Assembly: GCA_964019135.1 (NCBI GenBank)
Contig: OZ025249.1
Coordinates: forward strand, 11,520,039 to 11,584,038
Reading direction: 5' to 3'
Origin: Arenicola marina
Lineage: Eukaryota > Annelida > Polychaeta > Arenicolidae
DNA length: 64,000 bases
Every line of letters starts with the position of its first letter. Positions within the stretch are counted from its first letter, which is position 1. The position numbers and the translations under genes are program-made. Below are positions 1 to 64,000 of the stretch, piece by piece. The notes beneath the pieces were generated by a model. That model had not been told where the DNA came from. It ran no database searches and saw only the letters and a program-made list of their open reading frames with translations.

Positions 1-1539
1 GAAGTTCTTTTTCACATGAGATTCAAGATAGCAAGGCGTTTGTCGCGCGTGTGGTGTACACTACTCACTATGCCATGCAAGACTCATGAATGTTGTGCCA
101 ACAACAAAGAACGTATCCATTCTGTAAATTCTTGGCCAACATTTAATCGAAGAAGCTAATTCAATAATACACTGCTTATACCTGACTGCACATTCGAAAC
201 CTTTTGACAGATACGAGATGATGTAAATTATTGGCAAGTGATAAAAGACCAACACGCAGAAAATAATTTATATATATTGGAGATAGTGTGGAGAGGGGGT
301 TAAATAATGCATTTGACTTTAGGCGTAGCAACCGGGGATCCAGTGGGGGACACCCCACCATGCCCCATCACACACACTCTCCCGGCCTCCCATGCATGCA
401 ATAATTCCGGGAAGAACCCTAACGTAGGCCTACTTGGACTGTTGGACCCCACACCCTCTCTACCTGCACACCATATAATCCATACAGTGTGCGACACTAA
501 CGCTCGACCGGTCTTGTAACTATTTTGCCGCTCCGAAAGCTCTATAGGGTACACTGTTTCAGTAATACCAATATATTATTTTTATTAATAAATCGAGTGC
601 GTGAGCGATCTGCTTAGACCTATGCAAGCTATATTGTATTGCATCCCTGCCAACGAGACCGACTTTCCCGCCTTCAGGAATATGAATACTGATGAGTATT
701 TTTCTTCCTGGTGTCTAGCAATATATATATATTGGGTCATGAGCACAAGCAGTTGGCATGCTGAGTAGAATCCCGCAAACAGACACACACACGGACAAGC
801 TTAATTAGGTCAGACTGGTTGGAATCGGCAGTATACAATCATGGAAACTGCACACCGTGCGGACATCCTATGTGCATCATTTGTCATATCTCGATTATCC
901 TCTCGCACAGTGGGAAGAAATGTGGCGCTTTGTGAAAGAGGGCAAGCTTCCAAAGGCGCCAAAGCCGAATGTTGATTGTGGAAAAGAAAAAGTCCAAAGT
1001 GACTAAGAAAATCAAGAGATAATGTCGTTTGTAAGTTCAAAACTGTTTGTCAATTCACAACCTCCATAGTGCACGGAACGGCTTCAGATATTTGTTGGGT
1101 GTATGTGTGAGGGGCGGGGGGGGGGAGGTGATCTTCACTCAGCATGCCCGTATCCGGTCTAGTGATACCACAGCCGGTCGAGTGTAATTACTGCATTACA
1201 AGACCGGCCGGTCCTTTTTGGACTTTTTGAAGGGGGGGGGGGGCACAAAGACTTGCGGGTAAAAGCCGTAAGAGACGTAGGTGACCGTGGTGCCCAGAAT
1301 TTGAAAGTGGCGGGGGGGGGGGGGGTAAGGTATATCTTAGGGTCTGAAAGGGAAAGGGGACACGTGCCCCCTCTGCCCCCCCCCCCCTAGGGCCAGAAGG
1401 AACATAGTATCCTATAGGGTCTGAAAGGACCACGCAGGTTTGAGATCTCACTCCAAACGCGCAAGCACCCACCACCTGACTACAACAGATTGAGGCAACA
1501 CATAAACGACGCAATCATTAAAAATTATATTCATCAAGG
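1..1539. other. Non-coding flank with G-rich repeat remnant
   Basis: No exon of the downstream phosphatase gene or of another gene could be recognised here. Positions about 1190-1420 carry three long G or C runs and a GGGTCTGAAAG...CACGTGCCCCC stretch that recurs near 22,380, so this is probably a copy of a small dispersed transposon. The rest is AT-rich with short random reading frames. It may be intergenic, or an intron of the phosphatase gene, whose 5' exons are missing from the window. Confidence 0.5.
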
Positions 1540-2847
1540 CGCAGTTGTAGCATAGAACGCCTCGTGTCGTGTGACCATACTCACTCCCATTACCCACATG
1601 GTGTTGTGGCACAGAACGCCTCGTGTCGTGTGACCTTACTCACTCCTCTAACCCACACGGTGTTGTGGCATAGAACGCCTCGTGTCGTGTGACCCTACTC
1701 ACTCCTCTAACCCACACGGTGTTGTGGCATAGAACGCCTCGTGTCGTGTGACCTTACTCACTCCTCTAACCCACACGGTGTTGTGGCATAGAACGCCTCG
1801 TGTCGTGTGACCCTACTCACTCCCCTAACCCACGCGGTGTTGTGGCACAGAACGCCTCGTGTCGTGTGACCCTACTCACTCCCATTACCCACTCGGTGTT
1901 GTGGCACAGAACGCCTCGTGTCGTGTGACCCTACTCACTCCCCTAACCCACGCGGTGTTGTGGCACAGAACGCCTCGTGTCGTGTGACCCTACTCACTCC
2001 CATTACCCACACGGTGTTGTGGCACAGAACGCCTCGTGTCGTGTGACCCTACTCACTCCCATTACCCACACGGTGTTGTGGCACAGAACGCCTCGTGTCG
2101 TGTGACCCTACTCACTCCCATTACCCACACGGTGTTGTGGCACAGAACGCCTCGTGTCGTGTGACCTTACTCACTCCTCTAACCCACACGGTGTTGTGGC
2201 ACAGAACGCCTCGTGTCGTGTGACCTTACTCACTCCTCTAACCCACACGATGTTGTGGCATAGAACGCCTCGTGTCGTGTGACCTTACTCACTCCTCTAA
2301 CCCACACGGTGTTGTGGCACAGAACGCCTCGTGTCGTGTGACCTTACTCACTCCTCTAACCCACACGGTGTTGTGGCATAGAACGCCTCGTGTCGTGTGA
2401 CCTTACTCACTCCTCTAACCCACACGGTGTTGTGGCATAGAACGCCCTCGTGTCGTGTGACCCTACTCACTCCCATTACCCACACGGTGTTGTGGTATAG
2501 AACGCCTCGTGTCGTGTGACCCTACTCACTCCCATTACCCACACGGTGTTGTAGCACAGAACGCCTCGTGTCGTGTGACCCTACTCACTCCCATTACCCA
2601 CACGGTGTTGTGGCATAGAACGCCTCGTGTCGTGTGACCTTACTCACTCCTCTAACCCACACGGTGTTGTGGCATAGAACGCCCTCGTGTCGTGTGACCC
2701 TACTCACTCCCATTACCCACACGGTGTTGTGGTATAGAACGCCTCGTGTCGTGTGACCCTACTCACTCCCATTACCCACACGGTGTTGTAGCACAGAACG
2801 CCTCGTGTCGTGTGACCCTACTCACACCCATTACCCACACGGTGTTA
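1540..2847. repeat. 59-bp minisatellite, about 22 copies
   Basis: Tandem copies of a 59-bp unit containing AGAACGCCTCGTGTCGTGTG. Two sub-types alternate: one reads CCTTACTCACTCCTCTAACC and the other CCCTACTCACTCCCATTACC. A unit with one extra C (60 bp) occurs near 2441 and again near 2678, exactly 237 bp apart (4 x 59 + 1), and the units around it also match. Part of the array was therefore duplicated as a four-unit block. The last copies fade at about 2847. There is no spacer diversity, so it is not a CRISPR array. Confidence 0.95.
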
Positions 2848-3123
2848 CAGTTGTCTTTAATTACCATTACAATGACACGTCATGCACCCCATTCCTCCTG
2901 ACTCAATGGCCGACGGCTATAGTAGTTTACAGATGCCTTAGGCGATAGGCCTGCTGTCCGATTGTTGTCAAACAACCATGAAAGTACGGTTATTGCTGCA
3001 TGCACTGATACCCAGGGGCCCGGCCAGGAGTATATCATTTCTTTGGCCCCAGTACCCGTAATGTAGCTTGTCGTGAAATGTCTAGCGTGTATATAAATAC
3101 TTTTATATATTGATTATAATTAG

Positions 3124-3240
3124 GTTACTTCTACCTGAACCACATTCGTGTGTACGTGAGCAACTCGTTCATCCCTGAAAACAACGCCCGACTGAACACA
3201 AAGGCCGACATCATGGGTCACGGGGACTTCGTGACTTGTG
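3124..3240 (+). pseudogene. Truncated duplicate of the galactose-binding exon
   Basis: After a plausible acceptor (TTAG at 3120-3123) the sequence reads YFYLNHIRVYVSNSFIPENN and continues NTKADIMGHGDFVTCG. This matches the start of the true exon at 3428 (WFYLNHIRVYVSNSFIPDNN) almost residue for residue. Similarity stops at about 3240 and no donor-ended counterpart of the second half follows. It is a partial tandem duplication of the exon's 5' two-fifths, about 300 bp upstream of the original. It could be a dead exon or an unused alternative acceptor. The reading frame is still open, so the copy is fairly young. Confidence 0.75.
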
Positions 3241-3427
3241 GTGCGCCACTCACTCTCCCTCCTACTTATGCTATGTTTGGTATATCTCCAAAGTATATGG
3301 ACGCATCTGCCCCGTTACGTGTCGTATATCACGGCGTGTATATGACATCGTCGTGCCCAATACGAGTGTTTACACTGCATCTTCTATAATCAATACAGAA
3401 CGAAATATTTTTCCTTTGTCTCATTAG

Positions 3428-3718
3428 GAGGCTGGTTCTACCTGAACCACATCCGTGTGTACGTGAGTAACTCCTTCATCCCTGACAACAACGCCACCCT
3501 TAACGCTGAGGACGACATCACGGGTTACGGGGCCTTCGTGTTCTGTGGGGAATACAATGATAAAGTACCACAGGGGCAGGACGCCGAGGTGGTGTGTGAA
3601 CAGCCTCTGGTCGGCAGTAATGTCCTCCTCTGGAAGTACGAGATATCGTCAAGGGATGGTGATCTACAGAGTACCTTCATCACGTCCGAGGTGACAGTGA
3701 CCGGACATCGATACCAAG
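3428..3718 (+). CDS. Exon: galactose-binding-like (F5/8C or fucolectin-like) half-domain
   Basis: First visible exon of the phosphatase gene, phase 2 at its start and phase 1 at its end. It encodes about 96 residues beginning GWFYLNHIRVYVSNS, with later VFCGEYND and AEVVCEQPLVG. The LNHIRVYVSNS strand and the paired cysteines resemble the second half of eel-fucolectin or F5/8 type C folds, which bind sugars or lipid head groups on the cell surface. The first half of the fold must come from an exon upstream. The assignment rests on pattern only; a profile search would settle the family. Confidence 0.65.
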
Positions 3719-6700
3719 GTAATGTGCATTGATTGACACAACGGGCTATGTTAATATTCCTAGTTTACCATAGTTCGTATCAAGGATCAATTATCATTCA
3801 AGGGCCCATAATGGTTTAGATGTTATTGGCATTAGCAAACGAATGGCACCCGTCGTTAAAGGTCGCCCTGCCAGAGCCTGAGTTCGGGTATGTCTTACAG
3901 TTTATTTGCTATAAGGAGGAGAGTAATATATTATGTTTCATTCCATTTCTACACACCAGCCACATTGATTTATTACAGTAATTTACATGTTCAATGTCTT
4001 GTTTTTATTATTTAAGAGGATGGTACTGAAACATTTTACACTCGTACATATATACTTGTTGAATTAGAACTTTCCATTCGATACCCCATAAAGGTAATAC
4101 CACTTTATTATTTGGTTCCATTGTTACACACCAGCTGAGTAACGCTAGTTTTTCACATTAATTTCCCTGTCCTAGATATCTTTGTTCCTACCTCTTTTGC
4201 ATGCATTGACGTTCCTTGTCCGGTTTCATGACCCTTTAATTCTATCATCATTTCGTCGTCATGAATCAGTCTGATATTAATATATGGCCTGTTGTACCCT
4301 CAGAGTGCGCCTCGTGCTCCACGGAATGTAACCCAACATACGGCTGTATAGCAAACTGCCCGGCTGGCAAGAACCAAACAACGTTCTGCTCCAGAGGTAC
4401 TTGAGCCTTATATGTCGAAGCATGCATTTGGGTAGCAGTACCAATCTTGGCCTTGCATCGAACCAGTAAATGAGTGATCGTCCAAAGACGACATCAATAA
4501 TTTCCAGTAGTAACTATGCATTCGTTTTTTCTTGCACCCATAGCTTGGCATGGATGGCTAAAATAAAGGGGTAGAGGCTATCATAAGCCAAGATCACTTT
4601 CGTCCTATTGTATGCTGTGCAATCCGCACCTCCCTTTGTTATAGATTGCGCTGATGGCACTTTCGGTATGAACTGTGGCAGGCGGTGCAGCGGCCATTGT
4701 GTCAATGGCGCCACGTGTGAGAAAACAAACGGGAGTTGCCCTGGTGGATGTCAGCTGTGGTACGGGAACCCAATCTGTGGAACAGAAATAGGTAAATTCT
4801 GCATGCATATATGCTATAGCGACATCCAGTATAACCTCTATGCACATCACCGGTTAAGGTCATATCATTGTGTGGTGTAAACTATTGCCAAACCGCATAG
4901 CCTATATATGGGAAATGACAAATACGAAATGGCCTACTACATTCATACCGTATGACGTGATGCACGTAATCGACAATGTCGATGCAATTAACCATCTTGG
5001 TACCTATATGATATATACATATCTCCCTCTATTAATCTGCAGATCATAATTTATAGTAGGGGTCTCAATTGCAACGCTTCTCTGCAACTTAGTGTTAGAA
5101 CAAATAATTTAATCATTTTGGTGTTACGGGCGTAGAGTAAACCAGGGTAGGGTATTTTCCAATCAATAGATTTTGGTACATGATATTCACAGATACCTGT
5201 GGAATGAGACAAAAAAAGGTTTGATTATTATTGCAATTTGTTTCGGGTTGACCCCTGGTTAGGCACAGGATGCCCGGACTATTAATAACAGGTTTACTGT
5301 AATACGAGCAAGGTGTTTCTTCTTCGTAGCACTACCCGAAGGTGACATCGTCAACTCTCTGGCGTTGGCTGACGTCACTTCCGGATCCGCTAACCTCATG
5401 TGGGACCCGCTCAATTCTGTGCCATCCGGTCTCGAATCCCATTACGGCTACGTCATCGGTCAGCAGAGTCCGCAGACACAACGTGCTGACACTGGCGGCG
5501 AATGGAGGAATATCGCATGGATTCCATACACCAACACAGACAGAGTGTCGTACACAGTGACTGGCTTAGCCCACAACTCCTGGTTCTCCGTCAGACTCCA
5601 GGTTTACCGCCAGGATCAGGGTCAGAACGAGACGGCGAACGACAGTAAAACAGTCAGCGTGAAGACAACGTGCATATGTAAGTTGGCTTGGCATGTAATT
5701 GTCCAATTCTGGTTTACTCACTCTTTTAACAGACCGTTTTAAGATATCGCTGAACAGGAACCTTTATTCCAAAAGACAAACGACTTGTTTGGCTCTGATA
5801 ATTATCCGTCAATCACTTCGTGCACATATGCTCCAATCTGCGCCACTTAAATGACTGTCGCTTTTTCCTCAGCTCCAAACTCTCCCGCTGTTCGTGTCCA
5901 GTACTTCCAAATGCGCTACGGTGATGACGTCATTGACACAGCAAATGTGACGTGGGATTTGATTGTGAGTCTTAACTATCAAATACGACACAGCAGACTA
6001 TATGCCTGACATCGTTTCATATTTATGTAAGGTGGTCCCAGAGTTCCTGTGACCCCTCCTCGTCTCCGGGGTCACAGGTTGTTGATTGATGTTGCTTCTC
6101 GCAATTGCATTATAAAGATATCTGAGCGGGGGTATTGGGGCTCTGAGCACCACCCACCGCCCAATTGTTTTAGCGATCTTCTACAAGGGCACCTAATATG
6201 GGGACGGCCCTCCCGCCTGTTTATACTGGACCCACCATATTATTATGTGAACCCCCTATTTTGGTCCCGTGGACCCCCCCCCCCCACTCCAGATCGTGAG
6301 AATATATTTCAAGCCCAAAGTGCCCCCACCCCCTTAAAATTCCTGGATCCGAGCCCGATTGTCACCCCCTCATGATTGTCTGCTGGATCCGCCCTTGCCG
6401 TCTGTCAGCGTATGTCGATCTATGAACTATAAACACAGCAAGTTATACAGTTCTTTCTATGACGCGTTGAAAGAAATAGTCAGATTTTACAGAACCACGA
6501 CAGTTATTTCACAATTTACCAAATTAATTCATCTGGAAGTTTCCATTGAACTTCTTAGATTCTTTAGCTTGTAATTTTGCAGCGGAAGCGGCGCATACAT
6601 GATATAAATTTACGGTTTCCCAATTCACGGTTATTTAACGTTTAAATTATCAGTTCACGATTAATGAAGATCCTTGACCACGACGGTCGGCTAATACCTC

Positions 6701-9700
6701 ATTCGCAGTTCACGAGAAATTATTGTAATATGTAATATTGTAATATCCACTTGTCTATAATCATAGTCATCATATGTAACCATGATGCCGTTAGTATGTC
6801 ACGTGAATGCTTAAATCTGAGCAAATAACAAACGAAACTTATTGACGCCCGCTGTGGAAGCTGAAGGAAATTTATCAAACGCGCATTCCACCGGATGTAG
6901 AAAATGTCGCGAAGCTTCGTGCTCTACTTGCATACTCTTGCATACCATGCTAACCGGGGCTAGTTCGCCCCCGGAGTGAGTCCAGCCACCTCGATTATTA
7001 ATTTATTCGGTTACGTAATGTTTGCCGTTTGCCACATCTCAGCCGAAACGGCGATGTTTATTGGGTTTCTGACTTCATAGAATGAAACAATCGAGTTTTC
7101 TGCAAATTGTGATATAAATGTCGCCCGTGCTTAGTTCTGGCGGGAAAGAGCTCGATATGCAACGATATCTCGTGAATGGAAGTAAACACATGAAATCAGA
7201 CTGCGTTAGTAATGTTTTTGATCTTGTTGAATTTGCTACATATCGGACGTAGACAATATATATCGCTTAAAAGTACAGACAATCCCGCATTCAGTGACAT
7301 TTAGTTCACATCTGCAATTTGTTTAAGATTTCTGTGAATCGAGGTCAAACCAAAATTACTGGCGGGGCAAGTTCGCCCGCGTGCGATGAGGGACTATATG
7401 TCGGGGCCTTATGTGTCTTGCAGGTCTTATGGGTCTCTCATCGCCGTTCCACTCCCCAGATTATTGTTGGGGTCAGGGTTGTAGGACTAGGGGTCCGGGA
7501 ATGGAATGAGTTAGGGTCCATGGATAAGGCCTATGGCTGAAAGATACGGGTTCGACTTAAGGCCCCCAGAGTGACGCCAACGCAGCGGGTGGAACGGCGA
7601 GGAGGGACACATACGTCATAGGACCAGGAGAACAAATAAGGCCCTGAAACACGTTCGCCTTGTGTCGTTTGTGTGGCGACCTTGTCCTGTAACAAAAAGG
7701 CGAAGCCTGGGTGCCGTGCACTGAGTGCAATAGATGGGCACACCAGGAGCGCACCGGAACAGACACCACATCAGCATGCGTGTGGCACAAGTGTACCTCT
7801 GATTCCAAGTCTATAAACGTAGTCTTACTTTGTCTTCTGTCGAATGATAAGTAATATTTTTCTATTCGATTTCATGGAAAAGAAATTTAAGTCAATATTT
7901 TCGCATAAAATAAGGATTTCTTAGCACCGTTGTGCTTGGGGGCGAACCCGCCCCTTTAAGGGTACGAAGTTGCCTACATAAATAAGCTGCAACTTCTTAG
8001 CCGAGATATGTACGTATTATGTCAGACGTAGCATGACTATTATAGCTAAGAAATGGCCCACAGATCAACTTGAGTCAAAATTGGCCGAACCAGCCCAGGT
8101 CTCCCCTATTTATTCTCGGTTTCCTTGTGATTCAAGGACCCAGCCGGCAGTGGATGTGATTTCATAGCAGGCTACGTGTTTACATCTTCCGACCAAAAAC
8201 ACTACAATCTGGACAACACGACGAGCTCCTATATCGTGGAGAACAACGTCACGGGTACCTACGTCATCAGCGTCACGGCCAAAAACAACGGGGACTTACA
8301 GGCTGACACCCGGCGGAATATAACAATAGGCTTACGTGAGTCTTAGTTCAAACTTTTTATCTTTATCTTGGAAGATCTATCTTTTGTGGTGCCTTTTTCA
8401 AGTGGTGATTAAACGGGATATCGATATGCGCAGAGGATGCACTCATGTTTCGTTTTATATGCTTATAGGGATCTCGAAGTGGGGGGGGGGTCCAGTGTCC
8501 AGTGTCTATTTTTCAAGTGTTGAATGTCGATTTGTCACGACCTTTCGTGTCGCTTTTTGGCTAAGTTCAGTGTTGTTTTTTCAGATCTCCAGTGTGGGAA
8601 TTTGCGGGTCAATGTCGAAGGTCGACTTTTCAAATATGTCTGCTTATGTCTTACGTTGAAGTAACTTTGCTGTACTTATACAAAATATATGATCAATGAC
8701 AAACGATTGCATGAAACTTTTTTGTTTAATTGACCTCATGGTTTGTACGATAAGGAAAGAAACTTATGTTCATTTAGGGCCTGTATCTGGTTGAATTAAA
8801 TCGTAATATTAACACAATGTAGCCTACACATTGATGGGTAACTAACACAATTCTGCACAAGAAATCTAAGCAATTCTGACATTAACGAATTCTAAGCAAA
8901 TTCGGATATCAACTATGATGGATAAAAAATGTAATCTTCGCACCAAGTGACTTCGACGCAGGTTCCGGTTTCATTGTCGATGGTGCTAACTACTAGGCTA
9001 TAGGTGGAGAATTTATCCAAATATGCGGAAATATTTGAATTTTGAGAAAATCAACAGTAGGCCTACGTGTGTGATAAAGCTATATGGGATAAAAGCAAAT
9101 ACTTTTAACATCGCCACAGTATAAACTTAATTGCAGTTTATTTTAATATTAATATAGATAGGGATTTATGTCTTGAAAGGTCCTTTCGAACCATGGGTTT
9201 ATCTTTATCGTCGTTCTACAGTTGTTAAACCCCTACTACAATAGCACGTACCAGTAGGTCTCCGATCGGATGATAAAAATCCAATTGAATCACTATAAAT
9301 ATAGAAGTTAATATCAGAAGGACATTTCTCCTGGTGTGTCTTTCCGGAACTTCATAATCAAATTGACGTTGATATTGTTTTCTTCGTATGTTTTCACTGT
9401 CTTTTAACTCCAACAATGCAGGTGACAGAGAAGAGTCGAGCACAACGCCGCCCCCTCCCAACACCCCGCTGATCGCTGGACTGACTGTCGCAATCGTGGC
9501 CCTGGTTACCGTGGTCGTTGTAGTCCTCGTCTTGTGGTCAGTAGCCTATAGAATGAACGCAGAACAAACGTGGGTACACCACAACATTAACTTTCAACCG
9601 TTTTAACGGCTTTGCAGTTCGTTTAAAAAAGACCAGGTATAATACATGATACGCTAAATAGGCGGAGGTCAGATGTTCTGTCATGCTCATGAGAGCCGAA

Positions 9701-12700
9701 GCATTATATGCAAATATACTACACATCTTCCAAATGCTTTAGCAGAGCACTTGTATTTAAGCAATCGTTAAATTGTAACTACCCCATTGATCTTTCTATT
9801 AGGCGGAGAAGGCAGCGTACACCGAGAGGCGAGACCGGTGTACACCCTCCAGAAGCCGGACCAGCCCTCGGCACTACCGGATCCGTAAACATCGCCATCG
9901 CTAATGGTACTAGAGGTGAGATAGACTGACATGTTAGTCAGGATAAGCGAATCTTTGCATCTGTCATTATACATGACGGAAGGCACTGCCAGTTCCGTTT
10001 AAAGTAATCTATTAGTGGTAATGAGAAGAAAATGAAATGTATTACTTTACTTCAAACATGAAAACAAAAAAATCGACATTCGACATTGACCCCCAAATTC
10101 CGACACTGAGGATCTGAAAAGCGACATCCACACAGATGGTGGCATTTTAGAAAAAAACAACACTGAACTACGACACTGACACGAGACGTCGGGCCAAACA
10201 GACATTCGACACTGGTAATTTTGAAAAATCCACACTGGACCCCCCCCCCCCCCTCCCCACCTCGAGACCCCCGGGAAATGGTGTCTTAGATTCCGGAACG
10301 CGTGGCAGGTGCATGTTTGACCACTTTACTTATACCGCTTTGTTACTTCAACGTCCGCCATTTCACTCCAGAAGAAGAAGCCAAGAAGCCAAGCGTCGAT
10401 ATCAAACACGTCAACGATAATGAGGAGGACACTTCGGATGGCGAGGACGATCAGTCCGCCCCTGAAGATGCACTCTATGAAAACACGGCCGTTGTCCGGA
10501 AAAACATACCGCTAGACTTGTTGGAGCAGATCTACAGAGAGATCAAGGCCAAAACAAAGGGTTTCCATGACCTTTATTACGTAAGGATTACTTTGACAAA
10601 AGATACTTTTTTTTGCAATATGTCGGTGCTCCTCGTTTGTCTGTCGCTCTGTTTGTCGGTGAAGATGACAACTGTCGAATGCCGAGATAAATAGTCGGCA
10701 ACCTTCATCATAATATGCATATGGTCAAAACTAATCTTTATTGTGTTAAGTGTGTTAGCAACCTGGTACAAGGTCAGGTTAAGGGTGACGTACGTAATTT
10801 GTCCAAAACCCGTTTTCCCCCGTCTAATATTGAAGATATATGTCACAAATCTATATTACAAAGTTTTACTTGACTCAAGAGTACGACTGATATACCCCAT
10901 GTTAAAAATGATGATATGAATAGCGCTTGCCGTTTGCATGGCGACCAAAGTCGCCATTATAAACAAATGGACTTTTGCCCCTACTTTGACGACTTTTGCT
11001 CAATGTCCATCAACCAAAGTTAAACACCAATGCATCGCCGGGATTGTGTATGTCAAACATGACGGTGATCGGAAAAAGATTGTCTAATGCTACGGCAATA
11101 TGCCCTAATGCTGAAACATAGAAACCTACATGCCAAGGGCACCATCTTTCTACTATAGTTTACCGAAGAACATGTCTCAAAACTGAAAATCTTTAAATAG
11201 ATGATGTATTATATACGGAATCTGGTCTCAAGCCCACAGTGCACAATGTAGAGGTGCTAGAGCTCCAGTAATTTGGGGGCCCGAAGCCGAATTTTCTTAA
11301 TTTTGAAGCTTATCGTCTTTCATTTTTTACCACAACCTAGTATGAAAGCGGTGCCTTCATGATCGATCGTAGTGCCTTCATGACTGATCATCCAAGAACC
11401 TTCATTATGGTCATTCCATCAAAATTACAAGGTTTAACTTAACAATGGTCAGGAAGGCCTATAAGTGTTGTCTACGAAGATTCCCCTGTGTGGATTATAG
11501 GCGCAATTGGAAATAACTCAAATTGTAATAATTTGTTTACGTAAATGTTCAACGGAATGAATATTTCAGTCGTATAATATTACAGTCCATCACTACAAGC
11601 GTGGCGGTAACCACGGCAACCGCCGCAAAAGAGCGTAACAGGATCAAGAACCGATTCAAGAACATACTTCCTTGTGAGTGCGATATTAAACCTTGCAGAC
11701 AAGGATTCAAACGAGAATTTATATATAGGAAAAAAAGGAAGTTCAAAATTGATGTTATATAACCGCGAGATCACTGCGCAATGAATTATTATATTGATCA
11801 GTATATTATTGTATATTGTGCAATACTCTTACATTTGTAGAGTCCCGTAGTAAGCTGATAATATAGTTATTTGATTAAAAGTTAACTGAGTAATTAAGGA
11901 CATTGTTATTTAAGGCGATATGTTACGCCTACGTACATGGTGATGCATTCCACCTATGTACATGGCAATTGGTTACGCAAATGCATAATAGGATCTGTGT
12001 GATCTGATATATAATATAACATATGATGTCAAAAAAGGGATCTTATAATACACTCTAATTCCAGACGACCATAGCCGTGTCATTCTTGCAACGTCCACAG
12101 GGGATGGTTACATCAATGCAAGTTACGTCAAGGTAAATTAGTATTGGTATCTTATTCTTACGTTCTAGTTAACGTTTACAACATTACCGACAAATATACG
12201 ACTTCCATGAAGTGCCTTTTAAAGATTAGTTGTAGCCACATGAACAGTTATTTTAAATTAGTTATTTAAACACAAGTCATCATTGCTAATTTGCTGAACA
12301 TTGTTATACCTTACAGGGTTACGGCACCGCACATGAGAAGAGCTACGTAGCCACCCAGGGTGAGTTCAGAGCAAACACTTTTATTGTGTGCCATGATTTT
12401 ATTGACAACCCTGTCAAGTCATAATTAAAGCCACCTCTGTATGTATTTAGTCTATAGCATGCCATATGCCCCCATGTTTATTATGGGGAAATAAGAAGGA
12501 CCGTCGGCATACAAACCCATAGTGCTCCCTCCTTGGATTTATTGTATATTTTCTGAAAGCTTGCAAGACGAACCGTACGAGAATTGTTTCTGTTGTGTCC
12601 AATGTAGGACCTGTCCCGGATTCTACGACGGACTTCTGGGAGATGGTCTGGCAACTCAAGTCATCTGTGGTCGTTATGCTGACGCCATTGTTCGAGAACA

Positions 12701-15700
12701 CAAAGGTACGTCATGATGGCGCCATTGTTCGAGAACACAAAGGTACGTCAGGCTGACGCCATTGTTTGAGAACACAAAGGTACGTTGTGCTGACGCCATT
12801 GTTGGAGAACACAAAGGTACGTCAGGCTGACGCCATTCTTCGAGAACACAAATGTACGTCATGTTGACGCCATTGTTTGAGAACACAACGTTACGTTGTG
12901 CTAACGCCATTGTTGGAGAAGTCAAAGGTACGTTGTGCTGACGCCATTGTTGGAGAAGTCAAAGGTACGTCATGCTGACGCCATTGTTGGAGAACTCAAA
13001 GGTACGTCATGCTGACGCCATTGTTCGAGAAGTCAAAGGTACGTCATGCTGACGCAATTGTTCAAGAACACAAAGATACGTCATGTTGACGCCATTGTTA
13101 GAGAACACAAAGTTACGTTATGCTGACGCCATTGTTGGAGAAGTCAAAGGTACATTATGCTGACGCCATTGTTGGAGAAGTCAAAGGTACGTCATGCTGA
13201 CGCCATTGTTCAAGAAGTCAAAGGTACGTCATGCTGACGCCATTGTTGGAGAACACAAAGTTACGTCATGCTGACGACGTTGTTCGAAAGCACAAAGGTA
13301 CGCCATGCTCACGTCATTGTTTAAGAACACAAAGGTACGTCATGCTGACGCCATTGTTGCAGAACGAAAAGGTACGTCATGCTGACGCCATTGTTGGAAA
13401 ACACAAAGGTACGTCATGCTTACGTCATTGTTCAAGAACTCAAAAAGGTAGCCATTGTGCTCGAAGAAACGTCTCGCCACTCCAATGGCATTATGACTCT
13501 GACAAGTTGGCCTGTTTCGAAATTCATTTTATGAAGACAATAAGTAGTAATGACAATGAGTAGTGAGTAGTAATGACAGGTATGTTGACGGTTGTTTTCT
13601 TATGTTACGTTAAGTCAGCCTAAGCTTAGCATTGTCCAGACATCTAAGAAAAAAGTCAAAGATCACGGCGTCGATGATGACACAATTTAGGCTATTGTTA
13701 ATTGGATATTGTTAATTTCTTAACATGAACATTGTAAACATCTATAAACATCCATTCCTTTGAACTATTACGAAGGCTATTGGTAAACTTTCGCGTTGAA
13801 TCATTGTCCCAAAGCTCAGAAAACGCCTGTTTAAGTTGTCCCTTACTTTATTCACGCTGTAATGTAATGTTTCCATCCAGCGGAAGTGTGACTGTTACTG
13901 GCCGGAGAGCGTGGGCCAATCAGAGGCGTACGGCGTCCTCACCGTCACGCTGAGGGAGATGGAGATCTATGCAGACTACGTCAGACGGAAGTTCATTCTG
14001 AAAACCAGCGTACGTACTCCGCAATTAAATATTCCTTTTAGCAACTAATCTGATGGCGTGTTTCAACATGATTCCGAACAATTTATATACGATTATATAA
14101 TTGACATATATATTTATATTGCATGTTGCCAACTCCATGTAATGAATCCACGTTGTTGTTGAGATTGGAATGGTCCATTCTGGGCTTGCTATATGACGCA
14201 AATATGTATATATATGCATATATATATATATATATTTGCATATATATATATATATATTTGAAGATGTGAACTCTTGAGAAATTACATTTGCACAAGCATC
14301 ACTGTTCTGATACAATGATATAATTTACCAATGAGTTTAAGCCATAAACTCGCCATTCCAATCATTCTAAGTTTTCCCTGTTTTCGCTTCGTCGTGCAGC
14401 AAGGTACGGAGCGCAGTCTTGAGCACTTCCAGTACTTGGCCTGGCCCGATAAACAGCGCCCCCTGTCGACATTCGCCCTAATGGGATTCCTGCGCGTGGT
14501 GAGAAGCGTACACAAGAATGAAGCGCCTCTCATTGTTCACTGCAGGTGAGTCAATCACAAACCTCTCTTTGACAATAGTATAGAGTTGTGAGAGAATGTA
14601 CTTTGCCATTTGTTAAGAGCTGGCGAGGCTGGCTTAGTTCTGCATAAAGTACACGAACCAGATATGCATAACTCATTGTGCACAACACACAAATTAAACC
14701 CTTGCATATTACTCACCTATGTGATAATGCGATACACAGGGATTCTAGCCTTAGTGCCCCACAGATTGATACTGATTGACACTGTTTAATGGCACCTTAT
14801 TTGAGAATATATCTATTGCAAATTACTTCAGCTGGGTATGGCATTTCCTTGTATATATTCGTTCCAAATTATTAACCAAATGTACAGTTAATGTTACTCG
14901 GCGGTGTTCATCGCATGCAGCGCTGGCGTTGGACGGACGGGCACCTTTATCGCCTTGGATACCCTACTGAGAAAGGCTGAGGCTTGCAAACAGGTCAACA
15001 TCGAGGACTGTGTCCGCCAACTGAGAGAACAGAGAGACAAAATGGTCCAAACTCAGGTGATGATCAGAACAACGTATTATATGTTTTTGTTGTTGATTTT
15101 TACAGTATCGATATATAACTACATGTTGTCTGGGTTTTATACCACAAAGGTTTGTGTGCTATATGTTGTTCTCAAGCGGTTATGTGTGACACTTTTCTGG
15201 TGGGAGGACATAGTAAAATACTGTGATCAGTCGAACTTTTGTTTAGGGTCAGCTGGCACAGTGATACTAGAAGCCATAATGCAATAATAAAGACATTTCA
15301 TAAACCTCAATGTATCAAGTAACATGTTATGCCTCACCCACCAGATTTAACAGAAACTTTCGTAACAATAAACTGTCAATCAGTCGTCCCAAAGTCGATT
15401 GTTCATTGTGGATGGTTTACGCAGGCGCAGTTTGAGTTCCTGTACGAGGCGCTGATAGACTACGCCAAGGTCGGACGGACAGCTCTCTCGTGTGAGGGCT
15501 TCAGGGAATCCTACGCCAAGCTGACTATGGGCGGAAACGCTGCAATGAAACGTCAATTTAAGGTAACTCGCCATCGATGTACCTAGTGAAGACCTAATCC
15601 ATGCAAGGACCAAAACGCTGGTGTGAAGCCTTTTGACATATCGTTATGCAGCGCAAACTGGGACGACCCCCTAAAGGCTCTTCCACAAAGACATGTATCT

Positions 15701-18700
15701 TGGTACCTAAGGGCAGCGTCATTTGGGCTGACGTCACATAACTGTGCATTTTTTAGTCCCCGGCCTCACCAGTCATGCAAATATGGCAACGAGCGCGTAA
15801 CACTGTGTGGTGCTAAATCTGACCGGCATTTAAAAATAGCTGTTATTGCCTAAAAAAGTATGTAAGAGCATGAAGTGCAGATTTTTATTTTTTTAAACCT
15901 GTCCATCACTCCATTCTTCTCTAGACTCTGAGAAACCTGGTAGCCGAACAGCCCGCCCCAGAACTGACGAACGGTGCTAATGAAGTCAACCTTCACAAGA
16001 ATAGATTCTCAGACATCTTGCCAGGTATGTTGTTTTTGCACATGTTTGCTTGAGACATTGAACTCTTGATCCACATGTCGTAGGCGAAAGCCTTGGCACT
16101 TTATCTGGGGTATGTTTCATAGAACCCCATGACATAGCTTAGAGAGGTTGTTTGGCCCAGCCTACTCTTCATGTGCCTAAAAGTGGCATAAAACACCAAA
16201 CACTTCACTTCACTTGAAATATTATGCCATGTATCTTCTCCTAAGATGCTCTTTACTAAAGATGTACCTAACGAGTAAGCATAAATCATAAAGGCAGTAA
16301 TTGAGATTTCCTGAACAGTAGTCACATTGTTCAAATGGAAATGATGTACGTTTTGGTGCTAATGTTAATATTGATATCACTATACCTTGTGCAATAACAT
16401 ATGTTGTTAATGACACTGTTTGGCTAGAGTATTGGATCTCGTGCAAAAAATGGTGGATTTCTTATGTATTACGGTTTCAAATTCCGATGTTGCTCTCGCT
16501 GCCTGTCTTATATTTATTACGATCAATTAAATTGATAAGACACATATTTCAAAAGAACACCACACAAATAAGGTCCGATAATGAGCCTATAATGTGTCCA
16601 ATACAGTTTTCAAAACAGTAGTGCATTTCATTGTACATGTACACAGTTACAACAGAGGTTTAACCAATTTACCACGATAAATATAACATGTATATACATA
16701 GTCATTGCTGCCCCATACATTTTGTGAATATTATATACTATATATGAATTGTTCTCTGATTGACGTCAGATGAGAATAAGCGTCCATGTCTCAGCAGCCG
16801 CAGTAACACTGGCAATGACTATATCAATGCCGTGTTCGTCAAGGTAAACGGCTGCCATTGTGTTTCTGTCGCTGGTTCGCCTATTGTTAATTTAAAATAC
16901 TACCATATTTATGCGATTTTTGTGCCTGTTGAATCTCGAAAACCTATCCATAACTATAGCACGTTAAATGCACTAGGCCAATCATATTTTTGCGAGATTT
17001 GTGATATAAGTAATTCGTTAATAATGCACTGATCTGCATCGTATGTGCCTATCTCGAAAACCTATCCATAAAGATAACTATAACCCCCTAACTCCCTAAC
17101 ATTGCTGCAGGATTATAGGCCCTACGTTTGAGATTTTCCACATGCAGGGCTTTCAGAAGGCTGACAGCTTCATAGTGACGCAGGCGCCTCTACAACAAAC
17201 TAAGGTGGACTTCTGGAGATTGGTCTACGACTTCAAAATCAGCACAATTGTTATGCTCAACGAAGGCGAAGCTACAGGCGTGGTGAGCCGTGTGTCTCTT
17301 CGTGGATATAATATATCACTTTCCTCGGTTGCCAAATAACGAACATACTATTAGTTTGCAATGATGAGCGTCACAACGGACCAATAATACACATTAAAAA
17401 ACCTTCGCCAAAATACATGACTGAACTGTTATGAATAAGTAATAATGAGTGTTGGAGGCGAACGATGATTATTGCCCCGTCAGCCCCCCGCCCCCACCCC
17501 CCCCCCCCCCTCTCCCCCGGGTCGGCCTGTGACTATACGCCTTATTGTGCAAGTAGAACCCAGCCGTCGCCACTCTGCTACCTGTCCCTGGTCTCCCACG
17601 TGTCAGTTCGCTTCTTTCTTCAGGACGCGCCCTGTTACTGGCCACAAAAGGACAAGTTGACCTTGGAATCCCTTACGATCACCTTGAAGGAGACGACAAC
17701 CCAAGCGCACTGGGTTCAGAGGGAGTTTGACGTCAAACATGACGCAGTAAGTGCGCAAACGTCACAATAAACAGACGAGTAGTCCTTTCTTGTTTTGAAC
17801 GCAATTTTTATTGTACTTTATAAAACAAAGCCCCTTCGATACATATTGGTATTCGTTCACGATAACTTGATATCGGAATATCGATATCGTAATAACATAC
17901 ACAAACTGTGATATAAGGATATCTGTCAAAGGCGTTTTGCAACGCAGGTATTACTGTGTTCACAATTGATACAGTAATACATCCATTGCATCCAATGATG
18001 TTAAATATATGGAAAATAATAGTCGATTTGAAAAAGAAAAGTTAAGATTGTATCAAGCATTAATCAGTGAAACTCAACGCATGGTCGTGGAAGCTTTAAA
18101 ATGATGTAAGTGCCAACAAGATTATGAATACAGGTCTGTCCTTAGATCGGCGTAGGTCATGTTGAACTGAACAAAGTGGTTTTGTTTCCTTTGACCAATG
18201 TCAGAGGTTGAAGTCGGAAGCTCTCCGCGTGCGCCAGTATCAGCTGACAAAATGGGAGGACGGGAGACCCGGCCAAGAGGCTCTCAACGCTCTCTTGGAA
18301 CTACAGCAGACGGCAATGGCCTACGGACAGCGTCATCCGACCCAGCCCGTCCTGGTCCACTGTCTGTAAGTAGTGTCTGAGGCCATGGTCTACGGACAGC
18401 GCCACCCGACCCAGCCCGTCCTGGTCCACTGTCTGTAAGAAGTGTCTGAGGCCGTGATCCACAGACAGTGCCGCCCGACCCAAACCGTCCTGGTGCACTG
18501 TCTGTAATTTAAGTAGTGTCTGAGGCCGTGGTCTACGGACAGCGCCACCTGACCCAGCCCGTCCTGGTCCACTGTCTGTAAGAAGTGTCTGAGGCCGTGA
18601 TCCACAGACAGTGCCGCCCGACCCAAACCGTCCTGGTGCACTGTCTGTAATTTAAGTAGTGTCTGAGGCCGTGGTCTACGGACAGCGCCACCCGACCCAG

Positions 18701-19876
18701 CCCGTCCTGGTCCACTGTCTGTAAGTAGTGTATCAGGCCGTGGTCTCCAGACAGCGCCACCCGACCCAGCCCGTCCTGGTCCACTGTCTGTAAGTAGTGT
18801 ATCAGTAAGATTGTGGTCTATGGACAGCGCTACCCCAGTGGCGGATCCAGGGGGGAGGGGGTATAGCGACCACGTGCCGCCCCCCCCCCCCTTTCGTTGG
18901 AAAATATGCGAAAAAAGGCGCTTTCTCTGACGAAAGTGGCACAGGGGACACAGTCACAGTCACTATTCTTTCTGCACAACTTCCCCGGCGTCCGCCCCCC
19001 CCCCCACCCCCCGGCCGCAAGTCTCACTGGATCCGCGCCTGGATAGTAGTTAAATAAATGGTGCCCCTCCTTTCGTAAATTCCTGGATCCGCCACTGCAC
19101 CAGTCCAAGAAAATAAAATTTAATTAGTCCTTGTTTGCATCTTACATAACATATCGCATGTGGGCTATTTATTGTCCCACCACAAATGTAGTTTATATTC
19201 ACGACGTTTCAATAATGCTCCTCATGCTCCGCGCTTCAGTGACGGCGCCACTCGATGTGGCCTCTTCTGCGCCCTGGATCACGTGATTGGAGCCACGAAG
19301 TCGTATGGAGAAGTTGACGTCATGTTGGCGGCCAGAAGTATCGCGACCAGTCGGCGAGAGTTCATCCAGGATATTGTAAGTGGTTGCCACAGTTCTGTAC
19401 ATAGCAAGATCCGAACTAAAAACCAAAGAGCGGGTGAATAAACTGTTGGTAAATCACCTGAGGTTCAAATATTATTGATGTACTACTGTATCTACAAAAC
19501 GCCATTTTTATTATCCGCGGAGGGCGTAAAACTAAAAGGCTGCTACACCTTGATATCGGGCCAATAGAATTGCCTAACGGCCCCGCAAACTCGCGCTATC
19601 GTTAAACTGTACTGTTGATATAATGCACAGTGATTCATATCAAAACAAACGACGCGCAATTTTTGATATAGTATCGAGGCATCTATAGCTATATTATTTT
19701 TACAATATAGCTAGAGCTCCATTGGGGATAATCTTGACACATGCACATCGGATTCCGTCAGATGTCTGCCTCTTGATTGCCATGTTGTTTTTCTTTATTT
19801 CCAGAGCCAGTACGTGACCTTGCACGACCTGGTACTGGAGCACCTCAGTAAATTTGCAACGTACGCCAATTATTAA
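3428..19876 (+). CDS. Receptor-type protein tyrosine phosphatase, 3' part
   Basis: A single-pass membrane phosphatase with two cytoplasmic PTP domains; it removes phosphate from tyrosines at the plasma membrane. I placed 24 exons by GT-AG sites and matching phase: 3428-3718, 4304-4396, 4645-4791, 5330-5677, 5873-5964, 8137-8335, 9422-9536, 9803-9915, 10372-10580, 11586-11673, 12065-12132, 12317-12359, 12608-12705, 13881-14009, 14400-14545, 14921-15056, 15425-15562, 15925-16024, 16770-16843, 17148-17282, 17624-17746, 18205-18365, 19240-19375, 19805-19876. They give 1083 residues and a TAA stop. Order: galactose-binding-like, EGF-like, fibronectin-III, transmembrane, D1, D2. The first visible exon starts in mid-codon, so the signal peptide and earlier ectodomain lie upstream and were not found. 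No orthologue name is assigned because such receptors are lineage-expanded. Confidence 0.92.
4304..4791 (+). CDS. Exons: cysteine-rich EGF-like modules
   Basis: Two phase 1-1 exons, 4304-4396 and 4645-4791. The first gives ECASCSTECNPTYGCIANCP, and the second gives GTFGMNCGRRCSGHCVNG with later cysteines in CEKTNGSCPGGC and PICG. The spacing is that of EGF/laminin-type repeats as in MEGF and scavenger-receptor proteins, which build rigid extracellular stalks. Symmetric phase 1-1 exons are typical of shuffled extracellular modules. Confidence 0.8.
5330..8335 (+). CDS. Exons: fibronectin type III region
   Basis: Three exons, 5330-5677, 5873-5964 and 8137-8335. The first is one complete FN3 module (LADVTSGSANLMWDPLNS ... 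YTVTGLAHNSWFSVRLQVY), with the usual tryptophan in the B strand and the tyrosine and leucine before the F strand. The other two share a second, more divergent module (SPNSPAVRVQYFQ, then YVISVTAKNNGDLQA). The 2.2-kb intron between the last two holds transposon debris. FN3 modules in receptor phosphatases usually act in adhesion or ligand spacing. Confidence 0.78.
6956..7954. mobile_element. Inverted-repeat-bounded element with zinc-finger remnant
   Basis: GGGGCTAGTTCGCCCCC at 6956-6972 is matched in reverse complement, with two differences, by GGGGGCGAACCCGCCCC at 7938-7954. The span lies in the intron between two FN3 exons. Inside, about 7,640-7,815 on the plus strand reads like a cysteine/histidine finger (CRLCGD ... 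WVPCTECNRWAH), as found at the C-terminal end of some pogo/Tigger-like transposases, and it contains an in-frame stop. About 7,015-7,165 resembles the 3' part of the TTAA element at 30,216. The target duplication is unclear, so the boundaries and family are tentative. Confidence 0.4.
8481..8625. repeat. Dispersed CAGTGTCG-rich repeat, copy 1
   Basis: It starts with ten Gs, then TCCAGTGT, and ends near AATGTCGA. It contains repeated CAGTGT and TGTCG words. It aligns to the reverse complement of 10,072-10,253 over its whole length, so both are copies of one short element in opposite orientation in neighbouring introns of the phosphatase gene. No coding potential was seen. Confidence 0.65.
9422..9915 (+). 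CDS. Exons: transmembrane segment and juxtamembrane
   Basis: Exon 9422-9536 encodes a short acidic, proline-rich stalk (EESSTTPPPPNTP) and then about 23 hydrophobic residues (LIAGLTVAIVALVTVVVVVL). The donor is GTCAGT at 9537, one base different from the common GTAAGT or GTGAGT. It was chosen because it joins TG to G and gives LVLW followed by RRRQR from exon 9803-9915, the expected stop-transfer charge pattern. The other GT dinucleotides nearby break the frame or the phase. Confidence 0.85.
10072..10253. repeat. Dispersed CAGTGTCG-rich repeat, copy 2 (inverted)
   Basis: Reverse-complement partner of 8481-8625. It starts at ATTCGACATTGACCC and ends in TCCACACTGGAC plus a run of 13 Cs. The internal word CGACACTG is repeated several times. 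This copy is about 40 bp longer, which suggests that copy 1 lost internal sequence. Confidence 0.65.
10372..15056 (+). CDS. Exons: PTP domain D1, catalytic
   Basis: Eight exons encode an acidic juxtamembrane part (EEDTSDGEDDQSAPEDALYE) and then the membrane-proximal phosphatase domain. Hallmarks in order are KNRFKNILPYDHSRV, DGYINASYV, the VPDSTTDFWEMVWQ segment, the WPD loop in YLAWPDKQRP, the P-loop VHCSAGVGRTGTF split across 14545/14921, and the Q-loop MVQTQ. Nucleophile cysteine, P-loop arginine, general-acid aspartate and Q-loop glutamine are all present, so D1 should be active. Two introns here are notable: 12706-13880 holds a minisatellite built from the exon end, and the P-loop codon is interrupted in phase 2. 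Confidence 0.93.
12673..13447 (+). repeat. 37-bp minisatellite derived from exon end plus splice donor
   Basis: The last 32 or so coding bases of exon 12608-12705 (encoding VMLTPLFENTK) together with its donor GTACGT form the unit ATGCTGACGCCATTGTTCGA + GAACACAAAGGTACGTC. About 20 further copies follow head to tail at 37-bp spacing with scattered substitutions, fading at AAAAAGGTAGCC. Most copies keep AAAG|GTACGT, so the intron begins with a ladder of donor-like sites. Reading past the first donor meets a stop within about 20 codons, and 37 is not a multiple of 3. Only the first donor therefore gives the phosphatase frame. Confidence 0.93.
14203..14262. repeat. TA-rich microsatellite
   Basis: Runs of (TA)n interrupted by TTTGCATA, in the intron before the WPD-loop exon. 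Confidence 0.85.
15425..19876 (+). CDS. Exons: PTP domain D2, altered WPD loop
   Basis: Eight exons encode the membrane-distal phosphatase domain: KNRFSDILPDENKR, NDYINAVFV, DFWRLVYDFKISTIVML, QYQLTKWEDGRPGQ, VHCLDGATRCGLF and REFIQDISQYVTLHDLVLEH, ending ATYANY and TAA at 19874. The cysteine and the arginine of the C(x)5R loop are kept, but the WPD loop reads WED and the loop is LDGAT instead of SAGVG. In most two-domain receptor phosphatases D2 is weak or inactive and serves in regulation, and these changes fit that. Exon 18205-18365 ends right after HCL, and its end has been amplified into the intron. Confidence 0.9.
18312..18835 (+). repeat. 69/74-bp minisatellite derived from exon end plus splice donor
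   Basis: The end of exon 18205-18365 (coding MAYGQRHPTQPVLVHCL) plus its donor and about 20 intron bases were tandemly copied about seven times. Copies start near 18391, 18460, 18534, 18603, 18677 and 18746, with a partial one at 18820. Spacing alternates 69 and 74 bp (the longer unit has an extra TTTAA), giving a 143-bp higher-order unit. Five of seven copies keep GTAAGT or GTAAGA; two have GTAATT. Use of any later donor would pass through CTGTAA in frame, so only the first donor keeps D2 open. Confidence 0.93.
18836..19097. mobile_element. Short non-autonomous DNA transposon, CAGTGGCGGATCCAG termini
   Basis: 262 bp bounded by CAGTGGCGGATCCAGG on the left and its complement CCTGGATCCGCCACTG on the right, with C-rich and G-rich runs and a CACGTGCC word inside. 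It sits at the end of the exon-derived minisatellite and cuts its last unit after GGACAGCGCTACC. No coding sequence is present, so it is a MITE. Fragments with CTGGATCCG also occur near 6343-6390. The target duplication is not clear; hAT-like is possible but unproven. Confidence 0.75.
19502..19599. mobile_element. Half copy of a foldback element
   Basis: AAAAGGCTGCTACACCTTGA followed by GGGCCAATAGAATTGCCTAACGGC and a terminal CAAACTCGCGCTAT match the centre and right arm of the full foldback element at 52,646-52,803. The left arm is largely absent. It lies in the last intron of the phosphatase gene. Confidence 0.65.
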
Positions 19877-20121
19877 TAGGCCTAGGACATATACGACACG
19901 AAGTGCTGTATTTCCGTATCCGTTAGCTGCCATCTAAGACGAAAGTCAGCTGACACCATGTCTAAACTATCGGCCTATGAATATAAATTTGTACATATTA
20001 TATACGCACAAGAAGCGGAATTTCTTTATGAAGGAAAACAATTACTCCCGAACAACAGAATTGCACGTACCGGCACAGCCCAATGTGTACGCACGTGCGT
20101 ACGGCTGGCTACGCCCCTGAA

Positions 20122-20330
20122 TGTTTATATTCGAAAGCACCAATGACATATAGTAACACTATGATCATTATCTAGTGGGGGTGTTTACTGAATGTTTTGT
20201 TTACTGTTTATATTCGAAAGCACGAATGGCATATAGTAACACTATGACCATTAGCTAGTGGGGATGTGTACTGAATGTTTTGTTTACTGTTTATATTCGA
20301 AAGCACGAATGACATATAGTAACACTATGA
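20122..20330. repeat. 83-bp tandem repeat, 2.5 copies
   Basis: Units begin TTTATATTCGAAAGCAC at 20124, 20207 and 20290, exactly 83 bp apart. They contain CATATAGTAACACTATGA and GAATGTTTTGTTTACTG. The array lies 250-450 bp after the phosphatase stop codon, probably inside its 3' untranslated region. Confidence 0.9.
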
Positions 20331-20608
20331 AAAAGTTAATCACGAAAGTGCTGTTTAAAAACATTATACGCCAATCTGTCACTGCTTGATATTCTATGGT
20401 ATTTTTATATTATGTTTACGCAGAAAACGTTGTGCAACTCTCCATCCTGCGAAGCGTCATATTTAATCGAGCTTTATTACAATATTTTGTTCATGCGGAA
20501 TCTACAAACTGCAAGTCACGAAATAGCTGTTTGGTCACCCAGATTACGCTTCTTGTGTAGCACGTCATCGATATATTTTCTACAGATTTTATCAAAACGT
20601 TCAACGCG

Positions 20609-20614
20609 AATAAA
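20609..20614 (+). other. Candidate polyadenylation signal of the phosphatase gene
   Basis: First AATAAA on the plus strand after the stop at 19876, about 730 bp downstream. No other support. Confidence 0.35.
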
Positions 20615-23600
20615 AACTATGCTCGTTTTCTCGAAGACACAACAGATGTTATGTGTTAATATGTGACTGCATATATACTGAGAGATTAGTTGGTGACAGA
20701 TGTATTCATAGAATTGATTAGATTAAAAAACAATCTGGCATAATTTGTGTATATATATCTTGTTTAACATTAGATACAATGACTTTTGGCAATCACGTCT
20801 GGTTGCCACTTATATGGATTCGCACAATATATGGAACTGCGGCATCAGGTTACACGTACATCCAAATGTGCCATGGTAAAGGTGTATATTCACTGGCGAT
20901 TTCTTCAAATTCGGTCATGTATAAGTATAAGTGTAACGTTACATTTTATAAAATTCAATGATTTTCTTGTGTTTATATTTATTATATATAATATTTTCTT
21001 TTATATTATTCTGTTTTATGTGCGATAAAATATTAATCGTCGACTTCCATTTTTCTTTGTAATATTGTCGAAAGCTTGCAATTAGAGATATAGATGTACA
21101 TAAGTTGTATGTTACCAGCTTTTACATTCGCATAGAGTGTCATTGTGTCATGTATTGCGAGACAAGTCTGATATGACAGAGCGGGCCGGGAAATACATTT
21201 TCTCCGCGATTGGCATCCAGGAATTCTTGGAGATTCGCGATTAGCTTTTGGCAACTCCTGGTTGAACACGAAGGCCCTTTACCCTATTTATCGCGATCCG
21301 TTATAGCAGTTTGCGAATTCCTGGATATTCGCGATATCACCTTGTCTTGAACAGTCGTCGTCTTCAATATTGCTCGCCCTAATTCTTGGGGATTCGCGAT
21401 TCAGAGGGGGTACCCCCCCCCCCTATAGGAGATGGTCATCCGGATCGGAGTATTCTTTGGACTGACCAGAACACACCCGAACGTTGCGCTGTGGATGCAT
21501 GGCATTTGGCAAGGGCAGGCATTTCACATTTTATCACATCAACTTCATTTGTTGTCTGCTCGGCCGGAACAAGTCCAGTGCTCTGCCGGTTCGCCACGCC
21601 TTGACCGTGTCCGTGGTAAAACAAAGAAGTCTGCATGGCAAGCCATATATGGGAATCAGTTTCTGAAGTTTTATATTTTCGGAAGAGACTAGCCACCTTG
21701 TGATGAAGGGACTTACCCCCGGGGGTGGGGGCGGGCACTACATTAGTAAGTGGTGGGGGTGTGCCGCTCAGGTCATGGAGGGCATATGGACAGCAAGCGA
21801 AAAGTCATTGAGAGATAATTTTTTGGTTAAAAAAGGGCGTCCAAAAAATAGACAGTGAACAGTCAGGGCAATGTAAGCTATATGGAGGTTAATTAATTGA
21901 ACACTTTCGATATCAACCGGAATATATAGTCCGGAGCTGCAATTTTGATAAAACTTCTCTGAGACGGGCACATTGAGAGAAGTTGTAGATTTCTGGTTCG
22001 AGGTCATTCGGGGGGCACATATGAATACCCTCCCCCCCCCCCCCCCCCCACCCCAATAGATTGGACAAGGGAGCCAGTAAAAGCAAAATCGATTGAAGCT
22101 CCTTTTAAAAAGTGTTTCTTTCAAAATGTTATCAAGCTTATTATGACCACAGCTGGAGCGTGTGCAAGAATTCTTTAAAGGGGGGGGGGGGGGACAATAG
22201 ATTGTTCCACAAAACATAAAAAACGTGTGTATAAGCTTGAGACATAGGTGACAGCGGTGCACACTTTTTAATCGTTGGTAAGATAAAACAAAACTACGAG
22301 GATTGATGCATTGTAATATATAGGGAGAGGTCAGGAGGCACAAAATTTGAAAGGGGGGACGGGGGGGGCACATATACTTTGGGGTCTGAAAGCGGTACGT
22401 GGCACGTGCGCTAGGACCTAAAAAGTCATACCACACGGCCTGCGCCATCTGGGAGCAAATGTACGGTTTCACATTGTGTCCCGATCACCGTGTCTATTGA
22501 CGGGGCTGTGAATGTATGAGGCTGTAACTCTTCAGTTTCAGATATATATATAAGTCCTTTCATCATAACTGATGGAATATGTGGGGTATCCCCCCCTCCC
22601 CCCCCCCCCCAACCCGCCGCCGGGTATATCCCTTGGAAACTTTTACTCCTAGAAACCTTAGATTTTCTTATTTTCCTGCACGGTATTCGCGCATTTCGGC
22701 TTCCAAGAGGTCAATATTATAATGGTCAATCAATCACTTCTTTGATCCCAATTAAGTGGCCATGTCCCGTCTCCTTCAGAACCCACGTTATGCAGGGTTT
22801 TGTGGGCGATAATAGGGATGGTTGAAGTCAAACTTCAAACTGTGTATTTCATTCTACCAAGGTATGACATATTTTTGTCACTATGACGTTTTGGCTTCTA
22901 ACACACGTGCGTCAGTAACTCCTGTGCCTCCTCTTGGACACGCACACGGCCATGGGTACCCATGGGCACCAGAAACAGTGGGCTGCGCGACTAGAAAGGC
23001 CTTTCGTTGTTAACAGATGAATTGTGCTTCAATCTATAGTGGATTCTTAGCTTGCAAGGGTGCAACGCCGGGGGTGGGGGCGTGGTACTTAATTAAGAGG
23101 GGGTATTTTATCGCGGCAGCCCACATTTTCAGAGCCACTCCCCGCGCTCACCCCGGGTCGCAATTAAGTATTAAAATATCGGCTCTGGTATCTTTTTCAT
23201 CACAAATATCCCCTCTCGGGCATCAAGGCACCCGTGGCCCCTCTCACCAGATTTGTATAATAGTGCACCCCCCCCCCCCCCTTCCCTACACACACACCCT
23301 ACGCGGGGGTGCAACGACCAGATATATATCGCCGGTCTGGGCACATATCTGGGTTGAGTTGCGGAGCACGAACGACCGCAGAGAACAATTTGTTGCGGGC
23401 ATATCCACTAAATAATTAACCCTAATTTGGAAATAACAGCCCACTCTAAATAGTGTAAAACATTGATAAATAAAGGATAATTAGTATGCATCGATATTTA
23501 CGGGTTATCCCCATGTATTTCAAAAGAATCGCCGTCCAGAGTTGAATATTAGGATGCGGTACTACTGTCGCTGAGGCGGTCGATCGCGGTTGATCGTGCT

Positions 23601-24720
23601 CCGCAACTCAACCCAGTTTGCCATTCTCTCCGCGTATGGGAATGAAGCGCCACCCTGCGGGAGATGGGCACAACTGGAACAACACGTACGCTGTAAGTTT
23701 TATCTGCCAGATACTATCTGCCACTGCCACTTGGGTTGGAGTGTCCATCATATTTTGCCAATGACGGTGTGTATCTAACATAATTTCATAATGACTAACG
23801 TTATTCCATTTACTACTGTGCTAATATTTAGACTGCTACTTTTAGACTTGTTGACCTGTTGAAAAGTGTTTGAAGAAATGAATCACTGGTCTGCACGACT
23901 ATGTCGGGATATCTGTGTCTGCCCCCCACCCCCCTCCCTCCCACAATTATTGAGGAGGCACGTGTTAGCTCAAAGGCCATCTTCTAGGTCTCAACTCACT
24001 TTTCACATCCAAACCAGTGCTGCAACCCGTCAGTCTGCACTATTACTTTTTGTTCAACATATAACGCTATGTTGACAACATATAAAGCTATGTTGGCAAC
24101 ATATAAAGCTATGTTGACAATGTGTGCCAAAAATCGTTTGCGGTCCCCAAAAAACCCGATGGTAACTTATGACGTCAAAGAAGGCACCCTAAGGCACCGA
24201 TCATTAGATGACCGGGGCAGGGCACTACCATTTGTTCACATGATATTAGTGAGAACGCACTGTGGTGGCGACGAAAGGTGGACCAAGTTTAAGCAATCAG
24301 TGAGTAGTGAATAACAATGGTGATTGCAGGGAGATTGACCAGAGTCTTGCGAGTCTGAAACCCTTTACCATATCCCATATGCTAACAAAATTTGCAAACG
24401 AAAAATTTAGAATGGCTGTTTACTGTATTACGACTCGTATAGTTTGTAAGAATCTGAATATGGAAGGAAGGGTATTATTATTAAACTTCCGCCGCAGTCA
24501 CTTAGTATTGGCGCGGAAAACTGGAGAAACGCGCGTTTGCGTCTCAATATCTTGGTGTTTTCTATGAAGATAAATACCATATTTCGACGTAATTGGCAAG
24601 GCATGTATAAAGTATAAAATTAATGACCATATCTAACTTACATTCAGATTACGTGACGTTTCCATTACATAGATGACACTGTTTCAGGTTTTAATGTCTA
24701 CAAAATACGTTGTCAGGCGA
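20615..24720. other. Intergenic, repeat-rich, no gene recognised
   Basis: All reading frames are short and low-complexity. Three degenerate copies of AATTCYTGGNNATTCGCGAT lie at about 21,221, 21,313 and 21,380. About 21,700-22,440 and 22,580-22,620 contain many G/C homopolymers and a GGGTCTGAAAG...CACGTGC stretch shared with 1,340, so they are probably small transposon copies. CTGGGTTGAGTTGCGGAGCA near 23,347 is inverted near 23,597 (a hairpin with about 220 bp between). ACATATAAAGCTATGTTG is repeated three times near 24,055-24,125. Confidence 0.6.
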
Positions 24721-24721
24721 T

Positions 24722-24774
24722 GACGCCATCTTGACATCTCGCAAAGACCAAAATTATACCCAGAATGCATTGCA
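24722..24774 (+). promoter_or_regulatory. YY1- and ZNF143-like sites, HBS1L promoter
   Basis: CGCCATCTTG at 24725-24734 is the YY1 core. TACCCAGAATGCATTGCA at 24757-24774 fits every position of the published ZNF143/STAF consensus as I remember it. Both lie 260-310 bp before the HBS1L start codon. This pairing is common at CpG-type housekeeping promoters. No TATA box is visible. Confidence 0.55.
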
Positions 24775-25033
24775 CATGCAGTGGCGCCTCAGGGTGGCAA
24801 ATTTGGAACTACGATTAGCGAAATGGTCTATTGCATAGAACCGCTGGAATGTAATAAGTGGCAGATAGCAGTCGCAAACTCCGACTCGCGCTGAACTCAA
24901 CTGCCATGAGTGAACCAAAAAGCAACGGAGTTGAATGATGAACAGCTTGTATTATCATCCCACCAGTAAGGAGACATTGCCCACATGTGATGCAATGAGT
25001 TTATGAGTCGATACGAAAAGAAGAGAAGAGAAA

Positions 25034-25076
25034 ATGTCGAGGCACAGAAACGTCAGATCGATGCGATATGAAGATG
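25034..25076 (+). CDS. HBS1L: HBS1L exon 1
   Basis: 43 coding bases, ATG at 25034, encoding [14 protein letters not shown] and ending in phase 1 before GTGAGT. It is too short to show as a long reading frame. I identified it from its match to the vertebrate start MARHRNVRGYNYDE and from the phase fit to exon 2, 4.9 kb away. The intron it opens carries two transposon copies. Confidence 0.9.
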
Positions 25077-28000
25077 GTGAGTATTCGGGTTCCGCGGGTG
25101 CCCCTCCCTGGCTTGAAGTTGAATGCTTGCCAGCTTGATGCCTGAGCCAAGGAGCGGACATTTATGATGAAACAGTTACATACGGGCCCGGATATTTTGT
25201 AGGATGTAATTTACTGCGGCGCCGCAGTAATTTTTCCGCGCCGATGTAGTTGGCGGAGGCATGTAGGTGAAATCTGTCACGTTATTATCAAAGACCTTAC
25301 CTCATAGATTCAGAAAATGTTTAGTCCGATGATTTTGGTATCCAAATAAGTGTGTAATGTTGCATAAACCATTCCGGGCGGCAGCCTCAGCTCAAATGGC
25401 TGCTTTCTCGGCATGCCATAATCTCGCCCCCCGCCAGCCGAGCGCGAAGTCTCGCAGTGGAGGGGGGGGGGGGTGCATTAGCGTGCGGTGCCGAGTGCCG
25501 AGGAGCCGGCTTCGCTCTGGTTGGGGAGAGGGGTGGGGGTGTTACTGGACAGTGGACCGAGGAAGCTAGTAGGTGGGGGGTGGCGTCGCACACGGCATAA
25601 TTCTTATGTTGGGGAGTGTCAATTTATTATGCGTGAAAAAGCCGTTACGACCAGTGGCTGGCTTAATGTCGATTGGTGTTGGTGCGAAAGGCATGAGGGC
25701 GGGCGGCGGGCGGCGAACTTAGTAGAAATAAAAACCTGAGAGCGGCGAAATAGGATTAAAAACCTGAGCAAGTGAAGGAACAGACACAAACACCGGTGTA
25801 AGTTAAATGAAGCATTTTATTTTATTTTATTATTTATTTTAATCATGAGCAATCCGAACAAAAGAAATCCTTATCCATCTCATTTACCGATATGTTAACA
25901 CACTTTTGGAATAGCCACCTATCACAGATATTACATTGCACCATATCGTCATAACATTGCGGCAGATGACAAGAGCAATACAATGGCAACTTAATCTTCC
26001 TATGCTTAACTTTCTTACTGGGAACGTCAAATTTCGGAAAAGATCGAATACTCTTGTCCTTAATGATATCTATAAAACACGACCTCATCATATCTCGCTT
26101 AAACTCAAATCCTATCACGCCCTTCTTTAAAAGATCTCTATAGCCTCCGGAACATTACTCAATCAAACTAGCTATGGCAAATACGCCGCAATCCCATCCG
26201 TTCTGCTGTTGTTGCCTGACTGGCAGTATAACATCTAAAGAAGTTCGTCCGTGACCGTAAATCTGGGCTAGCTGGATCTCGAGGGAGGGGGTAAGTGGCT
26301 GCTGTGCCTTGTAGACGCTGTCTAATACATACACCGGCCCCCCAACTACATCTTGAAACGAAACTACCCAGTGATCCTTGCCGGTGTGATGGATCTGCCC
26401 ACAAGGAGCCGGGACACTCTGCAAGCTGGAGAGGGGTATCTGCCATGCTTCGTCCTTCCAAATAGGTGCAGCGGTGCTAAGTTGAAACCTGTTATGCGGG
26501 AACTTATCTCGTAACAAACTAGAAGTAACTGCCATGTGATCACTACTCAACCACCCATTGCCTTCAATAACCCCGCAAAGCTCACTAATCTCGCTGTCCT
26601 CTTTAGCTTTCTTAGAATCTGGTGCCGGTGCAACTAAGTCTAGATCCTTAACCCGTGGTCGCTTCCTTCCCGAAGTCTTATCCACCCGTTTCCTGTTGTT
26701 CTTACGTAACTGTGTGAGGTTAACTACCAGGTCAACACCTCTAAACCTATAAACCACGTAAACCAGTCAGCCTTCGATGACTAATTGACTCAAACACCCG
26801 AGGTCAAAAATCGTAGAAGGCAGTGACAGTGAATCAAACAAATTCAATTCCACTTGTCCGATTCTCCCTTTGATGACAATTCCCCAAAATATAACACAGA
26901 GAAATCTACAGTTAATGTGATGGTACTAGGAAGTCAATTCTACTTGGCCGACTCCCCCCTCCCCCTACCCATCCCCTTTGCTCACCACCTCGTATGGCTG
27001 TGTGCAGAGAAGCCCAGTAACACCCAACCCTACATGAATGAAACGGTAGCGATAAACTTTCCTTGTGTCTTGCCACACCCCCACCCCTCTCCCCAACCAG
27101 AGCGAAGCCGGCTCCTCGGCACTCGGCACCGCACGCTAATGCACCCCCCCCCCCCCCCCCCCTCCACTGCGAGACTTCGCACTCGGCTGGCGGGGGGCGA
27201 GATTACGGCATGCCGAGAAAGCAGCCATTTGAGCTGAGGCTGCCGCCCGGAATGGTTTATGCAACATTACACACTTATTTGGATACCAAAATCATCGGAC
27301 TAAACATTTTCTGAATCTATGAGGTAAGGTCTTTGATAATAACGTGACAGATTTCACCTACATGCCTCCGCCAACTACATCGGCGTGGAAAAATTACATG
27401 TAAATTACATCCTACAAAATATCCGGGCCCGTTACATACCCCCATATTAGGCCATAGGCTAACGTCTTATAGAGCGGAAAATTGAAAACTTATGACCATG
27501 GGGCAGGTGGGGGGGGGGCTCTGAAAATGTGCATTCATAAAGTGGGTTGCCAAGAAAAAGTACCTCATTATTTTGGCCGTAAAACTAAAAGGCCCAAAGC
27601 AAGCAGTGAAAAGGGGGGCTGAATTACTGCTGAATTCCACTGCCCACAGCAATATATTAATTATCCCCCTTCCCTCCCCCAAGTACGTGAGCCCTGGTGA
27701 TGTTTCAATCTGGCTGCCAATCAATTTGATTGAGGGGTAAGGAGTGAGGGATGACAGGAGAGGTTGATGGGGGTGTGGGGGCTTGGTTATGGGGTAGCAA
27801 ATTTAAATGGAAAACTGAGCAATTAAGTTTTAATTTGTATATTGAACTATTTTGCTATTTTTAAATATTGATTTTACGTATAAGAAAATAAATCGAAGGC
27901 AAATCATGACATATTATTAACACCCACTATATCCACTATCAAATATCTGCCAATGAAAAACACAATCCAACTTCCTGAATTTTCCCTCCACAAAAGTGAG

Positions 28001-31000
28001 AAATTATATCTGTTGTAAATTGTCATAACGAATATATACCGTAAACTGCCTATTTGAAGCTGCATACATATTGGAAGCCGCACCCCAACTTTGGCCTTAA
28101 AACCGGGTTGGCAGGCACCCAGAACCATTTCCGGAAAACTACATATTATAAGCCGCGCCTGGACTTTGGCCTCTCAACCCCCTCCCCCCCCCCCCCCCCC
28201 TCTGTATCCCTGCTTAATCCTGTCCCACCAACGAAACCAATTAATTGTTTATATAAGCAGTCTTGACTACTAACAACCTTCACCTCTCCCTCTCCTATCG
28301 CACCTCTTATCAAGTGTCACACAGTGGCTGGCTCTCCTGACCCCTACCAAGCCAATTAATTGTTTATACAAGCAGTCGCGACTAATAACAACATTCATCT
28401 CTCTCTCTCTCCGATCGCAGCTCTTATCAAGTGTCACACCAATGGCTGGCTCTCCTGGCTCTTACTGCATGTTTATGAATCACTGCCATACCTACTCAGT
28501 ATCAAGTTTCTGTCTTGCACAATTAACTTATTGCACTTGGTGTGAAACCGGCGGCAGCCGTATCAATTTACATCACCTGAAACCTGGCCTATGATCGTTG
28601 GTCTATAATAGGTGTAGACGGATTCACTTGGCAGTAGTAATAAATAACATAACCTTAAGTAGCTCATTGTCGGTCTTGATTGCCGCAGTAACACAATGCC
28701 TGGGAAAGAACATCTTACGACGCAGCTTTCAAGTTTAATTATCTCCCGACTTGTTGACTTGTGTGATGTTATGATGCAATACATTATTTTGGCAATGGCG
28801 GTAACTTTTGTATTACCCCCCCCCCCCCCCGGAAGCCCCCTGCTTGTCTCGCTACGCTCACTTGAAATCGGCAAAAGGCCCTTTTTAAAGCCGCACCCTG
28901 ACTTGCACCTCAAACCCAGAAAGTGGATCCTCCAGCTTCTTAATATAAGCCACGGCTTCAAATAGGCAGTTTACGGTATGTATACTGTTTACCAGTCCTA
29001 CCAACCAAACTATATCTGACAACAAAAGCATTTAGTAATGCCATTTCCTCTTGCATGCCTAATTTTAACTTATGTTAAAAGTGGCGGGCCATGATTCAGG
29101 AAGTGGCAGTTGATGGTGTAACTTAAAACAACTGCTGTCTTAGACTAAGTGGACCAGACAAAAACTTGATACTGTATAGGCGCGATGAGACTGGCCCTGC
29201 AATCAGCGCCAGAGTAATTGGCTTTATTAACTAGATAGGATTATGATAGGCAGGGACGGTGGAAAAATGATATCTGATGTCACGGCTGTATAAAAAAAGG
29301 TGCAACTTATATACGGGAAATTACGGTATGAAAAGTGGGGATGTCAAACTGTACAGTATAAGCAGTCTCTAGTAGGGGACCTGGAGTGTGCTGATTGTAA
29401 GAAGATAAAAATGTCTAACTGACAGTATATGTTATTTGCTCTGATTTTTACACACAGGACCCAGTAATAAGAATTGCATGAAAAGCAATTGTTTAATTTT
29501 CATTCGTCTATATATCCTGTCCTGCTGCACTGGAGACCCCTGCAGTCATGTGACCTATTCTCAAAACACATTTATACATGGCAAATGTGGCTGAATGGAA
29601 AGAAATCTAATATATGTGTGTAGTTCATATGAATGCATTACTGCAGACACATATCACAAAAGATTTCATTTGGTTTGTGAACATCCACCAGAAAAAATCT
29701 CCTTCAATGGAAGTACCCTGTTAGACCCTCTTAAATTATTTTTAAAAATTGTTTGCTGGCTCCAATTAAGACTACATGTGACAGCTATCACTTGTTTCAC
29801 TAGTCATTTGTTTTCAATGGTAAAGAGGAGGCAGAGCTGCATCAAAGACTCTTGAAGCTGTATTATAGTGCCACTTGAGTGCATGATGACACTTGAGTGA
29901 AAATTACCCATCTCATGCCATCCCTCTATTATACAACTCCCTCAGTTATACGCGAATGCTCTTCTGTTTGCAGATTTGGAAGATGAGGATGTCTATGGCC
30001 ACTCAGTTGAAGATGATTACTGCGTCTCTCCCAGCACAGGTATAATCTCATACTGCTGACTCTAACATATTGGAGCAGATTATCATCATTTGAAGGTAGA
30101 TTAGTATTTACTAAAACGAACGGCTCAAGGTATAGAAACTTCATTTGCAAATGCAAATTCCAAGTTAACGAAAATATATAGTTTACCATTAATATTTGTT
30201 AGAAGAAAAGGTTAAAGTTGCATGTCGAGCTCTTTCCCGCCAAAACTAAAGAGGTCAAAATACAAATAAGAATCCGTCCTTGAATCATTCAAGACTTCTT
30301 TTGTCTATACTCCACCCTTGCCAGACTGCCAAATAGTGTCTCCTAGCCTTGCCCGTTATATCAATTTACCACAAGTTTTCATTTTAGTGGTAAACGCCAT
30401 CAGTTTGTGTGCTTCGCGATGCTTTGTTATAAGTAGCAGTAACGCGACCGAGTTCTGTGGTGTCCCGGGATAGACACGTTTGCCACACCATAGCCGAAAC
30501 GGCGATGTTTATCAGGTTTTTGAATTTATAGCATAAAACAATCGAGTTTTCTGCAAATTTTGATATAAATTTCGCCTAGGCTTAGATTTGGCGGGAAAGA
30601 ACTCGACATGCAACTTTAAATAATGAAATATACAGGTAATGATCACATCACATCACTGTTCAAAATGTTATTACGGTTTGTGTACTTCAATTAATTTTCC
30701 CAAAGAAGCCCAGTTCCTGTATGACCGAAACAGTCAGCAGCAACTGGCTTCCTTCATCTCATCACATGACCACATCGAGGAGATCCCAGAAGAGCCAGAG
30801 GATGAAGAAGAGGCTGATCCGCTTAAGGACTCTGGTGCCTCGGTGAAACCATCACTCAGTGATGTGGACCAAGGTTTGTGAATAATGTGCTGGTAGAAAG
30901 TGATGTACCTGTATCACTATTGTGAGAACTATTTTCTGCGCCCTACAGTCTTGTGTATAGCAGTGCAATGTTTAGATCAGAGATACCAAAAGACAACTGC

Positions 31001-34000
31001 AGCAGAAACGTTGACTGACTGTTGCAACATAACAGTTCAGGGATTGTAGTGTGAAATAAAAACAACCTAAGTAAATACTGGGGTGTAGTTTGTGATAGCC
31101 TGAGGATATTTGTATGCAGGCTTAAGTGGTGCTTATGTCAAAAGATGAATAACAGTACCTAATATATAATAATAACTGTGGTTATGTATGTCATTACTTC
31201 ATAGCAAAGCTGAATTCCTGCTTGGAGGAAATGCGCAGCATCCTTGGTGATACAGTCCCTGACCATGTGATGGCACAAGCAGTTGTTACCGCAGGATTTT
31301 CTTATGAACTGGCATTGAGTAATATCCTCAGTCAACAAGGTCAGTGGTACCTATATGATATACTTGGCTTACCTTGCCTTCAACGGACTTTTGTATAAAA
31401 AATAGTTCTTTGAAGAGTGGGATCTAAGCTTGGTGAGGGTTTGGAGCTTTTGCCTGACTCTTAGCTTGTCTATATCGTCTTCAACAGGTTTGAGTTGGAC
31501 AAGATGATAAACTATGAATGTAAGCCAAGTTTAGCATGGCTCATATTACAACGTTCTCACTCTACACGTTAATGCGCTTTTTCTTGAAATCTATGCCCAT
31601 GGCTCTGCACTTCTCCCATGGTCTGTTAGACCCTTCTATTTACATTGCTATGTACGCTGGATTACACACTTGGGACACCCAAAGTTAAGGACATGATCCT
31701 TGTCCATGTTATATTAGTGACAAAGCTTACGTTCCAGATGTGCCGAAACCGCAACGAACGGCCCGAGAAAACCGGCGGAATAAAGGTGAGAATTGTCTTG
31801 GTGGATGTTCAATGTATAGTTTAGCAACGTTACATAAGCTGTATTTTTTTTCTCGATGATTTAGCAAGTGAGACATGATTCTTGTGCATTGAATGGAAAC
31901 TATTGCTGTGTATCTGAGAGGTTAAAAGAGGTTAAGTATATTGATTAGGTATAATGGGCTGGTACGTCTAGCTGTATTTTCTTTATGCATATTTAAGTTC
32001 AATACCATTTTTTTTCAGTTTTCTCATATGATTGCTCTATACAGCATACTTGATGACATATACAGCAGCAATATAATATAGATACAGAATGATATGCGAC
32101 TATAAGTCCTGGGCGTGTTTTGTCCATATGCTTCCTTTTTTTTCTATTTTTTGACGCTGTGGTTGCAGTTAATTTGCAAGAAGTGACTAAGGTGATGCCT
32201 TGTTTTCTTTCTTCTCCTTCTCTCCTGCCACAACCTTGGCCATGGTAAGGTAAGACGATGCTGAAGGTGCCACTGTGGGCTCGCTGGCGGGCGTTGGTGC
32301 CGCCATAAGCAGCGCCGACCCCGCTGTAGATAGGTCGTTGTGTCCGGGTGATGGCGGCCTGGTGTGTGGTAGGCTGGGATCAGGGACGGGGCTTGGCTTG
32401 GGGCATGTAGCTACAGCCATGTCGGAGCCCCAGGGAGCTGTACCCAGCTCTGGTATAGTTAGTGTCACCGGTTCTCGCGCCGGACAACAGGCATCCTTTT
32501 CCCTATCCGCCTTAGCTCAGGCCCAGACTCAGGGTGTGCTATCCGCCGACAGCGACCAATGCCGCGCACGCCTGGAATGTCAGGCTACGCGCGGTCACAC
32601 AGTGTTAACGGCTCTACCTCAGGCAGCAGGACAGCAGCAGCAGGTCAACAGGGGACCCATCTCCCTGGCGGGACTGGCCCAAGGGTTTAACCAAGGCAGC
32701 GGTAGCAGCAGTGGCTCATTTAGTAGTCCTCTGAGGACGGAAGGGGTGAAGACTGGAAAAGGGGTTTCACATAACGTAGCTCGTGCGCATATGGACAGTC
32801 GCAACGTCGGTCAGACCGGTATAGTTCCTTCATTGGCAGCATTCTCGCAGCAGTTGAACCAGCAAGAGTCGCCAGACTCATCGCCCACTCAAGGATTTAC
32901 TGCGACATGGCGTGACAGAGACGATGTGGCTCGGGCGGAAGCCAAATCTTTGAGCTTAGCAGACCTTGCCGCCCGGCATAGCAAGACACCGTCGGGGACC
33001 GCAGTGGCCTCGTCGGCGGGGCCGCGCGTACCGACCTCGCAAGTTCTGACTCTGTCTGGTTTGAGCGCAGCCGCCGAGTCGGGCTGGAGTCTCCGGGTGG
33101 ATAAGCCCCCACCCGGTCTGGGCCACCAACCTTCCTTGGCGCCGCTTCCGTCCCGGCCGCCTGGTATGGCGTCCACTGCCTCTCAGCGCATCCCCACGCC
33201 CGCAATAGGGATCAGCAGCCCGAATCGGGGGGCCATGAAAACACAGCACCAAGACGAGAAGGCATCACCCAGCCTCTCGGCTCTGGCCTTGCAACACTTA
33301 GGATCCCCGAGCGTCCTGAAAACACGAGCGTACGTACCGACGCCAGCGCTGGGGTTAGGGACCACCAAGCCCGTGGGTGACTCGGAAGGGAGAGGGAGAG
33401 GGCTTAGATTGCATACCAGTCTCGGGGGGCAGTCTCCGGGCCCTAAGGCACAGAAGGATTCGTGCAGGCCCTCCACCTGTACCACAGATTCACAAGCTGC
33501 TTCATCATCGCCATCGCTGGGAAAGTCACACGCCCCTGCGCCGCCCGCCAAGGCGGTAAACCTGTCTGACCTGGCCTCCCGCCACGTCAGCCGCCCCGCC
33601 GTTAAACCCTCATCCCGACCGCTCCACACCGACATGGGACCGATGGTCACTCGCACCCAGCCCTCCATGTTCGCCAAGACGCTATGTAGCACAGACGCCG
33701 CCCCGTCCCTTACCGCGGGACCAACGCTAGCTAGCTTAACAAGGGTGGGGCCGTCTAAGTTCCCGCAGTTCGCATACCATAGGCAGATGGGGAAAGGGAG
33801 CTCTGCGGCGGACCCATTATCTCTAGTCGTGGCTTTTGATTTCTCCACTCCCTCGCCTGACGATATCGTCAAGGAAAAGCAAAAGGGAGGGTTTGGCTCC
33901 CACTCTAGCTGTGAGTATTCTCTCCCTTCTTTTGTTGGGAGGTGTATGGTTTTTTTAATACGTTTATGATAATGATATATGATGATTGAATGTCGAATAG

Positions 34001-37000
34001 TATGTTTAGTGGTTACGCTATGGTGTTTCATTTTGAGGGGTCGCGTACCCGTTTTCTGCTTACTCTCGTGCTAATTAGTTGATAGTGATGCGCTGGCTCA
34101 CTATCATATATTGCTGACATTATGCTGTATTTCATTTCATTCTATTTGAGCGGAAGATCCGTTTGCAATCTAAGTATCTGATCATATTTGATAATAATTT
34201 TGCAATGTTGCTGCTTACCGTGTGTGATACGCTAATCGTCAATTAAAAGAATCGTGATGGCAATGTTTATGTGACCGACTCTAGCGGCTCGAGGCGGCCA
34301 AAAAGACGCCACGAGCGCGGCGGCCACGGCTCCGGCCATCGGTCCGGCCCCTGTCTCCACACAGCCCGCCCCAACACCCACCGCCGGGCCGGCCGCTGGC
34401 GCTGGCATCCCTGTCGAGGCTGCCGAGCCCTCGCAGGGACTTGCCAGAATGACGTTCTCCTCCGGAAAGTCTTCCAGGAAGGGCTTTGCGGTGTGTGAGT
34501 CCAATGGGTTGGATGTCGCCGATCTGGATGCAGAGATCTCCCCGACCCAGTCCGCGGGGAGCAGCACCAGGACCAGTGCCGAGCGCGAGCCCGTCGCTAT
34601 GGGAACGCCCAAGAAAGAACTAGCGCCCCCTAGCGCCAGTGTCGTTTCTTCGCCATTGCCGCGGAGTGCGTCAAAGTAAGTTTTATGGCGGTTAGATACA
34701 ATGTATACAGAAATGATATTCATTTGACCGTTATTGGAGAATCTTAAAATGTGTCCCGCACTGATAGCATCGATCTGAGCGGGAAATATCGTGCGCCTCA
34801 GAGCGACAGTTTAGTTAATGAAATATATATAGATCTTATATATATATATATAAATACATACACTGTATTTCCGGTTTACCATGAACCTGAAATACTTACG
34901 TTATGCTACGTTTACTCATGTAGAACAAAAATCGACAAGATGGATTTAACAAAAGAATATGAAAAACGAAAGGCCAACGGCAAAGACAGCATCAACTTGG
35001 TTGTCATCGGTAATATTTGTTTATTATTGCTTCAAGAAACTTTCCCACGATGTTTAGTCTAACTCTTCAGTCCCTTCATTGTGTAACTGTTTCAACGATC
35101 TTTCTATACCGTAATTATTATTTGTGCCATATGCACTTCTTCGCAAAGATGAAGTGTGGTTAACGATGTGATTAAAGCTACACATTCCGGGAAAAAAGTC
35201 ACTGGCTTCTTGTTTTCGCATGAAGACTGCAGATAGATGATAGTGATGTATATCTAACAGGTCACGTGGATGCCGGTAAGAGCACTTTGATGGGTCACGT
35301 GCTGTACCAGATGGGCTATGTCAACAAGAGGGTGATGCACAAGTATGAACAGGAGGCGAAAAAGATGGGAAAAGCGTCTTTTGCGTATGCCTGGGTCTTG
35401 GACGAAACAGAGGAAGAAAGGTAAGCTGCGCTTGTGATGCTCAATTCCAATGAATTAACCAATTGCCACTACGTCCTCAAGATATGGATGATATTTTGTT
35501 GCTTTTTGCTCTTATATAGCGTCGTTACAGTGTAAACTCGCTTTTTTTTTACAAAATGATGCTTTCAGAACTCGCGGAGTTACCATGGACGTGGCTCAGA
35601 CGAGATTTGAGACGGAGTCCAAGATCGTAAACTTGCTTGATGCGCCTGGACATAAAGATTTCATTCCCAATATGATAACTGGTACGTAATGTTGTTAACG
35701 CTTTTGAAGTGTTAGAAGACATTTCGCAATATTAAAGATATACAAAATGTCGGCAATTACATCGAGATGGAACGTTCATGAAACAAATACCCGGTGTTAT
35801 TTATTGATATCGTTTTGTATACATATTATTATCACTATTTTATCAAACGCATCATTAGAATGATAATATTATTTTAAATATTATTCTTTAATATATCGAG
35901 AATGTTTATATGAATAGTAATCACCTGAGATGGAACACATCAACAACTGCGTAAGAAGTGAACATTGAAAAAGAACTTATAATGCGATACGTGTATGGTC
36001 GGACTATATAATGCTAAGATTGTTAAGGCTATCTAGTAGCACTCTCAATGTAAGTTGTAATTGAACTTGCAGGGGCGGCGCAGGCTGATGTAGCCACCCT
36101 AGTGGTCAATGCCACACGGGGCGAGTTCGAGACTGGCTTCGACACTGGCGGCCAGACGCGAGAGCACGCCATGCTCATCCGCTCATTAGGTAACGTTGTC
36201 AGACACGTTGTCAGACACGTCGTCAGACACGTCGTCAGACACGTCGTCAGACACGTCGTCAGACACGTCGTCAGACACGTCGTAAGACACGTCGTAAGAC
36301 ACGTCGTAAGACACGTCATAAGAGACGTCGTAAGACACGTCATAAGACACGTCATAAGACACGTCGTCAGACACGTCGTAAGACACGTCGTAAGAGTCGA
36401 GTTTTAAACTAGTTGCCGGACATGGGAAACCCGTAATGAGACGCGTTGTCAGACACTTAGTGAGACCTGTTTCGCTACCCATTGTGAGACCCGTAATGAG
36501 ACGCGTTGTCAGACACTTAGTGAGACCTGTTTCGCTACCCATTGTGAGACCCGTAATGAGACGCGTTGTCAGACACTTAGTGAGACCTGTTTCGCTACCC
36601 ATTGTGAGACCCGTAATGAGACGCGTTGTCAGACACTTAGTGAGACCTGTTTCGCTACCCATTGTGAGACCCGTAATGAGACGCGTTGTCAGACACTTAG
36701 TGAGACCTGTTTCGCTACCCATTGTGAGACCCGTAATGAGACGCGTTGTCAGACACTTAGTGAGACCTGTTTCGCTACCCATTGTGAGACCCGTAATGAG
36801 ACGCGTTGTCACACTTAGTGAGACCTGTTTCGCTACCCATTGTGAGACCCGTAATGAGACGCGTTGTCAGACACTTAGTGAGACCTGTTTCGCTACCCAT
36901 TGTGAGACCCGTAATGAGACGCGTTGTCAGACACTTAGTGAGACCTGTTTCGCTACCCATTGTGAGACCCGTAATGAGACGCGTTGTCAGACACTTAGTG

Positions 37001-40000
37001 AGACCTGTTTCGCTACCCATTGTGAGACCCGTAATGAGACGCGTTGTCAGACACTTAGTGAGACCTGTTTCGCTACCCATTGTGAGACCCGTAATGAGAC
37101 GCGTTGTCAGACACTTAGTGAGACCTGTTTCGCTACCCATTGTGAGACCCGTAATGAGACGCGTTGTCAGACACTTAGTGAGACCTGTTTCGCTACCCAT
37201 TGTGAGACCCGTAATGAGACGCGTTGTCACACTTAGTGAGACCTGTTTCGCTACCCATTTTGAGACCCGTAATGAGACGCGTTGTCAGACACTTAGTGAG
37301 ACCTGTTTCGCTACCCATTGTGAGACCCGTTGTAGGAATCTTGTCAGACACGAGGTCATACACGAGGTCATACACGAGGTGGTACACGATGACGGACTGG
37401 ATATTATTAAACATAACATATATCTATATATGTCCAGTGATATATAACCTGGGCAGTAACTCTGGTGACTTCGTTCCACTGTTACGCAGAAGAAAGACTT
37501 ATTACAATACCCTTACTGCCCGCTTGTAGCCATAACAACGACGACGACGCGGTGCGGGATAATGACTCGTGTAACCTTAACCCTAGACTTAAATACCTGA
37601 TGCCTGCTCCGTACCGCCAGGCGTCTCCCAACTGTTGGTCGCCGTCAACAAGATGGACACCGTGGACTGGTCCCAGGAGAGGTTCCAGGACATCGCCAAG
37701 AAACTGGGCCAGTTCCTCAAGCAAGCGGGCTTCAGGGAGTCAGAGGTTCGATTCATCCCGTGCAGCGGTCTCAGCGGAGAGAATCTGACTAAGGCGCCGA
37801 CTGAGGCCAAGTTGACCTCTTGGTACAGCGGACCAACCGTCATCGACCAGATAGGTGAGCTACCAAGTCCCAAGGTCGGCTATTGTCGTGCTGTAATCAT
37901 ACAGGGCAATGCAGCCTGCGTGAGCGAACTAACACATAAATAGTACTATGTAGATCGTCACAAATTATTTCATGCATCTTGGCATATTTCTTTACTGCTT
38001 TATACAGAGTGTACTAGATGTGTGTTGGAGTTCGTACCATCGGTATCCTATATATTATATTTTACATTGAGAGTGCTTTCACGAGGCATCCGATCTATTC
38101 TATCCGTATTGTGTGTGGCGGAGGAAGGGGAGGGGCACCTTGACCTCAGTGATAGTGCACGCAGTGGCTGTAAATATTATCAGTGTCTTAATGTTGATAA
38201 AATAGTGCCTTTTGTAACTGGATATAACCGTCGGGTCTGGCTGTTGGGTCGTCTTGAATGGATTGTATATGCCTTTAGATGTAATAGCCGTATGGAGATC
38301 ATGAATGGATGTAATGATCGCCGTGATATTTTAAATCGATGTAAATCTTGAATGCATGTAACAATCCTATAAAAGCCTTGGATAGATGTAATAATAATAA
38401 TAACATAATAATAAGTTATTGCACTAAAAGGCCTCAGGCCCATGGTACAAAACACATTTACAAACGCAATGGTTATTCTTTGTCCCTGTATAAACCCGTT
38501 AAATTTAATTGTTTTCTTTAGCTCTCTGCATTTTATATAAATTGACCCAGCTGATAAAGTATTTCGTCATTTCTCGATTTCATTAGAAATATGAAGTCTG
38601 AAATGCAATAATTTGTGATCCAGGGTAAGTATTTCTTACGAATGCCGATATACATATCACATATGCACACAAAAGTGAAATTCGTCTTCGACATTAAATA
38701 TACCTTTACGGCTACAATGTTGGCAGTATCTGGATATATTTAGTCTTCTACCGGTTTCAATGGCTAGACGATGGTCCGAACATCTGAATTTTGAAAGTGT
38801 TTTTCAAAATGTCCTAGGGTTTATACAAAATAAATATTTTTCTGGTTCCAGAATAGTTTTAAACAAGGCATAAGTCTGAAGTTTACTGCTGTCCTTAACA
38901 TCGCTGTTCCAATCTTGTTGGGCACAGTCTTTCATTCTTTGAACAAATTTCTTTATAAACATATTTACATCACCAACTTCCTGGCTTAAGAACACAATCC
39001 CAAAGCCATATTTATACAGCAACTCTTTGACTTGATGTAATAACCGTATGGAAATCATGAATGGATGTGATAATCGCAGTGATATTTTAAATGGATGTAC
39101 GTCTTGAATGGATGTAATAATCATATAAAAGCCTTGGATAGATGCAATAGTCTTATAGAGGTCATGAATGGATGTAAACTTGGCTATAATGTGAAATTAT
39201 TACTTCATCTCAGATCGATTCCAGCCGCCTGAGAGGCCAGTAGACAAGCCGCTGCGTCTGTGCGTCTGTGACATCTTCAAGGGCATCGGAGCGGGCATCT
39301 CTCTGTCTGGTCTGCTACAGGCTGGCGCCGTCCAACAGGGCGACCGGGTGCTCGTTATGCCCCAGGGTGAGCTGGCCACAGTCAGAGGTAAGTCTGATTA
39401 ACCTATGGGATGTGTCCTTCGCATATTATAAGCTTCACATGCGGCCTGTGATTGGTGATTGAAGACCCGATTCCGATGTCACCTTTAACTTGTCCTAAGC
39501 AAAATTCTATGAAACCAGTAAGTAAATATTTTGGGGGGACTGGTAAATGCTTGAGATGTTAAATGCGATAATAACGTACAATGTCGACATTGCAATAATG
39601 CATATCTGCCTTTCACGGTGTACCCGCATAATATACATGGACGTCAGTATTATAGTTTAGCCGATAATATATTTACAGCCATCGCCATTGACGACTTGTC
39701 GTCTCTATGCGCCTTCGCTGGGGACAACATCACTCTGACCCTGACTGGCATTGACATGACCAACGTGGGCATTGGTAGGTACAACATCGGAACTGGTTCC
39801 CGTAACTAGGGACCGCGAAGAGTTTTGGCTCTAAAAAAGTGTAAAATGGAAGGCTATTTGTTATTATGCTACTGTAAGAAATGGAAAAAATTCCAATCAT
39901 TTGATGAACATCTAGTTGATTTACTCAAATGATGCCTCATTACAAAGGAAATGTCGGATATATAGGTTGCTGAACGATCTCTGCTTTGCTATCCAGGGAG

Positions 40001-41666
40001 TGTCTTGTGTGCGCCGGAGAGACCCATTCCATCGAGCAGAAGAGTTCGTGCCCGCATTGTACTTTTCAATATTGATGTCCCCTTGACTAAAGGGTTCCCG
40101 GTAAGCAGTGGTTACAGTATTATGCTTGTCAGACTTGGAACATGCCAACCTGTCTGTAAACACGCGTATTTATGGATATATGTTAATTTGTTCGCCATAT
40201 TTCTGCAATTATACATTAGCTCGTATATATTGATATGTTTGGAGGTATGAATTATATAATTAGAATTCTACTTGAAAGACTAGTGAGTAACGTTAAACAA
40301 CGCCTCATTTGATCACACGCAAGCTGATGCGGCACAGTTGTCCTCCATATGAATAGTGTTTAGCCTAGGACCGACAAACTACGTGATGGTGTATTAGGAA
40401 ACTTGTCGATGGCCAGTGATGGACAGTGTCTAGATATATTCGACTGTTTTCGAAGAATTGCCTTCCTCCCCAGGTGGTCCTACATTACCAGTCGCTAAGC
40501 GAGCCTGCCAGGATTCGCAAACTCGTCAGCCAACTGCATAAGAGTACAGGAGAGGTGCTGAGAAAAAACCCCAGGTATGGTATTCCAAGTGCGTTATCAC
40601 GGGTCATCTACGCTCGCTGATTATGGTGACTATGACCTAGTGAACCCCATAATTCACTATAGGTCAAACGTAAGGACGCTCCGAAGGTAGCTCAGATTTA
40701 GGGGGATGCTACCTGCCTTGACGTTCGTTTTGGTGTCAACCTGGTCCAGACATTCGCATTACAACTTCCGCAAGTAACTGACTGAAGTCTGTTAGTGTGA
40801 CTGATCATTGCCACAGGTATACCCCGTGAAGTATTATACCGATACATACCATTCAAGTATTATACCGGTAAATAACATTGATGTATGAAGTTATGCGGTA
40901 GGTATATCAGTGGCTAAAACGGGGGGTTAGATATTCACTTGTGCATGTTACCGCATTCCGTTAGAACCTCAATGGACCACTATCCTGCAATCGTGTATAT
41001 GTTGTAGTGTATACAATGTCTTTCATGTCGTCTGTTCGGTCTAGATGTCTTACGAAGAACAGCAGCGCTGTTGTGGAGTTGGAGGTGGATCGGCCGATCT
41101 GCATTGAGCTTTACAAGGATTTCCGGGACCTGGGTCGCTTCATGCTGCGATATGCCGGTGCTACAATCGCCGCTGGCGTCGTCACGGAGGTTAGTGTGGC
41201 GCCGGCCGTGTGCTTGTCTGACCCACCCGCTGGCTATAACAGAAAGGGTCTCCGCATTGGTTTAAACGACCATTATGTATCCATCGCAAAGTTCGTAAGT
41301 GATTGCTTAGTATCCTTTCCAATGTTCTAATAATTGCTCAGTATCCATTCCAATGTTCTAATGATTGCTTAGTATCCATTGCAATGTTTTTAATGATTGC
41401 TCAGTGTCCATTGCAATGCTCCAAGCGAGCATTTTGTATAGATTCCAATGTCCAAAGTGATTGCTCAGTTTCGACTGCATTGTTTTTATTGAAAACTTAG
41501 TATCGATTCAAATGTTTTAAGTGACCACTCCATATCGACTCCAAATGTTGTAAGCGATTACTCAATATCAACTCCCAATGTTCTATGTGACCGATCAGTA
41601 TCTAATCCAATGTTCTAATCGCACTCTTTACTGGGGTTTTTTCAGATTGTTGACCGGAAACAGTGA
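25034..41666 (+). CDS. HBS1L: HBS1L translational GTPase (ribosome rescue), complete
   Basis: GTPase of the eEF1A/eRF3 group that works with Pelota (Dom34) to free stalled ribosomes. Exons: 25034-25076, 29974-30039, 30706-30873, 31205-31339, 31738-31785, [cassette 32255-33910], 34285-34675, 34924-35009, 35261-35420, 35569-35681, 36073-36189, 37621-37854, 39214-39387, 39679-39774, 39997-40100, 40474-40574, 41045-41189, 41646-41666. Without the cassette this is 733 residues (human about 684); with it, 1285. N-terminus [14 protein letters not shown] joins [13 protein letters not shown], as in vertebrate HBS1L. GTPase motifs are [16 protein letters not shown] and NKMD. The last 7-codon exon ends IVDRKQ-TGA after VVTE. 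All phases agree. Confidence 0.96.
25183..27431. mobile_element. DNA transposon-like element with 360-bp inverted repeats
   Basis: Near-identical terminal inverted repeats run 25183-25542 and 27075-27431, starting CGGGCCCGGATATTTTGTAG. The flanks both read TTACATA (25176-25182 and 27432-27438), a target duplication of 5-7 bp because the last bases are shared with the repeat. It lies in HBS1L intron 1. Its only sizeable coding region, on the minus strand, is a Ulp1-like protease followed by a PHD finger. No transposase was seen, so it is probably non-autonomous or an accessory-gene carrier. The superfamily is not assigned. The matched repeats suggest a fairly young insertion. Confidence 0.82.
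25843..26757 (-). pseudogene. Ulp1-like (C48) protease plus PHD finger, element-borne
   Basis: Protein fragments on the minus strand inside the 2.2-kb element. The larger part (26155-26757) has the C48 layout: [15 protein letters not shown], then histidine in KDHWVV, aspartate in VYVLDSVYK, glutamine in QQQNGWDCG and the cysteine in DCGVFAIA. This is the full set of catalytic positions of SUMO- or ubiquitin-like proteases. The smaller part (25843-26118) has a PHD-type cysteine pattern: [21 protein letters not shown] and DFFCSDC. The whole looks broken about once. Such proteases are accessory genes in several eukaryotic DNA transposon groups. Confidence 0.75.
28037..28978. mobile_element. Non-autonomous transposon with TACCGTAAACTGCC termini
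   Basis: TACCGTAAACTGCCTATTTG at 28037 is matched by its exact complement ending at 28978, giving a 942-bp element in HBS1L intron 1. Similar AAGCCGCRCC words recur inside each end. It has long C runs and no coding capacity. TA or TATA flanks could be the target site. A worn copy lies in a metadherin intron near 49,965. Confidence 0.72.
29974..31785 (+). CDS. HBS1L: HBS1L N-terminal domain exons
   Basis: Exons 29974-30039, 30706-30873, 31205-31339 and 31738-31785, all starting and ending in phase 1. They encode [16 protein letters not shown], an acidic [15 protein letters not shown] linker, and the three-helix HBS1 N-terminal domain ([20 protein letters not shown] ... [16 protein letters not shown]), which binds the 40S subunit near the mRNA entry in HBS1. 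The last small exon is basic ([13 protein letters not shown]). Because all borders are phase 1, skipping combinations keep the frame. Confidence 0.9.
30216..30615. mobile_element. 400-bp MITE with TTAA target duplication
   Basis: AGTTGCATGTCGAGCTCTTT at the left end pairs with AAGAACTCGACATGCAACT at the right end, and TTAA lies immediately outside both ends (30212-30215 and 30616-30619). The inverted repeat continues inward through CCCGCCAAA. TTAA duplications are typical of piggyBac and Kolobok groups. No reading frame is present. It lies in HBS1L intron 2, and a related fragment lies at 7,015-7,165. Confidence 0.78.
32255..33910 (+). CDS. HBS1L: SKI7-like alternative exon of HBS1L
   Basis: Single 1656-bp exon, phase 1 to 1, coding 552 codons of serine-, alanine- and proline-rich chain. 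A short motif recurs at least seven times: [49 protein letters not shown] and SLAAFSQ. Near the end lie PSMFAKTLC and [12 protein letters not shown] (about 33,835-33,875). In mammals an alternative HBS1L exon makes HBS1LV3, the SKI7 counterpart that links the RNA exosome to the SKI complex, and its end, as I recall it, carries a similar TPSPDDIV motif. The donor GTGAGT at 33911 joins in phase to 34285. Without it the frame runs on to a stop ending at 33969, giving a short SKI7-type product. Confidence 0.82.
34285..34675 (+). CDS. HBS1L: HBS1L linker exon
   Basis: 391 bp of low-complexity alanine, proline and serine coding sequence ([33 protein letters not shown]), starting in phase 1 and ending in phase 2. 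It bridges the N-terminal domain and the GTPase in the canonical form. The linker of HBS1 proteins varies in length and wraps the ribosome entry side. The next small exon (34924-35009) gives [20 protein letters not shown], matching the conserved lead-in to the G domain. Confidence 0.85.
34826..34854. repeat. TA microsatellite
   Basis: TATATATAGATCTTATATATATATATA in the intron before HBS1L exon 34924. Confidence 0.8.
34924..37854 (+). CDS. HBS1L: HBS1L GTPase domain exons
   Basis: Exons 34924-35009, 35261-35420, 35569-35681, 36073-36189 and 37621-37854. G1 is [16 protein letters not shown] across the intron at 35009/35261, G2 lies in RGVTMDV, G3 in [17 protein letters not shown], and G4 is NKMD at 37647-37658. 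SGLSGENL marks the G5 region. [20 protein letters not shown] is the switch-1 lead typical of eEF1A-like proteins. The intron 36190-37620 is nearly filled by 12- and 60-bp repeats. Confidence 0.95.
36194..36403 (+). repeat. 12-bp repeat starting at the splice donor
   Basis: About 17 copies of GTCGTCAGACAC or GTCGTAAGACAC begin within five bases of the donor that ends HBS1L exon 36073-36189. Because 12 is divisible by 3, all frames stay open and yield false proteins such as repeated VVRH. Each monomer carries GTAAGA or GTCAGA, which resembles a donor core. Confidence 0.93.
36428..37338 (+). repeat. 60-bp minisatellite, about 15 copies, built of 12-mers
   Basis: The unit is five diverged 12-mers: GTGAGACCCGTA, ATGAGACGCGTT, GTCAGACACTTA, GTGAGACCTGTT and TCGCTACCCATT. 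Copies are almost identical. Two copies lack two bases (GTCACACTTAG near 36808 and 37226), 418 bp apart (six 60-bp units plus one 58-bp unit), so a seven-unit block was duplicated recently. The array ends in a decayed GAGGTCATACAC triplet at about 37,350-37,390. Long open frames on both strands are artefacts of the period. Confidence 0.95.
38262..39180. repeat. About 107-bp compound repeat, split by a LINE
   Basis: A block of four related units (ATGTAATAACCGTATGGAAA..., ATGTGATAATCGCAGTGATA..., ATGTACGTCTTGAATGG, ATGTAATAATCATATAAAAG...) occurs at about 38,278-38,393 and again at about 39,036-39,140, in the same order. The LINE fragment lies between the two copies, so the insertion fell at a repeat boundary or inside a longer array. 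Located in an HBS1L intron. Confidence 0.75.
38394..39034 (-). mobile_element. 5'-truncated LINE, reverse-transcriptase C-terminal end
   Basis: On the minus strand the sequence begins [20 protein letters not shown] and continues [20 protein letters not shown]. Such C-terminal segments follow the reverse transcriptase of CR1/L2-like non-LTR elements in invertebrates. Downstream, degraded frames still show a [14 protein letters not shown]-like stretch with several stops. The 3' end is GGCCTTTTAGTGCAATAACTTATTATTA, a trinucleotide tail typical of these LINEs. It is inserted in reverse in the HBS1L intron and is dead by 5' truncation. Confidence 0.7.
39214..41666 (+). CDS. HBS1L: HBS1L beta-barrel domains II and III
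   Basis: Exons 39214-39387, 39679-39774, 39997-40100, 40474-40574, 41045-41189 and 41646-41666. They encode [68 protein letters not shown] and [20 protein letters not shown], all close to HBS1L domains II and III that contact Pelota and the ribosome. At 41190 the donor GTTAGT is a little weak. The 21-bp last exon was chosen because IVDRKQ-stop matches the usual short C-terminal tail and the phase is 0. Confidence 0.93.
41298..41622 (+). repeat. Degenerate 31-bp repeat, about 10 copies
   Basis: GATTGCTCAGTATCCATTCC + AATGTTCTAAT repeats at 30-32-bp spacing with increasing divergence. It fills the last HBS1L intron almost up to the acceptor of the 21-bp terminal exon. Confidence 0.88.
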
Positions 41667-42845
41667 TACCGAACGCGTTTTGTCCATTTGGCGCCAGTCT
41701 GCAAACGTAACTGTGATGACCGCTACAAACTTGCTGGCTTAAACTTGTGTTCTGTGCCGCCGTTAAACGAGACTGCTTGTCGTGGAGACCTGCCGGCCCC
41801 AATATAGGTGACGCTCCGCCTTGTGTTAACTGAACTATACATGGATGACACGCCCTAAAGAGACGGGGCATAGATGGAGCCGACGATACGCGATCCGTCG
41901 CCCATATACTCTGGCCCACGAAATCCATTATTGCGGTAGATACTCGATCTGAATAGCACTTGAGCGATACTGGAACATGGGTTTGCGGGACCATGGAAGA
42001 CTCGACCTCACACGGCAGGCATGCTCTGGGACGGCACAGGACATCGGGCCAGCGTCCCGGTGCCCGCGCCATCGACGGGGACCCCTGCGATGGCGGAGTG
42101 AGTATGGTGCTCCATGAAGCTCGTTTTTTTTTACCCGCTAGACCACAGGGACCGGTTCGACTTACGGATCTATCTATCCCAGCTTTATGGCTAGGCTGCT
42201 TCAAATTAGGGTTATACCTCGGTTTATTTCCACATAAATTATGCATTGAGAAGAGCCTGCTCAACGACACAGGTGCCGAGCGCACTTCATCAGGGGTCGT
42301 CGTTTCGATTTTGTTGGTTGTTTTTATGTGGTGCCTGTTATCATTGAAGGTATCAGGCGTTCTTAATGTATCAATTGTTAGTTTCGGGCGTGTGGTTGTT
42401 ATGAATTATATTAGGGAATGTCCATTCAAACGATTTTCCGGTTTCAGCTGCCTCATTGGTTTTATGTTTCTTTCTCCGAGAACACATCGATTCGATTCTA
42501 GTTCTGGTGTTATTTAAATATAAAGAGTAGTGGAGCGGTTTTGTGTTTTCCCCGGATCTTTTGGCCTCGGCAACCGTCCCCGTCGCGATCGTGTGACCCG
42601 GATGTATGTGGTATGGATACCTTATAACATTGGTCGTCTGGTGCAAACATCTCGCAAAGCATTGAACTCACTATTGATATCCAATCAGAAGAAGAACGCC
42701 GTACCCCGATCTTTGCTGTATTCTGCTGTCGCCTGCTTACTGCTTTGATATGCAGTCTATATACTTAACTCCCGTCACTAGTAGTGGTGTAAGTTAATTT
42801 ATATGATGTCAAAGCGCTGTACACGACATCCCCGCTAAATAAAAT
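41667..42845 (+). other. HBS1L: HBS1L 3' untranslated region and polyA signal
   Basis: Begins after the TGA at 41664-41666. AATAAA at 42838-42843, followed by a second overlapping AATAAA, is the first clear polyadenylation signal downstream and would give a 1.2-kb 3' UTR. A 185-codon frame within it (41960-42517) has no recognisable domain. Confidence 0.6.
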
Positions 42846-44952
42846 AAAATCTGTGACATTTTACGATTGGTGTTTTGAGTTTGTCGCCCCCTCCCTGTCA
42901 CTAAACAAACGGGATTGGCCGGTTCGGACACCCGATTACTTCACACTGTATAATAAAAAACTAAGTCATTAGAAGCTTATGAAAACTTTGTAGCAGGGGA
43001 CTCAATATAAGTAGTGACGATAACCGGAAAAAAACTCGTCACCGAGAAATATATTGAGTATATTTGTGGTATTATAAATAAAAAAATATCTAAAATACGA
43101 GCTTAGAAAATCCTCAACTTGTTGGGTTAACTTTGTACTTTAGTTACTCTTCAAATAGATTGTTCCACCAATCAGGTCTACTGAACAAATATCTCATTAC
43201 ATTGTGTAGGATTGTGTCCATGACAGTTTTCACTGTCAGATAATCAAAGACCGTGCTATAGCCATTGAATTTGTAGCAACCTTCCCGCGGCACTATAGCT
43301 TCTTACACGCACTCACAAAACGTTTTAGGTTGGTTCTCAATGACACTATAAATAAATGAATATCCTGCAACAAGTTTTCACTTACTTTAAAAAAAAACTA
43401 TGTCTTTTCTGTGCTAACATAGATGTGCCGGCCTCTTCACCGTGGTTTGTATTTATTATATCAATAGTCTGAGTCTTGTATTTTACAGCAAGCAATATGT
43501 GGCAAGGTGGACTAAAAAACACTGAACACTATTTCGCAATGGACAAGATTTATTTCAAGAGAAACTAGGGAAAGTTCAAAAATACTTCTGTTTTTTTAGA
43601 GATCTACTCGTCTCAAATGAGCAACATAGCGAGAGGTACATCAGTCGAATCTGTTACCTACCTGCAGAAACAAGTATCATATTGCACAAATATATATTCA
43701 CCACAACCTCTGACCTTAATTTTTTTGTACTTTTCTCCTCATACCTTAATTCTTGACTTCCATTTCCCATATTCACGACAGCAAAAAAAATGCAAATCTT
43801 TCTGGATCCATTTAATTCCAAAACATACCATTTACTGATCACAACTCCATAGATTTGTGTAACCCACGTCAGGGTTAAGTCCAACGCAAGAATCTCCGGC
43901 TGAAAATCACATCCAACGACCTAAAAACCTCGAAACACAAACACACAACGACGTAAACTTTTTCACCACGCAGGGTGGAGCGATGGTTGGTGAAAACACT
44001 GAAACATGACGACATTCACACAGGGCAGTCAGATACCAACGTGGCGCACACGAATTGTCACCGCCACCGAACACTACGACCGGCAACTCTTTAAACTAAT
44101 TGGAAGAGATTGCTCTCAATGATGAAGAGCCGTTCCTCGGAGTCTCCGCAAACACGAAATCAGAAGAAACTTAACAAATTAGTGATAAACTATAGACCAC
44201 GCAAAAAGAAGAAAAATGCCAATGAGAACGGAACAATGTGTCTCAACAAAACGATCATTTGTTATTTAGCTAACCACACAAACAATGAAATCCCTACTCA
44301 GGCCGGGGTACGCCTGACAACCAAGCTGCGACATCGCCAAGAACCTAGTGTACGTATCAAGGGTACGTAATGACCGCTCTTATAACCGGAGGCAAGATAC
44401 CATACTTCACAAATACAGTGCCTATCTAAAGCGCAAATACGTACTCTTCTACACCGGAGTACTAGACACATTCTAGCTAACATGATACCTGTTTTGGTTT
44501 CAGACATCACCTTTTTACTACTAGTCGTCAGCCAGGTGGCGTGGCTAAGTTTTTGATTCTTTTGTTTTTTTAATAAAGTTTGCAGACGGGATGTATATAT
44601 CTGTGACCTTCGTTCTAATACCTTTCACTTGATGTATTAGCAAAGAACGCAATCTGAATTAACATACTGGCGCTAAGCCATCCTCGCCATAAATAGAAAA
44701 AGCAAATAACGCATCAATAATAAAAACCCAGCATGCAAAACCAGCCACCTTGCACCAGAGCGTGCGAACCAGGAACTACAAATATGGCTGACATAACCAT
44801 ACCCTTTAGTGGATAAGACTGAAGATCGGTTCGTCGAACTGCTGCCTGGCATGCCAACGCTGTCCCAACATTATGCACATATACGAAGTTTACTTAACAT
44901 GGTTAGTGTTTATGCAATACTATACCACTCACTGTGCGTGGCTTCTCCATGC

Positions 44953-45021
44953 ACAGATTAGTCACGATTCGCTTCACAGATTAGTCACGATTCGCTTCAC
45001 AGATTAGTCACGATTCGCTTC
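44953..45021. repeat. 23-bp repeat, three copies
   Basis: Three perfect copies of ACAGATTAGTCACGATTCGC + TTC. Confidence 0.95.
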
Positions 45022-46165
45022 AAATAACACGTCTCTTGTCTGACAAGTCCATTCCTATCACATTGTGTAGGGATCCTCAAAAACATTGGTCACTTTTCGC
45101 GCCAAAGTGCAGTCAGACGTCCAACTTCAAACCACAACAAGTAATGACAGTAACGAGTGAGACGTTCGTGGTTAGTGACTACAGTGGTTGAACCGCTACG
45201 TTTCGTCGTACGATTCGTCGTACGGACGACCTCTAATCCCCGTTCGTGTCACATGAAATGGAATCTAAAACTACACTAGTAGTGTCCGCTATGTAGATTC
45301 CAATCAACAACACACAGAAGACCATATTTCCACCAATAGAGCAAATAGTCCACGAACCGCGACAATACGAACCGGTACATATAATCAACAAGTTTACCAG
45401 ACCCAACTTAACCAACAGCATTTAGCAGACGTAAAACATGTACCAGCCAGTCAGAACAGTTGAACATTTTTTTAGGGTTTTATAATCTCTCTTGAAATAC
45501 TAGTGTTGCCATCGAGCGACTGCCGGACCAGTATCATCTAAGGCATTGCTACTATTTTTCATTATATACATCCTGAAATATATCAATTTCTTATGTACAT
45601 AGCGAGGACAGATGATGGCATTGAAACAACGACTGGAATCAACAAGCGATGCTGCTGACCTTGGGCAAGGAGAGTGGTAACCATCTGGTGGTTACATCCC
45701 CTCAACGTCGTATCGCCAAAATACAGCGTACCCACATGTATTGCATTACAACTAAAACAAGGTAACTGTTAAAACTTAATAAAGTAATCTTCAACAAGTT
45801 TTAACAGGCAAACTTTAATATAATATATTGTGTAAATTGGAAATCATCGAACGAACAAATGATTTAATATATGGATCAAAATATATATCATGGATAGCAT
45901 GAAACTATTTTTTTTTATTGAACAATAGTTTGCCCAGTGAACTCCAGAGGGAATGTTACGCGAGATTACAATACTTTATATGTAAGTATGAGAAATATAC
46001 AGAGTAAACATGTTAAATGCAACGTCAACAGTGTGGAAACTCATTCCTGATTTGGTAACAACATTTCGGTAACGTACTGCGGTACGAGGGTCTTTCCGGG
46101 GACACCAGCGCCTTCACCTCTTAGGCGAGCGTTGTTCATCCCGTAACGTCCGGACTTACCATAAA

Positions 46166-46233
46166 ATGCTATACAGGGCAGGGTATAGTGAAGTGTGGCA
46201 TGCTATACAGGGCAGGGTATCGTGAAGTGTGGC
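46166..46233. repeat. 34-bp repeat, two copies
   Basis: ATGCTATACAGGGCAGGGTA + TMGTGAAGTGTGGC occurs twice head to tail with one difference. Confidence 0.9.
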
Positions 46234-47205
46234 AAAGATCTGGTCATGGGGCACTTGCGTGTACCCTCCGTCAAAGAAGACCTAAACCATGGAGTGTGCT
46301 GACAAACAGTCTGGAATCACGGCGTGACTCGGGTTCATACAGTGAACTGTGCGTTCGTGAACTATTTCGCATCCAACTTGGAAGACAAATCCGAGAAGCT
46401 ATAATATAATACCAATAAACATATCGCGTCACTGTTCCATATGTCAACGTAGACCTTTCAATTCAGATCAGGAGTACTTACTCACTGGTCACAATCTTAT
46501 TAGACCTCCATCAGACCTATTTCTATTACCCGCCACACAGGAAAATAGTGTTTCAGCATAGCTCACGTATGATATCTAGAAATGTTCTATACATTTTGGC
46601 CTTGAATATATGAGATATTAGTAATAATGCGATTAGAGACACGCGTTATGTGAAATATTACCCATGGAGTTAAATCTTGGAAGAACGTCACTTGGTGTGT
46701 AGTTCAAATGACCATACCTTTCATATAATAGTACACATATACATGTAGCTGGTATATTCATCAATACATCAATGAGACACGCTTACGTTTTCTAAGAAAT
46801 GAGTTTACTTCTAATGAGTTCCTTCGCCTGGTCCCGAAAACCTAGCTCATACTGCAATAAAATAAGTTAAAATATATTTCGATGAATATCATGTCAGTTA
46901 TCTCATAATAACCAAGCCATGAGCGATACATCTAACAAGACACATGTTCGCATACTGGCAGTTTCGAGGTGAAATTGACTATTCAAGGAAATGGCGTTTC
47001 CGTGAAATTAATTATTCGAAGTCAAATAGTCATACAATGTCACTTTCTTTTCAAGTTCGGGTTCCTCGCTAGTTTCTAACATTCTAAGTGAAACGCAGAT
47101 GCGTCTACATACACTGTAAATGAACTCCATGTGTATTATGACACCAGTCCTAATGAGTACCATTAGTCACCATGGTACCATTTGATATTAAAGATATGCG
47201 TACAT

Positions 47206-47211
47206 TTTATT
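47206..47211 (-). other. MTDH: Candidate polyadenylation signal of metadherin
   Basis: AATAAA on the minus strand (TTTATT on the plus strand), 180 bp after the metadherin stop codon. Confidence 0.5.
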
Positions 47212-47390
47212 ATAATATAAGTGTTCTTCTACCCATCCGCATTCATCAACTGGAATCATGCAAATAAATGACTTTCACTTATGCTCAGCATATTTGACTT
47301 TGGAATGAGAGATGTCGGTGTCTCTCAAAGTGGCAGATGAGAGGCTCAACTCCCAGCCCATATACCGGTATCTCCCACAGACTAGCTTCG

Positions 47391-50300
47391 CTAGTTTTCT
47401 CGGCGAGCTTTTTTAGTTTTTTTCTTGACTTGTTTTGCTTCCTGCCATTCTGTAATGAAAATACATTTTTATGTTATTATTGTTTCATATAACAGTGCGA
47501 CGAGTGGCAGAAAAATTTAAATTTTTACGAACGTAAACGCTGCTGAGAAGCCACAAAATACACAAACCTCCGAGCTCATCAAAGCTAATCGCCGGCTGAG
47601 CAGCGCTGGAGGCTCCATCACTGGTAACCGGTTCTGCAGTCACGCTAACACTCTTTGGCTTGGAGTCCACGCTAACACTCTTTGGCTTGGAGCCCTCGCT
47701 AAAACTCTTAGCCTTGGAGTCCTCGGCCAGACTCTGAACCTGAGGCTTAGGCTCAGCCTGCGTCATCACTATAAACCCAGGAAATAGAAAGAGGAATCGT
47801 CACGAGACTTGTCACGTCAAGGAGAAATACCTTAAAGCGAATGCAGCCAGGTATGCGTATTTCTTTGTCACCTTTATGGCTGCTTAGCACATTTGGTAGG
47901 CAAACTTAAGTTATTTGCACAGCAATTAGACCGCATAACAGACTAAACTTCATGACTTATGTTGCAAAGATATCATAAAATGTACCTGGCAAGGCAGGTG
48001 TTGGTTTTTGCGGCCGAGACTTGGATGAATCAGCTGCGACTACTGGACTAGTTGGAGCACTTGAAGCAATCTCCTGCAAGAGAAATCCAAACAATGCTTC
48101 TGTTGTGATGTGATAACGCATGAAACTGTGCACTGTGCTGCAACTCAACGTATACTATCTAATCAACATAAACGTATAAACAGCGCGAAATATGTATACC
48201 TCCGTCCGATACAAATGAAATGGTTATATTACCGGTAATAAGATTATCCTCTAAATGGCTAACATGAAATTGTCGCTAGTGGCATACCATAGTAAATTCT
48301 ACATATTTCTATGACGGTCACCTTATAAAATAGATCACGTTGATGCCTCCTCCCAGGAGGCCCTTAATACACAGTATGAAGACAATCAAGAAAAGATTAC
48401 ATATTTCTGTGATCCTCACCTTATCTTTGCTTTTCTTTTTTTTCTTTGGGCTTTTCGCCTGCTTGGCCTCCCCAGACTCTGGCAAAGGTTCATTGGGCAA
48501 CCCAGCGACTGATGCCTCTAATTGAGTGGTGTCACTTGGGCGGCTGGTCTCGGGCTTTCCAGTCGGTGTATCTGAGGCCACCGAAGTGGGTTTATCCGAG
48601 CAGGTGTCCCCAGATACAAATGATTCAGATTCGGAGGTTCGCTTTGAATTCTTCTTCTTCGTCTTTTTGGGGCTCTTGCTCTCCACTATTTGCTCCTTTG
48701 CCTAAAACAAGCACACAAAAGAATTCAACTTTGGGAAAGTGTGATTTACCGGTAAAAGTTATATTAAAAATAGAGGTACAGCAACAACATGGTCAAAGTC
48801 CCTTCTACTTTGCATTCACTGTATAGGGCGAAGGTTTGATTTTAATGGTTAACTATTTCATAAACTCACTGTGTCAGCTTTGATTATTCATACCACATTA
48901 AGTAGATGTAGGTCAAATACATTACATCACTATCTCTATGTATCCTTATCAAACCGAAATAAAGTATTGATATCCATAGTTCTGGTATGAAATGAGCTTT
49001 AACTTTGATAGCTTCATCAAAGGATACAATAACTTCAATAAGTAACTTACAGGTTCTGGGCTGTTTTCCTTATCAGAGACATCCACAGGTGTGGCCTTGT
49101 TATCAGTCTATGTAGAGATGAAACATGTCTGTGAGGCTTTATCCAGGGCATTCAGTATTATATATGTTATAGCATCAGTCCTTTCACACCATCTTTCCAT
49201 CAGTGTTAAGTTACTTTTAATCACCTATCATGAAAAAGCCAATCATGTAACATAATTACTAGCTCCATTCTACACTATTATTTATCGTGCCACTTGGTCT
49301 CAAATCTATTTACATGCTAAACATTTCATTTCATCCGTAACATATTAAACCATTACTTCCATCCCTGTGTTACTGCTCGCCATTTTCATTCATTAGGGGT
49401 GCCCAACATTCACATTCATTTTGGGTATTCAGTAAATTTTATAAACCATTCATAAAATCCTTACACCTGTGTCTTTGCCTCTGGCTTTTTTCACACGCTG
49501 GTCAAGAGCTGTCACTGCAGTCTGAGGCAACTGTGACTCCACAGTCCTCTGGGAGAGAGCTTTTGTCTCCCCTTTTCCTGGTGATGCTGGGGCACTACTA
49601 CTGCTGCCATCATCTTTCTTCTCTGGGTCCTCATGATCCTTTTTACGTAGCAGCTTCTTCTTCCTTGGCAGGGCAGTTTCCCATTCCCCAGCTAAACAAG
49701 AAAGTAGCATGAAGTTTAAGTCTTGTGGGACACCAAAACAAGGATAAAATGACAGCATTATCTTATTAACAATATTTTTTACTGATCAGCATAAATAGTT
49801 ACAAAAGTAAATAATCGTAATTAGGTTTCTAAAAAGCTTACCTTCATCATCATCCTTCTGCTTAATCTTGTCCTGTGCAGGAACCTTCTGTTCCTTTATA
49901 ACAACAGCTTTTTTGGTCTGCTGAAAACACATGAAATGGTTAATAATAATGTATATTACTGTAAACTGCCTTTTTGGAGCTGCACATATTAAAACTCTGT
50001 ATGCATGCACCAAGAACCATTTCCAGAAAATTATATATTACAAGTCACATCTGGATTCAGCCTCTCTTAACCCCTTTCCCTTTTTTTTATTTAAATCTCA
50101 TAAAATTATTCCTTGCTATATATCGATATTGCAGCATAATAACTAAAACATAAATAATTAGTTAGACTTAGTTAAAAATTGAACTTATTAGTTAGAAAAA
50201 GTAATATATATATATATACTAACCTTTGCTTTAGGAGTTTCTCCCTTTTCTACAGCAACTGTATGTTTATTGCCAGCAGACTGTTTCTGAGTTGGTGACT

Positions 50301-51434
50301 GCTTGATATTTGGAGGGCTTTCATCACTGACTAATACTCCATTAGCCAGTTTCTAAAATCATGAATATGAAAATGTGATGAGATAAAATTAGAAATAAAA
50401 ATATAATCTAATACTAAATTATATATACTTTCATTCTTTAACCTCATATTCTTGGTGGCTTTCACTTTCTGAAACCATATCATATGATGTGACAAATGCA
50501 TACTTTACAAGCTCATCATTAGTCTCTATTTCTACAGAAAATATATTTATCTTCTATAAAATTGTCAAGAGCAAAGAACTTGTTAATTACAGCGAACATT
50601 TTATTTCAAATTTATATATAGATTAATATGTACAGTATTTATTCTTAGCAATTAATTATTTATACAACATAAAAAAATTCAATCAAATACAAGGTGGATC
50701 TGTTATTAAAGGCTTTATGCATTATTGAAGTTCTTAGAACCTGGGCCCATAAGTATAAAACCGCCAGGGCGATAAAACAGCTCTGAATTACCAAAATTTC
50801 GCCCTGATTGAGGGCACTTTAAAAACCATTTATTTAAACTGATCAACTGGGCTGAAAGAGGTGAATAGGATAAAATTTTGGTGAAATCAAAGGCTATTTA
50901 CAGATTTATTGCCATTTTTTATCGCTTTGCTACTTTATACTTACAGCCAGGCAGGGAAATAGCCCTGGCTAGAATACATTTTTTCACTCTGATATTGCCC
51001 GGTTTTACTCCCAGGCTCGGGTTTGTTCAGTGTGTCACCTATATTTAGGTCTTGTATTGCACACTGCAGAGTCAAAGTGACCACACTTCGCACAATCTGA
51101 TCTAACATGTCTGAGCCAAACCACTTCACTTTTACATATTCTTAAAATTTGACAAGACAGACAGAACACCTACAGATGCAGAAACGTGCCAAATGCATAA
51201 AAACAATAACGTAACACTCAGTAAGCGTTCAACTACAACAAGTACAACACTCGGCTAAACGCCCACCTTTCTCTGTTTCGTTCTCTTGTGTCTGCGTGAA
51301 TCATCGTCTACGAAGTCAAAGCTGGGAGGTTGAACTGGAGATTTAAAACCGAATGCAAACACAAGCACCGCACATACAACAACCCCGACCACTGGCACTG
51401 CAAAATGTGGGTTTACAACCTCTGACAGCTCCAT
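47391..51434 (-). CDS. MTDH: Metadherin / LYRIC homologue, complete
   Basis: Lysine-rich single-pass membrane protein of the ER and perinuclear region, linked to RNA binding and signalling in vertebrates. Nine exons on the minus strand: 51434-51267, 50352-50224, 49920-49842, 49691-49465, 49107-49051, 48701-48420, 48073-47986, 47768-47568 and 47449-47391. They give 429 residues (human 582), with every phase consistent. ATG at 51434 starts MELSEVVNPHFAVPVVG; residues 11-30 are the membrane anchor. Next come a basic RRHKRTKQRKK stretch, GEWETALPRKKKLLRKK (cf. human GAWETKISHREKRQQRK), KSPKKKKKSKDK and the tail WQEAKQVKKKTKKARREN, matching human SWESPKQIKKKKKARRET. Exon 47568-47768 contains a 27-bp tandem repeat (nine-residue SKPKSVSVD units). 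Confidence 0.92.
49965..50065. repeat. Worn copy of the TACCGTAAACTGCC element
   Basis: TACTGTAAACTGCCTTTTTG and, further on, CCAAGAACCATTTCCAGAAA match the left part of the element at 28,037 with many substitutions. It lies in a metadherin intron, so the family has inserted in at least two genes here. Confidence 0.6.
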
Positions 51435-51760
51435 GTTAAATGTATATTTCTTCAAAATATGGGAGATTTAGCATACACCATCTGGAAATTGATGCGACTC
51501 GTGTGCTGACGTAAACGAACTTTTACGTCACGGCTTTTTGGGTTCCGTTTTTTTTTTTACGAAATGTAAATGACGTTAAATTTGTCCTAAAATTATTTCA
51601 TTTTCTTGTTCTTTTTGTATAATTATGTGCAACTGTGTAATACTTAAAGTTTAATATCTCCTTTTAGCAAAAAAGATATGAACTGGATACAAAATAAATA
51701 CACATGAAAGTGTGACGTCATAGATATACACATACGCGTGCGAAAATGGCGTATGATTGT
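51435..51760 (-). promoter_or_regulatory. Metadherin upstream region with CRE-like site
   Basis: TGACGTCA, a full cAMP-response palindrome, lies at 51713-51720, and AAAATGGCG, a partial YY1 core, at about 51,743. Both are within 320 bp upstream of the metadherin ATG. No TATA box at a convincing distance. The assignment is positional. Confidence 0.35.
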
Positions 51761-52645
51761 GTACTTACTTCGCTTTTTTGATGAAAAGTTATTTATCGTA
51801 GCGACACTGGTAAGTTTTTATTTATAAGTATTCAAATTTTAACAATTGTACTTTAAATTACACAGAATATGTGCTCAAAAGGCGATGCGGCGTTGAATTA
51901 GAGCAATTATTAGAGATTTAATAGCTTACTTAAACTAAAGCAAGGAATTTTTTTTTTAGTCTCAGCAGCTTAGACTTAATCTTAGTGACTGGCAAATTTG
52001 ACGGGTCTCACTTTATACCGAAAAGACAGTAATATCAGTATCTTGCGAAAAGACAGCTTAAATGCCAATAAATCCTCAGTTGAAGATGCTGATTAGGTTG
52101 ATTGCTTCTCTAATGTCTTTGCTATGTAAGAATGAAAATTATAATTTTCAATGTCAGCTTTGTCAATGGAATGGTCAACGAAATTCGCGAAAATATGACT
52201 GGAACAATCTAAGCTTAATAGTGTTGACACACTTTCTTGATGTCAGAAGATAGAACGAGGTATATAGAATACGTAAGCACTATTATTGTACGCGTCCGCA
52301 TTATAATAAAAGTCGATTCTCTAATAACGTCGAAGGATTTTAACATTGTTACTGTTGTGCCCCTAGAGAAGCGGGCTTGCCTGGGGCACTTGCGCCAAGG
52401 AGAAATATTGTTTGTGTCTTAAAAAAGGATAACATCGCAGTACAAACATAAGTTTAGCATCATTAAAATGGTCTAGTGTTGCTTTCTCACATCAGGGATT
52501 TTGAGAGTGATCAAGGCAAATTCGCGGAAAATATGGGCCTAAAACATATGTCTACGGCATTTATGACTTTGACTTTAGAACACTGACCCCATTCAGTAAT
52601 CGGTGGGCTTCCGCCATGTTACATACATGTTTGCTTTATTATGAC
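51761..52645. other. Intergenic, nothing recognised
   Basis: AT-rich DNA with short frames only; no repeat or motif with support. Confidence 0.5.
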
Positions 52646-52803
52646 AATAGCGCGAGTTTGCGGGGCGTTAGACAATTTTATTGGCTAGACATCAAGCTGA
52701 AGCAGCCCGCCAATTTTCATTATCGGATAATGAAAATGAAAGGCTGCTACAGCTTGAGGAAGGGCCAATAAAATGCTTAACGCCATGCAAAACTTGCGCT
52801 ATT
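52646..52803. mobile_element. Foldback MITE, full copy
   Basis: 158 bp that folds on itself almost completely. AATAGCGCGAGTTTGCGGGG + CGTTAGAC on the left pairs with GCGTTAAGC...CTTGCGCTATT on the right, and AGCTGAAGCAGCC pairs with GGCTGCTACAGCT near the centre (CATTATCGGATAATG). A right-arm copy lies at 19,502-19,599. No coding capacity. Confidence 0.8.
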
Positions 52804-53025
52804 ACTATTATTAAGAGTTGAATTTAAATTTAAGGCGTCTCTGCTTCTTTGGTTTAATTTCCGCATGCAACGACCAAAGTAAAACATTTTGGGACTGACT
52901 GTCCGCAAATCGCAAGCCTTTCCACTAGTTTGCCAGTGGCCTTTTTGATACTATAGATCGTTGTTAAGAAACATGGCATGTGCAACTAGGCAACTAGTCA
53001 TGGAAGCTGGCCATTTAAAGCTATA

Positions 53026-53087
53026 ACTACAATTCTTTGGTGCGTGACGTCATGTTTCATTGTTCTATGCAGTGTCGCTATGGCAAC
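53026..53087 (+). promoter_or_regulatory. Cluster of ZNF143-part, CRE and RFX X-box sites
   Basis: ACTACAATTC at 53026-53035 (the extension half of a ZNF143 site), TGACGTCA at 53045-53052 and GTCGCTATGGCAAC at 53074-53087, which fits the RFX X-box rule RYYNYY-N2-RRNRAC exactly. Three such sites within 62 bp are unlikely by chance in AT-rich DNA. It could be the promoter of a non-coding first exon of OSER1, 6 kb upstream of its ATG. That would place the LTR fossil in the first intron. Confidence 0.4.
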
Positions 53088-53808
53088 AATTGTTGATTGC
53101 ATGGGCAGCAGGGCGGTTTGGATCAGAATACAGCATTTTAGCGGCCTTCAGATGTAATGCTATTGAACTAGTTAACATGCCCACCAACTCGTAATAATAG
53201 CTGTTTTTTTGGCAATACTTGTTTTAAGTATCTTTTTTGGCAGCCTGGACTTCTTAAGTCAAACACGTAAATTGTGTCGGCTACCATTGATACTATCCGG
53301 AGAAACTAACTATCCTCAATCAGAAATTCAATTATGTTGAACTCTGGTATTTGTATTATGCATTTTTAGATCGACAGAGGTCCAAAACTTATTTTAGCCA
53401 CCTTTAATACCAGATACAAGGTCAGCAGACCGAAGACAGCATTTTAACGAACTCCTAAGAGTGCAGAAAGATTTATAGGGTTTCTCACAGAACCAATGTT
53501 GCAACTGTTTAAAAAATCTCTGATAGTTAAGTAACTACAAGCCAGTCATGCCCCCACCACAAATATATGAAAATGTTGTATGGAACCCACTTTTGAAAAA
53601 GGATATATAGGGTATATCAAAAGTATCTTGAGATTAACAACTGAACAGATTCCGGGAATTGAAGGCTACAAAATATTGCATATTTTAGACAGTCCTGATC
53701 TAAGTCTTGTCAGTATCAAATTTGTCCTCAAGCCAAAGGCTGCTGCTAGCACTGCAAAAAAATTTTTTCCTGGAATGAACTCTCAAAAATGTTATGCAAC
53801 AAGATTTA
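53088..53808. other. Intergenic or intronic DNA before the LTR fossil
   Basis: An 81-codon frame at 53,580-53,825 (MEPTFEKGYIGYIKS) has no recognisable domain and runs into the LTR, so it is not accepted as a gene. Nothing else was seen. Confidence 0.45.
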
Positions 53809-53813
53809 AACCG

Positions 53814-56800
53814 TGTAGTGATTGAAGGCTAGACGTCCGTAAGGTTTGAAGTTTTATTCCGCAATGCCAAAGCCGGCACAAACAAATTGATTCCACCGCG
53901 CATGACCAATTAATGACGCGAGACCCACGAAAGAGAGGCTAGGGTTAAAGGTCAATTAATCATTACCAATAAGTAGGTTGGTCACAGAGTCTTGTACGTT
54001 TACATTATGACATCTGTGACTTCTCTCTTCTTACGAAACTTAAGCGTGATCTCATATTATATCTTAGTGCTTGGGGATACAATCTAGTCCATGGAATACG
54101 TAATCAGTTCATGTGATAGTCACGGAATTTTGCAGGCAGCCTGATAGTTCTGCCGCGGGACGTGATACGAGGTTGCAGTGTTTCAGCAGATTGACGATCT
54201 GGGTTTCGCACATCGTGCTGAGGTTGGACTGCACTTGGTGAGGCCTGTGGCTGTGGAACAGGGATCTCCGAAGGCTGTGGCGCTGGTTTCAGGTCTTCGT
54301 CATGTCCAGAGGTATCTGGAAGTGCTTCTGGTGTGGGTAGCAGATGGCGTATATTACGGCGATAATCGCGACCCTCGTGGTGCACAATGTAGGAGCGAGG
54401 ACTGTCGTGCAGCTTGGTGATTACTGCTGGCTCCCATGTGTTGTTTCGACGGATTCTCACCACATCACCCGGTTGCAACTCAGTTAGTGGTTGGGCTGTC
54501 CTGTCATAGTGAGATTTTTGCTTAATCTGCCGTTGTTGCAGTTGTGTCCGAGCTTGTGAAAGTCTGGGATCCAAGGAATCGGGGTGAACAGGTAATGTCC
54601 CCCGCAGCCTTCTACTCATCAGAAGCTCAGCTGGAGACTGCTTCATGCCCGTAATTGGGGTATTCCTTTGAGCGAGGAGGGCCAAATATGGATCCTTACC
54701 CTCAGCGTCGGCTTTCCTCAGCAGTTGCTTCAGTGTCTGTACATGTCTTTCCGCCACTACAAGGAGGTAATCACGACCTTTGAAAGTCATTATGTCCGCT
54801 GCGAGTTTCTGCCATGGTCGTTGTGGCATTGGATGAGGCATCATTGGTTCTTTCTGGTTGGAGGCTTTGAAACGAAGACACGTTGGGCACTTGGCTACAA
54901 TGGCTTCGATATCACGTGTCATCCCTGGCCAATACACGACAACACGTGCTCGTTCTTTGCACTTCTCCGCACCCATGTGACCTTCGTGTATTAGTTGCAG
55001 TATTTCCGGCCGAAGCTTTGCCGGGACTATGATCTTCCGTCCTTGGAAAAGTACTGCTTCCGCTTCATAGATGTCTTCTCGCATGTTCCAATAGGGTTTA
55101 AGACATTCTGGTAGAGTGTTGATGCTATCCGGCCAACCTGTCATTACCACGTGTCTCAGCTGTTGTAGCGTTGAATCATCAGCTGTAGCACGCCGAATGT
55201 CCTCCATTTTGCACGCACTGACCGGAAGTTCACCTATGAAGGAATGAATCATGACGGCGATATCGTCTTCCCAATCAGTCTGGGGATCTCCCTCGATGTA
55301 TGCGCGTGACAGTGCATCTGCGACGTGCATCTTGTTTCCAGGTTTGTACATTACGTGCAAAGTGTAGCGCTGTAATTGCAATAGCATCCGTTGGAGTCTG
55401 GGTGGAGCTCTACTCAGCGGCTTCTTTAGGATGACTTCTAACGGCTTGTGGTCACTCTCTACGTTCGTTGGCTTGCCGTATATATATGAATGGAATTGGG
55501 CGCACGCAAAGCATATTGCTAATAGTTCCTTTTCGATTTGAGCGTAATTACGCTCTGCTTGCGTCAATGTTCTCGAGGCATAAGCAACAGGCTTACTTTC
55601 CTGGAGAAGACGGGCACCTAATCCTGTTGATGACGAGTCTCCCTGAATCGTCACAGGCTTTGTCACGTCGTAATAACGTAGGACAGGCTCGGTGGTGAGA
55701 ATATCCCTCACGCGCTCCAGAGCTTGGTTATGGGATGGCTGCCAATTCCACATAACGTCGTCCTTCAACAACTCTCGGAGTGGTGCTGTGACGTCAGACT
55801 CATTCGGGATGTAGCTTGCCAAGTATTTCACCATGCCAAGAAGTCTTTGTAGGCTCCTTTCATCCGTTGGTGTTGGCATCTGGGTGATGGCTTTGATCTT
55901 TTCCGGATCCGGTCGCAGTCCTTCACTGGAGACGATGTTGCTCATGTACATCACTTCCTTGACTTTGAACTGGATCTTGTTGGCACTGAACTTGATGTCC
56001 TGGTGACGCGCCCTATCGAGGACTCTCCGGAGTGTGGCGTCATGTTCCGGGTCGTCCCTTCCGGCGATAATGAGGTCATCGGCGATGATATGGACGTTCG
56101 GTATGTCACCGAATGTCTGGTCGTTTCGCTGCTGTAGCACCTCACTGGCCGAACATATACCGAAAGGCATTCGTTTAAATCTTTTTCTGCCCCACGGCGT
56201 ATGGAAGGTGCACAGGTAGGAAGATTCTTCGGTTAGTTTCACATGCCAAAATGCGTCACGCATATCAACAACGGTGAACACTTTCATTCCAGCGAGCTTG
56301 CTTTGAACGTCTCCTGGAGTGGGAATGTTGTAATGTTCACGTTTGATCGCTTCGTTTAGTGGCCTTGGGTCCAAGCAAACTCTCAATGCACCATTCTTCT
56401 TTTCCGTGATGACAAGGTTGTTGACCCAATCTGTAGGCTTATTTACGCTGGCTATGACGTCATCATCTTCCAGCCTCTGCAGTGTCTCCTTCAGCTTTTG
56501 CTGCTTAGCGTACGGCACGGTACGACTTGCTTGCACCACCGGCTTGAATCCTGGTTTCAGCTCTATATTGTAAACCTTGTCGTATTGACCAAGGCCTTGA
56601 AATAAGTCACTATAATCCTTGAGCAGCTCGTCCTTGGAGGCGATGTGAGGCTCTGTCTCTGTAACCACGGCGTTAACTCGACGCAGCAGTCCCAGGCTCT
56701 CACAGGCTGTTCGTCCTAATATAGAGAGCTTCTCATCTGTGATGTAGAATAACAGCTGTTGTCGATTACCGTCGTTGCGGCGTGTTACTGATAGGCGCAA

Positions 56801-57738
56801 CCTCTGGGCTTGATTTTTCCATTGCCAATACCTGTTAATAGGACATTGGTAGCTTTCATTGAATTATCGACTTGAATTTCACGATATTTGTAAAAGGGAA
56901 TGACATTGGCTCTGGCGCCGGTATCCAATTTAAAGCTCACGCTTGCACTTTCTGGACCAAAAGAGAGTTCTTCAGTCCAATCAATATCCTCCTTCAGGTT
57001 TCCGATGAACAATTCACCAATGAATAACTCACTTTCCTTCTCATTTTCTGAGTCATGTAACACGTGGACGGGTCTTTGATTCTTCTTTCTGTTTTGTCCG
57101 CCTCCCCGGCACACATTGGCAAAGTGGTTTCTTCCTTGACAGTTATGACAAACTTTGCCATATGCTGGGCAATTGCGCGGCTCGTGTCTATGTCCGCAGT
57201 ATTTGCAGGATGAATTAAATGTTTTTTTTCTGGTATGAAATGCGGTGACCTTGCTGCTCATAACCTTGTTGTGGACGGCATCTATAGAGACGTGTGACGT
57301 ACTGTCCGCGGTTGACGTCATGGCTTGTAACTGCATTTTACATGCCTCAGCAGCTCTGGCAATAGTTAATGCTTTCACCAGCGTAAGATCTTTTGTTCAA
57401 CTCTGCTGCCAGGAAATACACATTGAACAATTGTTCCCATTTACGCCGGGCTTCTGCAAGATTAACAGCATCAAATTGCATATATCCAGGGGTTCTGAGG
57501 TTCTCCATATTCCTTAAAATTCTGACACCATGTAGTGATTGAAGGCTAGACGTCCGTAAGGTTTGAAGTTTTATTCCGCAATGCCAAAGCCGGCACAAAC
57601 AAATTGATTCCACCGCGCATGACCAATTAATGACGTGAGACCCACGAAAGAGAGGCTAGGGTTAAAGGGCATTTAATCATTACCAATAAGTAGGTTGGTC
57701 ACGGAGTCTTGTACGTTTACATTATGACATCTGTGACC
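53814..57738 (-). mobile_element. Ty3-type LTR retrotransposon fossil
   Basis: Fossil of an LTR element of the Ty3/gypsy (Metaviridae) type, transcribed leftward. Direct repeats of about 207 bp lie at 53,814-54,020 and 57,531-57,737, with a 5-bp target duplication AACCG outside (53,809-53,813 and 57,739-57,743). A primer-binding site starting TGG adjoins the right repeat, and a purine tract adjoins the left one. Parts recognisable in order are short gag with a zinc knuckle, aspartic protease, reverse transcriptase, RNase H, an H2C2 integrase finger and an integrase tail. It is broken, with about two or three breaks. The repeats differ at about 4 of 207 positions (near 2%), so it is fairly young. 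Confidence 0.93.
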
Positions 57739-59163
57739 AACCGGGTGTCCAACCTAATATAATCGCAATCTGCACCGAAAGTTTACTAGTAAGGAGGAAA
57801 AACTTAAGCCAGCCCTCCCCCATCAATGTCAAGCAGCGCACCATTTTGCCAGAGCAAGTGACGTATATTGTGACCCTTCATACGGCGCTGCCTTAGATTA
57901 TAACTGGAAGTTATCTTGTGGAGGGAACTTTACAGTGGAGGTAGCCTTCAGGGGAAATGTGTGAGACAAGAGGTCAGGGCCGCAATTTAGGGATGAATTG
58001 CGGCAGTTCCAAGTTGTGCAGTAGACCATGATCTTAGTGTTTCATGGAAAATAGTATCCAAAAGTATTGTTATATCTTTTGCAATGATTGTCTCTGTAAA
58101 AAAAACATGATTGGGGTTAGAATCTTAGCTAGTTTTATCAGCGATGATCACACTTTTTTATTTTTTTTATTTCCATCAATCCAGAGTACATAGGTTCACA
58201 AATCTTCATAGGTGATGAATACAAGAATATCCGTTCATACAATCACAGCACTTTTTAGTGCTGAGGGGTTCAGCTTGACTAAGATGAGTAACATTGATGA
58301 TCGATGGTTACACTCTTGTTTTGACCATATAGTAGGCATCATTTCCGGTTTGCTATGGCCTCATGATTGGTCAATCGTGGACACATCTCCAAAAAGGGCT
58401 GCAGCCTAGATAAGCTGCTAAATCGTGGCTGGCGGTCACTTCTAAATTTTATTGTGAGCTCCAGACTGCACAGAAAATTCTGTAATTTGGAGGATAGACC
58501 ATTGGGTATTATATGTATTGGTAAAGCAGCATTAGAGGCCAGGCTGGTGGCTTCCTTTAAGCTGTACTTGATACATTATAATAATAATAAGTTTATTGCA
58601 CTAAAAGGCCTCGATACAATATGTTATACAATACAATAAGAAAACTGATAACTATCAAAGGAAGACTATCACTAAATGGAAAAAAAAGTTGCCTCCATCA
58701 GGAATTTGCACAACCCTGCAGTCTTCCACTTCTACTGACCTGAAGTATTCAGGTTTTATATGGCTGCTAGTGTTTTAATGCACCAGCTTCTGACCTAAGG
58801 ACACCCTATTCACCAAATTTTTGTGGCCTCACTCATCATTTGTTTACCTTTTGTTAAAATAGGAAAATTAAGAAGTCCAAACTTTTTTTTACCAACCTCT
58901 ATTATTCTGAAGATGTATATTACACGACAGTATCAATATGAACCAGTAGACGTAAATATTTATAGTATACCAGAGGTTAACAGAATTTAGTATCCTGTTC
59001 TATATTGTAAATGTCCTACCCATAATGCAAATTGTTGCATGGCGGTTTGATAGTGAAAAGATATATATTCCAAGAATTCTTTATAATGGAAATAATTTAA
59101 ACTTGGAAATTTCTTCATGGACTATCCTGAGGCTTATGACAGATATATTGGTCTTTTCTTCAG
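57739..59163. other. Non-coding region upstream of OSER1 coding exons
   Basis: No coding exon recognised. TAATAATAATAAGTTTATTG followed by CACTAAAAGGCCTCG at about 58,578-58,612 matches the 3' tail of the LINE at 38,394, so it is probably a small tail-end LINE or SINE remnant. The remainder is AT-rich. Confidence 0.5.
58578..58615 (-). mobile_element. LINE/SINE 3'-tail remnant
   Basis: On the minus strand it reads CGAGGCCTTTTAGTGCAATA then AACTTATTATTATTA, nearly the same as the tail of the LINE in HBS1L. Only the tail is recognisable. Confidence 0.5.
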
Positions 59164-59175
59164 CTGGATTTCAAG

Positions 59176-62100
59176 ATGGCTGAAAAGGAACCACCAATAG
59201 ATGGACCTGTGTTCTCTGCTTTCAAGAAATTGAAAGTAGAAATAGAATGGTAAGTGGAGACAATTCCTTTATTTTTACCTGTACATGTAAGAGCCATGAT
59301 ATTAAGATTGCTTTCAACTTTCATGTGTGTGTAAACTTAGATTACATTTTATACCAGTACATAATAACAGGTAATCATTGTTCCCTAAGAATTCTGATTA
59401 AAATCGGCAATATTGTTATGCTGCTACAATATTGACTGCTTTATGTGAACCAAAATATGTTGTCATTTGAAGGGATGAAGAGCAACTCAAAAGTCATGCC
59501 TCAACCATTTCACCATCAGAGCTATTTCTTGGGTAAGTAATGTTATTGCTGACTCAGCAAAGAAGTACCAGTTAAACTTACTCATACAGCATTTTCTCTC
59601 TTGATAATGACCTTAAAATAATTTTGTATGCATAATCCGGGCACTATGTTTGATATGTTTGAGGCTACTCATGCAGCCATTTTTCACCTACCATATATCA
59701 TGATTTTCATTTTTTTTTAAGTACTGGACATCTTGTCTGATGTTGGAAGTACCTGCTCCTAAAAATATTTAAACTTTATCGTCAAGTTATATTGCAAAAT
59801 TTGGCAGTAATGCTCAACTCTTGATGACATAGTACACGAGAAAGCCCCACTTTCCCATAACATTCTGACAAAACAGACCCCTTACAACATGCAGTTTTAA
59901 TTATTGTACATTACCAGTACATATTGTTATTTACCGTAAGCAATAAAGACCTAAATATAGCATTTTCATTTATAAGATTGTATAGATTTAGCAGAGGGAA
60001 CATTGCTGTATGAGTAACTTTAAGAAGCCTACGTTTTCCTATTTATCATGAGTTTATGTGGCAAAAAGTCCTTGTCATGGCTCTCAGTTGATGACACTCT
60101 AGTAGTGCATAAATATGCCACTCTGCTATGTACTACATGTACCAGTCTGACAAAAGTGACCATAATATGATCTTATTTTTATATCTTTTATTACAGTTTT
60201 TTTGAAAGAATTTTTTATCTATAACCTGGTTCACACGATTATTCAATTCTACATGCACTATAGCTCTTACATATAAACGTATACAACAATGACATCTTAC
60301 TATTCATATATCATTGTGCCCCAGATTGAGATGTATCATACCATAAGACAGGAATAGAAAAACTTACCATTAAATGCAAAAAATTTAAGTGTCAGAAAAT
60401 TCACCAGAAATATGGTATAAGAAATAAATTAAGGCAAGTCTACCTTTTATAATTATCGCAACTTTCAACACGGATGGTAAAATATATTGGAATCTTGTTC
60501 AGTGCTTGGATGTTTTGATTTTGCTCAAAACTTTTAAATACACTTTGCACATGTGGTTTTGGGCTTCTCATTCTAGACAAAGAGTTCTGCTGATTAATCA
60601 AGACAGTTGTAATTTTGTTTAATATTTCAATACTTGTTTGAAAAAGTACAGGGTTTGAATGTTTCACCAACAGTTGAACATCAATTGCCTAGTCACTTAT
60701 ACCTATAGCGTTACATGTAGCCTTGTAACTTTTATATTTAGTTTTTCCTTGGACCTTTGGTCTTCAGCGTGCGCTGGACATGGGTGCCCCATCTTGAAAT
60801 GTGTTGATTGGTTTTCATACAGAACCTGACGTATAACATGTGATTATATGCTGCTGAAGATAACGCTGAATTTATCGTGCTTTAGCCGAATATCAGACCA
60901 GTAAAACTAAGGCCCAAGCTCATACATTGATTGACCGAAAAACAGGGGCTGAGTGAGTAAAAAAAGGGGCTGTTTCCCGCCCGTTGTTCGTCATTTAACG
61001 AACATTCAGTGGACAAAATGTGCTACTGATGGGAAGTTGTGGACGCGAGACAGTACGGGATTTGTTTGTTTTGATGACCGTTCGGGCGATAAGGCGTTGG
61101 GAAAAATAGTATTACTGTTGGCACCAAGCGACGTAGCCCGCCGCAGACATGGTCACCATGCGGGATAAGCACCCGAAAGCGATATTATGCGCGGGATAAG
61201 GTGATAAGCACCCAGCGGTAGTGTTGACACATGCGATAGCGTTGACACATCTGAGAGCGACAATGTTGATACATCCAAGGCGGACCATTCAGCGTATGCA
61301 GTGGTTCGGTTGGATATAGGTTCAAGGCGGCTGCTGGGGCCAATGTGCTCTTGCATGCAGCGGCATAGTAGGACAGACAGCTTCATTTTATTAGTAAAGA
61401 TTTGACTGCCCGTAAACGTGCTTGTAAATATTGCATGTTATTGCTGTACTCTACAGCATATTCAAACTGCCATGTTTGTTTCAGGGAAAGACCCAGGTGC
61501 CATCCCCCAGATAAACTCGAGAGTGATAAGTCTGCCAAGCCTACACTGAAGTCCCCGTCGCGGTCCCATCGGCAGAGGAATCAGCCGTACTGCAAGGATA
61601 AACTGGCTGTCTCTGGGGGCAGTCTAGGCATCGACAAGTTGTCCTTCTCCAGTGAGGTGTGCAATCTGCGTAACTGCCCGTGCAATGAGAAACCAACCCT
61701 GAGCTGCAGAGACGAGAAAGCGAGAAAAGAATCGTTAAATTTTGTTCACCATGCGGCGGCCCATCGCCACCTACAACGGGCCAAGGGCTGCCTGATCCAG
61801 GAAGCCAAGCTCAAGCTGCACAACCAACACAAGGATCATAAAGTCGTCCTAAGGACGGCCCGACTGCGCCTGTCCAACAAGGGCCGTCATGTGCCTTCAC
61901 TCAGCAAGCTGGGCGACACCGTGCTTTCCCCGAAACTCGGCAGCGTCAAGCGCAAAGTCGTCTTTGGCTCCAGTGAGCAGCGCGCGTCTTCCGACTTTCA
62001 CAGCGTGGCGGTCAGTGCATCCGCTGACACACATAAAGCTCACCACTCTAAACTCGCTGCTCCTTCTCCATTCAAAGGGACTGAGTTTAAGACTCTAAGG

Positions 62101-62424
62101 GCTGCCCAAGCTTCCCGTGACTCCCCAGAAAATGATAGCGCTCTAAACTTGCTATCTCTGGAATGTGAACTAAGTGGTGTGCAGCTGGCGACGCTCGGTG
62201 GCGCACAAGCCACGGACCCAGCCTCGTCGACTGCCGCGGCTAAGGACGTGGGACCGTCCAGGAATGGATGTCCTCTCCACCCTGGACGGTGTCCCATGCC
62301 CTGTAGCTGCGCCCAACAGGCTCGGCAGGACGACTGGACGGAGGAGGAACTGGCCTGCTACTTCGATGAGTTCCTCTTCATCCCCAAGAAAATGTCCCCG
62401 ATGGCTGAGATGATGTACACGTGA
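59176..62424 (+). CDS. OSER1: OSER1 homologue (oxidative stress-responsive serine-rich protein)
   Basis: Three coding exons, 59176-59249, 59473-59532 and 61485-62424, with phases 2 and 2, give 357 residues (human 292). An untranslated lead of 12 bp precedes the ATG after an acceptor at 59163, so at least one non-coding exon lies upstream. Similarity to OSER1 is confined to the ends: VFSAFKKLKVEIEW near the start (human LQTAFKKLRVD) and FIPKKMSPMAEMMYT at the C-terminus (human YIPKKMSHMAEMMYT). The middle is basic and serine-rich with several short cysteine motifs (NLRNCPCNEKPTLSC; CPLHPGRCPMPCSC). Human OSER1 responds to oxidative stress and has been tied to FOXO; its biochemical role is unknown. 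Confidence 0.9.
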
Positions 62425-64000
62425 CGACACTGCATTCACTGTCTGTATTAATGGGTATATTGATTTGCCGGCTGAGATATATTTACATGTAATACGGTTT
62501 TCTTTGATATGAGTTAGTGAAAAGAAGTATCGCTGGAATGTTTGGATTTATTAATAACGGATGTCTGTTCATTTAAACATGTTGGTGTGCTTTTTTGATT
62601 TGGTTCTAATTGTAGTTGCAAAGTGTTTTTTTGTTTTGCAACAGTTGCGCACTCAGAGCTTGAATCTGAACATACGTCATTACGTTATAAATATCTTATC
62701 AGGCATTAGGAGCGGCAGCCTCTGACGTATATTAGCTGTGATATTGATCTCGATATTTATTACTTAGTTTTGATATATGGACATGAAATTAAACTTCGTT
62801 TAAATTAATATTCCATTAAATGAATAATTTTATTTAAATTGGATTAATTCTTACGCTTTGGTGTTAACAAAGAACCTATATATGGAATTTTCTTAAGGAC
62901 CACAAAGAGTCGGCTTGGGTTTTTTTTTCTCCAGTTTTGTAAATAGATCACTTTGTATATCGAGCCTGTAACGATGGTGCTAAAAAATACGAAATAATGA
63001 AATCTCAAGACCTAAGGTATTAGAGCTGAACTGTTAATGCCTCAGAGGCACGCGCCCATTACTGTGGTTTTCCTGACCCAGGTTCTACATCGACTAAACC
63101 AAGGAAGGCTCAACATTTCGCTGAGAATAATGTCAGCCTTTAATATCTAGCAAGCAATCAATGATAACACGTGTTTCATTACAATCTCTCATAATCATTT
63201 CTCATGTGTACAATACGATGGCTTGTTAACCAAGGCCTTATCTTATTATACTCTGTTTAAATGTATTTGTGATAAGTTAAATTTTCATTGTTTTTGATTG
63301 ATTTGGGTTGAAGGAAGTTAGTTTGTTAATATGATTCTTTTTAGAAATATTCCCTGTCTTTGCAGAATTGATTGATTACGGTTTGCATGTTTGTTTCTAC
63401 ATGTTTCTTAAATAATGACACGCTTAGTATTTTTCATATATGGATTTAATGCTTTGAAGTTGACAGACATTGTATTCATATGGGATATATCTGACGAGCT
63501 TTGTATTATCGCTCCAGATTTTTCAGTGAAGAGTATACACTTTGCAAGGAAACCTGACTAGAAGCGGCGTCATTCTCTTGGACGCCTCGTTTTCGTGTTC
63601 TCCTGCTCAGCGATGTGTCGTAAAGATCGGACAAATCACATTTTTAACGTTAGGAGTCACTTTACTGTTTCCCTGGACAGATATGTTCAGATCTCCCTGA
63701 ATACATTATGTGTACCTCGCTAGCATGTGTCTCGACCTCCAAAATTGTCATATCTAATGTTCTACCATGTCAGTAGTCAGTCTACGTAGAATTGTTAGCA
63801 GATGTTTTCCTCTGTTTTTAGACCTAGACATACTGTGCGGTAGTGCGGTGGAAGAACCTGTTAAGTCTCTTAGGTCTAGTGTTGGCCATGGTGCGAAAGC
63901 TCTGCGAAATATTGTCAGCGCGGATCAGAAACTTGTGATAAGAAAAACTTGTCACGAGGTCGGTTAATGTCAACGTGTGAGTCCTGTACACGTTTATAAA
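62425..64000 (+). other. OSER1: OSER1 3' untranslated and downstream DNA
   Basis: No AATAAA was found after the stop. ATTAAA at 62788-62793 and 62815-62820 are the best polyadenylation candidates. A 66-codon frame at 63,767-63,967 has no recognisable domain. No other gene was seen to the window end. Confidence 0.45.

What the first reader, a model, noticed from the sequence alone, without database searches (positions are those of the whole stretch)
12608..13447. Minisatellite made of an exon end and its own splice donor (37 bp x about 20)
The intron starts with about 20 near-copies of the last 32 coding bases plus GTACGT. Most keep a good donor, so the spliceosome faces a ladder of competing sites. 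Only the first gives an open frame. Either the first donor wins by position, or the array adjusts mRNA output through nonsense-mediated decay that scales with copy number. I know of no standard class of feature that describes this.
Basis: partly seen in the sequence, partly recalled or inferred. Interest (0 to 1): 0.8.

Follow-up and report, generated by a model that had tools for sequence, protein, structure and literature searches.

The report
Repeated exon-end minisatellite in an intron
In a segmented worm's receptor phosphatase gene, the last bases of an exon and its splice signal have been copied head to tail some twenty times into the intron behind it; this is a known but little-studied kind of repeat, and sister genes carry far longer versions that would make a clean natural test of how cells pick the right splice site.

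Summary
A 37-bp unit (31 coding bases + GTACGT) runs for 21 units from the exon end at 12675 to 13451; 16 of 21 keep GT, 14 of 21 keep GTACGT, and only the first donor leaves the frame open. The gene is a tandem-domain receptor tyrosine phosphatase. It is not an unknown class: tandem copies of exon/intron boundaries are described in amphioxus as 'mirages'. This genome is an annelid by mitochondrial gene order. New here: the gene family has seeded such arrays at three exon ends (C, E, L), all on the donor side; one paralog has 401 extra units, 368 with GTAAGT or GTGAGT, in a 30-kb intron, followed by a full-length match to the next exon. Coding sequence stays under purifying selection (dN/dS 0.18-0.26). 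Donor positions are no better conserved than the rest of the unit, so nothing shows that the ladder is selected. Most likely: tolerated minisatellites, the first donor chosen by exon definition (preference reported in PMC9225289). NMD tuning is unsupported but untested; no RNA was available.

The parts
12608..12705 (+). Exon C of the receptor PTP gene (domain D1); ends AAG|GTACGT, phase 0; its last 31 nt are unit 1 of array 1
   Evidence: gene model; PTP domain
12675..13451 (+). Array 1: 21 units of 37 bp (31 nt of exon end + GTACGT), last unit degraded
12706..13880 (+). Intron (1175 nt) that begins with array 1
12706..12711 (+). First donor, the only one that keeps the frame open
13881..14009 (+). 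Next exon (D), phase 0
14400..14545 (+). Exon E (D1 P-loop); its end carries an 89-bp boundary array in three paralogs; the window keeps, by eye, only a decayed partial copy near 14580-14605
18205..18365 (+). Exon L (D2 P-loop-like motif); last 49 nt are unit 1 of array 2; ends TCT|GTAAGT, phase 2
18317..18800 (+). Array 2: second exon-end array in the same gene, 7 units spaced 69-74 bp, 7 of 7 with GT
12065..19876 (+). 14 modelled exons of the two phosphatase domains to the stop codon

Best explanation
It is a 'mirage'-type minisatellite: a short tandem duplication that straddled the 3' end of a coding exon and its donor, later expanded into an intronic array. The duplication is tolerated because the original exon and donor stay intact upstream and every extra copy falls in the intron. 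The spliceosome most likely keeps using the first donor, because the exon is defined across itself between fairly long introns, a setting in which the donor nearest the upstream acceptor is preferred over equal downstream donors. Copy number then drifts by unequal exchange or slippage. Shown here: anatomy, frame consequence, presence in paralogs, very different lengths, purifying selection on the protein, absence of extra conservation at donors, similar predicted U1 pairing. Inferred: use of the first donor, the recombination mechanism, neutrality.
For: Array and exon end are one sequence. 16 of 20 fetched paralog loci have the exon end without array 1 and 4 of 20 have it with 15, 20, 64 and 84 units, so the array is a later addition; taking it out leaves about 430 nt of intron in all three C2 copies (computed; intron lengths are approximate). 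The two C17 copies differ at 5 of 908 exonic bases but have 64 and 84 units. dN/dS of the window gene against four paralogs is 0.18-0.26 with no internal stop; the one stop counted is the window's own terminal codon. In array 2 the two GT positions rank 35th and 41st of 69 for conservation over 555 units, and units show no codon periodicity (0.072, 0.055, 0.076) where the exon does (0.18, 0.16, 0.30); in array 1 donor-hexamer conservation is 0.949 against 0.943 for the exon part, 199 units. With donors of comparable strength, exon-defined events prefer the upstream donor when flanking introns exceed about 250 nt (abstract and passages of PMC9225289); the three mirage exons have flanking introns of 248-1175 nt. 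Amphioxus precedents (Adh3, globins) splice regularly by the passages read (PMC3087553, PMC3902484).
Against: No RNA was available, so use of the first donor is not shown. The upstream intron of exon C (248 nt) is at the edge of the stated range. First donors are intact in 5 of 5 and 16 of 16 genes, but later GTs are also common (185 of 199, 499 of 555; summed), so that difference alone is not decisive. Array lengths rest on one assembly. A ladder of about 400 donors with no cost at all would be surprising.
Confidence: 0.7

Rival explanations
1. The array is a copy-number rheostat: a fraction of transcripts uses later donors, carries a premature stop and is degraded by NMD, so longer arrays mean less receptor.
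For: Later donor places give a premature stop in array 1 (20 of 20) and array 2 (6 of 6) of the window and array 3 (2 of 2 in L012); many later places pair with U1 as well as the first by prediction (13 of 20 in the window; 110 of 124 in the part of array 2 then held for C2:11.416). The published upstream preference is only partial, which leaves room for leakage.
Against: Donors are not conserved above the rest of the unit; paralogs with 401 or 166 extra units still have full-length or nearly full-length matches to the downstream exons M and N; amphioxus mirages are reported not to interfere with regular splicing.
Confidence: 0.12
2. The array supplies many U1 binding sites that help the long intron, by recruiting U1 or suppressing premature polyadenylation.
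For: Hundreds of donor-like sites in one 30-kb intron; the first donors of exons C and L are on the weaker side of the gene's 13 donors in U1 pairing (-5.9 and -4.9 kcal/mol; range -1.7 to -11.7).
Against: The 30-kb intron is long because of the array; donor positions are not better conserved; the 16 paralog loci without array 1 manage with introns of about 250-1100 nt.
Confidence: 0.06
3. The array is a reservoir that rewrites the exon end by conversion or unequal exchange, so that coding end and array evolve together.
For: In the C17 copies the exon end (AAGTCAAAG) is the commonest unit type (41 of 64 and 66 of 84) and in the C2 copies another end (AACACAAAG) is the commonest (9 of 21, 9 of 20, 6 of 15). 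The exon L end is more alike between paralogs than the rest of the exon (0.88 against 0.70, 120 pairs); for exon C the end is more alike than the rest in arrayed genes (0.950 against 0.903, 10 pairs) but not in the control set without array (0.864 against 0.867, 120 pairs).
Against: For array 2 the exon end is no closer to its own array than to others (Wilcoxon p = 0.25) and silent sites at the exon end are not significantly less diverse (p = 0.14), so protein constraint may explain the exon L figure; C2 exon ends have no exact match among their own units (0 of 20, 0 of 19, 0 of 14).
Confidence: 0.07
4. Assembly artefact: collapsed or inflated repeats in an otherwise normal intron.
For: Single assembly; tandem repeats are error-prone.
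Against: Units differ from each other; array 1 recurs in five genes on two chromosomes, with the end of the array alike in the three C2 copies and in the two C17 copies; period is nearly exact.
Confidence: 0.03

Closest known systems
Amphioxus 'mirages' (Adh3, globins BflGb6/BflGb9, TnC, PGBD5)
   Same: Minisatellite-like tandem duplications that include an exon/intron boundary; many but not all copies keep splice signals; length varies; Adh3 and globin data suggest that regular splicing is not disturbed (passages of PMC3087553 and PMC3902484; the original Adh3 paper, NAR 2002, is not held and was not read)
   Different: Here an annelid; three different exon ends in one gene family; arrays far larger (up to 401 extra units, against 3 and 6 units in the two globin BflGb6 haplotypes); donor side only in the loci seen, whereas globins show both sides
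Intron gain by tandem duplication of an AGGT-bearing exon segment (Rogers model; potato RdRp case)
   Same: Tandem duplication of coding sequence with a splice signal
   Different: No new intron is seen here; an existing intron is lengthened. Seen for potato: search listing with start of abstract (PMC4974935); model: passages of PMC3087553
Variable internal tandem repeats at exon-intron boundaries in human segmental duplications
   Same: Minisatellites that change intron/exon structure in young paralogs (passages of PMC2812944)
   Different: About 4 repeats of 30 bp on average, often also retained in an exon; the passages describe novel introns, not donor ladders
Intron minisatellites of earthworm metallothionein genes
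   Same: Annelid, gene family, large tandem repeats in an intron (passages of PMC12783039)
   Different: Mean monomers of 178-181 bp inside intron 1; the passages read do not say that they contain the exon end

Membership tests
Mirage (tandem repeat spanning an exon/intron boundary) | Tandem repeat whose unit includes exon end and splice site | tested here: met
   also arrays 2 and 3
Mirage | Minisatellite-sized unit (10-72 bp in Adh3, about 150-160 bp in globins) | tested here: met
   37, 69 and 89 bp
Mirage | Many, not all, copies keep AG/GT signals | tested here: met
   GT at 16 of 21 donor places
Mirage | Regular splicing at the authentic site (RT-PCR) | not testable with these tools
   no RNA data; conserved reading frame is indirect support
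Mirage | Length instability between haplotypes or individuals | tested here: inconclusive
   large differences between paralogs: 15, 20, 21, 64, 84 units; no second individual
Mirage | Somatic instability (Adh3) | not testable with these tools
   needs reads
Mirage | Described so far in cephalochordates (a fact of record, not a defining feature) | tested here: not met
   annelid mitochondrial gene order against PMC2639372; best listed protein relatives about 41% identical at most, Branchiostoma lanceolatum 37% (best 120 shown)
Splicing-coupled NMD switch | Alternative site creates a premature stop | tested here: met
Splicing-coupled NMD switch | Alternative site kept by selection | tested here: not met
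   donor positions not above background conservation within this genome; no other species compared
Splicing-coupled NMD switch | Alternative site used and transcript degraded | not testable with these tools
   no RNA data

The most novel reading that the evidence does not exclude
In this annelid phosphatase family, exon-end arrays of a few to about 400 donors act as copy-number-dependent brakes on splicing: each extra donor takes a small share of transcripts into a premature stop, so receptor dosage of each paralog, and perhaps of each individual, is set by array length.
Probability: 0.12. Interest if true: 0.85.

Novelty: new member of a known kind. Interest (0 to 1): 0.5.

Why it matters
It takes a repeat class that I found in print, under this name, only for amphioxus (searches; a related human case is PMC2812944) to another phylum and to a far larger scale. 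Counting both arrays, the paralogs form a graded natural series, from exons with one donor to an exon followed by about 400 similar donors, so the question of how the correct donor is chosen among near-equal neighbours, and at what cost, can be tested directly with ordinary RNA-seq.

Tried and rejected
Tried without result. (1) Naming the species: three protein searches listed no close relative among the best 120; the listed relatives are about 30-41% identical. One search drew its words only from the first 500 residues and gave one hit. No protein search was left when COX1 was found, so COX1 was translated but not searched. (3) A survey of kinase exons for the same purpose: machine busy. How common mirages are in this genome therefore stays unknown. 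(4) Rfam: 0 matches in the window. (5) Reading the original Adh3 paper: not held (one search used a DOI that I recalled wrongly). (6) tRNA search on L058 with the bacterial code: 0 genes; ARAGORN in mitochondrial mode was then run in a script.

Considered and rejected or marked down: exon-array co-evolution (p = 0.14 and 0.25); translated array units (no codon periodicity); first donor wins by strength (many later donors as strong); a nemertean source, my early guess from genome size, overturned by mitochondrial gene order; excess of donor-side arrays as a sign of function (3 boundary arrays among about a dozen distinct arrays in the fetched loci by my count: too few to tell). A fall of unit similarity with distance from the exon was significant in only 1 of 5 array-1 and 1 of 14 tested array-2 cases.

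Rows dropped: L048 and L049 (no full exon L match) were left out of the array-2 counts; units under 72% identity to the 69-bp consensus were not counted there (window 4 rather than 6 non-first units). In one search only exons that matched over 88% of their length without gaps were used (13, 11, 10 and 9 of 14). One search did not list array 2 of two genes that I found by fetching neighbours (L050, L051), so the counts are lower bounds.
Full report
What is there. The window lies on contig C2 (61.5 Mb) of an 867-Mb assembly. On the + strand, 14 exons at 12065-19876 encode two tandem protein tyrosine phosphatase domains; the best solved-structure matches by sequence are receptor PTP epsilon and alpha. 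Exon C (12608-12705) ends in phase 0 at AAG|GTACGT and the next exon starts at 13881. From 12675 a 37-bp unit, 31 coding bases plus GTACGT, is repeated with exact period; unit 1 is the real exon end, units 2-20 are intronic copies and unit 21 is degraded. GT survives at 16 of 21 donor places, GTACGT at 14 of 21. No 37-mer elsewhere in the window comes near (best 22 of 37, as in shuffles). Using any of the 20 later donor places gives a stop 15-16 codons past the exon end.

The gene holds a second such array. The repeat at 18317-18800 is the last 49 nt of exon L (18205-18365), its donor GTAAGT and about 20 intronic bases, 7 units, 7 of 7 with GT. Here each of the 6 later donor places gives a stop at once, because the phase-2 exon end reads CTG TAA across the donor. 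A third array, 89 bp in 2.5-3.3 copies, starts in exon E in three paralogs (L010, L011, L012); the window keeps, by eye, only a decayed partial copy. Exons E and L end at the equivalent place of the two domains, in the codon after the Cys of the HC motif (from the sequences). All three arrays lie on the donor side; none was flagged at an acceptor in the fetched loci, which do not hold every exon of every gene.

Paralogs. A whole-genome search with the exon and array and the 20 loci fetched from it show 16 of 20 paralog loci with the exon end and no array, and 4 of 20 with it: 20 units (C2:11.489 Mb), 15 (C2:11.416), 64 (C17:16.09) and 84 (C17:16.25). The array is therefore a later addition; subtracting it leaves about 430 nt of intron in all three C2 copies (computed). 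The two C17 copies differ at only 5 of 908 exonic bases yet by 20 units; they may be true duplicates or alleles kept apart by the assembly. Array 2 is wider spread: 16 genes with a complete exon L carry it, and two further places (L048, L049) hold only fragments. The largest form followed to its end, in C2:11.416, has 401 units beyond the exon, 380 with GT and 368 with GTAAGT or GTGAGT, over 30.0 kb of a roughly 30.15-kb intron, followed by exon M (45 of 45 residues aligned, 95.6% identical) and exon N (23 of 23). C17:16.25 has 166 units, 141 with GT, over 11.5 kb, again followed by matches to exons M (45 of 45) and N (22 of 23).

Function of the genes. Against four paralogs the window gene has dN/dS of 0.18 to 0.26 and no internal stop (369-491 codons from the 9 to 13 of 14 exons that passed the filter). 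So genes with these ladders are kept as protein-coding genes, and I infer that normal splicing is common in them. One C17 copy (16.09 Mb) has lost the arginine of the D1 P-loop in the assembly, so not every copy need be catalytically active.

Is the ladder selected? Three tests say no or give no support. First, within array 2 the two bases of GT rank 35th and 41st of 69 positions for conservation over 555 non-first units; in array 1 the donor hexamer (0.949) is like the exon part (0.943) over 199 units. Second, units show no codon periodicity, whereas the exon does. Third, the first donor is not marked by strength: by predicted pairing with U1, 13 of 20 later places in the window and 76 of 83 in C17:16.25 are as strong or stronger, and in L041 23 of 35 array-2 units are strictly stronger than the first donor. 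First donors are intact in 5 of 5 and 16 of 16 genes, against 185 of 199 and 499 of 555 later ones (summed); the direction fits selection on the first donor only, but the numbers are too small to prove it.

How it most likely works. With donors about equal, position must decide. Reed and Maniatis, as cited in PMC9225289, found the donor nearest the downstream acceptor preferred, which would be the wrong one here; but Carranza and colleagues report that when alternative sites lie between long introns (over about 250 nt), so that the exon is recognised across itself, the donor nearest the upstream acceptor is preferred, also with identical sites in minigenes (PMC9225289, abstract and passages read). 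The exons with arrays have flanking introns of 248/1175, 390/375 and 458/874 nt in the window. Exon definition thus explains why donor-side arrays can be harmless: exon and first donor stay put and every new copy is added downstream. Expansion by unequal exchange or slippage is inferred from the length differences. No RNA was available.

What it is among known things. Tandem duplications of exon/intron boundaries in amphioxus are called mirages; the passages read (PMC3087553, PMC3902484) give units of 10-72 bp in Adh3 and about 150-160 bp in globins, many but not all copies with splice signals, length differences between haplotypes, and data suggesting regular splicing. The features that can be tested on sequence alone are met here; variation between individuals, somatic change and splicing are not tested. 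The organism is not an amphioxus: its mitochondrial contig (15,942 bp; COX1, other genes named by eye from the frames and tRNAs, all main genes on one strand) has nad6-cob after cox3, atp6 between cob and nad5, nad5 before nad4L-nad4 and nad3 between nad1 and nad2, with the large non-coding stretch between trnR and trnH; PMC2639372 (passages) gives this as the annelid order and places that control region in Clitellata, Maldanidae and Terebellidae. In the searches made I found no report of mirages outside amphioxus, but that library lacks most subscription journals. I file this as a new member of a known kind, notable for phylum, scale and three seedings in one gene family.

Limits. One assembly, no reads, no RNA, no second individual, no named relative.

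Noticed in passing
18317-18800: Second exon-end array in the same gene (69 bp), shared by at least 16 genes and with up to 401 extra units.
   Followed up: yes
L010:3594-3811, L011:2749-3045, L012:6253-6549: Third exon-end array (89 bp) at the end of exon E, at the domain-1 place that corresponds to array 2 in domain 2.
   Followed up: partly
L011 (C17:16.09 Mb): This C17 copy reads GVGPTG where the other reads GVGRTG in the D1 P-loop: the catalytic arginine appears lost, or an assembly error.
   Followed up: no
1544-2846: 59-bp array, 22 copies, 95% matches, upstream of the gene; its minus strand contains GAGTGAGT-like words; no exon link established.
   Followed up: no
3124-3240 and 3428-3720: Two similar reading frames (YFYLNHIRVYVSNSFIP / WFYLNHIRVYVSNSFIP), apparently a tandem duplication of an ectodomain exon (by eye).
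   Followed up: no
36193-37389: Adjoining arrays of 12, 60 and 12 bp; the 60-bp part is also scored with a 418-bp period at 99% match.
   Followed up: no
32254-33969: Long open frame ending in a motif that by eye resembles the HBS1L N-terminal region (recalled, not tested).
   Followed up: no
54104-57396 (minus): Open frames that by eye look like a retrotransposon gag/pol (not tested); observed only.
   Followed up: no
L051-L057 (C2:11.42-11.45 Mb): The 30-kb array has recurring 205-bp spacings, a possible higher-order structure.
   Followed up: no
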